Of a DNA stretch of 64,000 bases, positions 1-64,000 are shown piece after piece. A program made the position numbers and the translations under genes. Source of the stretch: an uncultured Saprospiraceae bacterium. GTDB taxonomy: Bacteria > Bacteroidota > Bacteroidia > Chitinophagales > Saprospiraceae. The notes beneath the pieces were generated by a model. That model made no database searches, was not told the DNA's origin, and saw only the letters and a list, made by a program, of their open reading frames with translations. The number at the start of each line of letters is the position of its first letter. The stretch's first letter is position 1. Where the stretch lies: the NCBI GenBank assembly GCA_937951685.1, contig CALFBG010000241.1:1-64000 (forward strand). Direction: 5' to 3'.

Positions 1-1
1 T

Positions 2-3000
2 TGTGTTAGTGGAGCTGGACTGGCAAGAGGATACCTTTTCCGCGAAGCACTCTCCGCCGAGAAATTTATTGCACATCCAACCATCGAGGGCGGGAGAATC
101 TATCGTACGGGCGACCGAGGGAAATGGTTGCCAGACGGTAATGTCGCTTTCTTGGGAAGAATTGATAATCAAGTAAAAATTAGAGGACATCGAATAGAAC
201 TAGGAGAAGTAGAAACAATCTTACAACAAGCACCAACGGTAGGGCAGTGCATCGTCATCGCTCCCAAAGATAAGAATGGAAGTAAGCGTTTGGTCGCTTA
301 TATTGTTGCTGAAGGTGATTTTGACAAATCAGCGATTCTGGATTTTATGAAAACCAAGTTGCCGGATTATATGATCCCAACGGTGATGATGGAATTGCCA
401 GAGTTCCCTCGAACAGCTAATGATAAAGTAGATAAAACGGCATTGCCAGATCCAGAAGAAACAGCGTTGTCGAGCCAAGTATTCCTTGCACCACGTACCG
501 AAACGGAAGAAGCCTTAGTTGCCATTTGGATGAAATTATTAGATGTAGAAAAAGTAGGGGTACAGGATAATTTCTTTGAATTGGGTGGAGACTCTATTGT
601 CACGATTCAAGTAGTGAGTCGGATGAAACGTTTAGGTTATCAGTTACAACCAAAAGATGTATTTGAACATCAAACCATTGAAACGTTAGCGCTTGCGATT
701 ACAGGACAAATTAATACCATCGAGGCAGAACAAGGACGCTTAGAAGGTTCTCTTAGCTTATTACCCATCCAACAATGGTACTTTGAGCTAGACTATGCGA
801 ACTATTCTTATTTCAATCAATCCTTAATGTTTGATGCACCAAAGGAGATTCCTGCTTCTCATTTGCGACAAGCAATGGAAGCAATCATTGCACAACATGA
901 TGCTTTACGATTGATTTATACACAAGGTGAAAATGGCAAATGGTCACAAGCATACGGGGAACAAGACTTAGCTTTTGAAATGGAAGATTTGTCTAGTATT
1001 GCGGATGCTACTGAATTAACTGCAAAGATCACGGCACTTTGTGAGCAACACCAATCTTCTTTAGCAATTGAAGCGGGTCAATTGTTGAAAGTGATTTTCT
1101 TCAAAACACCAGCCTTCGAAGAAAATAATCGGGTGTTAATTGCGGTTCACCACTTAGGAATCGACGGTGTTTCTTGGCGAATTGTTTCGGATGATTTAGA
1201 ATTGGCTTTATCTAAATTGGCTGAAGGAGAAGCGATTGATTTTGGTCCTAAAAGTAGTTCTTACCGACAATGGGTAAGTGCCCTAGAAGCTTATTCGACG
1301 AATCCTCGGATTACCGATCAACAAGCTTACTGGAAAGAAACGATTGGAAAATACGTAGCCTTGCCGGTGGACAAGAAAGCCAAAGCAGGGAAGACCTCGG
1401 TAATGAAAGACTTTGAAACGTATACGATTAGTTTAAATAAAGCAATGACCAAAGTTTTGTTGCAAGATGTCAACAATGCTTATCGAACCGAAATCAATGA
1501 TATTCTCTTAAGTGCACTTGGAAAAACAATTCAGACTTGGTCTAATGTTGGGCAAATCGTTGTCGGGATGGAAGGTCACGGTCGAGAAGAACTGTTCCCT
1601 CATTTAGATACGAGTAACACGGTGGGCTGGTTTACCAATGCTTATCCTTTTGCACTCGAAGTGGAAGATGAAATCGAAAATGGTGATTTAATTAAATCCG
1701 TCAAAGAACAATTGCGCGCGATTCCAGAAAAAGGAATGGGCTACGGTTTATTGCGATATTTACATCCAGAAGAAGCCGTCCGAACTAGTTTGAATGGCGC
1801 ACAGTGGGATGTCTTATTCAATTACCTCGGTCAAGTGGATAGTATTGTAAATTCCGAAACTGGATTTAAAGAATCAACGGAGGATACGGGACAAGGTTCT
1901 GGCGCTGACTTTCCGGTCGCGGTTAAGTTATTGGTCAATTCTTTTATTGTAGAAGGGAAGTTGAGCATTTCTTGGGCGTACGACAAAAAATTATATTACA
2001 AGAAAACCATCAAGGAAATTGCGAAGCAATACGTTACTACTTTATCCGATTTGATCAATCATTGTGCGCAAAAAGAAACAGTAGAACTTGCCGCTTTCGA
2101 TTATGGATTAGCACCAGAGGTCAGTTACCGAGCATTAGATCAATTTTTAAATACAGTAGAGGCGAATGGTGGATTACGTAAAGATTTGATTAGTGCCATT
2201 TACCGATTAAGTCCAATGCAAGAAGGAATGTTATTCCATCATTTGTACGATCGAAGTTCGAGTGCTTATACGGAGCAATTAACCTTTGACTTGCCAGAAG
2301 GACTTAACGTAGCCGTTTTCAAACAGTCGTGGAAATATATTTTGCAGCAGCACAGCATTTTACGCAGTGCCTTTTTCTTCAACGAATTGAATGTACCGGT
2401 ACAATGTGTTTATAAAGAAGTTGAATTACCTTTTGAAATCGTAGACTATTCGAATGATCCCGCAGCGGAGCAAGCCTTGAAATTTGAGGAACTCGTAGCC
2501 GCAGATCAGAAAAAAGGGTTTGACTTTAACTGTGCGCCATTACTGCGACTTACTTTGGTAAAAGTAGGAGCAGATGCGTATCGCATGGTATGGACGAATC
2601 ATCATATCTTGATGGATGGTTGGTCAATGCCTGTATTAGTAGAAGAAATGCTAGCAGTGTACGAAGCTTACCTGACCGGAACGGAACCCGCTGCAAAGCC
2701 TGTCGATCAATTTGAAGATTACATTCAGTACATTCAAGCGAAAGATAAGTACGACGAACGTGCATTCTGGAGAAACTACATGGCAGGTTTTGAGGAGCCA
2801 TCCCTATTGCCTTTCGTCGGAAATGCAAAAAATAGAAACCAAGGAGGCGATAATACGAAAGATCTCCGACTTGTTTTTGATGAAGCACTCACGGAAAAAG
2901 CAGTACACTTCGCCCAGACGAATCGGATTACGATTAATACGATCGTTCAAGGTATTTGGTCTTTATTGTTGTCTAAATATTCTGGAAAAGAGCATACTAC

Positions 3001-5365
3001 TTTTGGCGTTACCGTTTCTGGTCGACCTTCTGATTTAGCCGGTGCAGAAAGTAAAGTTGGCTTGTACATTAATGCGCTTCCATTACACGCGGTGACAAAG
3101 CCAACGGAGAATATTGTAAAATGGTTACAACAGATTCAAGAAGGGCATACTCACGCACGAGAATATCAGTACACACCCTTGAATAACATTCAACAATGGA
3201 ACGGTATTCAAGGAGACTTTTTCGATTGTCTATTGTCTTTTGAGAATTATCCATTGGGAGATGTAGTTGAAGAAGAGTGGAGTTTGAAAATCACAAATTC
3301 AGAAATCAAAGAACAAACGAATTACCTGCTAACTATTTTTGGTGGATTGGGTAAGGAGTTGACGATTACTTTTAATTATAATGCAGATTTATTAAATCAA
3401 GCTTACGTCGAATTGATGAAAGGTCATTTTGCCGAAGTATTACATCAAATTATTAATACTGAAAAAACAAAAATATCAGAAATTGAGCTCATTACGGAGT
3501 CAGAACGTTTAGCCTTAACGCAAGGTTTCAACGATACCGAACAGCCTTATCCAAATACGCAATCCCTAGCCTCGTTGTTTGAAGCACAAGTGGAAAAAAC
3601 ACCGAATCAAGTGGCATTGATGTACGAAGGAGAGGAAATGAGTTATAAGGACTTGAATACGAAGGCCAATCAGTTGGCGCATTTCCTCCGTCGAAGAGGC
3701 GTGCAGCAGGGAGATTTCGTAGGGCTTTGTGTTGATCGTTCCTTTGCCATGATTATCAGTATTTTAGGAATTATTAAATCTGGCGGTGTTTATCAACCAA
3801 TTGGTGCAGATTATCCCGAAGAAAGAATTAAATATTTGTTGGAGAATTCAGCGGCCTCCGTGGTCATCTGCAACGAGGAACATCAGGCCGTTTTTGCAGA
3901 ACTTCCTCAGCTAACTACGGTGGTTATCGAAGCGCAAACGCAATTCGCTGAAGAAGCTTCCCACAATCTTTCGCTCGACTTCGACAGCGACGCTTTACTA
4001 TACGTAATGTATACTTCTGGGTCTACTGGAACGCCGAAAGGAGTAACGATTACGCACCAAGCAGTAGCACGTCTAATTTTCAACGAAAGTTTTAATTTCC
4101 TTGATGAGAAAAGTGTTTTGTATCAGTATGCGCCGGTTGCCTTTGATGCATCCACGTTTGAAATTTGGGGCGCTCTATTGAAAGGAGGGAAACTAATTGT
4201 GAGTTCTCCCGAAGTAAAGCCTCTAGAAACCATTGCGGAAGAAATCAAAGCTAATGGAGTTAATATATTGTGGTTGACAGCAGGTCTATTCCACCTTGCA
4301 GTGGATAATTGCTTAGCTCTTTTTGCTGAGCTGGAATACATGTTATCGGGTGGCGATAGTATTCACTTGGATAAGGTAGAAAAGTTGCTACAAGCACATC
4401 CAACGCTAAGTTTTATCAATGGATACGGACCAACAGAATCTACCACATTTGCAACGATTCATCGGGTAAATGCAGTGGAAGAGCTGGTACACGAGCGCAA
4501 TCTTATTGGGAAACCAATTGGGAACACTAAAGCTTACGTTTTAGCGGTCGATACAACGGATCTAGTATCTGTAGGCTGTACGGGCGAATTATGTTTAGCA
4601 GGACCAGGGCTTTCCGTAGGATATTTAGGAGATGGGGAATTAACCAATAAAAAATTCATTGCGAACCCTTACGGAGAAGGAGATTTTAATAAATTATACC
4701 GCACCGGAGACATTGTTAAATGGTTGCCAGATGGTACGATAGAATATCTGGGGAGAAAGGATTTACAAGTGAAAGTTAGAGGATATCGGATTGAGTTAGG
4801 AGAGATTGAAGCCAAGTTGCAAGAGTCGAATTTGGTCGCCAATAGTGTAGTTGTAGCTACGCCGGACAGCACGGGCACAAAACGGCTGATTGCTTATCTT
4901 ATTCCGAATGAGGAGTACACCAAGAAAGCATTACAAGAGTACTTGAAATCTACCTTGCCGGATTATATGATGCCTTCGATATTGATTGAATTGGAACATT
5001 TCCCACTAAACACAAACGGAAAAGTGGACAAAAAAGCTTTGCCACAGCCAGATGTTACCGTTTTACTCACTAGCGAATATATTGCCCCAAGAGATGAAAC
5101 GGAAATCCAATTAGCTAAAATCTGGTCGGAGTTGTTAAGCTTAGACAAAGTAGGTATACTCGATAATTTCTTTGAAATCGGAGGACATTCTTTACTCGCA
5201 ACGAGAATGGCAACTCAAATTCGGAAAGAGTTTAGTTTTGAAATGCCCATTAAGTTACTTTTTGAATATACCACGATTGAAGACTTAGCAAAGTATATTC
5301 GAGTGATGACAACGGAAGAAGAAGAAAATGAAGACGAAGAAGCATTTGAGTTTTTAGACTTATAA
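2..5365 (+). CDS. NRPS, 3' part (A-T-E-C-A-T), 5' end cut by window
   Basis: The frame is open from base 2, so the first in-frame start-like codon (TTG at 128) is internal: the residues before it already form adenylation motifs (YRTGD, then GRIDNQVKIRGHRIELGE). Order by base: A-domain tail to about 435; carrier with LGGDSI near 585; epimerization domain about 750-2090 (HHLGIDG near 1150, GHGRE, NYLGQ); DCL-type condensation domain about 2190-3480 (LSPMQEGMLFHH, HHILMDGW); complete A domain about 3560-5040 (YTSGSTG near 4010, YGPTE); carrier LGGDSI-type counterpart here is IGGHSL near 5180; then an acidic tail ending EAFEFLDL. The tail resembles the short linear motif that TubC_N-type docking domains bind. 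The A code read by eye is DAFWMSGTFK, close to valine codes (DAFWIGGTFK). The first residue handled here would be epimerized to D. No thioesterase follows, so the chain must pass to another protein. Family certain; substrate tentative. Confidence 0.96.
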   Translation, partial: CVSGAGLARGYLFREALSAEKFIAHPTIEGGRIYRTGDRGKWLPDGNVAFLGRIDNQVKIRGHRIELGEVETILQQAPTVGQCIVIAPKDKNGSKRLVAYIVAEGDFDKSAILDFMKTKLPDYMIPTVMMELPEFPRTANDKVDKTALPDPEETALSSQVFLAPRTETEEALVAIWMKLLDVEKVGVQDNFFELGGDSIVTIQVVSRMKRLGYQLQPKDVFEHQTIETLALAITGQINTIEAEQGRLEGSLSLLPIQQWYFELDYANYSYFNQSLMFDAPKEIPASHLRQAMEAIIAQHDALRLIYTQGENGKWSQAYGEQDLAFEMEDLSSIADATELTAKITALCEQHQSSLAIEAGQLLKVIFFKTPAFEENNRVLIAVHHLGIDGVSWRIVSDDLELALSKLAEGEAIDFGPKSSSYRQWVSALEAYSTNPRITDQQAYWKETIGKYVALPVDKKAKAGKTSVMKDFETYTISLNKAMTKVLLQDVNNAYRTEINDILLSALGKTIQTWSNVGQIVVGMEGHGREELFPHLDTSNTVGWFTNAYPFALEVEDEIENGDLIKSVKEQLRAIPEKGMGYGLLRYLHPEEAVRTSLNGAQWDVLFNYLGQVDSIVNSETGFKESTEDTGQGSGADFPVAVKLLVNSFIVEGKLSISWAYDKKLYYKKTIKEIAKQYVTTLSDLINHCAQKETVELAAFDYGLAPEVSYRALDQFLNTVEANGGLRKDLISAIYRLSPMQEGMLFHHLYDRSSSAYTEQLTFDLPEGLNVAVFKQSWKYILQQHSILRSAFFFNELNVPVQCVYKEVELPFEIVDYSNDPAAEQALKFEELVAADQKKGFDFNCAPLLRLTLVKVGADAYRMVWTNHHILMDGWSMPVLVEEMLAVYEAYLTGTEPAAKPVDQFEDYIQYIQAKDKYDERAFWRNYMAGFEEPSLLPFVGNAKNRNQGGDNTKDLRLVFDEALTEKAVHFAQTNRITINTIVQGIWSLLLSKYSGKEHTTFGVTVSGRPSDLAGAESKVGLYINALPLHAVTKPTENIVKWLQQIQEGHTHAREYQYTPLNNIQQWNGIQGDFFDCLLSFENYPLGDVVEEEWSLKITNSEIKEQTNYLLTIFGGLGKELTITFNYNADLLNQAYVELMKGHFAEVLHQIINTEKTKISEIELITESERLALTQGFNDTEQPYPNTQSLASLFEAQVEKTPNQVALMYEGEEMSYKDLNTKANQLAHFLRRRGVQQGDFVGLCVDRSFAMIISILGIIKSGGVYQPIGADYPEERIKYLLENSAASVVICNEEHQAVFAELPQLTTVVIEAQTQFAEEASHNLSLDFDSDALLYVMYTSGSTGTPKGVTITHQAVARLIFNESFNFLDEKSVLYQYAPVAFDASTFEIWGALLKGGKLIVSSPEVKPLETIAEEIKANGVNILWLTAGLFHLAVDNCLALFAELEYMLSGGDSIHLDKVEKLLQAHPTLSFINGYGPTESTTFATIHRVNAVEELVHERNLIGKPIGNTKAYVLAVDTTDLVSVGCTGELCLAGPGLSVGYLGDGELTNKKFIANPYGEGDFNKLYRTGDIVKWLPDGTIEYLGRKDLQVKVRGYRIELGEIEAKLQESNLVANSVVVATPDSTGTKRLIAYLIPNEEYTKKALQEYLKSTLPDYMMPSILIELEHFPLNTNGKVDKKALPQPDVTVLLTSEYIAPRDETEIQLAKIWSELLSLDKVGILDNFFEIGGHSLLATRMATQIRKEFSFEMPIKLLFEYTTIEDLAKYIRVMTTEEEENEDEEAFEFLDL

Positions 5366-5402
5366 ATGAAATCTTCAAATCACTTCCTACGATACAAATA
5401 CT

Positions 5403-5434
5403 AAGACAATTTAATAATCATATTATTTTGTCTT
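5403..5434 (+). terminator. Stem-loop just after the first NRPS gene
   Basis: Arms AAGACAA (5403-5409) and TTGTCTT (5428-5434) pair perfectly. An inner pair AATAAT (5413-5418)/ATTATT (5422-5427) follows, with three unpaired T on the left side. The hairpin starts 38 bases after the stop codon. No T-run follows directly, so it may act in 3'-end protection rather than intrinsic termination. A second, weaker candidate lies downstream: GCCT (5470-5473)/AGGC (5503-5506) followed by seven T. Confidence 0.35.
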
Positions 5435-5916
5435 GGTAAGTTGTAAGTTACTCAGACAAAATTGTGCGTGCCTTGATATTGAAGAGGTTTGGTATTCATC
5501 CTAGGCTTTTTTTGACTAATCGTAAGACTATTGAGCTCGCTTTATAAGCTAATAGCCATTACGAAAAAGGAGTGGGAAAGGAAGCGTTAATTTGTAATAT
5601 TTTAGTCCTGCCAGCTGCTTGGAAAAGGGGAAGGATTAAGCATTATTTCGAAAACTAGTCCGCATTTTTTGGGCTACGTTAAAGCGTTTTTTTTTTACTA
5701 AAAAACTTACTTTAGACTGACATTTTTTTTTGAAAAAGATAATTATGAAAGCATCTAGCTATCATAATCTTGATATTACCTCTTTGGGATGATAGGAAGT
5801 GACTAGTAGTAAAAGAGATTGTAATACGAAAATGATAAAAAAGTACTATTGCATATCTAGTTAAAAAGCTAAATATTAGGGTATAATTTGAGCTAGATGC
5901 GAATTTAAGCTAATGG

Positions 5917-5947
5917 TTAGGTATACGCACGTTTAGGTATAAATACC
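5917..5947. promoter_or_regulatory. Possible operator: direct repeat plus palindrome
   Basis: TTAGGTATA occurs at 5917-5925 and again at 5933-5941, 16 bases apart. The second copy runs into the palindrome GGTAT-AA-ATACC (5936-5947). Paired short sites of this type upstream of a gene are typical of dimeric regulator binding, but no regulator is encoded in the window and no matching site was found elsewhere in it. The distance to the likely start codon at 6123 is about 175 bases. Confidence 0.3.
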
Positions 5948-6060
5948 ATGATCTTAAACGACATTTTTCCCACCAAAAAAATGTTTTAAATACAGAAACG
6001 TAGAAGTAATTTTACGATAGAGATGTTATCTCTCACATAACTTAACAAAGAGATAAACAA

Positions 6061-6088
6061 ATTAATTAATCAGTGCCTATTAATTAAT
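6061..6088. repeat. Twin ATTAATTAAT palindromes at the oxidoreductase leader
   Basis: Two identical 10-base palindromes, ATTAATTAAT, sit at 6061-6070 and 6079-6088, 18 bases apart start to start. The second overlaps the ATG at 6087, the most upstream possible start of the oxidoreductase. This favours the ATG at 6123 as the real start and makes the pair a candidate operator or leader element. Confidence 0.35.
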
Positions 6089-6122
6089 GATAAAAAAATA
6101 TAAAAAAATTAAAAACTCAATC

Positions 6123-7706
6123 ATGAATACATTGGATTATTTAGTCATTGGAGCCGGTCCTGCGGGCTTACAATTAGCTTATTTTCTTGAAGAAAAATCA
6201 GATTCTAATTATGTGGTACTGGAAAGAGCAGAAAATGCAGGAAGCTTTTTTGAAAAATATCCAAGACGCCGCAAGTTGATTTCCATCAATAAAGTTTTTA
6301 TTGGATCTGATGATCCAGAATTAAAAATGCGCTGGGATTGGAATTCCTTAATCTCCGATGATACGACGATGAGAATGGGTAAATATTCTCATGATTATTT
6401 CCCTTCTGCGGATTATTTGGTAGAATACTTGAAGGATTTCGCGAAGCAATTTAAACTTAAAATCAATTATAAATCTGAAGTTGTTTCCATCAATAAGAAA
6501 GATGGCCTTTTCATCGTGAAAACGGCTACAGGAGATACTTATCAGGCAAAAGTAGTGGTTGTCGGTACAGGTACTTTTAAACCGAATACCCCTGACGTTC
6601 CCGGGATCGAGCATTGTGAGAACTACATTGATTATTCTGTTATAAAGAGTAAGTATAACGACAAGCGAGTACTGATCTTAGGAAAAGGTAACTCTGGTTT
6701 CGAAACGGCTGATGAATTAATCGGATCGGCTGCTTTGATTCACATTGCAAGTCCAAGTCCAATAAAATTTGCTTGGCAAACGCATTTCGTAGGACATTTA
6801 CGTGCCCTCAATAATAACTTTTTAGATACGTATCAACTTAAATCTCAGAATGCTGTACTCGATGCTACGGTGAAGAAAGTTGAAAAAAGAGATGGTAAAT
6901 TATATGTAACCTTCAATTACTCGCATGCCAACGATGAAGTTGAAGAAATTATGTACGATCACATCATCGTAGCAACGGGTTTCCGGTTTGACGACTCTAT
7001 TTTTGGAGAAGAGTGCAAACCTGCCTTGGCCATTAATAATCGTTTCCCTGACCAAACGAGTGGGTGGCAGTCTACCAATGTCGATGACTTGTATTTCATC
7101 GGAGCACTTACGCAGATGAGAGACTGGAAAAAACAAACTTCTGCGTTTATCCACGGATTCCGATATAATGCTGCTTGTCTTTTCAAAATGCTTCAGCTTA
7201 AGTACAATCAGGTAGAATTGCCAAGTAAACCCATCGAATGTAGCGTGGATGGATTTGCTCAACATTTAACGGAGCACATCAATCGAACTTCTGCACTTTG
7301 GCAACAATTTGGGTTCTTATGCGATATGTTGACGGTAAACCCTGATACGATGGAAGCCAAATACTACGAAATGCTATCCGTCGATTTTATCCACGAAACA
7401 GATATGTGGGATCAGGAGCATCAATTCTTATTAACTTTGGAGTATGGTCACATCGATATATCCGAAAATGTATTTTCTTTAGAACGGATCCCAGAGGCAG
7501 ATAAAGGAAAAGAAAGTAAATTTTTGCATCCAATCATTAGACACTACTACAAAGGAGAATTACTTTCAGAACATCACATGATCGAAGATTTGGAAACGAA
7601 TTGGACCAATGACAAAATGCATATTCAGCCAATGAAGCAATTCTTACAGGACGCTTTTAATGATATCAAAAAAATGAAAAAAAACATGGTGGAAAAAGTA
7701 ATGTAA
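6123..7706 (+). CDS. FAD/NAD(P)-binding oxidoreductase, FOXRED2-like
   Basis: A flavoprotein of 527 residues from the ATG at 6123. It begins MNTLDYLVIGAGPAG, so the FAD-binding GxGxxG follows the start directly, as is usual. An in-frame ATG at 6087 would add 12 lysine-rich residues but lies in a repeated palindrome, so I prefer 6123. A second Rossmann motif, GKGNSGFETAD, near base 6680 should bind NAD(P)H, and VATGF near 6970 matches the flavin-containing monooxygenase ATG motif. The block around YPRRRKLISINK and RWDWNSL resembles FOXRED2-type proteins. These features suggest an NADPH-dependent flavin monooxygenase or oxidoreductase, perhaps tailoring an amino acid or the finished peptide; the substrate cannot be read. 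It is flanked by long non-coding DNA and has its own terminator, so it is probably transcribed separately from the synthetase genes. Confidence 0.88.
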   Translation: MNTLDYLVIGAGPAGLQLAYFLEEKSDSNYVVLERAENAGSFFEKYPRRRKLISINKVFIGSDDPELKMRWDWNSLISDDTTMRMGKYSHDYFPSADYLVEYLKDFAKQFKLKINYKSEVVSINKKDGLFIVKTATGDTYQAKVVVVGTGTFKPNTPDVPGIEHCENYIDYSVIKSKYNDKRVLILGKGNSGFETADELIGSAALIHIASPSPIKFAWQTHFVGHLRALNNNFLDTYQLKSQNAVLDATVKKVEKRDGKLYVTFNYSHANDEVEEIMYDHIIVATGFRFDDSIFGEECKPALAINNRFPDQTSGWQSTNVDDLYFIGALTQMRDWKKQTSAFIHGFRYNAACLFKMLQLKYNQVELPSKPIECSVDGFAQHLTEHINRTSALWQQFGFLCDMLTVNPDTMEAKYYEMLSVDFIHETDMWDQEHQFLLTLEYGHIDISENVFSLERIPEADKGKESKFLHPIIRHYYKGELLSEHHMIEDLETNWTNDKMHIQPMKQFLQDAFNDIKKMKKNMVEKVM

Positions 7707-7772
7707 TTCTACTTACTTAACTTACGATGTATTTAGTACTTAATGTACTAGTATAAAATACTTTAATATGAC

Positions 7773-7829
7773 GCCTTCTTTACTTTGATCTTCTGGTTTT
7801 TACAGAATCAAGTAAAGAAGGCTTTTTTT
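7773..7829 (+). terminator. Strong rho-independent terminator
   Basis: Perfect 13-base arms GCCTTCTTTACTT (7773-7785) and AAGTAAAGAAGGC (7810-7822) are followed by seven T (7823-7829). The stem can extend inward through TGA/TCA and TTCTG/CAGAA with a two-base bulge. It lies 67 bases after the oxidoreductase stop and should end that transcript. Confidence 0.9.
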
Positions 7830-8848
7830 GCTAAATACTTACTTCCAGCCTAAGTACTACGCTACGTACGATCTTGCTTTCTCTCGCGTATCGCCGCCGC
7901 CGATCCTCAATAAAATAAATTCCCTCCAACTTAAAAATGATAACTTCCTACTATTGGTAAATTAATGATCTTAATATATATTTACCACCATCAACGAATA
8001 TAAGTACTAAGACAAAATCGAAAGACGATTAGATTGTATTAGATTTTGAGCAGTATTGAGGCACGAAAACCACGCTAAGCTTTAGCTTAGGAGGGCTTTG
8101 AGTAAGGAAGAGACTGTTTAAAAGATGATGCTAGTAATAAGTGATTTAATTAGCATTGGTATTTACTAATAGAAGTTGTTTTTTAATTCTAAATGCAGTT
8201 GAGAAAGGCTTTGCCTTCACGCAAGTAAGCAGCGTTTTTTGTTCAAACCTCAACATTCATAATGTAAATCATATTTAGTATAAACGTTACGCTACTCATT
8301 CAGTACATCATAAAAACTTATTTCTGCTAAGAAACGTTAATGTGCGCTGTACTTACGAAATAGAATTCCATTTAATAAATTATAAACTCCAGTAAAAGGT
8401 AAAACGTCATAAAAGTTTTGACTTTTCTGGGGATAGTAGATCTTGTATTGGTACTTAATCTAGGGTTTGTAAAAGAATCATCTAGGTGAATACCATTTAA
8501 AGGCTAAGTATTAGGGTGCTTGTTTGTGAAGATAAATTTTGCACAAGAAAACCCTTAATAGAAAAAACTGAAGTACTCGTTTTTAAGGTTTAGTGGTAGA
8601 TCTTAAGTTCTATCTCAAAGCAACTTCAAAGTATCATTTCAAAACTTTACTTCATTTTATTCGAGTACTTAACACACCGTGTATTTAGTAAACGGTAAAC
8701 TGAGGCTATATTCAATTTTGAATTAGAGGGAAAATAATTCAAGGAAATGGAAGTAGTCTTATAGAAATTGATTTTGTTTTTATTGGTTTTGCGTAATAAA
8801 AACAAACGCTGTATTTAGTCTATTTTTGAACTAATTAGCCATACTACG
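7830..8848. other. About 1 kb of non-coding AT-rich DNA before the giant NRPS gene
   Basis: No convincing open reading frame, RNA gene or mobile element is visible. A short GC-richer patch lies near 7850-7910. A small hairpin CTAAGC/GCTTAG sits at 8075-8090. TGTATTTAGT occurs at 7728-7737, 8680-8689 and 8810-8819, and AGTACT/GTACTT words are frequent. TATTTTTG at 8821-8828 fits the Bacteroidota -7 consensus TAnnTTTG, but no -33 TTTG lies at the usual 19-21 base spacing, so it is only a weak promoter candidate. Confidence 0.65.
8773..8806 (+). promoter_or_regulatory. Hairpin in the leader of the giant NRPS gene
   Basis: Perfect 12-base inverted repeat TTTGTTTTTATT (8773-8784) and AATAAAAACAAA (8795-8806) around a 10-base loop, ending 42 bases before the ATG at 8849. 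No T-run follows, so it is not a standard terminator. It could be an operator, or an mRNA structure if transcription starts upstream. Confidence 0.45.
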
Positions 8849-11800
8849 ATGAATACTAACTCGCTTCCTGAAGCTACTGGTCCCGTACCCGTACCTGATC
8901 TTAAATGCTATCCGTTGCATCTTGCACAACAGGAGGTCTATTTCGATCAGTCCATCCATCCAGAACGAACTTATTATAATGTAGGCGGGTATATTGTGAT
9001 AACAGGTCGTTTGGATAAAGATTGTTTTAAGTATTGTTTAAAAACCTTAGCTAATTTTTTTGATGTATTACGACTTCAGTTTGATTTCAAGGGAGTCCGT
9101 CCTCAATGTAGTTTTCTCGACAAATTTTCATCTACCACCATCACTGAAATTGACTTTTCCCAAGCCAAAAATCCAAGCCAAGCGGCCCAAGCTTGGATGC
9201 AGGATCGCTTCAATCATCCTTACGATCTAGCGGAAGCACAACTTTATGAAAATATCATCCTCAAGCTCGGCGCAGAAGAGCATTGGTGGTTTATGCGTTA
9301 TCATCATTTGATTACAGATGGTTTTGGTTTTTCCATCATCATGCAACACATTGCTCAACAATATTCTCGGTTAACGACCACCAATAATTCGCTTCAACCC
9401 CTAACTTATCCTAGTTACAAAGAAGCCATTCAGCAATCTTCCAACTATCTGCAAACGATAGCTTATCAGCAAGATGCAAAGTACTGGCAAGCACGTTTTA
9501 CGGAAATACCGCACCCGCTATTATTTCGATCTCAGCAAAGTGAAACGCCTTCTTCAGAAATTGGAGGGATGTTGAGCCTAGTGCTTACGGAAAAACAAAG
9601 AAGCGCCTTCGAAAAACTGAATGAACAATTAGGAACGAGTCTGCAACAACTCAGTCTCGCCGCACTAACGATTTATTTTGGTCAAACAACATCACAAGCC
9701 GAAATGGTTTTCGGGGTGCCAATTCATAAACGTAGCAATAGAACCCTGCGAAAAACGGCTGGAATGTTTACCGGCGTCATGCCTTTTAAAGCAAAATATT
9801 CACCCAACCAAACCGTTGAAGCGCTCATCCGCGCAATTAAAAAACAGCAGCGGTCGGATTATCGCCACCAAAACTATCCTATCAGTCATCTAAATCGTGC
9901 GTTGAAATTATTCGGACAAGGGCGAGCACAATTATTTGAAGTTGAAGTGCTTTATGATTATTTAAATTTTGAACTTTCATTTGCTGGACTTACTGCAAAA
10001 TCTAACTTCATTGCTAGTGAAGAAAAGCATAGTCCATTAGAAATCCGTTGGTGTGATTATGGTAGCGCTCATCCCTTAGTATTAAAGCTTAGCTATCAAA
10101 CGGCTTATTTCTCGCAGGCAGCAGCAGCATTGCTGGCAAAGCGATTTATCTTTATTTTAGAACAATTCTCAACGCAGTTAGCAGAAGCTTCAGCTAATAT
10201 CTCCTTACTGCCTACGGCGGAGCGTAACTTATTACTGCACGAGTTTAATCCTGCCGCCACTACTTACCCGCAAGATAAAACCTTTATAGATTTATTTGAG
10301 ACACAAGCCAGCCTTACGCCAAATAACGTAGCCCTAAGGAGTGGATCAAAAATACTGAGCTATCAAACATTGTCGGACAAAGTAAATCAAGTAGCAAGGT
10401 ACTTACAAAAACAAGGGATTCAACCGCAAGCACGTATTGGTCTTTGTTTAGCCCGTACCGAGGAAATGTTAATTTGCTTATTAGCAATACAGAAACTCGG
10501 AGCGGTTTACATTCCTATTGACCCTAGCTATCCGGCAGATCGGATAAATTTTATCTTAGAAGATGCTAAGTTGAAATGCTTCTTGATTGACGAAGCTTTA
10601 TCCGCAACTTTTCGTCCTCAAACGAAGGCAAGCATTTTCGGAACTGCCACCATTTTCGCTGAGTCCCAGCAAGAATCAACTACAAAATTAGCGGTATCCA
10701 CAAACCTAGACCAACTTGTCTACGTGATTTATACTTCTGGTTCGACGGGGAAGCCGAAAGGGGTAATGGTGAAGCATCGTGGATTAGTGAATTTTTTGAT
10801 CGCCATGCAACAAGAAGTTTGCCCCGTTGCTTCTAAGCCTAAGCGATTTTTGGCTTTGACGACCTACAGCTTTGATATTGCTTACCTCGAACTATACCTT
10901 CCATTAATTCAAGGTGCTGAAATTCTCCTAGTCGATCGAGTTACCGCAACGGACGGTTACGCTTTACAAAAAATATTAGCAGCAACGCCCGTCGATTACC
11001 TCCAAGCTACACCTGCTACTTGGCAATTATTACTTGCCTGTAATTGGACGAATAAAGAAAATGCGACCTTACTTTCTGGTGGCGAAGCGATTAGTGAAAA
11101 ACTTAAAAATACCTTAACGAACTTAAGTGCTCAACCCGTTTGGAATTTGTACGGTCCTACGGAGACTACGATTTGGTCTACGAGTAAGCGCTTGCAAGCG
11201 GGAGAGCGAGTTACAATTGGAAAACCGATTGCCAATACGCAGGTATACGTGCTTTCGCTTCACAACGTAACATCGTGTCACGTGCCCAATACTTTGGCTC
11301 CGATTGGTAGCATCGGAGAGTTAGCGATCGGAGGTGATGGACTCGCTGCGGGATACTTGTACCGACCAAACTTAACGAGAGAGAAATTCATTCCTAATCC
11401 TTTCGGGAAAACGAAAGATGCACTGATTTACCGAACGGGAGATTTAGTTCGTTGGTTAACCAATGGAGAATTGGAATATGTCGGTAGGGTAGATGATCAA
11501 GTCAAAATTCGAGGTCATCGGATTGAGCTGGGCGAAATTGAATCCGTTTTGCGGAAAGCCAAATTGGTAGAAAATGCCGTGGTCATCGCTAAGCAGACAG
11601 CGACGCATCAACAAGCTTTAGCGCTTTACTATCTTCCATTAGCTACGTCTAAAGTAGTCACGGCAGTTGAATTACGCAATTACCTGCAAAGTCATTTGCC
11701 AAGTTATATGGTGCCCGCTTACTTGACCGAACTAACGGAATTCCCCTTGACCGCGAATGGTAAAATTGACAAACTCGCGTTGGCTAAAATCGAAACAACT

Positions 11801-14800
11801 TTGGTGCGCACGCAAGTTTACACGGCGGCGCGTTTTCCACTAGAAGTTCAATTGGTAGAACTTTGGCGGCGGATTTTGGAATTACCTAAAGTAGGTATCC
11901 ACGATAATTTTTTCGAACTTGGCGGGCATTCCCTCTTGGCAAGCCAGCTCTTAGTTGCGATTCGGGAAACACTGCAAGTTGAACTTTCTTTTAAAAATAT
12001 TTTTGATTATCCTACAATTGCCGAGTTGGCGCATTTCGTGGTACGACAAGGTGCAGTAAGCACTTTACCAAGCTTGAGTGTGCAAGAACGTCCTGATCGT
12101 ATTCCTTTATCTTTTGCACAAGAACGTTTGTGGTTTATTGATCAATTGGAAGGAAGTACCGCCTACCATATGACTTTCGTTCAGGAATTGTCGGGCGATC
12201 TTGATCTTACCGTGCTCACCGCTAGTTTTCGAACAATTGTAGCACGACACGTTCCGCTACGAACGGTTTGCTACGAAGAAGGTGGGAAAGTCTACCAACG
12301 ACTTTTAGCTGCGGAAGATTGGTCCTTAGACGAAGCGGATCATACAAAAACGCCCCCCGCAGATTTAGCATCCATCGTACAAGCGGAGCTAACGAAAGCG
12401 TTTGATTTAACGAAAGATTTTCCCTTACGGGTAAATTTATTTCGCTTAGCGGAAAATAAATTTCTATGCTTATTCATCATTCACCATATTGCAGCAGATG
12501 GCTGGTCAAATACGATTTTGTTGGAAGAACTAGTTGCGCTGTATCAAGGCAAGCTCCAGCAAAAAGCTGTCAACTTACCGACTTTATCTTTACAATACCT
12601 CGATTACGCCTTGTGGCAACGAAAATACCTAACGGAAACGTTTTTAAGCGATAAAATACAATATTGGGAAACGCAGTTAAGTGGACTGGAAACCTTAAAT
12701 CTTCCCACGGACTTCGAACGCCCTCCGGTCCAAAGTACTGTAGGAAAACAATATCAACTATCGGTAGCGACTTCTTTGAATGTCGAATTAGCAGCACTGG
12801 CACAAAGAGAAAATGCCACAAAATTTATGGTGCTTTTGGCAGCATTCAAAATTCTTTTACACAAGTACACCGGACAAGAAGATATCTGTGTCGGTACGCC
12901 CGTCGCGAACCGTAATCAAGCTGGCGTATCTGAATTAATTGGTCTTTTCGTCAATAGCTTGGCGCTGAGAAGTACGGTCAAGGCCAATGATAATTTTTTA
13001 GAAATTTTACAACTTGTAAAAGCGACAACCTTAGCCGCCTACGATCACCAAGAAGTACCTTTTGAAAAAATTGTTAATCGAGTTGTAGCACAACGAGATA
13101 GAAGCAGAAGTCCATTATTTCAAGTGCTGTTTGCCTACGAGTCAGGTCTGAACGTGGAAGCGTTGGATTTGTCTAGTTTGCTATTAAATCAAAAAACAAG
13201 CGGAGCGGACAAGGTCGCAACAGCTTATGCTTTACCTTCCTCCAAATTTGACCTGAGCTTTACGCTAACGGAAGAAAAACAAGGAAAGGGCTTAAAGCTC
13301 ACCATAGAATACGCTACGGCATTATTTGCCGAAGCAACTATCGCTCGCATGGCAAAGCATTTTGAGCAAATACTCACTGCCGTATTTACGAAACCTCAAC
13401 AAAAAATTGCAAAGTTGAATTGGCTTTCCGCTCAGGAGCTTGATCAAGTTTTAGTCAGGTTTAATGATACTCACCGTGTCGTTGAGCCAGAAACGGTAAT
13501 TGATTTATTTGAACGACAAGCAGCACTTTACCCCGATCGAATTGCGGTTAGCTTTGAGGAAACACAGTTAAGCTACCAAGCAGTAGCAGAACAATCTAAT
13601 CAGTTGGCGCAGCAATTACGCGCTTTAGGTGCGCAACCAGAAACCCTAATTGCATTATGCTTGGATCGTTCGATAGAAATGGTCATTGCTATTTTGGCCG
13701 TTTTAAAATCAGGCGCAGCCTATGTGCCAATCGCACCAGATTATCCCTTACACCGGATTGAATACTTGTTAGCAGACACTGCAACTACCATCGTACTTAC
13801 CCAAACCCAATATCTTTCTTTGTTTGTGAAACAAAAGAATTTAAAATTATTGGATATTTTGGATGCCGAAGCAACCCAAGCTTTTCCAACCACAAACTTA
13901 TCGGAGGCTCCAACTGAAAAATCGCTTGCCTATCTCATTTATACCTCGGGGTCCACGGGACAAGCAAAAGGTGTTGCGGTTGAACACTCCGCATTATATA
14001 ACGAAATCAGTTTTTTTGTTGAACGTTTTGGAGTACAACCGACGGATAAACATGCCTTAATGGCAAGTTATGTTTTTGATGCTTCTTTAGAACAAATTTT
14101 TGTTCCTCTGTGCGCAGGAGCTACGGTAGTTATCATGGCAAAAGAAACCTTACTCGATGCGCAGGCATTAGCAAAAACAGTAAGTCAGCAAAAAATAACT
14201 CACTTACACGCGACACCTTCTTTACTAGAAACCCTTCCTCCACACGCTTACGATGCTTTGCGGCGGGTTTGTGCTGGAGGAGAAGTTTGCACTACGGCTT
14301 TAGCGGATGCATGGAGCCCTTACGTTGACTTTTATAATGAATACGGTCCGACAGAAACAACGATTACCTCGAGTTACGAGCATTATCAAGCGGAGGAACA
14401 TACTCGAAAAAATCAACTTCCCATTGGAAAGCCGATTGGGAATACCCAGTTTTATATTCTTGATGAGGAACAGCAGTTTTTGCCAATTGGAGTCACGGGA
14501 GAGTTATATATAGGTGGCGCTGGCTTAGCACGGGGCTATTGGAATCAACCCGCGTTAACCGCAGAGAGGTTTATTGTTTCTCCTTTTGATAATACTAAAA
14601 AACTATATCGCACTGGAGATTTAGCTTGTTGGTTATCCGATGGAAGGCTTGCTTTTAAAGGTCGAAAAGACAAACAAATTAAACTGCGTGGATTCCGGAT
14701 TGAGTTGGGGGAAATCGAAGCCAACTTAAAAGTTTTTCCCGGAGTAGCGCAAGCGGTTGCCCTACTCGCTGGCACCAAAACGCAGTCAAAACAGTTAGTT

Positions 14801-17800
14801 GCTTATGTAAGTCAAGTATCAAATACGACCGCATTCGGAGTTGATGACATCTTAAACTACCTTAAAAAACGCTTACCCGCTTATATGGTTCCTACGCGCC
14901 TGATCGTCGTAGAAAATATCCCTTTGACGAAAAGTGGAAAGGTAGATGAACTTGCTTTATTGCAGCAAGCTAAACTTGAACAAGCAACGGAAACGTTTAC
15001 TTTGCCACAAACCAACTTGGAGCGAAGCCTAGCCAAGGTTTGGGAAGAAGTGTTGCAATGCAAGCCTATCGGAATCCATCAGAATTTCTTTGAGCTTGGT
15101 GGTCATTCTCTTTTGATCATGCAAGTTGTTGCGGCGGTACGCGAACTCAATCAATTGACGATCAGAATTGAGGATATATTCAATTATCCTACGATCTACG
15201 AATTAGCAAATCATCTAGGAACAGGAATCGAGAGACCTAGTTTGCCAGCGATTACGAAAGTAACGTCGGCTACAAATTTAGTTTTATCTTTTGAACAAGA
15301 ACGCTTATGGTTTACCGATCAATTAGAAGGTAGCACGCAATATCATTTACCATTTGTTCAAGTGCTTTCTCCCGATTTAAATCGAAAATATTTAGCGGAG
15401 GCTTTTCAAGAAATTGTGCATCGCCACGAAGTATTACGAACGGTTTTCTACGAATCAGAAGGAATCGTATACCAAAAGGTTCTATCAGCGGATACTTGGC
15501 AGTTAACGTACGAAGAAATTCAAGCGACGCGCAGTGAGGAATTGCAAGCGATCGTTGACACGACGATTGCGGAAGCTTATGACCTGAGCAAAGATCATGC
15601 ACTGCGGGTGAAATTACTCCGATTACCAAGCGGGGAATATTTAATGATTTTAGTGTTACATCACATTGCTGCGGACGGTTGGTCAAGTCCCATTTTGCTA
15701 GGAGAATTGGTAAGTTTATATCGTGCTAAGGAAGGCAAGCTTAGTTCGGAATTGCTTCCTGTGGAAATTCAATATGCAGATTTTGCGGCATGGCAACGAC
15801 ACTATTTTAAAGAGACTGTTTTAGCAGGTGAGTTAGCGTATTGGTCTAAACAATTAAGAGGTTTGGAAGCTCTGGCCTTATCGACTGATTACGCTCGTCC
15901 CGCCGTACAAAGTTTTGCTGGAGATCAATTTCAGCTAAAGATCAAAGCTGAAGTAGCGGAGCAGATTGCAGCCTTAGCTAAAAGAGTAGGAGCCAGCAAT
16001 TATATATTTTTGTTGGCAGCGTTTAAAGTTTTATTATATAAATATACTGGGCAAAGTGATTTTGCAGTTGGTAGTCCGATTGCAAATCGAACGCAAGCGG
16101 AAGTGAAAAATCTAATTGGCTTTTTTGTGAATACGCTTACGTTAAGAACGGAGATTAACCCCGAGTTATCATTTCTTGATTTTGTAAAGCTAGTTAAATC
16201 GACTGCGGTAGCAGCTTATGAGCATCAGACCGTTCCTTTCGATAAGGTGGTAGAGCAAGTTGTAATGCAACGAGATCGTAGTCGTAGTCCTTTGTTTCAA
16301 GTGATGTTTGCGTACGAAACAGGTTTAGCCGTAGCTGATCTTGATCTTTCTCAAGCCCTTTTAGGACAAACAAAGCCATCGTTTCCCGAGTTGTCGGTTC
16401 ACTTGCAGCGCTCAAAATTTGATCTGACTTTTACGCTTTCCGAACAAGGTGAAGAGGAGGGCTGGCTTTTAACGATTGATTACGCTACGGATTTGTGGTT
16501 GCCCACAACGATACAACGAATGGCGCAGCATTTTCAAAAACTGTTAACAGCAATCATTTCGCTACCAATTCAAACGCTCACCGAAATTGAATTGCTTGAC
16601 GCCACCGAAAAAAGAGTTTTACAAGTTGATTTTAATCAAACCGCAGCAGCCTATGCGGATAAAATCAGTCTTGTAGAACTATTCGAACAAACCGCAGCAG
16701 CTTATCCACAACGAACAGCCTTATCACTAGGCACAGAAGAGTTGTCCTATCAATCCCTCGAAGACCGCGCGAATCAATTGGCACATTACCTCGTCTCCAT
16801 TGGTACGAAAAAAGAAATGCTGATTTGTTTGGCTTTAGATCGATCTTTTGAGATGATCATTGCAATGTTAGCTACGATGAAAGCGGGGGCAGCTTACGTT
16901 CCTATCGAACCGGATTTACCAGCAGCTAGAATTCAATATTTATTGGAAGATACCCAATCGAAACTAGTGCTTACTACGAAAAAGTATCAAGCTGTTTTTT
17001 CCGGTTATGAAAATGTTGAAGTGGTTTATTTAGAGGAACTCGCATTAGCTTCCAATTTTCCTAGCTCAGCCTTAGTTGAAAAACCAGCGATTCATGATTT
17101 AGCCTATTTAATCTACACTTCCGGCTCTACCGGCAAACCGAAAGGCGTGATGGTAGAACACGGTTCGGTGGTTAATGAACTTTGTGCTTTCGCAAAAATA
17201 TTTGAGGTAGATATTTCTGACAAACACCTTCTATTAGCAAGTTACGTTTTTGATGCTTCGGTAGAACAAATTTTTGTGCCCTTGACAAATGGGGCACAAG
17301 TTGTACTGCTTTCCAAAACGGATTTACTTGATGGTGTACGCTTAGCTGACATTATTGAGCACAAAAATGTTACGCACGTTAATTGTACGCCTTCTTTATT
17401 ACAAACGATACCCGTCAAGGCTTATCCGGCTTTAAAAAGAGTATGTGCGGGCGGTGAATTTTGTCCCGTAAGTTTAGCAGAAGCATGGAGTCCTTACGTT
17501 CGCTTTTTTAACGAATACGGTCCGACGGAAACGACAATTACCGCTTTATATTATTGCTATGATCCGGCAGCGCCGCCAATTTCTGGTGCGTTGCCAATAG
17601 GAAAGCCCATCGCGAACACCCAAGTATATATTTTAGATACCCAACAAAATATAGTACCTCTTGGCGTTGTAGGAGAGTTGTACATCGGAGGCAAAGGTTT
17701 GACGCGTGGCTATTTGAATCGACCTTCCTTGACGGCAGAAAAATTTGTTCCTTCTCCTTTTGATGCGACGGAGAAATTATATCGTACCGGAGATTTAGCT

Positions 17801-20800
17801 TGTTGGTTAGCCAATGGAACAGTTGAGTTTAAGGGCAGAATAGATGATCAAGTAAAAGTTCGAGGATATCGAATTGAATTGGGAGAAGTCGAAACTATCT
17901 TAGTCCAATCTTCCCTAGTAGAAAAAGCGGTTGTACTCGTCAAGAAAAATACGCTTGGTCATCCGATGTTAGTCGCGTATTTCATTCCAACGAAAGCCTT
18001 TACCGCTGCACCCGAAGCAAATTTACGGAAATACTTACAAACTCATTTGCCGGACTATATGGTTCCTAGTTTACTCGTACCACTTGCATCGTTTCCACTG
18101 ACCGCGACCGGGAAGTTAGATAAAAAGTACTTATCCAATTTAGCGCTTTTGGGTGAGCAAGGACAAAACTATGTTGCTCCTCGAAATGCAGTAGAAGAAG
18201 CATTGACCCAAATTTGGATGAAAATACTTAAGCTAGAACAACTAAGTATTCGGGCAAACTTCTTTGAAATGGGCGGACATTCTCTTTTGGTCACCAAACT
18301 TATCGCTGCTATTCGGAATGCATTACAAGTTAATATTTCCATTAAAGAAGTATTTGAACAACCAACCGTCGAAGCATTGGCAGCGTATATTTTACAGCTA
18401 GAAACAGTTGCTTCTTCTGAGAATTTAGCGGAAGTCAAGAAAGAAGCGCGAAACAGTTTTTCACCAGTTTTAGCATCGAAAGAACGTCTGACAGAAATAC
18501 CCGCTTCGTTTTCGCAAGAACGCTTATGGTTGATTGATCAAATGGGAGGAAGTACACATTATCATATTCCTTTTGTACAATACTTTTTGGAAGCGATTGA
18601 TTACGATATCTTGGAGGAAGCGTTCCAGCGCATTATCAATCGGCACGAAGTTTTACGGACGGTTTTTTACGAAGTAGCAGGTACCGTTTATCAAAAAATA
18701 TTACCAGCGGATACTTGGACGATGCGTAAACCCTCAACTTCCAAATCACTCACTCCTGCAACCCTGCAACCACTCTTAGCAGCGGAGGTTCAGGAAGCTT
18801 TCGACTTAACGAAGGATCATCCGATTCGCGTTAGCATTCGAAAATTATCTGCTCAGACCTCCGTGTTAGTTGTGGTATTGCATCACATTGCTACGGATGC
18901 GTGGTCGAGTGCTATTTTTCTGACGGAGTTAGAAGCGCTCTATCAAACGATAAAAGAAAAACGCGCTACTAAATTAAGCGCTTTGGCTATTCAATATGCA
19001 GATTATGCGTTGTGGGAAAGACGCAACTACGAAGCTGGTTTTTTAAATCCTCAATTATCTTATTGGAAAAATCAATTAAAAGGACTAGAAACGCTGGTTT
19101 TACCGACTGATTTTACTCGACCAGCAAAGCAAAGTTTTGCAGGGGCAGTACATCGATTTACAATAAAAAAAGAATTAGCGGTTGCCTTAGATCAGCTGGC
19201 GACGAAAACGGGGAGCACTAAGTTTATGTTATTGCTGGCTATTTTTAAAATCGTACTCTACAAATATACTGGGCAAGTAGATATCGGCGTCGGAGTTCCA
19301 ATTGCCAATCGAACGCAAGCATCGGTAGATCGTTTAATCGGTTTTTTTGTAAATACCTTGGTCATTCGGAGTCGCTTAAATCCAAAGGAAAGTTTTGAAA
19401 CTTTACTCAAAGCTATTAAAGCAACAAGTTTAGCCGCTTTTGATCATCAAGAAATTCCTTTTGAAAAAGTAGTTGCTGCTTTGGTGACAGAAAGTGATCA
19501 AAGTCCGGCGTCTTTATTTCAAGTATTCTTTTCTTACGAAAAAAAGTCTACGGAAAAGAAAGCTGCGTTACGACTAAACGAAAATGCTTCTCCTGTGGGA
19601 ATAGAAGAGCAGGAGTGGCAAGAGTATTTTGAACAACTAACAACCGCCGCCGTCGCAAAATTTGATTTAAGTTTAGCCGTCGAAGAAATAGAAACGACCC
19701 TTTATTTTAATTTTGAATATTGTACAGCTTTATTTTTGCCTGCAACGATAGTTCGGTTGGAAAAACATTTTGTCAACTTGTTGTCCGCCGTGGCACTCGC
19801 TCCGAATACTCGTCTAGAGCAGTTAGAAATGATTGATGTCATCGAGGAAAAAAAGTTAGTACAGACTTTTGGAAAAACACCATTCGATTATCCTCAGACA
19901 GCTACTTTAGTAAGTTTGTTTGAAACACAAGTCAAAAAGAATCCTACGAAAATTGCATTAGAATGGGAAGGATTAACTTTGTCTTACCAAGGACTGGACG
20001 ACCGAGCAAACGAATTAGCCGCAGTCTTGTTATCGCAAAATGTGCAACCCGAAGATTTAGTTTGTATTTGCTTGGCGCGGTCGATCGAAATGATTGTCAG
20101 TATTTTTGCGGTGCTTAAAGCAGGTGCAGCGTACGTGCCAATTGATCCTAATTACCCTTCGGAGCGAATCAACTACTTATTAGAAGATACTCAGTCAAAC
20201 TTAGTTTTAACCACACAAGCTTATAAGGGTTACTTTAAAAACGCTGCTGAGGTCATTTGTTTGGACGATGAAAACAGCAAGGAAAGAGCGAAAGCAGCAC
20301 GGATAAAAGTACAGACTAAAGTGGTCGTTCAACCAGCGCATCTCGCCTATGTGATGTACACTTCGGGTTCTACAGGATTGCCAAAAGGAGTACAAATTGA
20401 GCACGGTGCACTGGTAAATGAAATTTGGTGTTTGCATCATTTTTTTGGTTTGGATACGGAAGAACGAATTTTACAAACGGGGAATTTTGTCTTTGACCTT
20501 TCGGTCGAACAAATTTTCTCAGCGCTACTTTTTGGTGGAACTTTAGTTTTGCCCAGACAAGAAGACTTGCTTCACCAAGGAAAGCTCATCGAACTTTTGG
20601 AGCAGACGAAGATCACGCATCTACACGCAACGCCTAGCTTTTTGGAGAACCTACCTGCGCGGTCTTATCCTGCGCTGAAGGTAGTGATGTCTGGTGGAGA
20701 AGCTTGCTCGGTAGCACTAGCAAAAGCTTGGGCGCCTTACGTTAAGTTTTTCAATATGTATGGGCCAACGGAGACCTGTATTATTGCTACGGGCTATCAA

Positions 20801-23800
20801 TTTGATCCGGAGCATTCAAATGCATCGGGTAAAATGCCAATTGGCAAACCGATCGGTAATTTTGAATTGTTTATTGTAGACCAATCTATGCAAATTGTGC
20901 CAATTGGTGTACCCGGAGAGTTGTACATCGGAGGCAAAGGTTTGGCGCGGGCATATTGGAATCGTGCAGCATTAACCCAAGAAAAATTTATAAATTCTCC
21001 CTTCGGTGCCAATCAAAGATTATACAAAACGGGAGATATTGTTAGTTGGTTACCCGATGGCAATATTCTTTTTCATGGTAGAAAAGATGATCAAGTCAAA
21101 ATCAGAGGACAGCGTGTAGAATTGGGAGAAATAGAAACTAAGATTAGAAATACAACGCTGGTTGAAGCTTGTGCGGTCGTACTGACCAAAGAAGAAAATC
21201 GGCAGTACTTGATTGCTTACGTGGTCGCAAATCAAGGTTTTGATCAAGTAAAACTCAAAACTATTTTACAGGGAAGTCTACCGGATTACATGATTCCTAC
21301 CGTTTTTATAGAGTTGGCTCAACTTCCGTTGAATACGAGTGGAAAATTGGATAGAAAAGCTTTGCCGGCAATCGACTTAGCTACCTTAAAAGCAGCAAGT
21401 TATCTTTCGCCTCGCAATGCCATTGAGAAAGCATTGGTAAGTATTTGGGAAAATTTGTTACAGCTTTCGCCCATTGGTATTCAAGATAATTTTTTCGAAT
21501 TGGGTGGTCATTCTCTGCTGGCAACAAAAGTTGTTGCAGCGATCGAACAAAATCTACAAAAGTCAATCGGTATCAAAACATTTTTTGATTACCCTACGAT
21601 TGCTGCCTTGGCGGATCATTTAAAAGCGACTACGGAGAAAGTAGTTGTCCCCGCACTCCACTCGGTGCTAAGACCTCAACATATTCCGCTTTCTTTTTCG
21701 CAGGAACGCCTTTGGTTTATTGATCAGCTTCAAGGGAGTACAAATTATCATATTCCTTACCTAGAAACAGTAGATTCAAATATAGATCGTGCAATTTTAG
21801 CAAAAGCTTTTCAAGCTTTAATCAATCGGCACGAAATACTACGCACCGTTTACTATTCGGTAGATGGACAGCCTTATCAAACAATTTTGCCCAAAGATGA
21901 ATGGGAACTGCACATTGAAAAAAGGTCAAAATTCAAGAACGAAGAAGAAAAGCAGGCAGTATTAATCGAACGTAGTAGTCAAGCTTTTGATTTATCGCAA
22001 GATCATACCTTACGGGCAAATTTATTCGAGTTTCCTGATGGTACGGGGCTTTTACTCATTGTATTACATCACATTGCGGCAGATGGTTGGTCGAGTCCCA
22101 TTTTCTTACGAGAACTTCGAGCTTACTACACTGCAATTGCGGCGGAACAAATTGATGTCTTACCCGCGCTTCCCGTACAGTATGCCGATTTCGCTTTGTG
22201 GCAACGTGCCTTTTTATCGGAGGAAGTATTAGCCCAAAAATTAACGTATTGGGAAACGCAACTACGGGCGGCAGCGCCATTAGATTTACCTACTGATTTT
22301 CCACGACCACAGCTACAAAGCATACGGGGAGCCACAAGGTCGATGATACTACCGCAAGCTTTAACGGAGCAGATGACAAGAGTGGCAAAAGGAGCTGGAG
22401 TAACAAGCTTCATGTTTTGCTTAACGGTCTTGAAAATATTATTGCATAAATATACGGGACAAACAGACATTACCGTAGGGAGTCCCATTGCGAATCGGAG
22501 ACCTGCTGGCGTTGAAAACTTAATCGGTCTATTTGTTAATACGCTGGCTCTGCGCAGTGATTTGTCTGACAACCCTAGTTTCTCCGCATTGCTTACTCAA
22601 CTGAGAACAACTACCCTTACCGCTTATGAACACCAAGCGGTGCCTTTTGAAAAAATCGTAGATCGAGTAGTGCCGCAGCGGGATCGTAGTCGCAGTCCAC
22701 TATTTCAAATCTTCCTGAGTTACGAAGCGACTGGCGAAACTGCGGAGCGACTTTTCCCAAGATTAAATCCAGCGGAGAAAGGGGAAACAAGTATTTCTAC
22801 ACCGACTTCCAAGTTTGATTTAAGTTTTCATTTCCAACAAAACTCAAAAGAAATAACGCTGAGTGTAACTTATTGTAGTGATCTGTTTTTACCAGCTACG
22901 ATTGAACGCATGATGGGTCATTACCAAAACTTACTGTCGGCAGTAGTTCAGCAACCTCAAACGAAGTTGGCAGCCTTAACCATGCTTAGCGTTGAAGAAG
23001 ACCAAGCCATACGCTTTGCTTTTAATGATACAACGGTACCCTACGACGAAGTGCTAGACCTCGTTGCACTTTTTGCAAAACAAGTAGCATTTCAACCCAC
23101 TGCAATAGCGGTAAGCTACGCGAGTCAAGAACTTAGTTACCAATCCCTAGACGAACAATCCAATCAGTTTGCGCATTATTTAGCAAAAAAAGCTGCCTTA
23201 AAAGGAGGCTTGATTGCCGTTTGCATGAATCGAGAAATTAACTTACTCGTCGTCTTATGGGGGATTTTAAAATCAGGTAATACCTACGTTCCGCTAGATC
23301 CTAATTATCCAAAAGAAAGAATTGATTATATCATTGCGGATGCAAAAGTAGCCTTGACGATTTGTGATCAATTTAATGTAGCTTTATTTGGAAAGCAAGC
23401 CACCGCCGATATTTTAGTTTTTGAAAAATTAAAAGCTACGGTAGCAAAATTACCAATTATACCGCTATCCTTTGAAATAGCAAAAGCGCAAACGGCGTAC
23501 ATTATTTATACTTCTGGTTCAACGGGAAAGCCCAAAGGGGTCATGATTACTCACGGAAATTTACAAGCGTTTTTACATTGGGCAATTGCCGAATTTGCGA
23601 AGAGTGCTTTTGAGGTTGTTTTTGCGGCTACTTCCATTTGCTTTGATCTTTCCATTTTTGAATTATTCTATACCTTATGCGCAGGGAAGCGAATACGCTT
23701 ACTCAAAGATGCCTCCAATATTCCTAGTTATTTAGCGAAAGAAAAATCAATTCTACTAAATACGGTGCCAAGTGTGGTTAAAACACTTTTGCAAACGCAG

Positions 23801-26800
23801 GCAGACCTTAGTAACGTCACGGTGTTAAATATGGCAGGAGAGGTGATTCCACCGTATGTACAAAATAAGCTCAATTTTGAGCAGATGGAACTAAGGAACT
23901 TGTACGGTCCGTCGGAAGATACGACTTATAGTACCGTATATCACTTGCAAAAAGAGGAGCGCATTTTGATTGGTCGGCCGATACAGAACACACAAGTTTA
24001 TATTGTTGATCAAGCTTTAAATTTGTTGCCAGTAGGCGTAAAAGGTGAGCTGTGCTTGAGTGGGGCAGGCGTGTCTAAAGGTTATTTATACCGACCTCAA
24101 TTGACGGCAAAAAAGTTTTTACCCAATCCGTTTGATACAGGAAATGCGCCGATTTTGTACCGTACAGGCGACTTCGCAAAATGGTTGCCCGATGGAACAA
24201 TCGACTTTTTGGGACGAATGGATAGTCAGGTAAAACTACGAGGGTATCGCATCGAATTAGGCGAAGTAGCACAAGCTTTAAAACAACACGTGCTGGTTCA
24301 AGATGCCATCGTACTACTTCAAACGGATGAAACGGGCTACGAAAAATTAGTCGCTTACGCCATTGCTGCAACTACTGCTACGGCCACACAGATTCAAGCT
24401 GATTTAAAAACGCAGCTACCAAGCTATCTTGTACCTGCGGCAATTATTTTTCTAGCTGCTTTCCCATTAACACCCAATGGGAAAATTGATAAAAATGCTT
24501 TACCTACACTGCTTAGTTCAAAAGACCAGAAAACGCTTAATCAGCCATTACAAGATGAAACAGAAATAGCAGTGTCAAAAATTTGGTCTACTTTATTACG
24601 AAGATCAGATTTCCGAAGAGCGGATGACTTTTTTGAATTGGGTGGACATTCGCTTTTAGCCATGCGCGTCGTAGCCGCTATACAAAAAGAACTTGCCATT
24701 ACGGTTGAAGTTAAAGATATTTTTGCTTATCCAACGATCGCGCGTTTAGCAAGATTCTTGCGAGAGGAAGCTTCCTCAATCGAAATAAGCACAATCACGA
24801 GTAGCCCGCGACCGGCTAAAATTCCTCTTTCTTTTTCGCAAGAGCGACTTTGGTTTGTCGATGAGTTGATGGGAAGTTTGCCTTATCATTTACCGTCCGT
24901 CTATCGTTTAGAAGGGACTATACATCCAGAAATACTAGCAGAAGCCTTTCGCTTATTACTACGCCGCCACGAAGTTTTACGAACCACTTACCAATTAACG
25001 GAAGGGGAAATTCACCAATGCATCCAACCAGTAGCAGCCGTAGAAAACTGGTCATTAGTTACGGAAGTCGAAGTGAAGCATTCTGCTAACATCGAAAATC
25101 AGTTGCAGGAAGTGATGAATCAGCCATTTGATCTGACGAAAGACTTTATGCTGAGGGTCAATTTGTATAAAGTAGCTGCCGAAACGTACATTTTATTACT
25201 AGTGGTACATCATATCGCATCGGACGGTTGGTCGAGTAGGATTATAGTGAAAGAAATGTTGGCTTTTTACGAAGCCTTGAAAAAGGGTAGCACCGCAGTT
25301 TTACCCGAACTTCCTATTCAATATGCAGACTACGCCTTGTGGCAACGTACTTACCTACAAGAGCAAGTACTTACTCAAAAACTAGACTTTTGGGAAAAGC
25401 AACTGGCCAATGCGGCTACGTTAAAGTTACCTACAGATTTCCCGCTTCCTCAAAAGCGGAGCAACAAGGGGAGTCATGTTGATTTTATCATTGGGGAAGC
25501 CTTGACGGCAAAAATTAAAGCATTCGGACAGCAAGAAGGGATGAGTTTATTTATGGTCTTACTCACTGCGTTCAAAATTGTATTGCATCGTTATTCTGGG
25601 CAAAAAGATATTTGTATTGGTGTGCCCGTCGCGAATCGAGGACAAGTTATTCTTGATAATTTGATTGGCTTTTTTGTGAATATCATCGTTATTCGTAGTG
25701 CTCTAACGCAAACGATGACGGCGCGTGAGGTTTTATCTCAAGTAAAGGCAACGAGTCTAGCTGCATTTCAACATCAAGATGCTCCTTTTGAAAAGGTAAT
25801 TAGCAAGCTTGCTACTCAACCTGATGCCCGTCGACATCCCTTGGTTCAAGCTGCATTTGGTCTACAAAATAACGAAGCCGCACCAGCTATTGTTTTAGAT
25901 GATTTGGTGGTGAAAGCAGAAAAAGTAGATCGCCAATTTTCAAAGTTTGATCTCAATGTTAGTATCTTAGAAAGGGAAGGTGGTTTGCTCATCGACGTAG
26001 AATATAGCACAGACTTATTTGTGCCAACTACGATTGATAACTTATTTCAGCACTACGAAAACTTACTCACCGCTCTAGTCGAGCAACCGAATACTGCGAT
26101 CGGAGCACTAAAGCTGTTGAGTGCTACCGAAGAAAAAGAATTATTAGAAACATTTAATGCTACAGATTTTGCGTATCCGCATCAACAAACGATTGTTGAT
26201 ATATTTGAAGCGCAAGTAGTTGCACAGCCCAAGCACATTGCGTTGCAAATCGGTACCGATACGATGAGCTACGAAGCACTAAATGCCAAAGCCAATCAAT
26301 TAGCACGTCATTTAAAAGTAACGTATGACTTAAAGCTCGAGGATTTCGTAGCGTGCTTATTACCGCGTTCGGTGGAAGCAATAATTGCTATTTTAGCGAT
26401 TCTAAAAACAGGTGCGGCTTATGTTCCGATCTCTTTGGAAGATCCACTTGATCGCAAACGATTTATCCTAACGGACACCCAAGCAAAAGTACTCATCACA
26501 AATTTTGGGGAAGTTGCCGAATTGGATATGATCCAAGTGCCCACTTTTTGCATTGATGTTACTTTAGATATACTGGAAACCGCTACCGAAAATTTGGAGG
26601 ATATCCAATTACAGCCCGCTAACCTAGCCTATAGCATGTACACTTCGGGTTCTACGGGGAAAGCTAAAGCTGTCTTAACCGAGCATCGCGCTATTTTGCG
26701 ATTAATTTATAATGAACAGTTTGATTTTTTAAATCCGTCAACGGTACTTTATCAATATGCTCCCTTGGCTTTTGACGCGGCTACTTTCGAAATCTGGGGC

Positions 26801-29800
26801 GCGTTATTGAAAGGAAATACGTTGTGTATTAGTAGTCCGGGCTTAAAAACTTTGAATGAGATCACTACTGAAATTAATGCTGGAAAGGTAAAAGTATTGT
26901 GGTTGACCGCAGGCCTTTTTCATCAGGCGGTAGCGACAAATCTTAGTCTTTTTGAAAATTTAGACTTCTTACTTTCAGGAGGAGATAGCATCCAAGCTCA
27001 AAGTATCAAGCAGTTATTAAAAGCACATCCCAACTTGGTTTTTATTAATGGTTATGGTCCTACGGAATCTACTACTTTTGCAACGATTAAGCGGATGGAT
27101 ACCGTAGCGGAAATCAATCATGCTGCTAACGATATTGGGAAGCCGATTTCAAATACTCAAGCTTATATTTTGGATAGGGCTACTTTGGCTTTATTACCGA
27201 AAGGAGTTGTCGGTGAACTTTGTTTGTCAGGAGATGGCTTGGCGAGAGCTTACCTTAATCAAGCAGCATTGACGGAAGAGAAGTTCGTAGCGCATCCATT
27301 TGTCGCTGGTAAGCGGATTTATAGAACGGGAGATTTAGCACGTTGGTTACCCAATGGAAATATTGATTTTATCGGTCGGAACGATCGACAAATTAAACTG
27401 CGTGGGTATCGGATCGAATTAGCCGAAATTGAAGCAACAGTAGAAACTTTCCCCTCGGTTCGGCAAGCAGTCGTCTTACCAAAGTTTAAAGAAAATGAAG
27501 GCGCCGTTCAACAGCTAGTGGCTTACGTACTACCTGAAAATGCAACTGAACTTGCTAGTTTTGTGGCGGAAGTACAGCTATACTTAAAAGAGCGATTACC
27601 CCGCTATATGCTTCCTAGTCAAATGATATTAGTGGAAGAATTTCCACTAAGCAAAAACGGAAAAATTGATTATCAAGCCCTACAAAAATTGAGTTCCTTC
27701 CAAAAGGAAGAAAAAGTATTTATTGCACCACGGACTGAATTCGAACTACAATTAGTTGAATTGTGGAAAGTAGCTCTAAGTCTTGATCATTTAAGCGTAG
27801 CGGACAACTTTTTTGAAATCGGCGGTCATTCTTTACTCGCTATAAAATTAGTATCTCAGATTCGAAATACTTTTCAGTTGGAAGTAGGAATCGAAGATTT
27901 ATTTAATCACCCAACGGTTGAAAGTCTGGCCAATCTATTGGAAACAGAGCCGTCTAAAAATCTCTTGCCTATATTTTCGGTAGAGGAACGACCATCTGCA
28001 ATCCCCTTATCCTTTGCGCAGGAGCGACTTTGGTTTGTAGATCAACTGCAAGGAAGCGTCGCGTATCATATTCCGCTAATCCTAAGTCTAACAGGAAACT
28101 TAAATCCAGTTGCGTTAACCAATGCATTTAGTACTTTGTTAGCCCGCCACGAAATTCTTAGAACCCGCATTGTAGTCAGAGCAGAAGATACCGTTCAGGA
28201 AGTACACGCTGCAAAAGACTGGCAGATGGAGTTGTTAAAAGAAGCGGATTTAGAACTAGAAATAGAACCATATATAGAAAAATTTATTGGTACAGCCTTT
28301 AATTTATCAGAAGATTTTCCCTTACGGGTAAACTTGATTGAAAGGCAACAAGAAAATCAATTTGTCTTAGCAATCGTTGTTCATCACATCGCTTCTGATG
28401 CTTGGTCGATTCCCATTTTCATGGAAGAATGTAAGGTTTTGTATGATAATTACTGTCGCAATCAAACGCCTAAATTATCAGCCTTAACGGCGCAATACGC
28501 AGATTATGCGATTTGGCAACGGAAAATAGCGGCACAAGGATTTTTTACAAGGCAACTAGCTTATTGGAAGGAACAATTACGGGCGAGTAAAAACTTAGCC
28601 TTCCCTACAGATTTTACAAGACCCGCAGCGCAAAGCCTAATGGGCGCGACGGTACAAATCACAATTGGCCAAGCCTTACAAACCAAATTGCAAAGATTCG
28701 CCGAAAGGCAGTCGGTAACTATGTTTACCTTACTACTGACAGGCTTTAAAACTTTACTATACAAATATACTCGTCAAGATGATATTCTTGTTGGTGTACC
28801 AGTGGCGGGGCGTACCACTCAAGCCGTAGAAGGATTGATCGGTTTCTTTGTGAATATGCTAGCCTTGCGTACTCAAATAACGGCAGGAATGTCTTTCGTT
28901 GACTTACTCCAAGCGGTTAAACAAACTAGCTTGTCTGCTTACGCCAATCAAATGGTTCCTTTTGAACAAGTCGTTGAGGCCTTGCAAGTTCCTCGCGATA
29001 TGAGTAGAACGCCTTTAGTACAAGTCTACTTTAATTTCTTAAAAGAAACGCCATCTTTCGCCTTACCAGAAATAGAAGTGCAAGATTTTTTTGGAGAAAC
29101 AAAATATGCAAAAACAGACTTAAATATTGCTATCGTCGAACGAGCAGAAAGTTTAGAAGTTGGCTTGATCTATTGTACGGCACTTTTCGAAGCGAGTACG
29201 ATGCAAGCTTTACTTGATCATTATAAAACGCTGCTCAGCCAACTCACGGAAGATACAATGGTTACAATTGACAATTTGAAACTACTCAACGCTGCAAAAG
29301 AGCAAGAAGTACTACAAATTACGCAAACAGCAAAAGTCAATTATCCCAAAGATAAAACGATCGTAGATCTATTTGCAGCGCAAGTTGCCCGTACACCGAA
29401 TCATCTGGCACTTAGTTTTGGGAAGGAAACAATGACCTATCGTCGCTTGGATGAGTTATCGAATCAATTAGCCCATTGCTTACTCGAAAAATCCGTCGAA
29501 CCTGAACGCTTAATTGCAATCTGTTTAGCACCTTCTTTCGAAATGATCGTCAGTATTTTAGCGGTTATTAAAGCAGGAGCAGCGTATGTGCCGATTGATC
29601 CAACTTACCCAGCGGAAAGAATTCAGTATACCATTACAGATGCGGGAGTGACAATGGTATTGGGGAATGAAACCAGTCCTAGGAGTTTGCAAGATGCAAA
29701 AGATCTTGATTTCATAAGGGTGGAAAGCGATTGGAAAAATTTCGAAAACTATACTGCTTCCGCACCGAATATCCGTATTGCGCCGACACATTTACTTTAC

Positions 29801-32800
29801 GTGATTTATACGTCAGGTTCCACCGGGAAACCGAAAGGTGTATTATTAGAACATCAAAATTTGGTGCGACTTTTTCATCATGATCAAAATTTATTTGATT
29901 TTAGGGAGAGTGACGTTTGGACTTTATTTCATTCCTTCTGTTTTGATTTTTCAGTTTGGGAAATGTATGGCGCACTTTTGTTTGGCGGACGACTCGTAAT
30001 TTTACCAAAAGATATTACCAAAGATCCCGTAGCGTTTTCTAATCTGTTGGTAAAAGAATCCGTCACGGTACTGAATCAAACACCGGGAGCTTTTTATGTA
30101 TTGGAAGAAGCTTTGCGTGCGTGTGAAGCCAAGCATCATTTGCGATACGTTATTTTTGGAGGAGAAGCATTACGACCCACTAAGCTAGCTGCTTGGAAAA
30201 AGGAATATCCACTTTGCCGTTTAATCAATATGTATGGAATTACGGAGACGACGGTACACGTAACGTATAAAGAAATTACATCGCTTGAAATTGAGATGAA
30301 TAGTAAAAGTATTGGAAAAGCTATTCCTACCTTGGATGGCTACATTCTTGATGCTGGACTCAATTTGTGTCCTGTGAAATTAGCAGGAGAATTACACGTA
30401 GCGGGAGCAGGTCTTGCCCGTGGTTACTTGCATCGTTCCGCATTAACGCAAGAAAAATTTATCCCAAATCCTTTTAGGAACGAATCGGATGCTCGCTTGT
30501 ATAAAACGGGTGATTTAGCGCGGTGGTTACCCAATGGAGAAATGGAATATTTAGGGAGAGTAGACGAACAAGTAAAAATCCGTGGTTATCGAATTGAGTT
30601 AGGCGAAATTACTGCAGTCGTGGAAGCTTCGCCGATGATTCTCCGAGCAGTTGTTTTAGCACAAATGCTATCCAAGGATATTTCGGAAAGCCAACAACTC
30701 GTCGTGTACTACGTTCCTACGGATGATTTTGAGCAGGATGGCTTACTGCAATATTTAGGAGCAAAGCTTCCGGATTATATGGTTCCGAGAAGATTCGTTG
30801 CCATTGCAGAAATACCACTAACGATCAATGGGAAACTGGATAAACAAGCCTTGCCTCCATTCGATCATGAGCAAGCAACGCAGCAAGTCGTAGCGGCGCG
30901 GAATGAAACGGAGCAAGTATTAGTGCAGCTTTGGCAAAACTTGCTAGGAATAAAAGAGATAGGAATCAACGATAACTTTTTTGAAATTGGTGGACATTCT
31001 CTACTCGCGGCAAGAGTCGTGACTGCGGTTCGAACACAATTACAGCGCGCAATTTCCATCAAAGATATATTTACTCATCCGACGATTGCGCTGTTGAGTG
31101 AAAGACTAAAAGTATTAGCAATAGCTGATAATCTAATGATTTCATTGGTGCCACGACCAGCTCAAATTCCGCTGTCTTACGCACAAGAACGCCTTTGGAT
31201 CATCGACCAATTAGGGGGAAGCGAGCAGTACCATATTCCTTATGTGTTGAAAATAAAAGGGCCGGTAGATTTAAACATTATCACTACGGCACTCCAAATG
31301 ATAATTGAGCGCCACGAGATATTACGAACCGTTTATAAAAATAATAAAGCAAAAGGGTACCAAGAAATTAGACCAGCAACAGATTGGAAATTAACGATTC
31401 AAGCGTTAGAGAAAGGGGAGAAAGAAAAAGATGCGATTGATCAAGTTATTCATCAAGCCTTTGATTTGTCGAGAGCATTTTCTTTACGAGCGACGATGAT
31501 TCAACGGTCTGCGGAAACGCAATTTTTAGTATTGGTATTACATCATATTGCGGCGGACGGATGGTCTTTGTCCATTTTGGTAAAAGAGTTTTTAGCAATT
31601 GTAGCTGCGTTAGAAGCAGGGCGATCCGTCAATTTGACACCGCTTTCTATTCAATATGCAGATTATGCAATTTGGCAAAAAACTTACTTGGTGGGCGATG
31701 CATTTGACGCAAGTCTTCAATACTGGCAAAATCAATTAACCGGCGTCGAACCACTTCAGTTGCCGCTCGATTTTCCCCGACCGAAGCAATTTAGTGCCGC
31801 TGGACAAACCTTAACTTTTACCATCAATAAAACCTTATCAGCGCAATTAGAAAGCCTAGCCTTACAGGAAAATGTGAGTTTGTTTATGTTGCTCTTAGCC
31901 ACGTACAAAGTACTATTGTATCGCTATACCGATCAACAGGATATTAGTGTCGGCACACCGATCGCGAATCGGAAACAAAGTCAACTTGAACCGCTGATCG
32001 GCTTCTTTTTGAATACCTTAGTTTTGAGAACGGAAGTAACTGGACAAGCGCATTTTTCCAGTTTTCTCCAAGCCGTAAAAGCGACTAGCTTAGCAGCATT
32101 TGATCATCAGGAAGTTCCTTTTGAAGAATTGGTAGAACGAATCCCGCAGCCGAGGGGTTTGCATCAAAGTCCATTATTCCAAGTGATGTTCGTTTTTCAA
32201 AATAATCCTACGGTACCGGAATTACAGTTGGAGAATACGGAAATTACCGTTGAACCGACAAACTACAACGTTGCAAAGTACGAACTAACCTTCAACGTTG
32301 CACCTACGCCAGAAGGTATTCGGGTAAATATTGAATATGCCACAGACTTATTTTTACCATCGAGTATTCATCGGATGATGGGACATTACGAGCGCCTGTT
32401 AGAGAGCGTTGTCAATCAAATCGACCAGCCCATTGCTACCTTACCAATGCTTACGACCGCCGAGACGAGACAGATTTTTACGGCGTTTAAAGGAAAATCA
32501 CAAGCACTTCCTGCGGGAAAAACGGTCATTGATGAATTTGAAAATCAAGTAATCAAAAGACCGGCACAAATCGCATTGGCTTTTGCACAAAATACCTTGA
32601 GTTACCAACAATTAAACGCTAAAGTCAACCAATTGGCAAACTATCTGCGCAAGCAGGGCGTCGGGACACAAAGCTTGGTAGGAATCGTATTGGATCGTTC
32701 TTTTGAAATGATCATCTCCGTATTGGCAATTTTGAAAACAGGTGCGGCTTACGTACCGATTGACCCCGAATATCCCGCTGATCGTATTGCATATATTTTA

Positions 32801-34330
32801 GAAAATGCGGAAACAAATTTTGTAATTAGTCAGCGCGCTTATCAAAGTAAAGTTGAAAATGTTGAGCAAAGAAAATGCTTTTATCTACCAGAATTAGAAG
32901 CAATAATTGATGGAGAATCGACGGAGAATCTAGCCTCGCCCATTGATCCGGAAAGTCTGATGTACGTTATTTATACCTCTGGTTCTACGGGTAAACCCAA
33001 AGGCGTAATGGTGCGGCATCTTGGAATTGTCAACTTAGTGATTTCCCAAATTGAAACTTTTGGTATTACCGAGGCAGATCGAGTTTTACAATTTGCTTCT
33101 TTGTCATTCGACGCTTCGGTCAGTGAAATCTTCACCAGTTTGTATAGTGGAGCTTGTTTGGTACTCATTGACAAAACGACCATTTTACAATCCGATAAAT
33201 TTATTGCTTACCTAAAAACGGAACAAGTTAACATTGCTACGTTGCCACCAGCTTATTTGAATGTACTTGATTGGAGTCAGTTGGATTTTATGAAAACAAT
33301 CGTTTCTGCCGGAGAAGCAATTGATAAAAAGCAAGCTTTGTATTGCGCCCAATTTTTGGAACGCTTTGTAAATGGCTATGGTCCTACGGAAACTAGTGTT
33401 TGCGCAGCAATGTACCAAGTTGATCCCCAGACGGATGCACAGCGAGACATACCGATTGGACGCGCAATGACGAATACGAGTATTTATCTGTTAGACGATC
33501 ATTTACAATTGGTACCCATTAATAAAGTTGGGGAGATTTGCATAACGGGGATTTCGTTAGCGATGGGATATTGGAAAAATGAAAAACTAACGCAAGAGCA
33601 ATTTATCCCAAATCCTTTTGCACCGCAAGAGAAAATGTATCGTACCGGTGATCTTGGAAAATGGCTTCCCGATGGAAGTATTCTTTATCTCGGTAGGAAA
33701 GACAATCAGGTAAAGATTAACGGTTATCGAATAGAGCTAGGCGAAATTGAAAAAGTATTGCAAAGGCAATTGGAAGTAGAGCAGGCGGTGGTAATCGCAA
33801 AGACCATTCAAGGACAAAAAGAATTAGTCGCTTACTTGTTAGCGCCGGAGTCTTTGGATTATTTTATGCTCCGCAAACAGCTCGCTCAGCAACTTCCCAA
33901 TTACATGGTGCCCGCTCGGTACGTTTCCTTAACTAGCTTTCCCATTACGCCTAACGGAAAAGTCGACCTCAAGGCTTTAGCCAACCGGAAAGTGGAAAAA
34001 ATGGAAACGGGGATGGATTACATCGCGCCGCGCAATGATTTAGAAAAACAACTCTGTCAACTTTGGGCTGGAATTTTAAATCTAGATCCAAATCAGATTA
34101 GTATCGAAGAAAACTTTTTTGACTTAGGTGGGAATAGTATAAAAATGATTCAGATGAATCAACGATTGAAAGACGAACTGGAGATAGAAATGACGGTTGT
34201 CGCTTTATTCGAACATAGTTCGATTCGATTGATTAGCGACTTTTTACAAGGAGCAGCACCCAACGAAACAGACCACGAAGCTGCGGTCGATTTATTTGAA
34301 CAAAATTTGAACTTATTTAACGAAGATTAA
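8849..34330 (+). CDS. Giant eight-module NRPS, (C-A-T)x8
   Basis: 8493 residues, eight C-A-T modules, no epimerization, methyltransferase or thioesterase domain. Carrier serines lie near residues 1028, 2085, 3142, 4218, 5265, 6325, 7381 and 8428. The first C domain (motif RYHHLITDGFGF, residue ~152) resembles EntF-type or starter C domains and has no docking domain before it, so this protein may start a chain. The other seven are LCL-like (HHIAxDxW). A codes read by eye: 1 DILQLSLIWK (Gly-like); 2 DAEHVAEITK and 3 DAENVAEITK (unassigned, near-twins); 4 DLEHVSMIIK (unassigned); 5 DLFNLMLTYK (Ala-like); 6 DAFWLSGTFK (Val-like); 7 DFWNVFMVHK (Thr-like); 8 DASTISGVCK (Tyr/Phe-like). The last carrier differs from the rest (LGGNSIKM). 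The protein ends in a tag, DLFEQNLNLFNED, nearly repeated on the next protein. The next gene begins one base after the stop. Confidence 0.97.
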   Translation: MNTNSLPEATGPVPVPDLKCYPLHLAQQEVYFDQSIHPERTYYNVGGYIVITGRLDKDCFKYCLKTLANFFDVLRLQFDFKGVRPQCSFLDKFSSTTITEIDFSQAKNPSQAAQAWMQDRFNHPYDLAEAQLYENIILKLGAEEHWWFMRYHHLITDGFGFSIIMQHIAQQYSRLTTTNNSLQPLTYPSYKEAIQQSSNYLQTIAYQQDAKYWQARFTEIPHPLLFRSQQSETPSSEIGGMLSLVLTEKQRSAFEKLNEQLGTSLQQLSLAALTIYFGQTTSQAEMVFGVPIHKRSNRTLRKTAGMFTGVMPFKAKYSPNQTVEALIRAIKKQQRSDYRHQNYPISHLNRALKLFGQGRAQLFEVEVLYDYLNFELSFAGLTAKSNFIASEEKHSPLEIRWCDYGSAHPLVLKLSYQTAYFSQAAAALLAKRFIFILEQFSTQLAEASANISLLPTAERNLLLHEFNPAATTYPQDKTFIDLFETQASLTPNNVALRSGSKILSYQTLSDKVNQVARYLQKQGIQPQARIGLCLARTEEMLICLLAIQKLGAVYIPIDPSYPADRINFILEDAKLKCFLIDEALSATFRPQTKASIFGTATIFAESQQESTTKLAVSTNLDQLVYVIYTSGSTGKPKGVMVKHRGLVNFLIAMQQEVCPVASKPKRFLALTTYSFDIAYLELYLPLIQGAEILLVDRVTATDGYALQKILAATPVDYLQATPATWQLLLACNWTNKENATLLSGGEAISEKLKNTLTNLSAQPVWNLYGPTETTIWSTSKRLQAGERVTIGKPIANTQVYVLSLHNVTSCHVPNTLAPIGSIGELAIGGDGLAAGYLYRPNLTREKFIPNPFGKTKDALIYRTGDLVRWLTNGELEYVGRVDDQVKIRGHRIELGEIESVLRKAKLVENAVVIAKQTATHQQALALYYLPLATSKVVTAVELRNYLQSHLPSYMVPAYLTELTEFPLTANGKIDKLALAKIETTLVRTQVYTAARFPLEVQLVELWRRILELPKVGIHDNFFELGGHSLLASQLLVAIRETLQVELSFKNIFDYPTIAELAHFVVRQGAVSTLPSLSVQERPDRIPLSFAQERLWFIDQLEGSTAYHMTFVQELSGDLDLTVLTASFRTIVARHVPLRTVCYEEGGKVYQRLLAAEDWSLDEADHTKTPPADLASIVQAELTKAFDLTKDFPLRVNLFRLAENKFLCLFIIHHIAADGWSNTILLEELVALYQGKLQQKAVNLPTLSLQYLDYALWQRKYLTETFLSDKIQYWETQLSGLETLNLPTDFERPPVQSTVGKQYQLSVATSLNVELAALAQRENATKFMVLLAAFKILLHKYTGQEDICVGTPVANRNQAGVSELIGLFVNSLALRSTVKANDNFLEILQLVKATTLAAYDHQEVPFEKIVNRVVAQRDRSRSPLFQVLFAYESGLNVEALDLSSLLLNQKTSGADKVATAYALPSSKFDLSFTLTEEKQGKGLKLTIEYATALFAEATIARMAKHFEQILTAVFTKPQQKIAKLNWLSAQELDQVLVRFNDTHRVVEPETVIDLFERQAALYPDRIAVSFEETQLSYQAVAEQSNQLAQQLRALGAQPETLIALCLDRSIEMVIAILAVLKSGAAYVPIAPDYPLHRIEYLLADTATTIVLTQTQYLSLFVKQKNLKLLDILDAEATQAFPTTNLSEAPTEKSLAYLIYTSGSTGQAKGVAVEHSALYNEISFFVERFGVQPTDKHALMASYVFDASLEQIFVPLCAGATVVIMAKETLLDAQALAKTVSQQKITHLHATPSLLETLPPHAYDALRRVCAGGEVCTTALADAWSPYVDFYNEYGPTETTITSSYEHYQAEEHTRKNQLPIGKPIGNTQFYILDEEQQFLPIGVTGELYIGGAGLARGYWNQPALTAERFIVSPFDNTKKLYRTGDLACWLSDGRLAFKGRKDKQIKLRGFRIELGEIEANLKVFPGVAQAVALLAGTKTQSKQLVAYVSQVSNTTAFGVDDILNYLKKRLPAYMVPTRLIVVENIPLTKSGKVDELALLQQAKLEQATETFTLPQTNLERSLAKVWEEVLQCKPIGIHQNFFELGGHSLLIMQVVAAVRELNQLTIRIEDIFNYPTIYELANHLGTGIERPSLPAITKVTSATNLVLSFEQERLWFTDQLEGSTQYHLPFVQVLSPDLNRKYLAEAFQEIVHRHEVLRTVFYESEGIVYQKVLSADTWQLTYEEIQATRSEELQAIVDTTIAEAYDLSKDHALRVKLLRLPSGEYLMILVLHHIAADGWSSPILLGELVSLYRAKEGKLSSELLPVEIQYADFAAWQRHYFKETVLAGELAYWSKQLRGLEALALSTDYARPAVQSFAGDQFQLKIKAEVAEQIAALAKRVGASNYIFLLAAFKVLLYKYTGQSDFAVGSPIANRTQAEVKNLIGFFVNTLTLRTEINPELSFLDFVKLVKSTAVAAYEHQTVPFDKVVEQVVMQRDRSRSPLFQVMFAYETGLAVADLDLSQALLGQTKPSFPELSVHLQRSKFDLTFTLSEQGEEEGWLLTIDYATDLWLPTTIQRMAQHFQKLLTAIISLPIQTLTEIELLDATEKRVLQVDFNQTAAAYADKISLVELFEQTAAAYPQRTALSLGTEELSYQSLEDRANQLAHYLVSIGTKKEMLICLALDRSFEMIIAMLATMKAGAAYVPIEPDLPAARIQYLLEDTQSKLVLTTKKYQAVFSGYENVEVVYLEELALASNFPSSALVEKPAIHDLAYLIYTSGSTGKPKGVMVEHGSVVNELCAFAKIFEVDISDKHLLLASYVFDASVEQIFVPLTNGAQVVLLSKTDLLDGVRLADIIEHKNVTHVNCTPSLLQTIPVKAYPALKRVCAGGEFCPVSLAEAWSPYVRFFNEYGPTETTITALYYCYDPAAPPISGALPIGKPIANTQVYILDTQQNIVPLGVVGELYIGGKGLTRGYLNRPSLTAEKFVPSPFDATEKLYRTGDLACWLANGTVEFKGRIDDQVKVRGYRIELGEVETILVQSSLVEKAVVLVKKNTLGHPMLVAYFIPTKAFTAAPEANLRKYLQTHLPDYMVPSLLVPLASFPLTATGKLDKKYLSNLALLGEQGQNYVAPRNAVEEALTQIWMKILKLEQLSIRANFFEMGGHSLLVTKLIAAIRNALQVNISIKEVFEQPTVEALAAYILQLETVASSENLAEVKKEARNSFSPVLASKERLTEIPASFSQERLWLIDQMGGSTHYHIPFVQYFLEAIDYDILEEAFQRIINRHEVLRTVFYEVAGTVYQKILPADTWTMRKPSTSKSLTPATLQPLLAAEVQEAFDLTKDHPIRVSIRKLSAQTSVLVVVLHHIATDAWSSAIFLTELEALYQTIKEKRATKLSALAIQYADYALWERRNYEAGFLNPQLSYWKNQLKGLETLVLPTDFTRPAKQSFAGAVHRFTIKKELAVALDQLATKTGSTKFMLLLAIFKIVLYKYTGQVDIGVGVPIANRTQASVDRLIGFFVNTLVIRSRLNPKESFETLLKAIKATSLAAFDHQEIPFEKVVAALVTESDQSPASLFQVFFSYEKKSTEKKAALRLNENASPVGIEEQEWQEYFEQLTTAAVAKFDLSLAVEEIETTLYFNFEYCTALFLPATIVRLEKHFVNLLSAVALAPNTRLEQLEMIDVIEEKKLVQTFGKTPFDYPQTATLVSLFETQVKKNPTKIALEWEGLTLSYQGLDDRANELAAVLLSQNVQPEDLVCICLARSIEMIVSIFAVLKAGAAYVPIDPNYPSERINYLLEDTQSNLVLTTQAYKGYFKNAAEVICLDDENSKERAKAARIKVQTKVVVQPAHLAYVMYTSGSTGLPKGVQIEHGALVNEIWCLHHFFGLDTEERILQTGNFVFDLSVEQIFSALLFGGTLVLPRQEDLLHQGKLIELLEQTKITHLHATPSFLENLPARSYPALKVVMSGGEACSVALAKAWAPYVKFFNMYGPTETCIIATGYQFDPEHSNASGKMPIGKPIGNFELFIVDQSMQIVPIGVPGELYIGGKGLARAYWNRAALTQEKFINSPFGANQRLYKTGDIVSWLPDGNILFHGRKDDQVKIRGQRVELGEIETKIRNTTLVEACAVVLTKEENRQYLIAYVVANQGFDQVKLKTILQGSLPDYMIPTVFIELAQLPLNTSGKLDRKALPAIDLATLKAASYLSPRNAIEKALVSIWENLLQLSPIGIQDNFFELGGHSLLATKVVAAIEQNLQKSIGIKTFFDYPTIAALADHLKATTEKVVVPALHSVLRPQHIPLSFSQERLWFIDQLQGSTNYHIPYLETVDSNIDRAILAKAFQALINRHEILRTVYYSVDGQPYQTILPKDEWELHIEKRSKFKNEEEKQAVLIERSSQAFDLSQDHTLRANLFEFPDGTGLLLIVLHHIAADGWSSPIFLRELRAYYTAIAAEQIDVLPALPVQYADFALWQRAFLSEEVLAQKLTYWETQLRAAAPLDLPTDFPRPQLQSIRGATRSMILPQALTEQMTRVAKGAGVTSFMFCLTVLKILLHKYTGQTDITVGSPIANRRPAGVENLIGLFVNTLALRSDLSDNPSFSALLTQLRTTTLTAYEHQAVPFEKIVDRVVPQRDRSRSPLFQIFLSYEATGETAERLFPRLNPAEKGETSISTPTSKFDLSFHFQQNSKEITLSVTYCSDLFLPATIERMMGHYQNLLSAVVQQPQTKLAALTMLSVEEDQAIRFAFNDTTVPYDEVLDLVALFAKQVAFQPTAIAVSYASQELSYQSLDEQSNQFAHYLAKKAALKGGLIAVCMNREINLLVVLWGILKSGNTYVPLDPNYPKERIDYIIADAKVALTICDQFNVALFGKQATADILVFEKLKATVAKLPIIPLSFEIAKAQTAYIIYTSGSTGKPKGVMITHGNLQAFLHWAIAEFAKSAFEVVFAATSICFDLSIFELFYTLCAGKRIRLLKDASNIPSYLAKEKSILLNTVPSVVKTLLQTQADLSNVTVLNMAGEVIPPYVQNKLNFEQMELRNLYGPSEDTTYSTVYHLQKEERILIGRPIQNTQVYIVDQALNLLPVGVKGELCLSGAGVSKGYLYRPQLTAKKFLPNPFDTGNAPILYRTGDFAKWLPDGTIDFLGRMDSQVKLRGYRIELGEVAQALKQHVLVQDAIVLLQTDETGYEKLVAYAIAATTATATQIQADLKTQLPSYLVPAAIIFLAAFPLTPNGKIDKNALPTLLSSKDQKTLNQPLQDETEIAVSKIWSTLLRRSDFRRADDFFELGGHSLLAMRVVAAIQKELAITVEVKDIFAYPTIARLARFLREEASSIEISTITSSPRPAKIPLSFSQERLWFVDELMGSLPYHLPSVYRLEGTIHPEILAEAFRLLLRRHEVLRTTYQLTEGEIHQCIQPVAAVENWSLVTEVEVKHSANIENQLQEVMNQPFDLTKDFMLRVNLYKVAAETYILLLVVHHIASDGWSSRIIVKEMLAFYEALKKGSTAVLPELPIQYADYALWQRTYLQEQVLTQKLDFWEKQLANAATLKLPTDFPLPQKRSNKGSHVDFIIGEALTAKIKAFGQQEGMSLFMVLLTAFKIVLHRYSGQKDICIGVPVANRGQVILDNLIGFFVNIIVIRSALTQTMTAREVLSQVKATSLAAFQHQDAPFEKVISKLATQPDARRHPLVQAAFGLQNNEAAPAIVLDDLVVKAEKVDRQFSKFDLNVSILEREGGLLIDVEYSTDLFVPTTIDNLFQHYENLLTALVEQPNTAIGALKLLSATEEKELLETFNATDFAYPHQQTIVDIFEAQVVAQPKHIALQIGTDTMSYEALNAKANQLARHLKVTYDLKLEDFVACLLPRSVEAIIAILAILKTGAAYVPISLEDPLDRKRFILTDTQAKVLITNFGEVAELDMIQVPTFCIDVTLDILETATENLEDIQLQPANLAYSMYTSGSTGKAKAVLTEHRAILRLIYNEQFDFLNPSTVLYQYAPLAFDAATFEIWGALLKGNTLCISSPGLKTLNEITTEINAGKVKVLWLTAGLFHQAVATNLSLFENLDFLLSGGDSIQAQSIKQLLKAHPNLVFINGYGPTESTTFATIKRMDTVAEINHAANDIGKPISNTQAYILDRATLALLPKGVVGELCLSGDGLARAYLNQAALTEEKFVAHPFVAGKRIYRTGDLARWLPNGNIDFIGRNDRQIKLRGYRIELAEIEATVETFPSVRQAVVLPKFKENEGAVQQLVAYVLPENATELASFVAEVQLYLKERLPRYMLPSQMILVEEFPLSKNGKIDYQALQKLSSFQKEEKVFIAPRTEFELQLVELWKVALSLDHLSVADNFFEIGGHSLLAIKLVSQIRNTFQLEVGIEDLFNHPTVESLANLLETEPSKNLLPIFSVEERPSAIPLSFAQERLWFVDQLQGSVAYHIPLILSLTGNLNPVALTNAFSTLLARHEILRTRIVVRAEDTVQEVHAAKDWQMELLKEADLELEIEPYIEKFIGTAFNLSEDFPLRVNLIERQQENQFVLAIVVHHIASDAWSIPIFMEECKVLYDNYCRNQTPKLSALTAQYADYAIWQRKIAAQGFFTRQLAYWKEQLRASKNLAFPTDFTRPAAQSLMGATVQITIGQALQTKLQRFAERQSVTMFTLLLTGFKTLLYKYTRQDDILVGVPVAGRTTQAVEGLIGFFVNMLALRTQITAGMSFVDLLQAVKQTSLSAYANQMVPFEQVVEALQVPRDMSRTPLVQVYFNFLKETPSFALPEIEVQDFFGETKYAKTDLNIAIVERAESLEVGLIYCTALFEASTMQALLDHYKTLLSQLTEDTMVTIDNLKLLNAAKEQEVLQITQTAKVNYPKDKTIVDLFAAQVARTPNHLALSFGKETMTYRRLDELSNQLAHCLLEKSVEPERLIAICLAPSFEMIVSILAVIKAGAAYVPIDPTYPAERIQYTITDAGVTMVLGNETSPRSLQDAKDLDFIRVESDWKNFENYTASAPNIRIAPTHLLYVIYTSGSTGKPKGVLLEHQNLVRLFHHDQNLFDFRESDVWTLFHSFCFDFSVWEMYGALLFGGRLVILPKDITKDPVAFSNLLVKESVTVLNQTPGAFYVLEEALRACEAKHHLRYVIFGGEALRPTKLAAWKKEYPLCRLINMYGITETTVHVTYKEITSLEIEMNSKSIGKAIPTLDGYILDAGLNLCPVKLAGELHVAGAGLARGYLHRSALTQEKFIPNPFRNESDARLYKTGDLARWLPNGEMEYLGRVDEQVKIRGYRIELGEITAVVEASPMILRAVVLAQMLSKDISESQQLVVYYVPTDDFEQDGLLQYLGAKLPDYMVPRRFVAIAEIPLTINGKLDKQALPPFDHEQATQQVVAARNETEQVLVQLWQNLLGIKEIGINDNFFEIGGHSLLAARVVTAVRTQLQRAISIKDIFTHPTIALLSERLKVLAIADNLMISLVPRPAQIPLSYAQERLWIIDQLGGSEQYHIPYVLKIKGPVDLNIITTALQMIIERHEILRTVYKNNKAKGYQEIRPATDWKLTIQALEKGEKEKDAIDQVIHQAFDLSRAFSLRATMIQRSAETQFLVLVLHHIAADGWSLSILVKEFLAIVAALEAGRSVNLTPLSIQYADYAIWQKTYLVGDAFDASLQYWQNQLTGVEPLQLPLDFPRPKQFSAAGQTLTFTINKTLSAQLESLALQENVSLFMLLLATYKVLLYRYTDQQDISVGTPIANRKQSQLEPLIGFFLNTLVLRTEVTGQAHFSSFLQAVKATSLAAFDHQEVPFEELVERIPQPRGLHQSPLFQVMFVFQNNPTVPELQLENTEITVEPTNYNVAKYELTFNVAPTPEGIRVNIEYATDLFLPSSIHRMMGHYERLLESVVNQIDQPIATLPMLTTAETRQIFTAFKGKSQALPAGKTVIDEFENQVIKRPAQIALAFAQNTLSYQQLNAKVNQLANYLRKQGVGTQSLVGIVLDRSFEMIISVLAILKTGAAYVPIDPEYPADRIAYILENAETNFVISQRAYQSKVENVEQRKCFYLPELEAIIDGESTENLASPIDPESLMYVIYTSGSTGKPKGVMVRHLGIVNLVISQIETFGITEADRVLQFASLSFDASVSEIFTSLYSGACLVLIDKTTILQSDKFIAYLKTEQVNIATLPPAYLNVLDWSQLDFMKTIVSAGEAIDKKQALYCAQFLERFVNGYGPTETSVCAAMYQVDPQTDAQRDIPIGRAMTNTSIYLLDDHLQLVPINKVGEICITGISLAMGYWKNEKLTQEQFIPNPFAPQEKMYRTGDLGKWLPDGSILYLGRKDNQVKINGYRIELGEIEKVLQRQLEVEQAVVIAKTIQGQKELVAYLLAPESLDYFMLRKQLAQQLPNYMVPARYVSLTSFPITPNGKVDLKALANRKVEKMETGMDYIAPRNDLEKQLCQLWAGILNLDPNQISIEENFFDLGGNSIKMIQMNQRLKDELEIEMTVVALFEHSSIRLISDFLQGAAPNETDHEAAVDLFEQNLNLFNED
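34289..34327 (+). other. C-terminal docking-like tag DLFEQNLNLFNED
   Basis: The last 13 residues of the giant NRPS match 11 of 13 residues at the end of the next protein (37272-37310). The tag follows an acidic linker after the last carrier domain, which is where NRPS/PKS C-terminal docking peptides sit. The partner is not identified; the PKS protein encoded directly downstream is the obvious candidate. Confidence 0.5.
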
Positions 34331-34331
34331 T

Positions 34332-37313
34332 ATGAGCGAGCAAGAAAAAATAAATAAAACGGATGCTTTAATTGAAAAATCAATAGCAGCCTTTTCTAAA
34401 CAATTCAACGCTACGGAGCAAGCTTACGCTAAAGACGAGCAGGTCATAGCTCTTTTTGAAAATCAAGTTCGGCAACAGCCTCAAGCTACAGCTTTGGTAT
34501 TTGATGGTCAAGATTTAAACTATCAAAGCCTTCAACAGCAGGTGAATGACTTGGCAACAGCTTTACGTATAAAAGGAGTAGGACGAGCAACCACGATCGG
34601 ACTTTGCTTGCGACGAAACCTACAACTGCCAATCACCGTTTTGGCTATTTTAAAAACGGGAGCCACTTGCTTACCGATTACCACGGAGACTCCGATTCGT
34701 CAACTAGACTTTTTGTGCGAATCGGCGGAGATGGATTTTTTATTGGTAGAAAAAGTTACGCGTACGCTGTTTGGCAAAAGTGATGCGTTGAGTGTACTAG
34801 AACTTGAAGATTTATCACCAACAGATACGGTAGTTCCTGATGATACAAATTGGCTTAGCGCAAAAACGGAAGGAGAGGAGGAATTACTGTTATATTATAG
34901 TTTAACACAACAACGAAATGCGCTAACCAATGCGAATGTACAAAACCTTTTCTTGGGCTTGAATCAAAAGTTCCCTCCGAGTGAAAAACAAGAAACTTGG
35001 CTTGCACAACACGCAATAGATACGCAAGAAAGTATTATTGACTTACTTTGGAATTTATGTCGAGGAAGTAAAATCATTCTTCAACCCGCTGCAAACGTAC
35101 CCCTTAATGGAACGAAGCCAATTAACTGCAGCTTATTTTATTTTGCGGCGCAGGAGGAAATAACGACCGAAAATAAGTACCGTTTGCTATTAGAAGGCGC
35201 CAAGTTTGCGGATGAAAATGACTTAGCGGCGATTTGGGTGCCAGAGCGACATTTTCATAGTTTCGGGGATCAATTTCCCAATCCTTCGATCGCGGCCGCG
35301 GCAGTGGCTGTAGTTACAAAAAAAATAAAACTGCGGTCGGGAAGTGTCGTACTTCCGCTTCACGACCCCATTCGCGTAGCGGAAGAGTGGGCAATGGTCG
35401 ATCATCTTTCAGAGGGGCGCGTAGAAATTTCTTTTGCCTCTGGTTGGAATCCTAATGATTTTATTTTTGCCCCCGAAGCGTACCAGCAACGGCATCAAGT
35501 TATGTGTGATAAATTAAAAATGGTGCATCAATTGTGGCGGGGAGAAAGTTGTACACGCACGAATGGTAAAGGCGAAAAGATAAGCCTTACGATTCATCCA
35601 AAACCGGTTCAGACAGAATTGCCAACTTGGATTACCTCCGGGGGAAGTCCCGAGACGTTTCGATATGCGGGTTCTATTGGCGCTAATATTTTAACTTTAT
35701 TATGGGGACAACCGAAGGAAGATCTCAAAGCGAAGATCGAAATTTATCGCACCGCATTAGCAAAACATGGTTTCGATCCGGAGCGCGGGCAAGTAGCCGT
35801 GATGCTCCATAGCTTTATTGGGGAGAATTTTGAGGAAGTAAAACCTACCGTTAAAGAACCTTTAAAAAACTATATTCGCCACTCCATTGCACTCATGCAA
35901 GGCAAGTCGAACGACGGATTAGATGAAGAAGTTGAAAAATTGGTGGACGCGAGTTTTACGCATCATTATCATACCAATGGCTTGTTTGGAACACCCGAAA
36001 CTTGTTTGGCTTATTTACAAGAATTGACTTTACTCGGCGTCAATGAAATAGCTTGTTTAATTGATTTTGGCATTTCAAATGATATTACACTTGCCAATTT
36101 ACCACAGCTTAAGAAATTGGAAGATTTAGTAAAAAGAACAGCTGCGCAACAAAGTCTATTAGCCGAACGCTCCATCAAAAATTGGACGACACAAGCATTA
36201 GTGCAACAGCATCAAGTTACCCATTTTTATACAACAGTCGCTAGTTTAGCGCCTTGGCAAAATGCAATCGAAGATCATAGTTGGCTCCGCAAGCTCACCA
36301 CGCTAATTGTAAGTGGTGAAAGTTTATCAGAACCTACCAGAGAATGGATAAGCCAACACGGCGCAAGACAAAGCTATTTCCTTTACGGAATATCCGAGCG
36401 CTCCACGGTGAATATGATTGAGGGCTTAGCGGCTGCAAAAGAAAACTGTCCTTGTCAACTATTACCCAATCAACGCGGCTATATTTTGAATGATCAACAA
36501 GAATTGGCAACTATTGGAGACATCGGGGATTTATGGATTGGAGGTGATGGCGTAACTTTTTCGGAGAAAGGAGAACGAGAAAACATTTCTTTTGATCTTG
36601 GAAATGGTACAAAAGAACAACTGTATAAAACCGCTACTCAAGCTAAATTTTTGCCCGACGGAACGCTACAACTTATTGCTTCCAATATAAATTCAGTCTA
36701 TCGACAAGGAAGAAAAATTGATTTAGCCCTTATCCAGAAAACTTTAAATCAGCATGTGCAAGTAAACGCCGCTTTGGTAACTGCTCCCGCACTTGAATCC
36801 GGAGCGGAGCGTATCGTAGCTTACTTTACGAGTTCCGAAAACGTGACGACGCAGCAACTTCGTTTTTTCTTGAATTACCATTTGCCGACTTACTACTTAC
36901 CCACGCTATTCATAAAAGTAGATCAGTTACCACGCACGCCGATATCAACTGAAAAAGATAGCGATAAAGCTTTACCCTTAGGAACGGCTTACCTCGCCCC
37001 TAGAAATGATACGGAAATTGAATTTACTACCCTATGGAGTGAAATATTACAAATGTCCAGCGAGAAAATAGGTATTGATGATTCCTTTTTCGCCTTAGGT
37101 GCTAGTACGAGCAATGTCTCTTCGCTTCAGCGTAGCCTAGCAAAAAACAAAGACTGGCGCATTGAAAAAAATATCATTTATCAAAAAGATACCATTAGAG
37201 GTTTATCTACGCTTTACCTCAAAGAAATGGCAGCAAGCGAAGTAAGCATTCCTGAAAAAGAAGACAGCGTAGACTTATTCGAAAATAACTTAAATCTATT
37301 TAACGAAGCATAA
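34332..37313 (+). CDS. Luciferase-like monooxygenase inside a degenerate A-T didomain
   Basis: 993 residues. Residues ~35-263 are the N-terminal part of an adenylation domain with recognisable A1/A2 (LAILKTGATCLPI). A3, normally YTSGSTG, is replaced by LYYSLTQQRN, and the substrate-anchoring Asp at the A4 site aligns with Gln. Residues ~264-602 are a flavin-dependent luciferase-like monooxygenase of the type found in NRPS/PKS proteins (VPERHFHSFG, GSVVLPLHDPIRVAEEW, ISFASGWNP). Residues ~617-875 resume the A domain, with A5 YGPTE read as YGISE, A7 YRTGD as YKTAT, and A8 and A10 eroded. The carrier domain (residues ~890-950) reads LGASTSN where LGGHSL is expected, which puts Thr926 at the phosphopantetheine site. 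The protein should therefore not activate an amino acid; the LLM probably hydroxylates a chain held by a neighbouring protein. One base separates it from each flanking gene. Confidence 0.93.
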   Translation: MSEQEKINKTDALIEKSIAAFSKQFNATEQAYAKDEQVIALFENQVRQQPQATALVFDGQDLNYQSLQQQVNDLATALRIKGVGRATTIGLCLRRNLQLPITVLAILKTGATCLPITTETPIRQLDFLCESAEMDFLLVEKVTRTLFGKSDALSVLELEDLSPTDTVVPDDTNWLSAKTEGEEELLLYYSLTQQRNALTNANVQNLFLGLNQKFPPSEKQETWLAQHAIDTQESIIDLLWNLCRGSKIILQPAANVPLNGTKPINCSLFYFAAQEEITTENKYRLLLEGAKFADENDLAAIWVPERHFHSFGDQFPNPSIAAAAVAVVTKKIKLRSGSVVLPLHDPIRVAEEWAMVDHLSEGRVEISFASGWNPNDFIFAPEAYQQRHQVMCDKLKMVHQLWRGESCTRTNGKGEKISLTIHPKPVQTELPTWITSGGSPETFRYAGSIGANILTLLWGQPKEDLKAKIEIYRTALAKHGFDPERGQVAVMLHSFIGENFEEVKPTVKEPLKNYIRHSIALMQGKSNDGLDEEVEKLVDASFTHHYHTNGLFGTPETCLAYLQELTLLGVNEIACLIDFGISNDITLANLPQLKKLEDLVKRTAAQQSLLAERSIKNWTTQALVQQHQVTHFYTTVASLAPWQNAIEDHSWLRKLTTLIVSGESLSEPTREWISQHGARQSYFLYGISERSTVNMIEGLAAAKENCPCQLLPNQRGYILNDQQELATIGDIGDLWIGGDGVTFSEKGERENISFDLGNGTKEQLYKTATQAKFLPDGTLQLIASNINSVYRQGRKIDLALIQKTLNQHVQVNAALVTAPALESGAERIVAYFTSSENVTTQQLRFFLNYHLPTYYLPTLFIKVDQLPRTPISTEKDSDKALPLGTAYLAPRNDTEIEFTTLWSEILQMSSEKIGIDDSFFALGASTSNVSSLQRSLAKNKDWRIEKNIIYQKDTIRGLSTLYLKEMAASEVSIPEKEDSVDLFENNLNLFNEA
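35121..36135 (+). other. LLM (bacterial luciferase-like, flavin-dependent) domain insert
   Basis: Starts at INCSLFYFAAQEE and ends near KKLEDLVK. The order of blocks, EGAKFADENDLAAIWVPERHF, then SGSVVLPLHDP, then FASGWNPNDF, then TSGGSPETFRYAG, follows the family of natural-product LLM domains (MupA-like; NCBI TIGR04020 type). It interrupts the A domain between the A4 and A5 regions: the DLLWNLCRGSKIIL block precedes it and VTHFYTTVASL plus LIVSGESL follow it. The expected chemistry is FMNH2/O2-dependent hydroxylation of a carrier-bound chain; position and substrate are unknown. Confidence 0.88.
37272..37310 (+). other. C-terminal docking-like tag DLFENNLNLFNEA
   Basis: Near copy of the tag that ends the giant NRPS (11 of 13 residues identical). 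It is kept although the carrier domain just before it has lost its serine. This suggests the tag serves to place the monooxygenase beside the same partner rather than to pass on a chain. Confidence 0.5.
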
Positions 37314-37314
37314 T

Positions 37315-40300
37315 ATGAAAAATTCAGAAAGAAAGTTAACTGGTTTTGAAATTGCCATCATCGGTATTGGCAGTAGTTTTCCCCAATCAAAAGATACCCG
37401 TAGCTTTTGGAAAAACTTAACGGAAGGAAAAGAACTCATCAGCTTTTATTCGAAAGAAGAATTAGCTGAACGAGGGATCGCGAAGGAAGTTTACCAACAA
37501 AAAAATTATGTTCCTGCCAAAGGAGAATTAAAGGCTAAAGATTATTTCGATGCAGCTTTCTTTAAGTACTTGCCAGAGGAAGCTAAATTTATGGATCCAC
37601 AAACGAGGCTATTTCATCAGGTCGTTTGGCAAGCCTTGGAAGACGGTGCAATCTCGTGGGACAAAGCCGCGAATAAGATTGGATTGTATGCTGGTGCGAG
37701 TACTAATTTGCTTTGGAAAAATTATACGAGTCTCAGTCAAGCTGAATTTGTAGATGGTTACACCTTAGGCTTGCTTAGTGAAAAGGATTTTATGCCAACG
37801 TTGATTGCCCACAAGTTAGGGCTAAAAGGGCCTGCTATCTCCGTCAATACGGCTTGTTCTACTTCTTTAGTTGCGGTACACATGGCAACACGTGCCTTAT
37901 TAATGGGAGAGTGTAATTTAGCGGTTGCGGGAGGCGTTTCTTTGTCGAGTAGTACGGCTTTGGGCTATTTTTATTCGGAAGGAATGATTTATGCGCCCGA
38001 CGGACATTGCCGGAGTTTTGATATTAAAGGAGAAGGTACAATTACTGGAGAAGGAGCAGGTGCAGTCGTTCTGAAACGATTAAAAGATGCAATGCAAGAT
38101 GGCGATCATATTTACGCAGTCATCAAAGGTTCTGCCCTCAATAATGACGGTGCGCGCAAAGTTGGCTTTACCGCTCCTAGCGTCCAAGGTCAAATTGATT
38201 GTATCAAAATGGCACAGAAAATTAGCAAAGTTACTCCCGATACAATTTCTTACGTTGAAGCGCACGGAACGGCAACAAAATTAGGCGATCCAATCGAAGT
38301 AGAAGCACTAAATCGAGCTTTTAATAATGAACTTAATAAGTCTTGCTGGTTAGGTTCTGTAAAATCTAATTTAGGTCACTTAGATGCTGCCGCAGGAATC
38401 GCAGGGCTCATCAAAGTAGCCTTGTCATTGGAACAAAAACAATTACCACCTAGTATTAATTTTATCAAAGAAAATCCACAAATCCCTTTCGATCAAGGAC
38501 CTTTTCAAGTCGTAGATCGCTTGCGAGATTGGGAAACAAAAGGAGATGATCCCCGTCGCGCCGGGTTGAGCTCTTTCGGCGTTGGTGGTACGAATGCACA
38601 TATTATTTTAGAGGAAGCACCGTCGGTTGTGTCAAGGATTACGAAGTCCCATTACCAAATTTTTCCCATCTCAGCGATGCATCCGGAAGCAGGACAAGCG
38701 TACTGGAAGGTGTTGGAAGCATTTGTAATGGAGGAAGAGCAGCTTAATTTATCCGAAGCGGCATTTACCTTACAAACGGGTCGCAAGCGTTTAGCCTATA
38801 AAGATTTTATTGTTGCAAAAGATCGATCGGATTTGTTGGCTCGTCTACAAGCTAAAAATGAAAAAACAACAAACAAGGATTTTGTCAAACAAGAAAGTGC
38901 AAGGGTAGTCTTTATGTTTACCGGACAAGGTAGTCAATACTTCCGTATGGCTTTTGATTTATACGAACAAGAAGCTGCTTTTAAATTGGAATTGGACAAA
39001 GGCTTAACCGCTTTGCAAAAAGCAACGGGAGAAGATTACGCAGCGATTTTATTCCATCATACGACCGACGAAACTAAAATCAATCAGACGGAATATACGC
39101 AACCTTTACTGTTTGTTTTAGAATATGCTCTTGCGCAATATTTGCTACAATTAGGCCTCCAGCCAGATGCGATGATTGGACACAGCTTAGGAGAATATGT
39201 AGCGGCGTGTTTGGCTGGCGTTTTTTCTTTTGAAGATGGCATACAGATCATTTTAAAACGCGCCTCCTTAATTTCAAGTTTACCCAAAGGAGCGATGTTG
39301 GGTATTGCTGCGGAACCTAAAAAAGTAGAAACGTACTTAAATGAGAACCTTTCGATGGCGGCTATTAATGCACCAACTCAGTGCGTCGTTTCTGGAAAAA
39401 CAGCGGATATCGAAGCTTTAGCGACTACTTTAAAAGCAGCGGATATTTTGTGCAAACGCTTGCAAACTTCACACGCTTTCCATTCCGCCATGATGGATGA
39501 TATTTTGAAAGCCTTTGAAAACTTTTTACATAGAATGGATTTTCATCCACCGACGATTCCTTACAGCTCGAACCTTACGGGAACTTTAATCAAAAAGGAA
39601 GAAGCTACGGACGCGAAGTATTGGACTAGGCACCTGCGGGAAACGATTCTTTTCTCACAAGGAATCCAAAACTTATTTACCGATACGGATACCGTTTTTA
39701 TAGAAGTTGGTCCGGGGAGTGTTTTGACAAAGTTAGCCAAACAAAACAAAACCAGTACTGCAAAATTTAAAACGCTTAGTCTCCTCCGTAGCCCTAAAAT
39801 GGAAATAGACGATCAACAATATTTTTTAGAAAAATTAGCAACCCTTTGGCAATACGGTTTACAGCCTAATTGGGAAGCTTACTACTCGGAGGCAAAGCCC
39901 AGAAAAATCTCCTTGCCAACGTATTGCTTTCGCCAGCAATTCGTCAAAGCAACGGTCAACCTTGCAGAAGATTTGAATTTTGCGGCGGGAACTGAACTCG
40001 GTGCAGCGATGGCTACTGTGAAAAGTGGAACTTTTGCTACGCCACAATCGTCGACTACGGTTAGTGCGGAAGAAACTACGCCAAGTACCTTAGCAACGGA
40101 AATGTTAGGTGTTTGGAAAAACTTTTTTGGGAATGACGAAATTGATTTAGATGCTGACTTTTTTGAGTTGGGTGGAGATTCCCTCAAGGCAATGTCAATG
40201 ATTAATACGCTGCACAAAAAGTTTAACGTAGAAATTCCCGTCATGTATTTTATGGAAAAACCGACGATCATGGATATTATCGAAAAGATCGAAAATACCC

Positions 40301-40347
40301 ATTGGGTAAATGCAGCACAAACGGCGAAGAATAAAATAACCATTTGA
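37315..40347 (+). CDS. Type I PKS module, KS-AT-ACP
   Basis: 1010 residues. The ketosynthase has the full Cys-His-His set: Cys181 in NTACSTS, His317 in HGTATKLGDP, His355 in NLGH. The acyltransferase has Ser624 in GHSLGE and the HAFH motif from residue 720, which indicates malonyl-CoA rather than methylmalonyl-CoA. After the LPTYCF linker and a low-complexity stretch rich in Ser/Thr/Ala, the acyl carrier has Ser956 in LGGDSLK. No ketoreductase, dehydratase, enoylreductase or aminotransferase is present, so the module should leave a beta-keto unit unless a trans enzyme acts. It follows the LLM gene after one base and is the last gene of that tight operon. The C-terminus (TAKNKITI) lacks the acidic tail found on the neighbouring NRPSs, so how the chain leaves is unclear. 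Function is well supported; the acyl donor is inferred to be the giant NRPS. Confidence 0.96.
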   Translation: MKNSERKLTGFEIAIIGIGSSFPQSKDTRSFWKNLTEGKELISFYSKEELAERGIAKEVYQQKNYVPAKGELKAKDYFDAAFFKYLPEEAKFMDPQTRLFHQVVWQALEDGAISWDKAANKIGLYAGASTNLLWKNYTSLSQAEFVDGYTLGLLSEKDFMPTLIAHKLGLKGPAISVNTACSTSLVAVHMATRALLMGECNLAVAGGVSLSSSTALGYFYSEGMIYAPDGHCRSFDIKGEGTITGEGAGAVVLKRLKDAMQDGDHIYAVIKGSALNNDGARKVGFTAPSVQGQIDCIKMAQKISKVTPDTISYVEAHGTATKLGDPIEVEALNRAFNNELNKSCWLGSVKSNLGHLDAAAGIAGLIKVALSLEQKQLPPSINFIKENPQIPFDQGPFQVVDRLRDWETKGDDPRRAGLSSFGVGGTNAHIILEEAPSVVSRITKSHYQIFPISAMHPEAGQAYWKVLEAFVMEEEQLNLSEAAFTLQTGRKRLAYKDFIVAKDRSDLLARLQAKNEKTTNKDFVKQESARVVFMFTGQGSQYFRMAFDLYEQEAAFKLELDKGLTALQKATGEDYAAILFHHTTDETKINQTEYTQPLLFVLEYALAQYLLQLGLQPDAMIGHSLGEYVAACLAGVFSFEDGIQIILKRASLISSLPKGAMLGIAAEPKKVETYLNENLSMAAINAPTQCVVSGKTADIEALATTLKAADILCKRLQTSHAFHSAMMDDILKAFENFLHRMDFHPPTIPYSSNLTGTLIKKEEATDAKYWTRHLRETILFSQGIQNLFTDTDTVFIEVGPGSVLTKLAKQNKTSTAKFKTLSLLRSPKMEIDDQQYFLEKLATLWQYGLQPNWEAYYSEAKPRKISLPTYCFRQQFVKATVNLAEDLNFAAGTELGAAMATVKSGTFATPQSSTTVSAEETTPSTLATEMLGVWKNFFGNDEIDLDADFFELGGDSLKAMSMINTLHKKFNVEIPVMYFMEKPTIMDIIEKIENTHWVNAAQTAKNKITI

Positions 40348-40366
40348 TTGAAATTGATCAATCAAA
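40343..40366 (+). terminator. Stem-loop across the PKS stop codon
   Basis: TTTGATTGA (40343-40351) pairs with TCAATCAAA (40358-40366) over a six-base loop and includes the TGA stop (40345-40347). Only a loose T-run follows about 13 bases later, so termination may be weak or partial. Confidence 0.35.
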
Positions 40367-40413
40367 GCAAGGTGGAATATTTTTCAGTTTTGCCTAATTA
40401 CCAATGCGATCAA

Positions 40414-40493
40414 GAAGTTGTTTTTTTTTTAAATAGTTGCAAGTGGTAAGCTTTAGTTTAAAACAACTTCGATAATTTCTTCTTTAGTTTAAA
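40414..40493. promoter_or_regulatory. Inverted and direct repeats before the three-module NRPS
   Basis: GAAGTTGTTTT (40414-40424) and AAAACAACTTC (40460-40470) form a perfect 11-base inverted repeat. CTTTAGTTTAAA occurs at 40451-40462 and again at 40482-40493, 31 bases apart, with the second copy ending eight bases before the ATG at 40502. The 154-base gap is the only sizeable break between 8849 and the window end, so it may carry an internal promoter or operator. No clear -7/-33 pair is visible. Confidence 0.35.
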
Positions 40494-40501
40494 TAAAAAG
40501 A

Positions 40502-40669
40502 ATGGATACTTTAATTAAAAAACTCAGAACGGAAAACGTCTTTTTAAGCATCAACGGAGAGCACCTAGAAGTTCATTTTGATGGAGAGGAATTGTCCTCG
40601 GAGTTGATACAAGATTTGCGAGACAACAAACAAGCCCTAATTCAATATATCAAAGATAATCAGTTGACA
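40502..40669 (+). other. TubC_N (beta-hairpin) docking domain
   Basis: The first ~56 residues show the family layout: helix (LIKKLRTENV), two short strands (LSINGEHLEVHF), then ELSSELIQDLRDNKQALIQY. TubC_N domains bind short acidic/hydrophobic C-terminal tails of upstream synthetases. The preceding PKS protein lacks such a tail; the first NRPS in the window (ending EFLDL) has one. Confidence 0.85.
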
Positions 40670-43600
40670 AATGATTATATCAACATTGAGCCCTTACCCG
40701 AGCAAGATGCTTATCTTTTGTCTAGCTCCCAAAAGCGTTCTTGGATACTGAGTCAACTCGGAGGGAATGCCGCTTATAATATGACGGTGACCTTAGTCTT
40801 TGACGGGAAGTTGCAACGCAAGACTTTAGAAGCTGCTTTCGAGGCTTTGATTGAACGCCACGAAATTTTACGAACCGTTTTTAAAGAGGGAGAAGAAGAG
40901 GTGATGCAATACATTTTGCCCATGGAAAAGCATCGCTTCCGAATGGCGTATTGGGATTTTCGGATGGATCCGGAGAAAAAAGAGAAAACGGATATTTTGG
41001 TGCAAAAGGCAACTACGGCTTCTTTCGACTTAGAACAAGGTCCTTTGTTTGGGGTCAATTTGATTCAGCTTGCCGCCGAAAAACACGTGATTACCCTAGT
41101 GATGCATCACATTATTGGAGATGATTGGTCAACGAGCGTTTTTGTGAAAGAATTGATGTTACTCTATAATGCTTTCGTAGCCGCACAACCCAATCCACTC
41201 CCACCACTAAAATTTAACTATAAGGATTACGCCGCTTGGCAACGTGCTGCGCTAGATAAAAAGCATCGTGGTCAACACCAAGCATATTGGTTGGAGAAGT
41301 TTGCAGGTACCATTCCGGTACTTGACTTGCCGACGGACAAACCACGACCTTCCGTAAGAACTTACGAAGGTGGAGAATTGGAAACTTGGATTCCCAAAGC
41401 CCTAGCACAAGATTTCAAAAAATTGGTAGAAGGCGCTGGAGGTACTTTCTTTATGGGCTTACTGAGTTTAGTGAAGGCACTTTTGTATCTCTACAGTCGA
41501 CAAAAAGATATTGTCGTAGGAAGTGTAACGGCGGGTCGCGTACATGCTGATTTAGAAAATCAAATTGGATTTTACGTTAACACTTTAGCTTTCCGAACAC
41601 AGTTTAGTGAGGAAGATAGTTACCTAGAATTACTTGCCAAGGTAAGAACCGTTACCCTAGAAACATTCGAGCATCAAGTCTATCCATTCGATGAACTTGT
41701 CAATGATTTGAAACTGGAACGCAATCTCGGGCGGAATCCACTTTTTGATGCGTTCGTAATTATGCACAACAACCAAGATATTCAAAAGCCAGGAGAGACC
41801 GACAACCTTACGGGAATCGAAGTGAGTCTTTACGGAGAAGAAACAACCGTGGTGAGTTGGTTTGATGTGCTTTTTGACTTCTTAGAGGTAGATGGAGCGA
41901 TTCGGGTAAACTTAGGTTATAATACAGATATCTTTTCCAAAGCAACGGCAATTCAATTGGGTAAGCATTTTGAGCAACTCATGCGTGCCGTAACCGAAGC
42001 GCCAGATCGTTCGATTAACGAATTAAATTATCTTAGTTCGTCGGAGCGAAAAAAGATGTTAGAAGAATTTAATGATACCGCTACTACCATTCCTGAAAAT
42101 CAATTTGTGCTAGATTTATTGCGTCGACAAGTAGCCGCACAGCCTGATGCGCTGGCCATTAGTTTCGAAGATGAAAATTTAAGCTATGCTGACTTAGAAG
42201 AAAAATCTAATCAACTCGCACATTATTTATTGGAGCAAGCAATACCCAGAAATGCTTTAATTGCAGTTTGTATGCATCGCTCGATTGATCTGTTGGTTAC
42301 TTTGTGGGGGATTTTGAAATCGGGTAATACTTACGTTCCGATTGATCCGAATTATCCAACGGAAAGAATCCTTTATATTTTGGAAGATGCAAAAGTGGAA
42401 TTTGTGCTCTGCGATGCTGCAACTACTGAGATGGTAAGTTCGATATCTGAAACACAAACCATTCGTGCGGTAGAAAAAATTTGGGGAGCCATGTCGTCTG
42501 TCAATAAAACGGCACCTGCGATTACCATAGATGCGGATCAACTAGCTTATATTATTTATACTTCGGGATCGACGGGCAAACCCAAAGGCGTGATGATTAC
42601 ACACGGCAATTTACGCGCTTTTTTGCATTGGGCGTTAGCCGAATTCAAGCCCTACGATTTTGAAGTTGTATTCGCGGGAACTTCTGTCTGTTTCGATTTA
42701 TCTATTTTTGAAATATTCTTTACGGCAAGTATTGGAAAGCGAATTCGGTTATTAGAAAATGGTTTGGCCGCAGCGGATTATTTGGAAACAGAAAAATCAA
42801 TCTTACTGAATACGGTACCAAGCGTCATGAAAGCTTTGCTGGAGCAAGCCGTAGATTTAACGCAAGTCAAAGCCATTAATTTAGCGGGAGAACCGATTCC
42901 GAGTTTCGTGCGTGATCAGCTAGACGTAAAAAGAATTACGGTTCGAAATTTATACGGTCCTTCCGAAGATACGACCTACAGTACCGTTTATCATTTAAAA
43001 GCAAAAGAACCGATTCTCATTGGCAAACCGATTGCCAATACCGCCGTCTACATTGTGGACGAACAACTAAACCTATTACCGCGTGGAGCTAAAGGAGAAC
43101 TATGTTTGAGTGGAGCAGGCGTTGCCAAAGGTTATTTACACCGACCGACCTTAACCGCTCAACGATTTATTGATCATCCTTTTGATCCCAAAAGCAAATA
43201 TAAATTGTACCGTACTGGAGATTTAGCCCGTTGGTTGCCCGACGGACAATTAGATTTTTTGGGTAGAATAGATGCGCAAGTCAAGATCCGAGGGTATCGA
43301 ATTGAGTTAGGTGAAATTGAAACCGTGCTCCAAGCATCGCCGATGATTAAGGAAGCCGTTGTACTCGCAAAAGAAGACGCCCAAGCCAACAAACGCTTAA
43401 TTGCTTATCTTGTTCCGACCTCGGAGTACGACAAATCAAAATTGCAAAGTTTTCTAAAAGCGAAGCTGCCCGCTTATATGTTACCCAGCTTATTTGTCAA
43501 TATAGAAAAGCTTCCTTTGACACCGAATGGAAAAGTAGACAAAGCTGCGCTACCAGATCCCACAGGGAGTGAATTGTCTACCCAAGCATACGTTGCACCA

Positions 43601-46600
43601 CGTACCGCACTGGAAAGTGAACTCGTCGAGACTTGGCAGCAATTATTGCGATTAGAAAAAATTGGTATCCACGACAATTTCTTTGAATTGGGCGGGGATT
43701 CTATTATCTCCATTCAGCTCGTCAGTCGGATTAATAGAAAAGGTTTTCAACTCGTGCCAATTGATTTATTTGAAAATCAAACGGTCGCAGATTTAGCAGC
43801 CTTTATGATTAGCAATCAGTCCAATCAAATTATCGCGGAGCAAGGTGTATTGACGGGGTCGCTTACGCTACTACCGATTCAACAATGGTTTTTAGAACAA
43901 GAGGCAACAAGTTATCATCATTTCAATCAAACGGTTTTACTAAGCATTGATAAAACAATTTCTAGTTTTCAATTGGGAGAAGTTTTTACGGCAGTATTAG
44001 CACATCATGATATGTTGCGTGCTCGCTTTAGCAAAACGGAAGATGGTTGGACACAAACCTACGGGGAGCCGGAAGAAAATTCACTAATCGTAGCAGACCT
44101 CTCCACAATTAATGACCAAGAAGCAGGCGCATTATCCGCCGCAATTGAAGCAACCGGAAATCAACATCAGGCAAGCCTTAGTCTATCAAAGGGCGAAGTC
44201 ATTCGGATGGTATTAATAAAAACGCCTAGTGCAACGTCGAAAAATCGCTTATTGCTCACGGCTCATCACTTGGTGATAGACGGAGTATCTTGGCGAATTT
44301 TGTTAGAAGATATAGACCGTTCCTTACAAACTTTAGTTGATACTAAAACCTTATCGCTTGGAGAGAAGACGAGTTCTTATCGGCAATGGGGAACCGCTTT
44401 AGCAGCGTACAGTACGAATCCACGGATGGAAGCACAAATGCCCTTTTGGGAAAAAGCGGCTAAAGCGCAATCGACTTTACCGGTAGATTATGACTCGAAG
44501 CGGAAGATTACTAGAGCTAGTTTGAAGCATCACATCAGTCAATTAGCGGTTAGAGATACAACTGCATTATTGTCAAAAGCCCAAAAAGCTTACCAGCTAG
44601 AAATCAATGATTTACTATTGGCTGGACTTCTCAAAACCTTACTAGATTGGTCTAGTAAGGCAAGGGTAACGATTGGCTTAGAAGGACACGGACGGGAGCA
44701 TTTGTTTGCGGGGATGAATACGAGTAATACGATTGGATGGTTTACAACTTTATTTCCAGTGGTATTTACCGCTCCAGAAAAGGATACGCTGGCAGATTTC
44801 ATCAAGTCGGTCAAAGAAGCATTACGTGCTATTCCTGACAAAGGAATGGCTTATGGAATGTTGCGCTATCTTCATCCAGATTCGGCTATTCGAGAGCGAC
44901 TTGCAACTTGCGATTGGGAAGTAATTTTCAATTACTTAGGTCAATTTGATAACTTATTGGATGGTGCCAACTACTTAGGAGTGGCAACAGAGTCTGCGGG
45001 TAAGCAGGCAGATGACAATCTTCCCTTTGACGCAAAATTTGAAATCAACGCTTCCGTTGCGGCAGGAAAGTTATCGGTAAATTGGACCTATTCTAGCGAA
45101 GTATACGCAGCGGAAACGGTCGCCGATCTCGCCGCTAAATATTTAGCTAACTTAAAACTAATTATCGAACATTGCGAAAGTCAGAAGCTTACACAACCAA
45201 CACCAACTGACTTTGGCTTAGCACCAGAAGTTAGTTATCAAGCCTTAGATCAGTTTCTAGCAAAGCATAAAAATGATGGCTTAGCTCCGATTGTAGATAT
45301 GGCTCGCTTGAGTCCACTACAACAAGGAATGTTATTTCATCATTTATACGATGCAAAAGATACCGCTTATCTTGAGCAATTTATATTTCATATTGGCAAT
45401 GGATTTTCTCTTCCTGCTTTCAAAGCTACTTGGGAATACCTCATGGCGCAGTACAGTGTACTCAGAACGGCTATTTTTGGAGAAGCGCTCGATATTCCCG
45501 TTCAATGTGTCTACGAAAAATTAGCCTTGCCAATTGAAGTCTTAGATTTTAGTACTTTTCCTCCGGAAGAAATAGAAACGAAATGGGAAACGTTCGTATC
45601 CGAAGAACGAGCAAAAGGAATTGATTTTGAACAAGCACCACTCATGAGCATTCGCCTTGTGAAAACGGGAGCGGAACAGTACCGAATGCTTTGGTTGTTT
45701 CATCATATTTTACTGGATGGTTGGTCTTTAGCTATTTTGACGGAAACCTTCTTAACTACCTACGAAGCGTTCTACCAAGGAGCCAGCCTAGCGCAAGTAA
45801 AGCAACAATTCAATCGGAAACCGGATAATTATTTAGCCTATATCCATTATTTGAGTCGACAAGATAAATTTGCGGAAGAAACATTTTGGAAATCTTACCT
45901 TGCTGGATTTTTACAACCCAGCTTATTGCCATTCTTGGATGCTGGAATGGATAGAAATAAAGGAGGGGAACAGCAGGAAATGAAGCTCGTTTTTTCTACA
46001 GCGCTAACGACAAAGATTCAAAAGTATGCACAAAAAAATCACCTTACGGTAAATACTTTAGTACAAGGTGTCTGGGCATTTTTATTATCAAAATATACGG
46101 GAAAAGAAGAGGTCGTTTACGGCGTAACGGTATCTGGTCGACCAGAAAGTTTGTCGGGAGTAGAAGAGAAAATAGGCTTGTTTATTAATACCATTCCCTT
46201 ACGAGTAAAGTGTCCCGCAAACCAAAACGTAGCAACGATCTTAACGGAGCTGCAACAAGAACACGCTACGGCGAGAATGTATCAATATACGGCACTGACG
46301 GATATTCAACGTTGGAATGCCATTACGGGAGATCTATTCGATAGCTTAATTGCCTTTGAAAATTATCCACTTGGCGAAGTCGTCGGTAAGGAATGGGCAT
46401 TAAAGTTTACGCATTTTGAACTTAAAGAAAAGACAAACTATTTATTGTCACTAACCGTTTCTTTAGCAGAAAATCTAAACGTAAAATTTGGATATAACGT
46501 AGATTTACTCCAAACGGATTTGGTTGCAGAAATCAAGCATCACTTTGAATTAGTCTTAGGGCAAATCATTGCAGCAGACGAGTTAAATTTAGCAAACATA

Positions 46601-49600
46601 AATCTACTCTCTCCAGATAAAGCATCTTTAATCCTAGAAACCTTTAATCAAACTCAAAATACCTATCCGGAAGATAAAACCATTGCTCATTTATTCCAAG
46701 AGCAGGTTCATTTGCATTCCGATAAAACAGCCTTGATTTTCGAATCTGAAAAAATGTCTTATCGCGCATTGGACGAACAGTCTAATCAATTGGCAGCGTA
46801 TTTAATAGCGCAAGGAGTTATCCCTCAAGAAAAAGTAGGCGTATTAGCACGGCGAGGATTTGAGATGATCATCAGCGTACTGGCTATTTTGAAATGCCGA
46901 GCGATTTATGTCCCCCTGAACATGGATTACCCCGAAGCAAGATTAGCTTATATGTTGAAAGATGCGGCGGTTGATCGTATTATCTGTGGAGAAAATACGG
47001 TTTGGGAAAACTGTGGGTTATCACAAGCAAATTATCAACGTATCCTCCCGCAGGAAAGTGCAACGTATCCCGTAACGCCGATTAAATTCACCACAGCAGC
47101 AAGTCCCAAAGCCTTAAGTGCCTACGTAATGTATACTTCTGGAACGACGGGGCAGCCCAAAGGAATTGTGGTGAGTCATCGTAATATTATCAAACTCAGC
47201 TTTGACGAAGGTCCCATTCAAGTTTACCCCGAAGATAAAGTCCTACAATGGTCTAATTTATCTTTTGATGGATCTAGTTACGAAATTTTTGCAGCTTTAC
47301 TACGCGGTGCTAGTCTTTGTCTTATTACAGAAGCGACCGCACAAGATCCTGCGGATTTGGCGAAATTGATTAAGCGAGAAGCCGTGAGTGTTTGCTTTTT
47401 GACGACGGCACTTTTTAATACTTTCGTCGATTATGATTTGCAAAGTTTAAGCTCCCTGCGAATCTTGCTTTTCGGTGGAGAACGAACGGCAATTGCCCCC
47501 GTCCAAAAAGCTTTAAATATGCTAGGGACAGATCGCTTGATCAATGTTTATGGACCAACGGAAACAACCACTTTTGCGACCTATTATCCTATTCAAAATT
47601 GTAAGTATGATTGCATTCCCATCGGTCGCCCTTTGATGAATACCCAAATTTATATTTTGAATGATCAGTTAGCCCCCGTAGGAATTGGCCTGGTTGGGGA
47701 AATTTGTATTGCGGGAGATGGTGTTGCTCAAGCTTACCTCGGACAGGAAGCCTTAACGGCTGAAAAATTTGTTGAAAATCCATTTGCAGCAGGAAAGGAA
47801 AATAAAATGTATAAAACGGGAGACCTAGCTTATTGGCTTCCTGATGGAAATATTGTATTCGTAGGTCGCCGAGATGCACAGGTGAAAGTTCGAGGATATC
47901 GAATTGAATTATCCGAAATCGAAACACAACTTCAGGCTTTACCAATGGTGAATCATGCGGCTGTAATTGTCAATCAAGATACCTTAGGAAATAAACGCTT
48001 AGTAGCTTACCTCGTCACTCAGAACAATTTTGAACAGGAGGAAGTAACAGCTGCGTTAAAAGCTAAATTACCTAGTTACATGATACCTACGCTCTTCGTC
48101 GAACTTACAAAGTTACCCTTAACCGAAAATGGCAAGCTCGATAAAAAAGCTTTACCTATCCCAAATTTTAGCGAGCTGCAAAGCGAGACTTACGTCGCTC
48201 CCAGAAATACGACCGAAGCAGACCTGGCCTCCGTTTGGCAAAAAGCTTTAGGCATACCCCAAATAGGTATACACGATAATTTCTTTGAGTTGGGAGGCGA
48301 TTCCATCGTTTCTATTCAAGTGGTCAGTCGCATCAAAAGAATGAATTATGTCGCTCAAACAAGAGACTTATTTGAGTATCCAACGATCGCGGGCTTAGCA
48401 CAATACATCGCCTCAAAAACAGCGCAAGAACAAAATGAAGCGGAACAAGGAGTCTTAACCGGAAGTGTTAAATTACTACCGATTCAACATTGGTTTTTAG
48501 CAAAAGCATATGCTTCTCGCGACCATTTTAACCAAGACTACTTATTTGAAATTAGTAAAGCCATTTTACCGGAGCAACTTGATACAGCCCTTAAGGCAAT
48601 TGTGAAACAACACGATGCACTGCGTCTTCAATACCATCAAACGGCAACGGGTTGGGAACAAAGTTATGGAACCTACGAGCCTAATTTAGAAATACTAGAT
48701 TGTAGTACCTGTTCGCCAAGTAACTTAAATGAAACCATTACACAACATTGCCAGCAAGCACAGGAAAGTTTATCGCTAGAGCGGGGAGAATTGATTCGTT
48801 GCGTGTTGCTAAAGCTGCCAGTGGAAGCGGAAAATAACCGTTTATTAATTACGGTTCACCACCTAGCAATAGACGGCGTTTCGTGGCGGATTCTTTTGGA
48901 TCAGTTAGAAGTAGCCATTACCGCATCGCAGTCGGGAAATAAAATAAATTTAGGCCCTAAATCTAGTTCTTATCGACAATGGGCAAACCATTTAGCCACC
49001 CAAAGTACTGAAGAGCGGATACTTTCGGAGTTGTCATATTGGGAATCAGTGGGAGCAGCTTATCAGGAACTTCCCTTAGCAACAGGAGTAGGAGATACAC
49101 TCACTGCAGAAATGGAAATCTGTTCGGCAAGTTTAAATGATCCGCTTACGCAGGCGCTGCTGCAAAAAGTGAATTTTGCCTACCATACAGAGATCGACGA
49201 TTTGTTGCTGAGTGCACTCGCACTTACCGTTAGTCGTTGGACGGCGCACGAAAAAGTAGTTATTGGGATGGAAGGACACGGCAGAGATTTTCTAGGTACG
49301 TCGCTGGATGTAACGAATACGATTGGTTGGTTTACGAATCTTTATCCCGTTGCGTTATCTGTTCCTCCAGAGGACTCAATTGCGAAGTTAATTAAATCTA
49401 TTAAGGAACAGCGGCGGGCAATCCCCAACAAAGGAATTGGTTATGGTTTACTACGATACCTTAATCCCGACGTCGCTTGGCAAGAAAGTATCGCTGCGAT
49501 AAATTGGGATATTGTTTTTAATTATTTAGGTCAATTAGATCATATTATTAATGAAAGTAATTGGTTGAAACCTGCCGAAGAAGACCGAGGAACTGCCGTG

Positions 49601-52600
49601 GGAACAGGCTTCAATTTTAATAAATTAGAAATCAACGGCTTTATCGCTGCGGGAAAATTAACGATGACTTGGCGTTACCGGAATACGGATTTCAAAAAAG
49701 AAGTTATTCAAACGCTAGCAAATCAATTCGTCGAAAATTTGACTAAAATTATTCACCATTGCACCGCACAAACGAAATCGGTGCGCACCGCTTCTGATTT
49801 TGGCTTAGCGCCAGAAGTTGACACGGTTAGCTTAGATGCTTTTTTAAATACGGAAATGAATGGAACTCCAAGACGCGATCAAATTACATCGCTGTATCGC
49901 TTGAGTCCACTACAAGAAGGAATGTTCTTTTTGCACACTTTTGATCCTACGAGAGATGTCTACGTAGATCAATTAAAAGTAGATTTGAAGAATTTGAATT
50001 TGGACTGCTTTGAAAAGGCTTGGACTAAAGTATTGGAACAACATTCAATTTTGAGAACTGCCTTTTTTCAAGAAGCATTAGCGATTCCAGTACAACTAGT
50101 CTTTCAACAAGCAGCCCTGCCAATCACAGTGGTCGAATTTCCGGCTACGAATGCTTCCGATTGGGAGCTGGCATGGGAAGCCTTTTTAGCAAAAGATTTA
50201 CAGGCAGGTTTTGATTTCGAACAGCCACCTTTGATGCGCATGAGCTTGGTGAAAACCTTGACCGGACACCATAAAATGGTTTGGACTTTTCATCATATTT
50301 TATTGGATGGATGGTCTTTACCGATTGTAATGAAATCTTTTTTAAACTTATACGAAACATTATTACAGGGCAATAGTATCGTGGCAAAACCACTAGTAGA
50401 CGAATACGAAGACTACATCAAATACATTGCTGCAAGCGATCGGTTTGTGGGAATGACCTTTTGGAAGAAATACTTGCAAGGCTTTGAGAGTCCAAGCTAC
50501 TTGCCTTTTGTGGACCAACAGCTAGATCGAAATAAAGGGGGAGAGATGAAAGAGGTTTTCTTGAACTATCCCAGTGATTTTACCAGCAAAGCTAAAGCCT
50601 ACGCCCAAGCAAATCAGTTGACCATGAATACCCTGATACAAGGCGTGTGGGGCTTTTTATTATCCAAGTACACCAATCGCCAAGATATTGTATTCGGAGT
50701 AACGGTTTCGGGCCGTCCGGCAGACTTGGGTAATTTGGAGGAACGAGTGGGGCTATTTATCAATGCTATTCCACTACGGATAAAGTTTGATGAAAATGCT
50801 ACGATCGTTGATACCTTGAGCTTAGTACAAAAAGAACAAACGGAGGCGAGAGAATTTCAGTATACGGCTCAAACAGATATTCAACGCTGGCTCGAATTTC
50901 CAAGTGATTTATTTGACTCGTTACTCATCTTCGAGAACTATCCGATGGGTGACCTTGCTCAGCAAGATTGGTCGCTTGAAATCAGTAATATTTCGATGCA
51001 CGATCAAAATAATTATTTGTTCTCTTTGGAGGTAACGGTACGAGAGGAAATGCGCGTTAAGTTTGGTTATAACGAAAGCGTTTTACCAGCCGCTTACGCG
51101 CACCGCATTCAAGCACACTTTGATGGTGTGCTACAACAAATTGTACAATCGCAGCAAACTAACTTCTCTGAACTTCAGCTAGTCTCTGCTCCTGAAAAGG
51201 ATTTATTGCTTAAGGAATTTGTCGGTGCATCCTTATCTTATCCAGAGCACCAAAGCTTTGTGGAATTATTTGAGGCACAGGTATTGCGCACGCCACAAAA
51301 AGAAGCCGTTGTTTTTGAAACGAATAGCTTGACTTATCAAGCATTAAATGAAAAAGCAAATCAATTGGCACATTATTTACAAAAACAAGGTTTGCAAAAA
51401 GCAGATTTGGTTTGCGTATGCTTAGAACGTTCAATGGAAATGCTGATTAGTTTACTCGCCATTCAAAAATTAGCGGCAGCACACGTACCACTCGATCCAG
51501 CGTATCCAAAAGAAAGAATTAGTTACATCTTGAAAGACACTGATGCTACTATGGTGATTTGTAGCCAAGCTCAGTTACCGTTCATTGACGCAGAAAAAGT
51601 AACCCCGTTAGTCACCGAAACCTTTTGGAAAAAACTAGCAGAGGAGTCCAACGTTCAGCCGATAGTGGAACGTACTCCGCAAGATTTGAGCTATCTCATT
51701 TATACTTCGGGGTCTACGGGAGCACCCAAAGGTGTGATGATCGAACAACAAGGTTTAGTGAGCTTTTTATGGGCAATCCAGGCAGAATTACAAATGAAAC
51801 CTGAAGAAAGTTTCCTTGCTATTTCTACTTACAGCTTCGACATTGCTTACCTCGAAATGTATTTACCCTTAGTGCTTGGCGCAAAAGTTATACTAGCGCC
51901 CGCAGAGGTGAAAATGGATGGTCAGCAACTCCAAGCCTTGATCGCTAAGACGGAGCCCAACTATTTACAAGCTACGCCTGCGAATTGGCAATTGCTCCTA
52001 GATAGCGGCTGGAAAAATGAAGAAGGCGTAGATATTCTCTGTGGGGGAGAAGCAATCAAAGAAAAACTAAAAAACAACTTGACAAGTTTGGGGAACCACC
52101 GCGTTTTTAATTTGTACGGTCCAACGGAAACGACAATCTGGTCAACCATCAAAAAATTGACGCTTGACGATCCGATTACGGTCGGTAAGCCAATTCCGAA
52201 CGTTGAGGTTTATATTCTTACCGCAACAAATGGAACGAAATCACTAAGCACGAATGATCTGTGTCCCATCGGCGTGGTCGGAGAAATTTGTATTGGTGGA
52301 GACGGATTAGCGCGCGCCTATTTGAATCAACCCGATTTGACGCAAGAAAAATTCGTTGCTAATCCATTTAGTGGAACGGCTAATGCTCGCTTGTATCGTA
52401 CGGGAGACTTAGGTCGTTGGTTACCGAACGGAGAATTAGAATGTTTGGGGAGAGTAGATGATCAAGTCAAAATTAGAGGACACCGAATTGAGCTAGGAGA
52501 AATTGAAAGTGTTTTGCAACAAGTCCCCGGAGTAGAACAATGTGTCGTTCTCGCTACGGAAGATACGACCGCAACAAAAATATTGGTCGCCTATTTGAGT

Positions 52601-53068
52601 ACAAAAGGAGCTTCCGACGACGAATTTCAAGAAGCTATTCGTGCCCATCTGAAAATGAAACTTCCGGCCTATATGATGCCGAGTTTAATCAAAGCCGTCG
52701 AATCCTTTCCGCTGACACCCAACGGGAAAGTTGATAAAAAACGTTTGCCTCAATTACCGTCGAAAACTTTACTAAGTACGACTTACGTAGCTGCTCGGAA
52801 CGAGTTAGAAAGAAAGTTAATCGCAATTTGGAAAGAGTTATTAGGCATTGAACAGATCGGTATTCACGACAACTTTTTTGAGTTGGGTGGACATTCGCTA
52901 CTCGTCGGACGCTTGGTCGCTGAACTTCAAAAGAGCTTAGCGATTAGCATTCCCATTAAAGTGATTTTTGAGTACAGCAGTGTGGCAAAAATCTATGACT
53001 ACTTAAGAATTACTAAGCTCATTGAGGAAGAAGATAGTGCAACAGAGTTTGACACTTTAGAGTTGTAA
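40502..53068 (+). CDS. Three-module NRPS, TubC_N-C-A-T-E-C-A-T-E-C-A-T
   Basis: 4188 residues. Residues 1-56 form a TubC_N-type docking domain. Module 1: C domain (HHIIGDDW near base 41104), A code DLFNILLTYK (Ala-like), carrier GGDSI near 43690, epimerization domain (HHLVIDG near 44265). Module 2: DCL-type C (LSPLQQGMLFHH, HHILLDGW near 45700), A domain with the YTSGTTG variant of A3 and code DGYFLFVTFK (Ile-like, compare DGFFLGVVYK), carrier GGDSI near 48295, second epimerization domain. Module 3: DCL-type C (HHILLDGW near 50292), A code DILQICLIWK (Gly-like), carrier GGHSL near 52880. The predicted segment is D-Ala-like, D-Ile-like, Gly. The acidic tail ends TEFDTLEL, a plausible short linear motif for the TubC_N domain of the next gene, which starts 25 bases after the stop. 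No thioesterase. Domain calls are firm; substrates are provisional. Confidence 0.97.
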   Translation: MDTLIKKLRTENVFLSINGEHLEVHFDGEELSSELIQDLRDNKQALIQYIKDNQLTNDYINIEPLPEQDAYLLSSSQKRSWILSQLGGNAAYNMTVTLVFDGKLQRKTLEAAFEALIERHEILRTVFKEGEEEVMQYILPMEKHRFRMAYWDFRMDPEKKEKTDILVQKATTASFDLEQGPLFGVNLIQLAAEKHVITLVMHHIIGDDWSTSVFVKELMLLYNAFVAAQPNPLPPLKFNYKDYAAWQRAALDKKHRGQHQAYWLEKFAGTIPVLDLPTDKPRPSVRTYEGGELETWIPKALAQDFKKLVEGAGGTFFMGLLSLVKALLYLYSRQKDIVVGSVTAGRVHADLENQIGFYVNTLAFRTQFSEEDSYLELLAKVRTVTLETFEHQVYPFDELVNDLKLERNLGRNPLFDAFVIMHNNQDIQKPGETDNLTGIEVSLYGEETTVVSWFDVLFDFLEVDGAIRVNLGYNTDIFSKATAIQLGKHFEQLMRAVTEAPDRSINELNYLSSSERKKMLEEFNDTATTIPENQFVLDLLRRQVAAQPDALAISFEDENLSYADLEEKSNQLAHYLLEQAIPRNALIAVCMHRSIDLLVTLWGILKSGNTYVPIDPNYPTERILYILEDAKVEFVLCDAATTEMVSSISETQTIRAVEKIWGAMSSVNKTAPAITIDADQLAYIIYTSGSTGKPKGVMITHGNLRAFLHWALAEFKPYDFEVVFAGTSVCFDLSIFEIFFTASIGKRIRLLENGLAAADYLETEKSILLNTVPSVMKALLEQAVDLTQVKAINLAGEPIPSFVRDQLDVKRITVRNLYGPSEDTTYSTVYHLKAKEPILIGKPIANTAVYIVDEQLNLLPRGAKGELCLSGAGVAKGYLHRPTLTAQRFIDHPFDPKSKYKLYRTGDLARWLPDGQLDFLGRIDAQVKIRGYRIELGEIETVLQASPMIKEAVVLAKEDAQANKRLIAYLVPTSEYDKSKLQSFLKAKLPAYMLPSLFVNIEKLPLTPNGKVDKAALPDPTGSELSTQAYVAPRTALESELVETWQQLLRLEKIGIHDNFFELGGDSIISIQLVSRINRKGFQLVPIDLFENQTVADLAAFMISNQSNQIIAEQGVLTGSLTLLPIQQWFLEQEATSYHHFNQTVLLSIDKTISSFQLGEVFTAVLAHHDMLRARFSKTEDGWTQTYGEPEENSLIVADLSTINDQEAGALSAAIEATGNQHQASLSLSKGEVIRMVLIKTPSATSKNRLLLTAHHLVIDGVSWRILLEDIDRSLQTLVDTKTLSLGEKTSSYRQWGTALAAYSTNPRMEAQMPFWEKAAKAQSTLPVDYDSKRKITRASLKHHISQLAVRDTTALLSKAQKAYQLEINDLLLAGLLKTLLDWSSKARVTIGLEGHGREHLFAGMNTSNTIGWFTTLFPVVFTAPEKDTLADFIKSVKEALRAIPDKGMAYGMLRYLHPDSAIRERLATCDWEVIFNYLGQFDNLLDGANYLGVATESAGKQADDNLPFDAKFEINASVAAGKLSVNWTYSSEVYAAETVADLAAKYLANLKLIIEHCESQKLTQPTPTDFGLAPEVSYQALDQFLAKHKNDGLAPIVDMARLSPLQQGMLFHHLYDAKDTAYLEQFIFHIGNGFSLPAFKATWEYLMAQYSVLRTAIFGEALDIPVQCVYEKLALPIEVLDFSTFPPEEIETKWETFVSEERAKGIDFEQAPLMSIRLVKTGAEQYRMLWLFHHILLDGWSLAILTETFLTTYEAFYQGASLAQVKQQFNRKPDNYLAYIHYLSRQDKFAEETFWKSYLAGFLQPSLLPFLDAGMDRNKGGEQQEMKLVFSTALTTKIQKYAQKNHLTVNTLVQGVWAFLLSKYTGKEEVVYGVTVSGRPESLSGVEEKIGLFINTIPLRVKCPANQNVATILTELQQEHATARMYQYTALTDIQRWNAITGDLFDSLIAFENYPLGEVVGKEWALKFTHFELKEKTNYLLSLTVSLAENLNVKFGYNVDLLQTDLVAEIKHHFELVLGQIIAADELNLANINLLSPDKASLILETFNQTQNTYPEDKTIAHLFQEQVHLHSDKTALIFESEKMSYRALDEQSNQLAAYLIAQGVIPQEKVGVLARRGFEMIISVLAILKCRAIYVPLNMDYPEARLAYMLKDAAVDRIICGENTVWENCGLSQANYQRILPQESATYPVTPIKFTTAASPKALSAYVMYTSGTTGQPKGIVVSHRNIIKLSFDEGPIQVYPEDKVLQWSNLSFDGSSYEIFAALLRGASLCLITEATAQDPADLAKLIKREAVSVCFLTTALFNTFVDYDLQSLSSLRILLFGGERTAIAPVQKALNMLGTDRLINVYGPTETTTFATYYPIQNCKYDCIPIGRPLMNTQIYILNDQLAPVGIGLVGEICIAGDGVAQAYLGQEALTAEKFVENPFAAGKENKMYKTGDLAYWLPDGNIVFVGRRDAQVKVRGYRIELSEIETQLQALPMVNHAAVIVNQDTLGNKRLVAYLVTQNNFEQEEVTAALKAKLPSYMIPTLFVELTKLPLTENGKLDKKALPIPNFSELQSETYVAPRNTTEADLASVWQKALGIPQIGIHDNFFELGGDSIVSIQVVSRIKRMNYVAQTRDLFEYPTIAGLAQYIASKTAQEQNEAEQGVLTGSVKLLPIQHWFLAKAYASRDHFNQDYLFEISKAILPEQLDTALKAIVKQHDALRLQYHQTATGWEQSYGTYEPNLEILDCSTCSPSNLNETITQHCQQAQESLSLERGELIRCVLLKLPVEAENNRLLITVHHLAIDGVSWRILLDQLEVAITASQSGNKINLGPKSSSYRQWANHLATQSTEERILSELSYWESVGAAYQELPLATGVGDTLTAEMEICSASLNDPLTQALLQKVNFAYHTEIDDLLLSALALTVSRWTAHEKVVIGMEGHGRDFLGTSLDVTNTIGWFTNLYPVALSVPPEDSIAKLIKSIKEQRRAIPNKGIGYGLLRYLNPDVAWQESIAAINWDIVFNYLGQLDHIINESNWLKPAEEDRGTAVGTGFNFNKLEINGFIAAGKLTMTWRYRNTDFKKEVIQTLANQFVENLTKIIHHCTAQTKSVRTASDFGLAPEVDTVSLDAFLNTEMNGTPRRDQITSLYRLSPLQEGMFFLHTFDPTRDVYVDQLKVDLKNLNLDCFEKAWTKVLEQHSILRTAFFQEALAIPVQLVFQQAALPITVVEFPATNASDWELAWEAFLAKDLQAGFDFEQPPLMRMSLVKTLTGHHKMVWTFHHILLDGWSLPIVMKSFLNLYETLLQGNSIVAKPLVDEYEDYIKYIAASDRFVGMTFWKKYLQGFESPSYLPFVDQQLDRNKGGEMKEVFLNYPSDFTSKAKAYAQANQLTMNTLIQGVWGFLLSKYTNRQDIVFGVTVSGRPADLGNLEERVGLFINAIPLRIKFDENATIVDTLSLVQKEQTEAREFQYTAQTDIQRWLEFPSDLFDSLLIFENYPMGDLAQQDWSLEISNISMHDQNNYLFSLEVTVREEMRVKFGYNESVLPAAYAHRIQAHFDGVLQQIVQSQQTNFSELQLVSAPEKDLLLKEFVGASLSYPEHQSFVELFEAQVLRTPQKEAVVFETNSLTYQALNEKANQLAHYLQKQGLQKADLVCVCLERSMEMLISLLAIQKLAAAHVPLDPAYPKERISYILKDTDATMVICSQAQLPFIDAEKVTPLVTETFWKKLAEESNVQPIVERTPQDLSYLIYTSGSTGAPKGVMIEQQGLVSFLWAIQAELQMKPEESFLAISTYSFDIAYLEMYLPLVLGAKVILAPAEVKMDGQQLQALIAKTEPNYLQATPANWQLLLDSGWKNEEGVDILCGGEAIKEKLKNNLTSLGNHRVFNLYGPTETTIWSTIKKLTLDDPITVGKPIPNVEVYILTATNGTKSLSTNDLCPIGVVGEICIGGDGLARAYLNQPDLTQEKFVANPFSGTANARLYRTGDLGRWLPNGELECLGRVDDQVKIRGHRIELGEIESVLQQVPGVEQCVVLATEDTTATKILVAYLSTKGASDDEFQEAIRAHLKMKLPAYMMPSLIKAVESFPLTPNGKVDKKRLPQLPSKTLLSTTYVAARNELERKLIAIWKELLGIEQIGIHDNFFELGGHSLLVGRLVAELQKSLAISIPIKVIFEYSSVAKIYDYLRITKLIEEEDSATEFDTLEL

Positions 53069-53092
53069 GCGGAGCATAAAAAATTGAACATC

Positions 53093-53290
53093 ATGAGAAA
53101 AATAGTGCCGACAGATAAAAAGAAGATTTTTGAACTTTTAGCAAATGCGTTGACACAAGAAGTGACCGTTGCCCTCAACGGAGAAAAGCTAATCGTCAAA
53201 CTACCGAAAGATAAAAAAGTAGACCAAGCTTTGATTGGCTTATTAAAAGCGAACAAAGAAGCGATTCGTAGTTTTTTGCAAGAAGAAGAA
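53093..53290 (+). other. TubC_N (beta-hairpin) docking domain
   Basis: The first ~66 residues show helix (KKKIFELLANALTQ), paired strands (VTVALNGEKLIVKL) and a C-terminal helix (DQALIGLLKANKEAIRSFL), then a linker into the C domain (LSFSQERLWF). This is the usual TubC_N pattern and pairs naturally with the acidic tail (DTLEL) of the protein encoded just upstream. Confidence 0.85.
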
Positions 53291-56200
53291 AATGCCTTAG
53301 CAGAGGTCAAGGCCGTCGAAGCCAAAATTCCAAGCTTCGATCGGCAGGAGGTCACAGCACCACCCTTGTCTTTTTCACAAGAGCGCTTGTGGTTTATTGA
53401 TCGTCTGGAAGGAAGTACGCAGCATCACTTACCGGCAGTGTTGAACCTCAAAGGTAATTTAGAGCTTGAAACGCTAGCGTACGCTTTTCGCATGATTATC
53501 ACACGGCACGAAATTCTACGAACGGTTTACCAAGAAAAAGAAAACGGAGAAGTCTTTCAGCAAGTTTTATCCACAACACAATTTTTTAAAGATTGGGAAT
53601 TACCGCTCCAAGTATTTCCGGCAAACATGGCAGCTTCCGAAGTAGAAAATGTCATTTCGCAACTGGTCGCAAAACCCTTTGATCTACGGAAGGACGCAGG
53701 GATTCGCTTGCAGTTGTTTCAGCGTGCCGCAGAGGACTATATTTTGGTTTTGGTTTTTCATCACATTGCAACGGATGGTTGGTCGAGTGCAGTTTTTGTA
53801 AGAGAGTTGGCAGCGTGCTACGCGGCTAAAGCAGCGAATCGGATTCCTGATTTACCAAGTTTAGCCATACAATATGCCGATTATGCTTATTGGCAAAAGT
53901 CATTTTTCAAAGCACAACAGTTTGAACAAAAGATCAGCTATTGGCAAAATAAATTAAAAGGATTAGAAACGCTAAATTTACCAACGGACTTCCCTCGACC
54001 ATTGGTACAGAGCAGCCGAGGTGCCACCGTACAAAGTGTCATCCAGCAAGATCAATACGCAGGATTAACCAAGTTGGCAACCCAAGAAGGTGCTACCTTG
54101 TTTATGGTTTTACTCGCGGGCTTCAAAGTTTTGTTACATCGCTACACCCAACAAGTTGACCTGACGGTAGGTACACCAACGGCAAATCGAGGAAAAAAAG
54201 AACTCGAGAATTTGATCGGTTTTTTTATTAATAGTTTGGTGTTGCGCAGCGACTTAAGTGGCGATCCTTTGTTTGTAGATTTATTGGCACAAGTAAAACA
54301 AACAGCTTTAGAGGCGTACAGTCACCAAGAAGTTCCTTTCGATCATATCGTCAATTTGCTGAGTCCCAGCCGAGATACGAGTCGCAGTCCTTTGTTTCAG
54401 GTAATGTTTATTTTACAAAATACGCCGGCGATTCCCAACCTAAGTTTCGGGGAAGTCGTTTTATCGGTTTATCCACTCGAACGAACAACTGCGCAATTTG
54501 ACCTAAGTCTGAGCTTGCTAGAAAATGCAGGACAAATTTACCTTACGGCAGAATATTGCAGTGATTTATTTACGGAGACGACGGTAAGGAATTTATTGCG
54601 ACACTACCAGACCTTATTAGAATCGATTGTTACGAATCCTCAAACAAAGATTAGTCAATTAACATTACTCCGTGCAGCAGATCGAAAGCAGTTACTTCAT
54701 GATTTCAATGATACGAAAGTCCTTTTACCTAAAAACAAAACCTGCGTTGATTTATTTGCTGCACAAGTTTCCAAAACACCAAATAATCTTGCCGTAATTT
54801 TTGAAGCCGAAAGCTTAACTTACGCCGAATTAGATGCGCGCTCCAATCAATTGGCGCGCCACCTTCGCGAACGAGGAGCACAAGCCGAAAGTTTGGTCGT
54901 CATTTGTATTGATCGTTCGCCGGAGATGATCATTGGCTTATGGGGGATTTTAAAATCTGGAGCAGCGTACTTGCCCATAGACGTAGCGCATCCGCAAGAA
55001 AGAATTGAGTATTTATTAGAAGATAGTCAAGCTAAATTCGTAGTAACCAATGGCGCTTATGCCGAAAAATTTTCAAGGATTCCAGCCGAACATTGCATTT
55101 TGATTGACGCTGATTGGTCCACTATTGCACAACAAGAATCGGCGCCATTATCTATTGAAATTCAAGCGCATGATTTGGCGTACATTATTTATACGTCGGG
55201 ATCAACGGGCACTCCAAAAGGGGTGATGATTGAACATCGTGGGATGCTCAACCTAATCTTAGATCATATTGATCGCCTAAGTATTACGGAGCAAGATCGG
55301 ATTTCTCAATTTGTTTCTATGTCTTTTGATGCTTCTATTCCAGAATTATTTATGAGTGTCTTGACGGGAGCAAGTCTTGTCTTGTTGAGTAAAGAAAGAA
55401 TTGCGGATCCTAGTTCATTTTTAGCCTACATCAAAGCAAAAGAACTAACCGTCTGTTCTTTGATGCCCGCTTATCTCAGTACTTTTGATCCAGAGGAATT
55501 GACTTTTTTGCGTGTAATTATGACGGGAGGAGATGTCGCCAACGTAGAGAAAGCAGTGGCTTGTGCTGCCTTTTGTGATTTTTTTAATTTTTACGGACCA
55601 ACGGAATGTACCGTTTGTGCCACCGTTTATCAAGTGCGCCCTCAGGATGAAACGAGAACACAGTTGCCCATTGGTAAATCAATTGCGAATACCCAAGTTT
55701 ATATATTAGACGAACACCAACAGTTAGTTCCTCCCAACGTGGAAGGAGAAATTTGCATTGCAGGCCTTGGTTTGGCGAGAGCCTATTTGAATCGCCCCGA
55801 GTTAACCGCAGAAAAATACATTTCAAATCCTTTTGTTGAAGGTACTAAAATGTATCGAACGGGAGACAAAGGAAAATATTTGTCAGATGGGAATATTGCA
55901 TTTTTAGGAAGACTAGATAATCAAGTTAAAATTAGAGGACACCGGATTGAGTTAGGCGAAATTGAGGTCGTATTGGAAGCATCGCCTTTCGTTAATCAAG
56001 CCGTGGTGGTCGTGCATCAAGATGCCGAAGAAACCTCGCATTTAGTCGCGTATCTAAAAGTGACAGCTGCCTACGAACGCGCAGTATTGTATCGCTATTT
56101 ACAAGCACAATTAACTGTGTATATGATTCCGGCAATGCTAATTCCAATGTCTGAATTTCCACTGACTACGGGAGGGAAAGTGGATCGAAAAGCACTTCCC

Positions 56201-59200
56201 AAACCGGAACTCAGCAGCTTAGGAACAAACACTTATCTTGCTCCTACGAGTGAACTTGAGGAGCAATTAGTAGAGATTTGGCAAGCCTATTTACCCGTCA
56301 AAAAAATCGGCATTCAAGATGATTTTTTCCAATTAGGTGGACATTCTCTTTTAGCAACACGCGTAGTGTCAGGTATTCGAAAAGAATTACAGTTAGAAAT
56401 TCCAATTAAAGATTTTTTTGCTAATCCTACGGTTGAACAGCTGGCTAATTTTATTTCAGGAACCGCGGTAAAGGCAATCTTACCGATGGTTTCTGTGGCC
56501 GATCGACCTGAAAAAATACCCTTGTCGTTTTCACAAGAACGCTTGTGGTTTTTAGACAAATTAGGAAGTACCGTTCATTATCATATGCCGAGCGTTCAGC
56601 GATTACAAGGAAATATTGACCTTGAGGTATTGACGGCAGCTTTTAGAGGCGTGGTAAATCGGCACGAAGTATTACGCACTGTTTTTAAGGAAGAAGAAGG
56701 GAACGCTTATCAATTAATTTTAGCAAAAGATCAGTGGCAACTTGATTTTAATACTTCCTTTATTGGAAAAGAAAAAGCATTGCTTACGCAGGCGATAGAC
56801 AAACTTGTCACGACTCCCTTTGATTTGTCAAAAGACCATATGTTGCGTGCGCATTTATTACAATGTGCCGAAGCGGAATACGTCCTAGTCATTGTCATTC
56901 ACCACATTGCTTCGGATGGCTGGTCAAATTCGATCTTTTTTGGAGAATTGATGGAATTGTATCGCGCACAAAAGGAAAATCGAAAAGCACAACTTAAAGA
57001 TTTGCCCTTGCAGTATGCGGATTATGCTTTGTGGCAACGGCAATATTTGGAAGGAGAGATACTAGAACGGCAGTTAGATTATTGGGAAAAGAAACTCGCG
57101 GATTTAGAAGTATTGAACCTACCGATTGATTTCATTCGACCACCAGTACAAAGCACGAATGGGAAGCATCATTACTTTGAACTTTCATCAGATACGGTGC
57201 AGGCCTTAAATGCACTCGCCCAACGGGAAGGCGTAACGTTGTTTATGTTGCTCCTAACGATCTTTAAAGTATTGTTGTACAAATATACGGGACAAGCGCA
57301 TATTTGTGTTGGTAGTCCTACGGCTAATCGTACGCAAGCAAGTATCGAACATCTGATTGGCTTTTTTGTAAATACCTTAGTGTTGAATAGTGATCTTAGT
57401 GCAAATCCTAGGTTTACAGATTTACTAGCACAAGTCAAACTAACAACCCTAGAAGCATACGATCACCAAGAAGTACCTTTTGAAAAAATTGTAGATCGGG
57501 TAGAGTCGGAGCGCGATATGAGTCGGAGTTCTTTGTTTCAGGTGATGTTTTCGGTAGAGCGAGATTTAGGGATTACAACGGTTGATTTAGCATCAACGAC
57601 CAACGCGGACGCACCGACGGAGAAAGCCGCAGCAAACTTAAGCAAAGAAGATTTTACCTACGATACGGCAAAGTTTGAATTGAGTTTTGACGTGATTGCT
57701 CACGCGGATCAGCTCACTGTCATCATTGAGTATTGCACGGATCTATTTTTGACGAGTACGATCGAACGCATGGCTTTAAACTTTGAGCAACTCATCGATG
57801 CCGTTTTAGCAAACCCACAAAAAGAAATCGCCTACTTAGATATTTTAAGTGAAAAAGAAAAGCATTTATTAGTCAACAGTTTCAACGCTACTGATTATGA
57901 TTTTCGGAAAGATCAAACGGCGATAGATTTATTTCAAACGCAAGTAGAGCAAAGAGCTGCGCAGCCCGCCGTTATTTTTCAAGAAGAAGTTTTAAGCTAC
58001 GAGGATTTAGAAGAACAATCCAATCAACTAGCACACTATCTGCAAACTCAAGGCGTACAGCAAGGTGAAATGGTAGGCGTTTGCCTCGATCGGTCCGCAA
58101 AAGTAATTGTTGCGCTATTGGCCATTTTAAAAGCAGGCGCGGTTTATTTGCCAATTGATCCCAATTATCCCCAAGAGCGAATGGATTATCTCCTCGACGA
58201 TAGTGGTGCGCAAACAATTATCACTTTTCAAAAACATCAAGCTCATTTCACTAACTCAACAACGAGGAATTTAAAAATAGTTTTATTAGAAAAAGATGCG
58301 CGCCAAATTGAGGGCGAGCCATGTATCCCTCTGGCTGTAAAGGTAAAACCGACGGATCTCGCCTACGTCATTTACACCTCAGGAAGTACCGGAAGACCGA
58401 AAGGCGTATTGGTGGAACATAGAAGCATGATCAATGCCGCTTATGCTTGGGAGAAAGACTATGTGTTGGATGAAACGACCCATTTGTTACAACTCGCTAA
58501 TTTTGCTTTTGACGTATTCATCGGAGATGTTTGCCGAGCCTTGTTTTTCGGTGGGCGAATGGTGATTAGTGCAGCAGAAGATCGCTTGGATGTTTTAGCC
58601 TTATACGATTTAATCAAAACACAGCAAATTACGATTGTAGAACTAACGCCCGCGCTTGCTTTTCCCTTAATGGATTACATTTATGAACAAAGCTTGCCGA
58701 TTGATTCCCTACGGTTACTCATTCTAGGTTCAGACGTTTGTCCCGTGACGGATTTTCTTAGATTACACCGTCGCTTTGGTCAACAAATGCGAATTTTGAA
58801 TAGCTACGGGACAACGGAAACGACGATTGATAGTGCTTATTTTGAATTGGAAAAAGAAGATCAACTGCAGTCCTTAGCGACGGTACCGATTGGAAAACCC
58901 TTAGCCAATACACAGTTTTACTTACTTAGTCAATACTTAGAATTAGTGCCGATCGGAGTAGTTGGAGAAATCATGATTGGCGGTGCGGGTCTAGCAAGAG
59001 CGTATTTGAATCAATCTGAGCTACAAGCGAAAAAGTTTATTGCCAATCCTTTTCGCAGCGGCGAGCGATTATATCGTACGGGTGATTTAGGTAGATATTT
59101 ACCCGATGGAAATCTGGCTTTTTTAGGTAGGAATGATGATCAAGTCAAAATTCGCGGCTATCGGATAGAGTTAGAAGAAGTGGAACGGGTACTACAAGCT

Positions 59201-62200
59201 TGCCCTTTTGTCGAACAAGCAGTCGTGATCGCTCGGACAACTAAAACCAATCAAAAAGCTATTTTTGCTTATCTCAGCTCAACGGAAAAAGACCTACAAC
59301 AATCAGCGATTGATGCTTACCTAAAATCAAATCTACCCGCTTATATGATTCCTGCCGCTTGGCAAGAGATGGAAGCTTTGCCGCTGAGTGCCAATGGTAA
59401 AATAGACCGAAAAGCACTTCCGGTGATTGATTTCCAGGAAAACCTAAACGAGCGTTACACGGCTCCCCGCAACACCGTAGAAAAAGATCTAGCTCAGATT
59501 TGGGCAGCGTTATTGAAGCTCGAACAAGTAGGCATTCACGATAACTTCTTCCAACTAGGTGGCGATTCTATTATTACGATTCAGGTGGTAAGCAAAGCCA
59601 AACAACTTGGTTATCAATTATCGCCAAGGAACATATTTGAGTTGCAAACGATCGCGGCGCTTTCCGAGCTTGCTGTTTCTCAAGAAAATCTCACCGTTGC
59701 AGAGCAAGGTCAACTCACTGGAGCAGTCCCACTTTTACCGATTCAGCAATATTATTTTGAAAAGGAATATGATGGTACCTCGCATTACAATCAAGCAATT
59801 TTAATTCCTGTAGACCGAACAGTTGCAGTTGCTAATTTAGATGTCGTCCTACGAGCATTAGTCCAACAACACGACGCGTTAAGGTTTAGCTACCAAAAAG
59901 AAGAAGGGCAGTGGTCACAACGTTACGGTGCGGTAATTCCTACGGTAACGCTCGCATCAATTGCCGAACAAAGTTTTGAAACAAAACTTGCGTACCACGC
60001 TGCCATTACGGATATCTGCAACCAATACCAAAAAAGCTTATCCATCGAAAAGGGGGAGTTGATCAAATTGGTCATGATTGAAACGCCAGCGACGGAAACG
60101 GAGAATTATCTCTTTTTTGTGATTCACCACCTCGCAGTAGATGGCGTTTCTTGGCGAATTATTATTGATCATTTTACGAATGCATTAACCGCATTGGCTG
60201 AAGGGAAAAAAATTGAACTCGGACCAAAAACCAGCTCTTATCGAGATTGGGCAAAATTTCTACAAACTTTCGTCAAAAGAAAATCGGTGCTTGCCCAATT
60301 ACCGTACTGGAAAAAAGTAACGGAAGGTTTTCAAGCGCTACCTGTTGATCATCAAATAACAACCCGATCAACGAAAGCGATAAAAGAGTATTCGCTTAGA
60401 CTAAATCGGGAGACAACGAGTGCCTTATTGCGCGAAGTGAATCAAGCTTACCAAACAGAGATTGATGATATTTTATTAAGTGCTTTAGCAAAAACCATTG
60501 GAGAATGGTCTGGAAATAGTAAGTTGGTCGTGGGAATAGAAGGACATGGAAGGGAAGATTTATCTCCGACGATTGACACTAGCAGCACGGTAGGTTGGTT
60601 TACGAACCTTTATCCAGTCGCTTTATCCTTGGAGGAAAACCAAACAGCGCGCACACTGATCAAGTCCATTAAGGAACAACTGCGGACCGTTCCTCAAAAA
60701 GGAATTGCTTATGGCGCGCTACGGTATTTACATCCAGATCTTGAGCTTAGGGAAAGTCTATCTTCAGATGATTGGAATATCATTTTTAATTATCTCGGTC
60801 AGTTTGACGGAGGAGGTGAAGAAGCATCCGCTAGTGCGAAGAAAGAGACAGAACGACTCGAAATTTCATCCGGTGCGATGCTCGCAGATACCTGTCCCGT
60901 ATTAACTCCTTTGGAATTGAATGCTTCGATTACGGGAGGAGAACTATTAATGAATTGGAGCTACGTTGAACCGGAATTTGAGGAAGCTACCATTGTGCAG
61001 TTATCTACGAGCTTTCAAGCTAATTTGGAGCAATTGATTCTCCACTGCCAGCAGCGAAAACAGACAGAGCGCACGGCATCGGATTACGGTTTAGCGCCGA
61101 TGGTGACACAAGCTGCACTTGACAAATTCTTAGCGACGAAAGAAAACGGTATTCCCCGGCAGGATCAAATTGAGTCGATCTGCCGATTGAGCGCAGCTCA
61201 AGAAGGAATGTTATTTCACCATCTTTTTGATCAAAGTGGAAATGCTTACCACGAGCAATATATTTTTGATTTTCCGAAAGGATTAGATCCCGTTATTTTT
61301 AAATCTTGTTGGGAATTGTTAGTGCAAAAACACAGCATCTTGCGAACGGCAATCTATCATGATGCCTTGACGATTCCAATTCAATGCACCTTACGGGAAG
61401 TAGAAATTCCTTTTGCAGTGCACGACTATGCTAGTTTTTCAAAAGAAGAACAAAGTACCCGAATCGAGGAATTTTTACAAGCCGATTTACAAAATGGACT
61501 AGATTTTACCAAGGCTCCTATTTTAAAAATTAATTTATTTAAAACAGATAAAGTTGCTTATACTTTAGTATGGACTTGTCATCATATTATTTTAGATGGT
61601 TGGTCCATGCCTGTCATTTTTAGAGAGTTGTTATATGCTTACGAGCGCTTGATTAAAGGCGAACCAGTTACCCTCGGAGCGGTAGATCATTACGAAGATT
61701 TTATTAAACATATCCATGCTAAAGATGCATACGCGGAAGAACATTTCTGGAAAAACTATTTAGCTAATTTTGAAAGTCCAAGTTTATTGCCTTTCGTCAG
61801 TAATAACTTAGATCGAAATAAAGGCGTTGGACTCGTTAAAAATGTTTCGCTCAATTTTGATGAAAATCAACTCCTGCAGTTAAAGGAACTTGTAAAAGCA
61901 CAACGCTTGACCATCAATACGCTGCTCGAAGGCGTTTGGGCATTCTTGTTGTCTAATTATACGGCACAAACAGATACTGTTTTTGGAATTACTGTTTCGG
62001 GGAGACCAACAGACCTCAAAGACGCCGCAGAAAAAGTAGGGCTTTACATCAATACAATTCCACTGCGTGTTACTTACGCTAAGGAGCAAAAATTAGTTGA
62101 TTTCTTAAAGGAAATTCAGCAAGGACAACTCTCCGTGATGGAATACCAACATAGTGGATTAAGCGATATTCAACGCTGGTCAGCAACTTCGGGAGACTTG

Positions 62201-64000
62201 TTTGATAGTATTCTAGTGATAGAAAGTTATCCTATAGGAGATTTGATGGAAACGGATTGGACTTTAGAAACCGGCAATATTCGTATCGAGGAACAGACGA
62301 ACTATTTACTTACGATTAATATTGAAATAACCAGAACACTCAATCTTAATTTTAGCTATAATAGTGCCTTACTGCAAGGTGATTTTGTCGAGATGATGAA
62401 AAACCACTTCGAGGCGGTTTTGCAGCAAATCATTGCTAAAACAGCTGCCGAGATTGAAGTTTGTCAACTGAAAGATTTATCGCTACTATCCACAGTGGAA
62501 CGCGCAATTATCTTAGGACAAAAATCTACTCGTGATGGAGACTGGTTCAACGAAGGAGCAAAGGATTTAGGCAATGATACGCCGATTAACCTACGCTTTG
62601 AAGCGATCGTTGCCGATTTTCCTGATGCAATAGCGGTGATACACGGCGACGAAAGCTACAGCTATCAGGCATTGAATATCCGCGCCAATCAAATTGCAGC
62701 GGCATTACAACAATCCGGTATTCAAGCGGGGGATTTTGTTGGAGTCTATCTGGAAAGAGGGACTCAACTGGTAAGTAGTTTGATGGGAATCCTCAAAGCG
62801 GGGGCGGTTTACTTACCACTAGATACACAAAACCCAGCGGAACGGATTGAAGGCATGATGCGACAAAGTGGCTTACAAGCAGTTTTTAGTACACCGGAAT
62901 TAGTTGATCGCTTGACCGAATTACCGGTGCCTCGACTTTTTTTATTAGAAACTTGTTCAACAGACAAACGAGCTAACTTAGAAAGTCGGTATGACAGTCA
63001 AATTATCGACCGACAAAGCATCGACAACGCCACGTCCGAAAACCCAATCAATCAAAACGAGCTTGAAAGTTGGGCTTACCTACTATATACTTCTGGATCA
63101 ACAGGAACGCCAAAAGGAGCGATTACCCGCCACGATGGCGCCATCAATCATATGCTAGCGGAGTACGAAGCAATGCATTTGGAAACTGGATTTCGATTTT
63201 TGCAAAGCGCAGGCATTGGCTCAGATATCTCGATGTGGCAAATACTAGGACCATTATTGAGAGCGGGAACAACGGTAATCATCGATAAGTTCGATTTACT
63301 TAATTTTGCGGCTGTCCTTAAATTAATCGAAGACAGGAGCATCACTTTGGTTGAATTTGTTCCTTCTTACGTTTGGGGAATGATTGATCACCTCAAAACG
63401 TTGACTACACGACCCAATTTATCTCCTTTACAATACCTCATGCTCAGTGGAGAAGAAGCGCCTGTAGCTTTAGTCAATCAATGGAAAGCATACTATCCGG
63501 CTATTAATATTTTGAATGGTTATGGTCCTTGTGAAGCTTCGGATGATATTGCTCAATACGAAATAACAGCGCCTTTATCCTCAGCAATAGCACGCGTGCC
63601 GATTGGTCGACCGATTGCGAATATGAACATTGTGATACTAGATGCGCAAGGAGCACTGTGTCCGATCGGAGTCGCGGGAGAATTGTGTGTATCGGGGATT
63701 GGCGTAGGAGCAGGATATTGGGGAATGCCAGCGCGTACCGCTGCGAGTTTTATCAAAAATCCTTTTCCGGAACTATTAGGAGATACAATGTATAAAACGG
63801 GTGATTTAGCACGTTGGTTACCTAATGGAGAACTTGATTTCTTAGGCAGAATAGATCGACAAGTGAAAGTGCGTGGTCATCGAATTGAACTGGGAGAAAT
63901 TGAAAGTATTTTACGAAGTGCCAATGGAATAAAAGAAGCGCATCTGCTGGTACACGATTTCGAAGCAGAAACAACCGCAACTTCCCAAAAGCAATTACTC
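53093..64000 (+). CDS. NRPS, TubC_N-C-A-T-C-A-T-E-C-A..., 3' end beyond window
   Basis: The frame from the ATG at 53093 stays open to the window end (at least 3636 codons); an in-frame TTG at 53084 is a less likely start. Domains by base: TubC_N 53093-53290; LCL C (HHIATDGW near 53760); A1 about 54750-56200, code DAPSITFVCK (unassigned); carrier GGHSL near 56340; LCL C (HHIASDGW near 56902); A2 about 57900-59430, code DVGELLSIDK, very close to the ornithine code DVGEIGSIDK; carrier GGDSI near 59560; epimerization domain (HHLAVDG near 60125); DCL C (LSAAQEGMLFHH, HHIILDGW near 61580); A3 from about 62590, cut after A8, with the unusual code DIWELLGDD (tenth position, in A10, not reached), and YGPCE at A5. 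It should accept its chain from the three-module NRPS whose gene ends 24 bases upstream. The second residue is predicted to be D-Orn, which would give the product a positive charge. Confidence 0.96.
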   Translation, partial: MRKIVPTDKKKIFELLANALTQEVTVALNGEKLIVKLPKDKKVDQALIGLLKANKEAIRSFLQEEENALAEVKAVEAKIPSFDRQEVTAPPLSFSQERLWFIDRLEGSTQHHLPAVLNLKGNLELETLAYAFRMIITRHEILRTVYQEKENGEVFQQVLSTTQFFKDWELPLQVFPANMAASEVENVISQLVAKPFDLRKDAGIRLQLFQRAAEDYILVLVFHHIATDGWSSAVFVRELAACYAAKAANRIPDLPSLAIQYADYAYWQKSFFKAQQFEQKISYWQNKLKGLETLNLPTDFPRPLVQSSRGATVQSVIQQDQYAGLTKLATQEGATLFMVLLAGFKVLLHRYTQQVDLTVGTPTANRGKKELENLIGFFINSLVLRSDLSGDPLFVDLLAQVKQTALEAYSHQEVPFDHIVNLLSPSRDTSRSPLFQVMFILQNTPAIPNLSFGEVVLSVYPLERTTAQFDLSLSLLENAGQIYLTAEYCSDLFTETTVRNLLRHYQTLLESIVTNPQTKISQLTLLRAADRKQLLHDFNDTKVLLPKNKTCVDLFAAQVSKTPNNLAVIFEAESLTYAELDARSNQLARHLRERGAQAESLVVICIDRSPEMIIGLWGILKSGAAYLPIDVAHPQERIEYLLEDSQAKFVVTNGAYAEKFSRIPAEHCILIDADWSTIAQQESAPLSIEIQAHDLAYIIYTSGSTGTPKGVMIEHRGMLNLILDHIDRLSITEQDRISQFVSMSFDASIPELFMSVLTGASLVLLSKERIADPSSFLAYIKAKELTVCSLMPAYLSTFDPEELTFLRVIMTGGDVANVEKAVACAAFCDFFNFYGPTECTVCATVYQVRPQDETRTQLPIGKSIANTQVYILDEHQQLVPPNVEGEICIAGLGLARAYLNRPELTAEKYISNPFVEGTKMYRTGDKGKYLSDGNIAFLGRLDNQVKIRGHRIELGEIEVVLEASPFVNQAVVVVHQDAEETSHLVAYLKVTAAYERAVLYRYLQAQLTVYMIPAMLIPMSEFPLTTGGKVDRKALPKPELSSLGTNTYLAPTSELEEQLVEIWQAYLPVKKIGIQDDFFQLGGHSLLATRVVSGIRKELQLEIPIKDFFANPTVEQLANFISGTAVKAILPMVSVADRPEKIPLSFSQERLWFLDKLGSTVHYHMPSVQRLQGNIDLEVLTAAFRGVVNRHEVLRTVFKEEEGNAYQLILAKDQWQLDFNTSFIGKEKALLTQAIDKLVTTPFDLSKDHMLRAHLLQCAEAEYVLVIVIHHIASDGWSNSIFFGELMELYRAQKENRKAQLKDLPLQYADYALWQRQYLEGEILERQLDYWEKKLADLEVLNLPIDFIRPPVQSTNGKHHYFELSSDTVQALNALAQREGVTLFMLLLTIFKVLLYKYTGQAHICVGSPTANRTQASIEHLIGFFVNTLVLNSDLSANPRFTDLLAQVKLTTLEAYDHQEVPFEKIVDRVESERDMSRSSLFQVMFSVERDLGITTVDLASTTNADAPTEKAAANLSKEDFTYDTAKFELSFDVIAHADQLTVIIEYCTDLFLTSTIERMALNFEQLIDAVLANPQKEIAYLDILSEKEKHLLVNSFNATDYDFRKDQTAIDLFQTQVEQRAAQPAVIFQEEVLSYEDLEEQSNQLAHYLQTQGVQQGEMVGVCLDRSAKVIVALLAILKAGAVYLPIDPNYPQERMDYLLDDSGAQTIITFQKHQAHFTNSTTRNLKIVLLEKDARQIEGEPCIPLAVKVKPTDLAYVIYTSGSTGRPKGVLVEHRSMINAAYAWEKDYVLDETTHLLQLANFAFDVFIGDVCRALFFGGRMVISAAEDRLDVLALYDLIKTQQITIVELTPALAFPLMDYIYEQSLPIDSLRLLILGSDVCPVTDFLRLHRRFGQQMRILNSYGTTETTIDSAYFELEKEDQLQSLATVPIGKPLANTQFYLLSQYLELVPIGVVGEIMIGGAGLARAYLNQSELQAKKFIANPFRSGERLYRTGDLGRYLPDGNLAFLGRNDDQVKIRGYRIELEEVERVLQACPFVEQAVVIARTTKTNQKAIFAYLSSTEKDLQQSAIDAYLKSNLPAYMIPAAWQEMEALPLSANGKIDRKALPVIDFQENLNERYTAPRNTVEKDLAQIWAALLKLEQVGIHDNFFQLGGDSIITIQVVSKAKQLGYQLSPRNIFELQTIAALSELAVSQENLTVAEQGQLTGAVPLLPIQQYYFEKEYDGTSHYNQAILIPVDRTVAVANLDVVLRALVQQHDALRFSYQKEEGQWSQRYGAVIPTVTLASIAEQSFETKLAYHAAITDICNQYQKSLSIEKGELIKLVMIETPATETENYLFFVIHHLAVDGVSWRIIIDHFTNALTALAEGKKIELGPKTSSYRDWAKFLQTFVKRKSVLAQLPYWKKVTEGFQALPVDHQITTRSTKAIKEYSLRLNRETTSALLREVNQAYQTEIDDILLSALAKTIGEWSGNSKLVVGIEGHGREDLSPTIDTSSTVGWFTNLYPVALSLEENQTARTLIKSIKEQLRTVPQKGIAYGALRYLHPDLELRESLSSDDWNIIFNYLGQFDGGGEEASASAKKETERLEISSGAMLADTCPVLTPLELNASITGGELLMNWSYVEPEFEEATIVQLSTSFQANLEQLILHCQQRKQTERTASDYGLAPMVTQAALDKFLATKENGIPRQDQIESICRLSAAQEGMLFHHLFDQSGNAYHEQYIFDFPKGLDPVIFKSCWELLVQKHSILRTAIYHDALTIPIQCTLREVEIPFAVHDYASFSKEEQSTRIEEFLQADLQNGLDFTKAPILKINLFKTDKVAYTLVWTCHHIILDGWSMPVIFRELLYAYERLIKGEPVTLGAVDHYEDFIKHIHAKDAYAEEHFWKNYLANFESPSLLPFVSNNLDRNKGVGLVKNVSLNFDENQLLQLKELVKAQRLTINTLLEGVWAFLLSNYTAQTDTVFGITVSGRPTDLKDAAEKVGLYINTIPLRVTYAKEQKLVDFLKEIQQGQLSVMEYQHSGLSDIQRWSATSGDLFDSILVIESYPIGDLMETDWTLETGNIRIEEQTNYLLTINIEITRTLNLNFSYNSALLQGDFVEMMKNHFEAVLQQIIAKTAAEIEVCQLKDLSLLSTVERAIILGQKSTRDGDWFNEGAKDLGNDTPINLRFEAIVADFPDAIAVIHGDESYSYQALNIRANQIAAALQQSGIQAGDFVGVYLERGTQLVSSLMGILKAGAVYLPLDTQNPAERIEGMMRQSGLQAVFSTPELVDRLTELPVPRLFLLETCSTDKRANLESRYDSQIIDRQSIDNATSENPINQNELESWAYLLYTSGSTGTPKGAITRHDGAINHMLAEYEAMHLETGFRFLQSAGIGSDISMWQILGPLLRAGTTVIIDKFDLLNFAAVLKLIEDRSITLVEFVPSYVWGMIDHLKTLTTRPNLSPLQYLMLSGEEAPVALVNQWKAYYPAINILNGYGPCEASDDIAQYEITAPLSSAIARVPIGRPIANMNIVILDAQGALCPIGVAGELCVSGIGVGAGYWGMPARTAASFIKNPFPELLGDTMYKTGDLARWLPNGELDFLGRIDRQVKVRGHRIELGEIESILRSANGIKEAHLLVHDFEAETTATSQKQLL

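Follow-up and report, generated by a model that had tools for sequence, protein, structure and literature searches.

A probable NRPS pseudo-module enclosing a conserved luciferase-like monooxygenase between an NRPS and a PKS in an uncultured Saprospiraceae bacterium

Genes and domains of the locus

The window, which is the whole stretch of 64,000 nt analyzed here, carries its NRPS and PKS genes all on one strand: N1, X, P and two further NRPSs. N1 (8849..34330, + strand) is an NRPS with eight A domains and is the probable chain donor to the PKS. P (37315..40347, + strand) is a PKS composed of KS, AT and ACP, with active-site motifs present. Adjoining P lies a separate ORF that encodes protein X (34332..37313, + strand), a single open frame of 993 aa with the architecture A*-LLM-A*-PCP*-tail, separated from its neighbor genes by one base on both sides. 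No KR was found among the Pfam matches of P, so a beta-keto thioester would stand beside X. A TubC_N match at the start of N2 was sub-threshold (20.5 of 26 bits).

An assembly or sequencing artifact is unlikely to account for X, given the 993 open codons, the one-base gene junctions and a codon-position GC like that of its neighbors. Both A halves and the monooxygenase of X resemble the neighbor genes in this respect; the first-position GC is lower in the PCP-plus-tail part (0.41 vs. 0.49–0.52).

The luciferase-like monooxygenase (LLM) of X is of the MupA/Atu3671 type and spans residues 267–596 (35130..36119, + strand). It matched TIGR04020, the model of that family, with 452 bits against a curated cut-off of 244.45, and to judge from its sequence it looks intact. 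The alignment places the insertion after A4 and before A5, the same site as in its relatives. Together with the TIGR04020 match, this bears out the initial annotation, which had put an LLM between A4 and A5. We also agree with its statement that A domains with inserted auxiliary enzymes are already known, as insertions between A4 and A5 are on record in PMC8097286, PMC11342130 and PMC10204066. The closest sequence in the PDB is the Ox domain of PuwE (6ket), with 44–46% identity.

A scan of one genome per species found 404 relatives, and the best 79 of these 404 were analyzed. By BLAST, every one of the 79 carries the LLM and the two A flanks within a single frame. In X, only about 30 residues precede the A domain, compared with at least 445 in the 74 of the 79 whose frame does not run off the contig. 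We considered a missing C domain as a feature unique to X and rejected this, since BLAST found a C domain directly upstream of A in only 38 of the 79. Among the remaining 41, a formyltransferase stands before A in all six tested (L051, L057, L064, L079, L086 and L098), one of which also has a sub-threshold C fragment. X has neither domain, and its four nearest LLM relatives have C. The domain that usually stands before A is gone in X, a loss that the initial annotation overlooked.

No ortholog of X was found when residues 604–993 were searched against 398 genomes of the family and TIGR04020 against genomes of the phylum, family and order. The best match to residues 604–993 by E-value outside its own genome was 33% identical. 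TIGR04020 exceeded its cut-off in 3 of 395 genomes of the phylum, 4 of 398 of the family and 5 of 396 of the order, these sets overlapping. Among the positive genomes that were classified, G399, G1027 and G574 (as far as the contig reaches) are live to judge by their motifs, the A motifs of G206 (L004) are live, and G416 has other architectures. The positive genomes also include G245, with a long match, and the masked G877 (L158). Twenty-five plasmid records cover at least 80% of X in one place.

Motif loss around the monooxygenase

The A domain of X is split into an N-terminal part (residues 1–262; 34332..35117, + strand) and a C-terminal part (residues 604–888; 36141..36995, + strand). PF00501 was matched with 112.5 bits, above its cut-off of 29.9; the amino-acid adenylation model TIGR01733 gave 125.8 bits, under its cut-off of 317.4. 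For the comparison of motifs, X was aligned with the best 79 of the 404 relatives and with 15 A domains of the window. A3 reads YYSLTQQRNA where YTSGSTGxPKG is expected, and the P-loop is lost. The substrate Asp of A4 is replaced by Gln232, the TGD of A7 has become TAT, and X lacks the R..D.Q.K..G.R pattern of A8. All four elements are intact in 79 of the 79 relatives and in 15 of the 15 window A domains, which confirms the erosion of A3, the substrate Asp, A7 and A8 that the initial annotation had described.

The same annotation listed A5 and A10 as eroded, and here the outcome differs. The A5 Glu is kept as E689 within YGISE, and Y685 and G686 are likewise kept; the Glu is present in 78 of the best 79 relatives, the exception (L048) having an undetermined residue at that column. 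A10 is altered, with two extra residues preceding K875, but K875 aligned with the A10 Lys both in the main alignment and in a separate profile alignment, so that the Lys probably remains and A10 is not clearly lost.

Judged by these motifs, the A domain of X is very probably dead for amino-acid activation, and the four losses support the view, taken before, that it is not kept for that purpose. X has the inserted auxiliary enzyme of an interrupted A domain and, by motifs, lacks the working adenylation. The retention of E689, Y685, G686, K875 and the overall fold might suggest that the A domain has been re-purposed, acting on another ligand or by another chemistry through Glu689 and Lys875. We regard this as very improbable, because X has lost the carrier Ser along with the P-loop, the A7 Asp and both the Arg and the Asp of A8, and because the modeled P-loop stretch and A10 block lose confidence relative to the live relative L043 (Mucilaginibacter).

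The carrier domain (residues 890–962; 36999..37217, + strand) matched PF00550 with 21.0 bits, barely above the cut-off of 20.8. Its LGGxS motif reads LGAST, with Thr926 in place of the phosphopantetheine Ser and a Ser adjacent at position 925. The Ser is aligned in 77 of the best 79 of the 404 relatives; the other two, L072 and L080, are misaligned at this position, and their own frames hold LGGHS and LGGTS. As read from the sequence, X lacks the Ser on which an active carrier protein bears its phosphopantetheine, so the apparent decay reaches the carrier as well, a point passed over in the initial annotation.

Guest and host have evolved unequally. Conservation was scored over the columns at least 95% conserved in the best 79 of the 404 relatives. 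The LLM of X retains 68/74 of them, its A halves retain 14/36 and 23/50, and its PCP retains 4/6; the lowest values among these relatives are 70/76, 33/37, 44/51 and 2/6, respectively, the PCP minimum belonging to L080 and arising through misalignment. Against 15 Bacteroidota-type relatives, chosen by record title, the median identity of X in the LLM was 56.9%, compared with 56.7% among those relatives themselves. The corresponding values were 28.2% vs. 42.9% and 25.4% vs. 46.2% for the A halves and 26.9% vs. 37.3% for the PCP.

Trees were built from X and 28 of the 79 relatives, with 14 window A domains added to the flank tree. The terminal branch of X was ordinary in the LLM tree (0.40; median 0.39) and very long in the flank tree (2.33; median 0.64, next longest 1.11). 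The mean path from X to the relatives was 1.47 in the LLM tree (1.32 among relatives) and 3.63 in the flank tree (2.06). When the comparison extends to all 79 relatives, the LLM of X also shows some divergence, as seen in its median identity (48.8%, compared with 55.5% for relatives mutually and 49.0% for the lowest relative), its tree path and the 6 of 74 conserved columns lost. In the LLM tree, X groups with L043, among Bacteroidota. We also considered whether the LLM had been inserted into a copy of the neighboring A8. This was not supported, given that the insertion site is as in the relatives and the LLM stands beside L043 in the tree; the flank tree decides nothing on an origin from A8, the branch of X being very long.

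Apparent constraint on the flanks and the C-terminal tail

The degenerate yet full-length flanks had been read as a sign of selection for structure, and several observations support this, in part through a model. When the flanks of L043 were evolved neutrally to 32% identity, each of the 300 runs accumulated at least 9 stops (mean 17.9), whereas the frame of X is open over 993 codons. At columns hydrophobic in at least 95% of the best 79 of the 404 relatives, X is still hydrophobic in 50/56 (A-N), 45/55 (A-C) and 17/19 (PCP); at mostly polar columns, it is hydrophobic in 15/99, 29/144 and 5/35. A weaker measure, based on single V/I/L/M/F/W positions of L043, does not decide: X retains 119/160 (0.74), the same as the highest of the neutral runs (mean 0.66); seven live domains retain 0.81–0.87.

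AlphaFold2, run on an alignment with 45 of the 79 relatives, predicted a structure of X with a mean pLDDT of 81.7, compared with 87.3 for L043, and with nearly the same order of elements. The model matched PuwE OX (6ket) with a Z of 43.2 over 334 residues (rmsd 2.9) and PheA (1amu) with a Z of 40.1 over 399 residues (rmsd 2.7), the predicted fold being that of an A domain. This fold is partly imposed, because live relatives make up the alignment. The largest drops in confidence are at the P-loop stretch (residues 161–200; 63, 55, 63 and 65 in X vs. 85, 90, 81 and 84 in L043) and the A10 block (42 vs. 79), with the A10 loop of X under 50. Taken with the open frame, the codon periodicity and the hydrophobic columns, the predicted fold makes the flanks look constrained for structure.

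X could instead be a dying relic, an unused module not yet lost. Most A-domain catalytic residues and the carrier Ser are gone, and the ortholog searches described above found none. We nevertheless consider a relic improbable in view of the open frame, which the neutral runs did not preserve, an LLM terminal branch that is ordinary where the flank branch is not, and the conservation of the tail protein sequence in the face of synonymous change.

That tail, VDLFENNLNLFNEA (37269..37310, + strand), shares its sequence with the C-terminal tail of N1, VDLFEQNLNLFNED (34286..34327, + strand), the common pattern being VDLFE[QN]NLNLFNE. In VDLFExNLNLFNE, 12 of 13 residues are identical between the two proteins, and 7 of those 12 codons differ synonymously, a pattern that fits a long-standing motif under constraint and does not fit one copied recently. 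The C-termini of N0 and N2 are different. In seven Bacteroidota loci (L035, L036, L037, L038, L041, L042 and L045), an LLM protein is followed by a KS protein and has a tail like NEMEDVDDLIDFMNNV. Docking of short linear motifs at C-termini onto beta-hairpin domains has been described (PMC9113145), and the tail of X is a possible docking motif of this C-terminal kind. The initial annotation saw X as a free-standing, trans-acting hydroxylase dressed as an NRPS module. A trans-acting hydroxylase is the best reading here too, but X is not simply free-standing, because it has the tail of N1 and one-base junctions to both neighbors.

Proposed function and relation to known systems

On balance, we think it probable that X is an NRPS pseudo-module that delivers its LLM in trans, most likely for the alpha-hydroxylation of a beta-ketoacyl chain on P. 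Its ancestor would have been an A(Gly-like)-LLM-A-PCP module, most likely with a C domain. The domain before A would have been lost, and amino-acid activation and the carrier arm would have died, while selection retained the monooxygenase together with its A-domain housing and the C-terminal tail. N1 would hand its chain over to P, and the tail would bring X to this NRPS/PKS junction by way of a putative docking partner. There, the LLM, presumably an FMN enzyme supplied with reduced FMN by a reductase encoded elsewhere, would hydroxylate a carrier-bound chain at its alpha carbon, the most likely substrate being the beta-ketoacyl-ACP of P. If X has lost the ability to load glycine, the LLM must either use a different carrier or be inactive, and we infer that the ACP of P is the nearest and chemically fitting one.

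Known enzymes make such chemistry plausible. MupA works in trans and needs a beta-keto thioester bound to an ACP; the beta-hydroxy form was not converted in the work described in PMC10952193. In the puwainaphycin line, the Ox domain of PuwE has been assigned the alpha-hydroxylation of a PKS-made chain (PMC4219810). In the myxothiazol, melithiazol and solanimycin lines, MOx domains inside Gly A domains hydroxylate glycine at the alpha carbon (PMC11342130, PMC10204066).

The last of these cases points to another substrate for the same pseudo-module, in which a PCP of a cluster NRPS would present an aminoacyl or peptidyl chain to the LLM acting in trans. MOx domains in glycine-activating A domains act on their own module (PMC11342130, PMC10204066). 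Across the best 79 of the 404 relatives, the LLM module is followed by KS as next extending domain in 36, which speaks for the preferred substrate on P, by C in 16 and by none within reach in 27; for the nearest LLM relatives of X (L034, L039, L040 and L043) it is C and not KS, so a PCP gains weight as substrate carrier. Most rows of the relatives have the host A-domain code DILx[LM]GM[IV]WK, which we take to be Gly-like, position 278 being excluded because it is misaligned in some rows. The code of N1A1 and N2A3 in the window is DILxLGLIWK. However, N1A8, the module adjoining X, lacks a Gly-like code, and both the place of X before a PKS and the tail it has in common with the donor NRPS point to a PKS junction. 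We therefore hold a PCP-bound substrate to be rather unlikely.

The presence of one tail on two proteins allows the preferred reading, hydroxylation on P, to be taken further. N1 and X may dock by the same tail on two equivalent sides of one homodimeric PKS, which is possible but a tentative suggestion. We are just as tentative about the division of labor, in which one tail would bring in the chain and its counterpart the hydroxylase, with the dead A-PCP body positioning the monooxygenase over the PKS carrier.

X resembles several known systems in part. The glycine A domains with MOx (myxothiazol, melithiazol and SolF of solanimycin) also carry an FMN-type monooxygenase in a Gly-like A domain, but there the host activates its amino acid and the carrier works, and in X both functions appear lost. 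MupA, OocM and CalD belong to the same LLM family by the name of TIGR04020 and act at a junction on an ACP-bound beta-keto chain, yet they are described as trans enzymes with genes separate from the PKS that work next to a non-elongating KS0 (PMC10952193), whereas X is a whole dead NRPS module enclosing its enzyme. The Ox domain of PuwE, the closest match in both sequence and structure, lies between the PKS and NRPS modules of one protein and not within an A domain (PMC4219810). In the glycopeptide NRPSs, a dead NRPS domain, the X domain, is retained as a platform for oxygenases (PMC8949500); unlike protein X, it is a dead C domain that recruits separate P450s. The albicidin line has an inactive A domain complemented in trans (PMC8949500), and the terms degenerate and inactive A domain occur for fungal siderophore NRPSs (PMC2644324, PMC10192304). 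Each of the components has precedent: A domains with interruptions, platforms formed by dead NRPS domains, and alpha-hydroxylases acting in trans. In the open-license literature, we found no report of a module in which A and PCP functions are gone and the guest monooxygenase is conserved.

X offers a natural experiment on whether guest and host must work together when an enzyme is nested in an A domain. If the guest is active, the LLM works on a carrier outside its own module and an A domain can serve as a pure scaffold; a modifying enzyme may then need no more than a tail to reach an NRPS/PKS junction, and such a tail would be a useful part for assembly-line engineering. If N1 and X do dock on P by their common tails, a whole NRPS module would have been turned into an oxygenase holder. 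For genome mining, X is a warning, in that a prediction based on the number of A domains or modules would overshoot by one residue. A worker on the assembly line may have become the mere holder of its tool.

Gene content and specificity codes in the window

The first C domain of N2, the NRPS downstream of the PKS P, would be the acceptor of the PKS product. This domain carries the motif HHIIGDD (41105-41125), whereas the C domains listed have HHxxxDG or DA. A flavin/NAD(P)-type oxidoreductase of 539 aa (Pyr_redox_3; 6087-7706) is encoded between two NRPS genes. Three pairs of A domains (window positions 8849-53068) have recurring specificity codes: DAELCGEITK is common to the second and third A domains of N1, DLFVNALTYK to the fifth of N1 and the first of N2, and DAFLLGGTFK to the first of N0 and the sixth of N1. 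Since these codes recur, the predicted peptide probably contains residues that are used twice.

Other hosts and second interruptions

The LLM was also found in other host types. In the Saprospiraceae genome G416, two neighbouring LLM proteins (L153:2781-6101 and L152:16050-19670, both on the minus strand) have the architectures AMP-binding (DIP2/FAAL-like)-LLM-ACP and LLM-DH-KR-ACP. The A domains of L004 (817-3996), L072 and L080 seem to be interrupted twice, by the LLM after A4 and by another stretch after A8. Judged by eye, the latter looks like a methyltransferase in L004; L072 and L080 have approximately 200-450 additional residues ahead of A10.

Formyltransferase domains ahead of LLM modules

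BLAST detected no C domain in 41 of the 79 relatives (the best 79 of 404). Six such relatives (L051, L057, L064, L079, L086 and L098) were tested for what lies upstream of the LLM module, and all six had a formyltransferase domain ahead of an A(Gly-like)-LLM-A-PCP module. These formyltransferase-headed modules would be a widespread formyl-initiated line that carries a nested monooxygenase.
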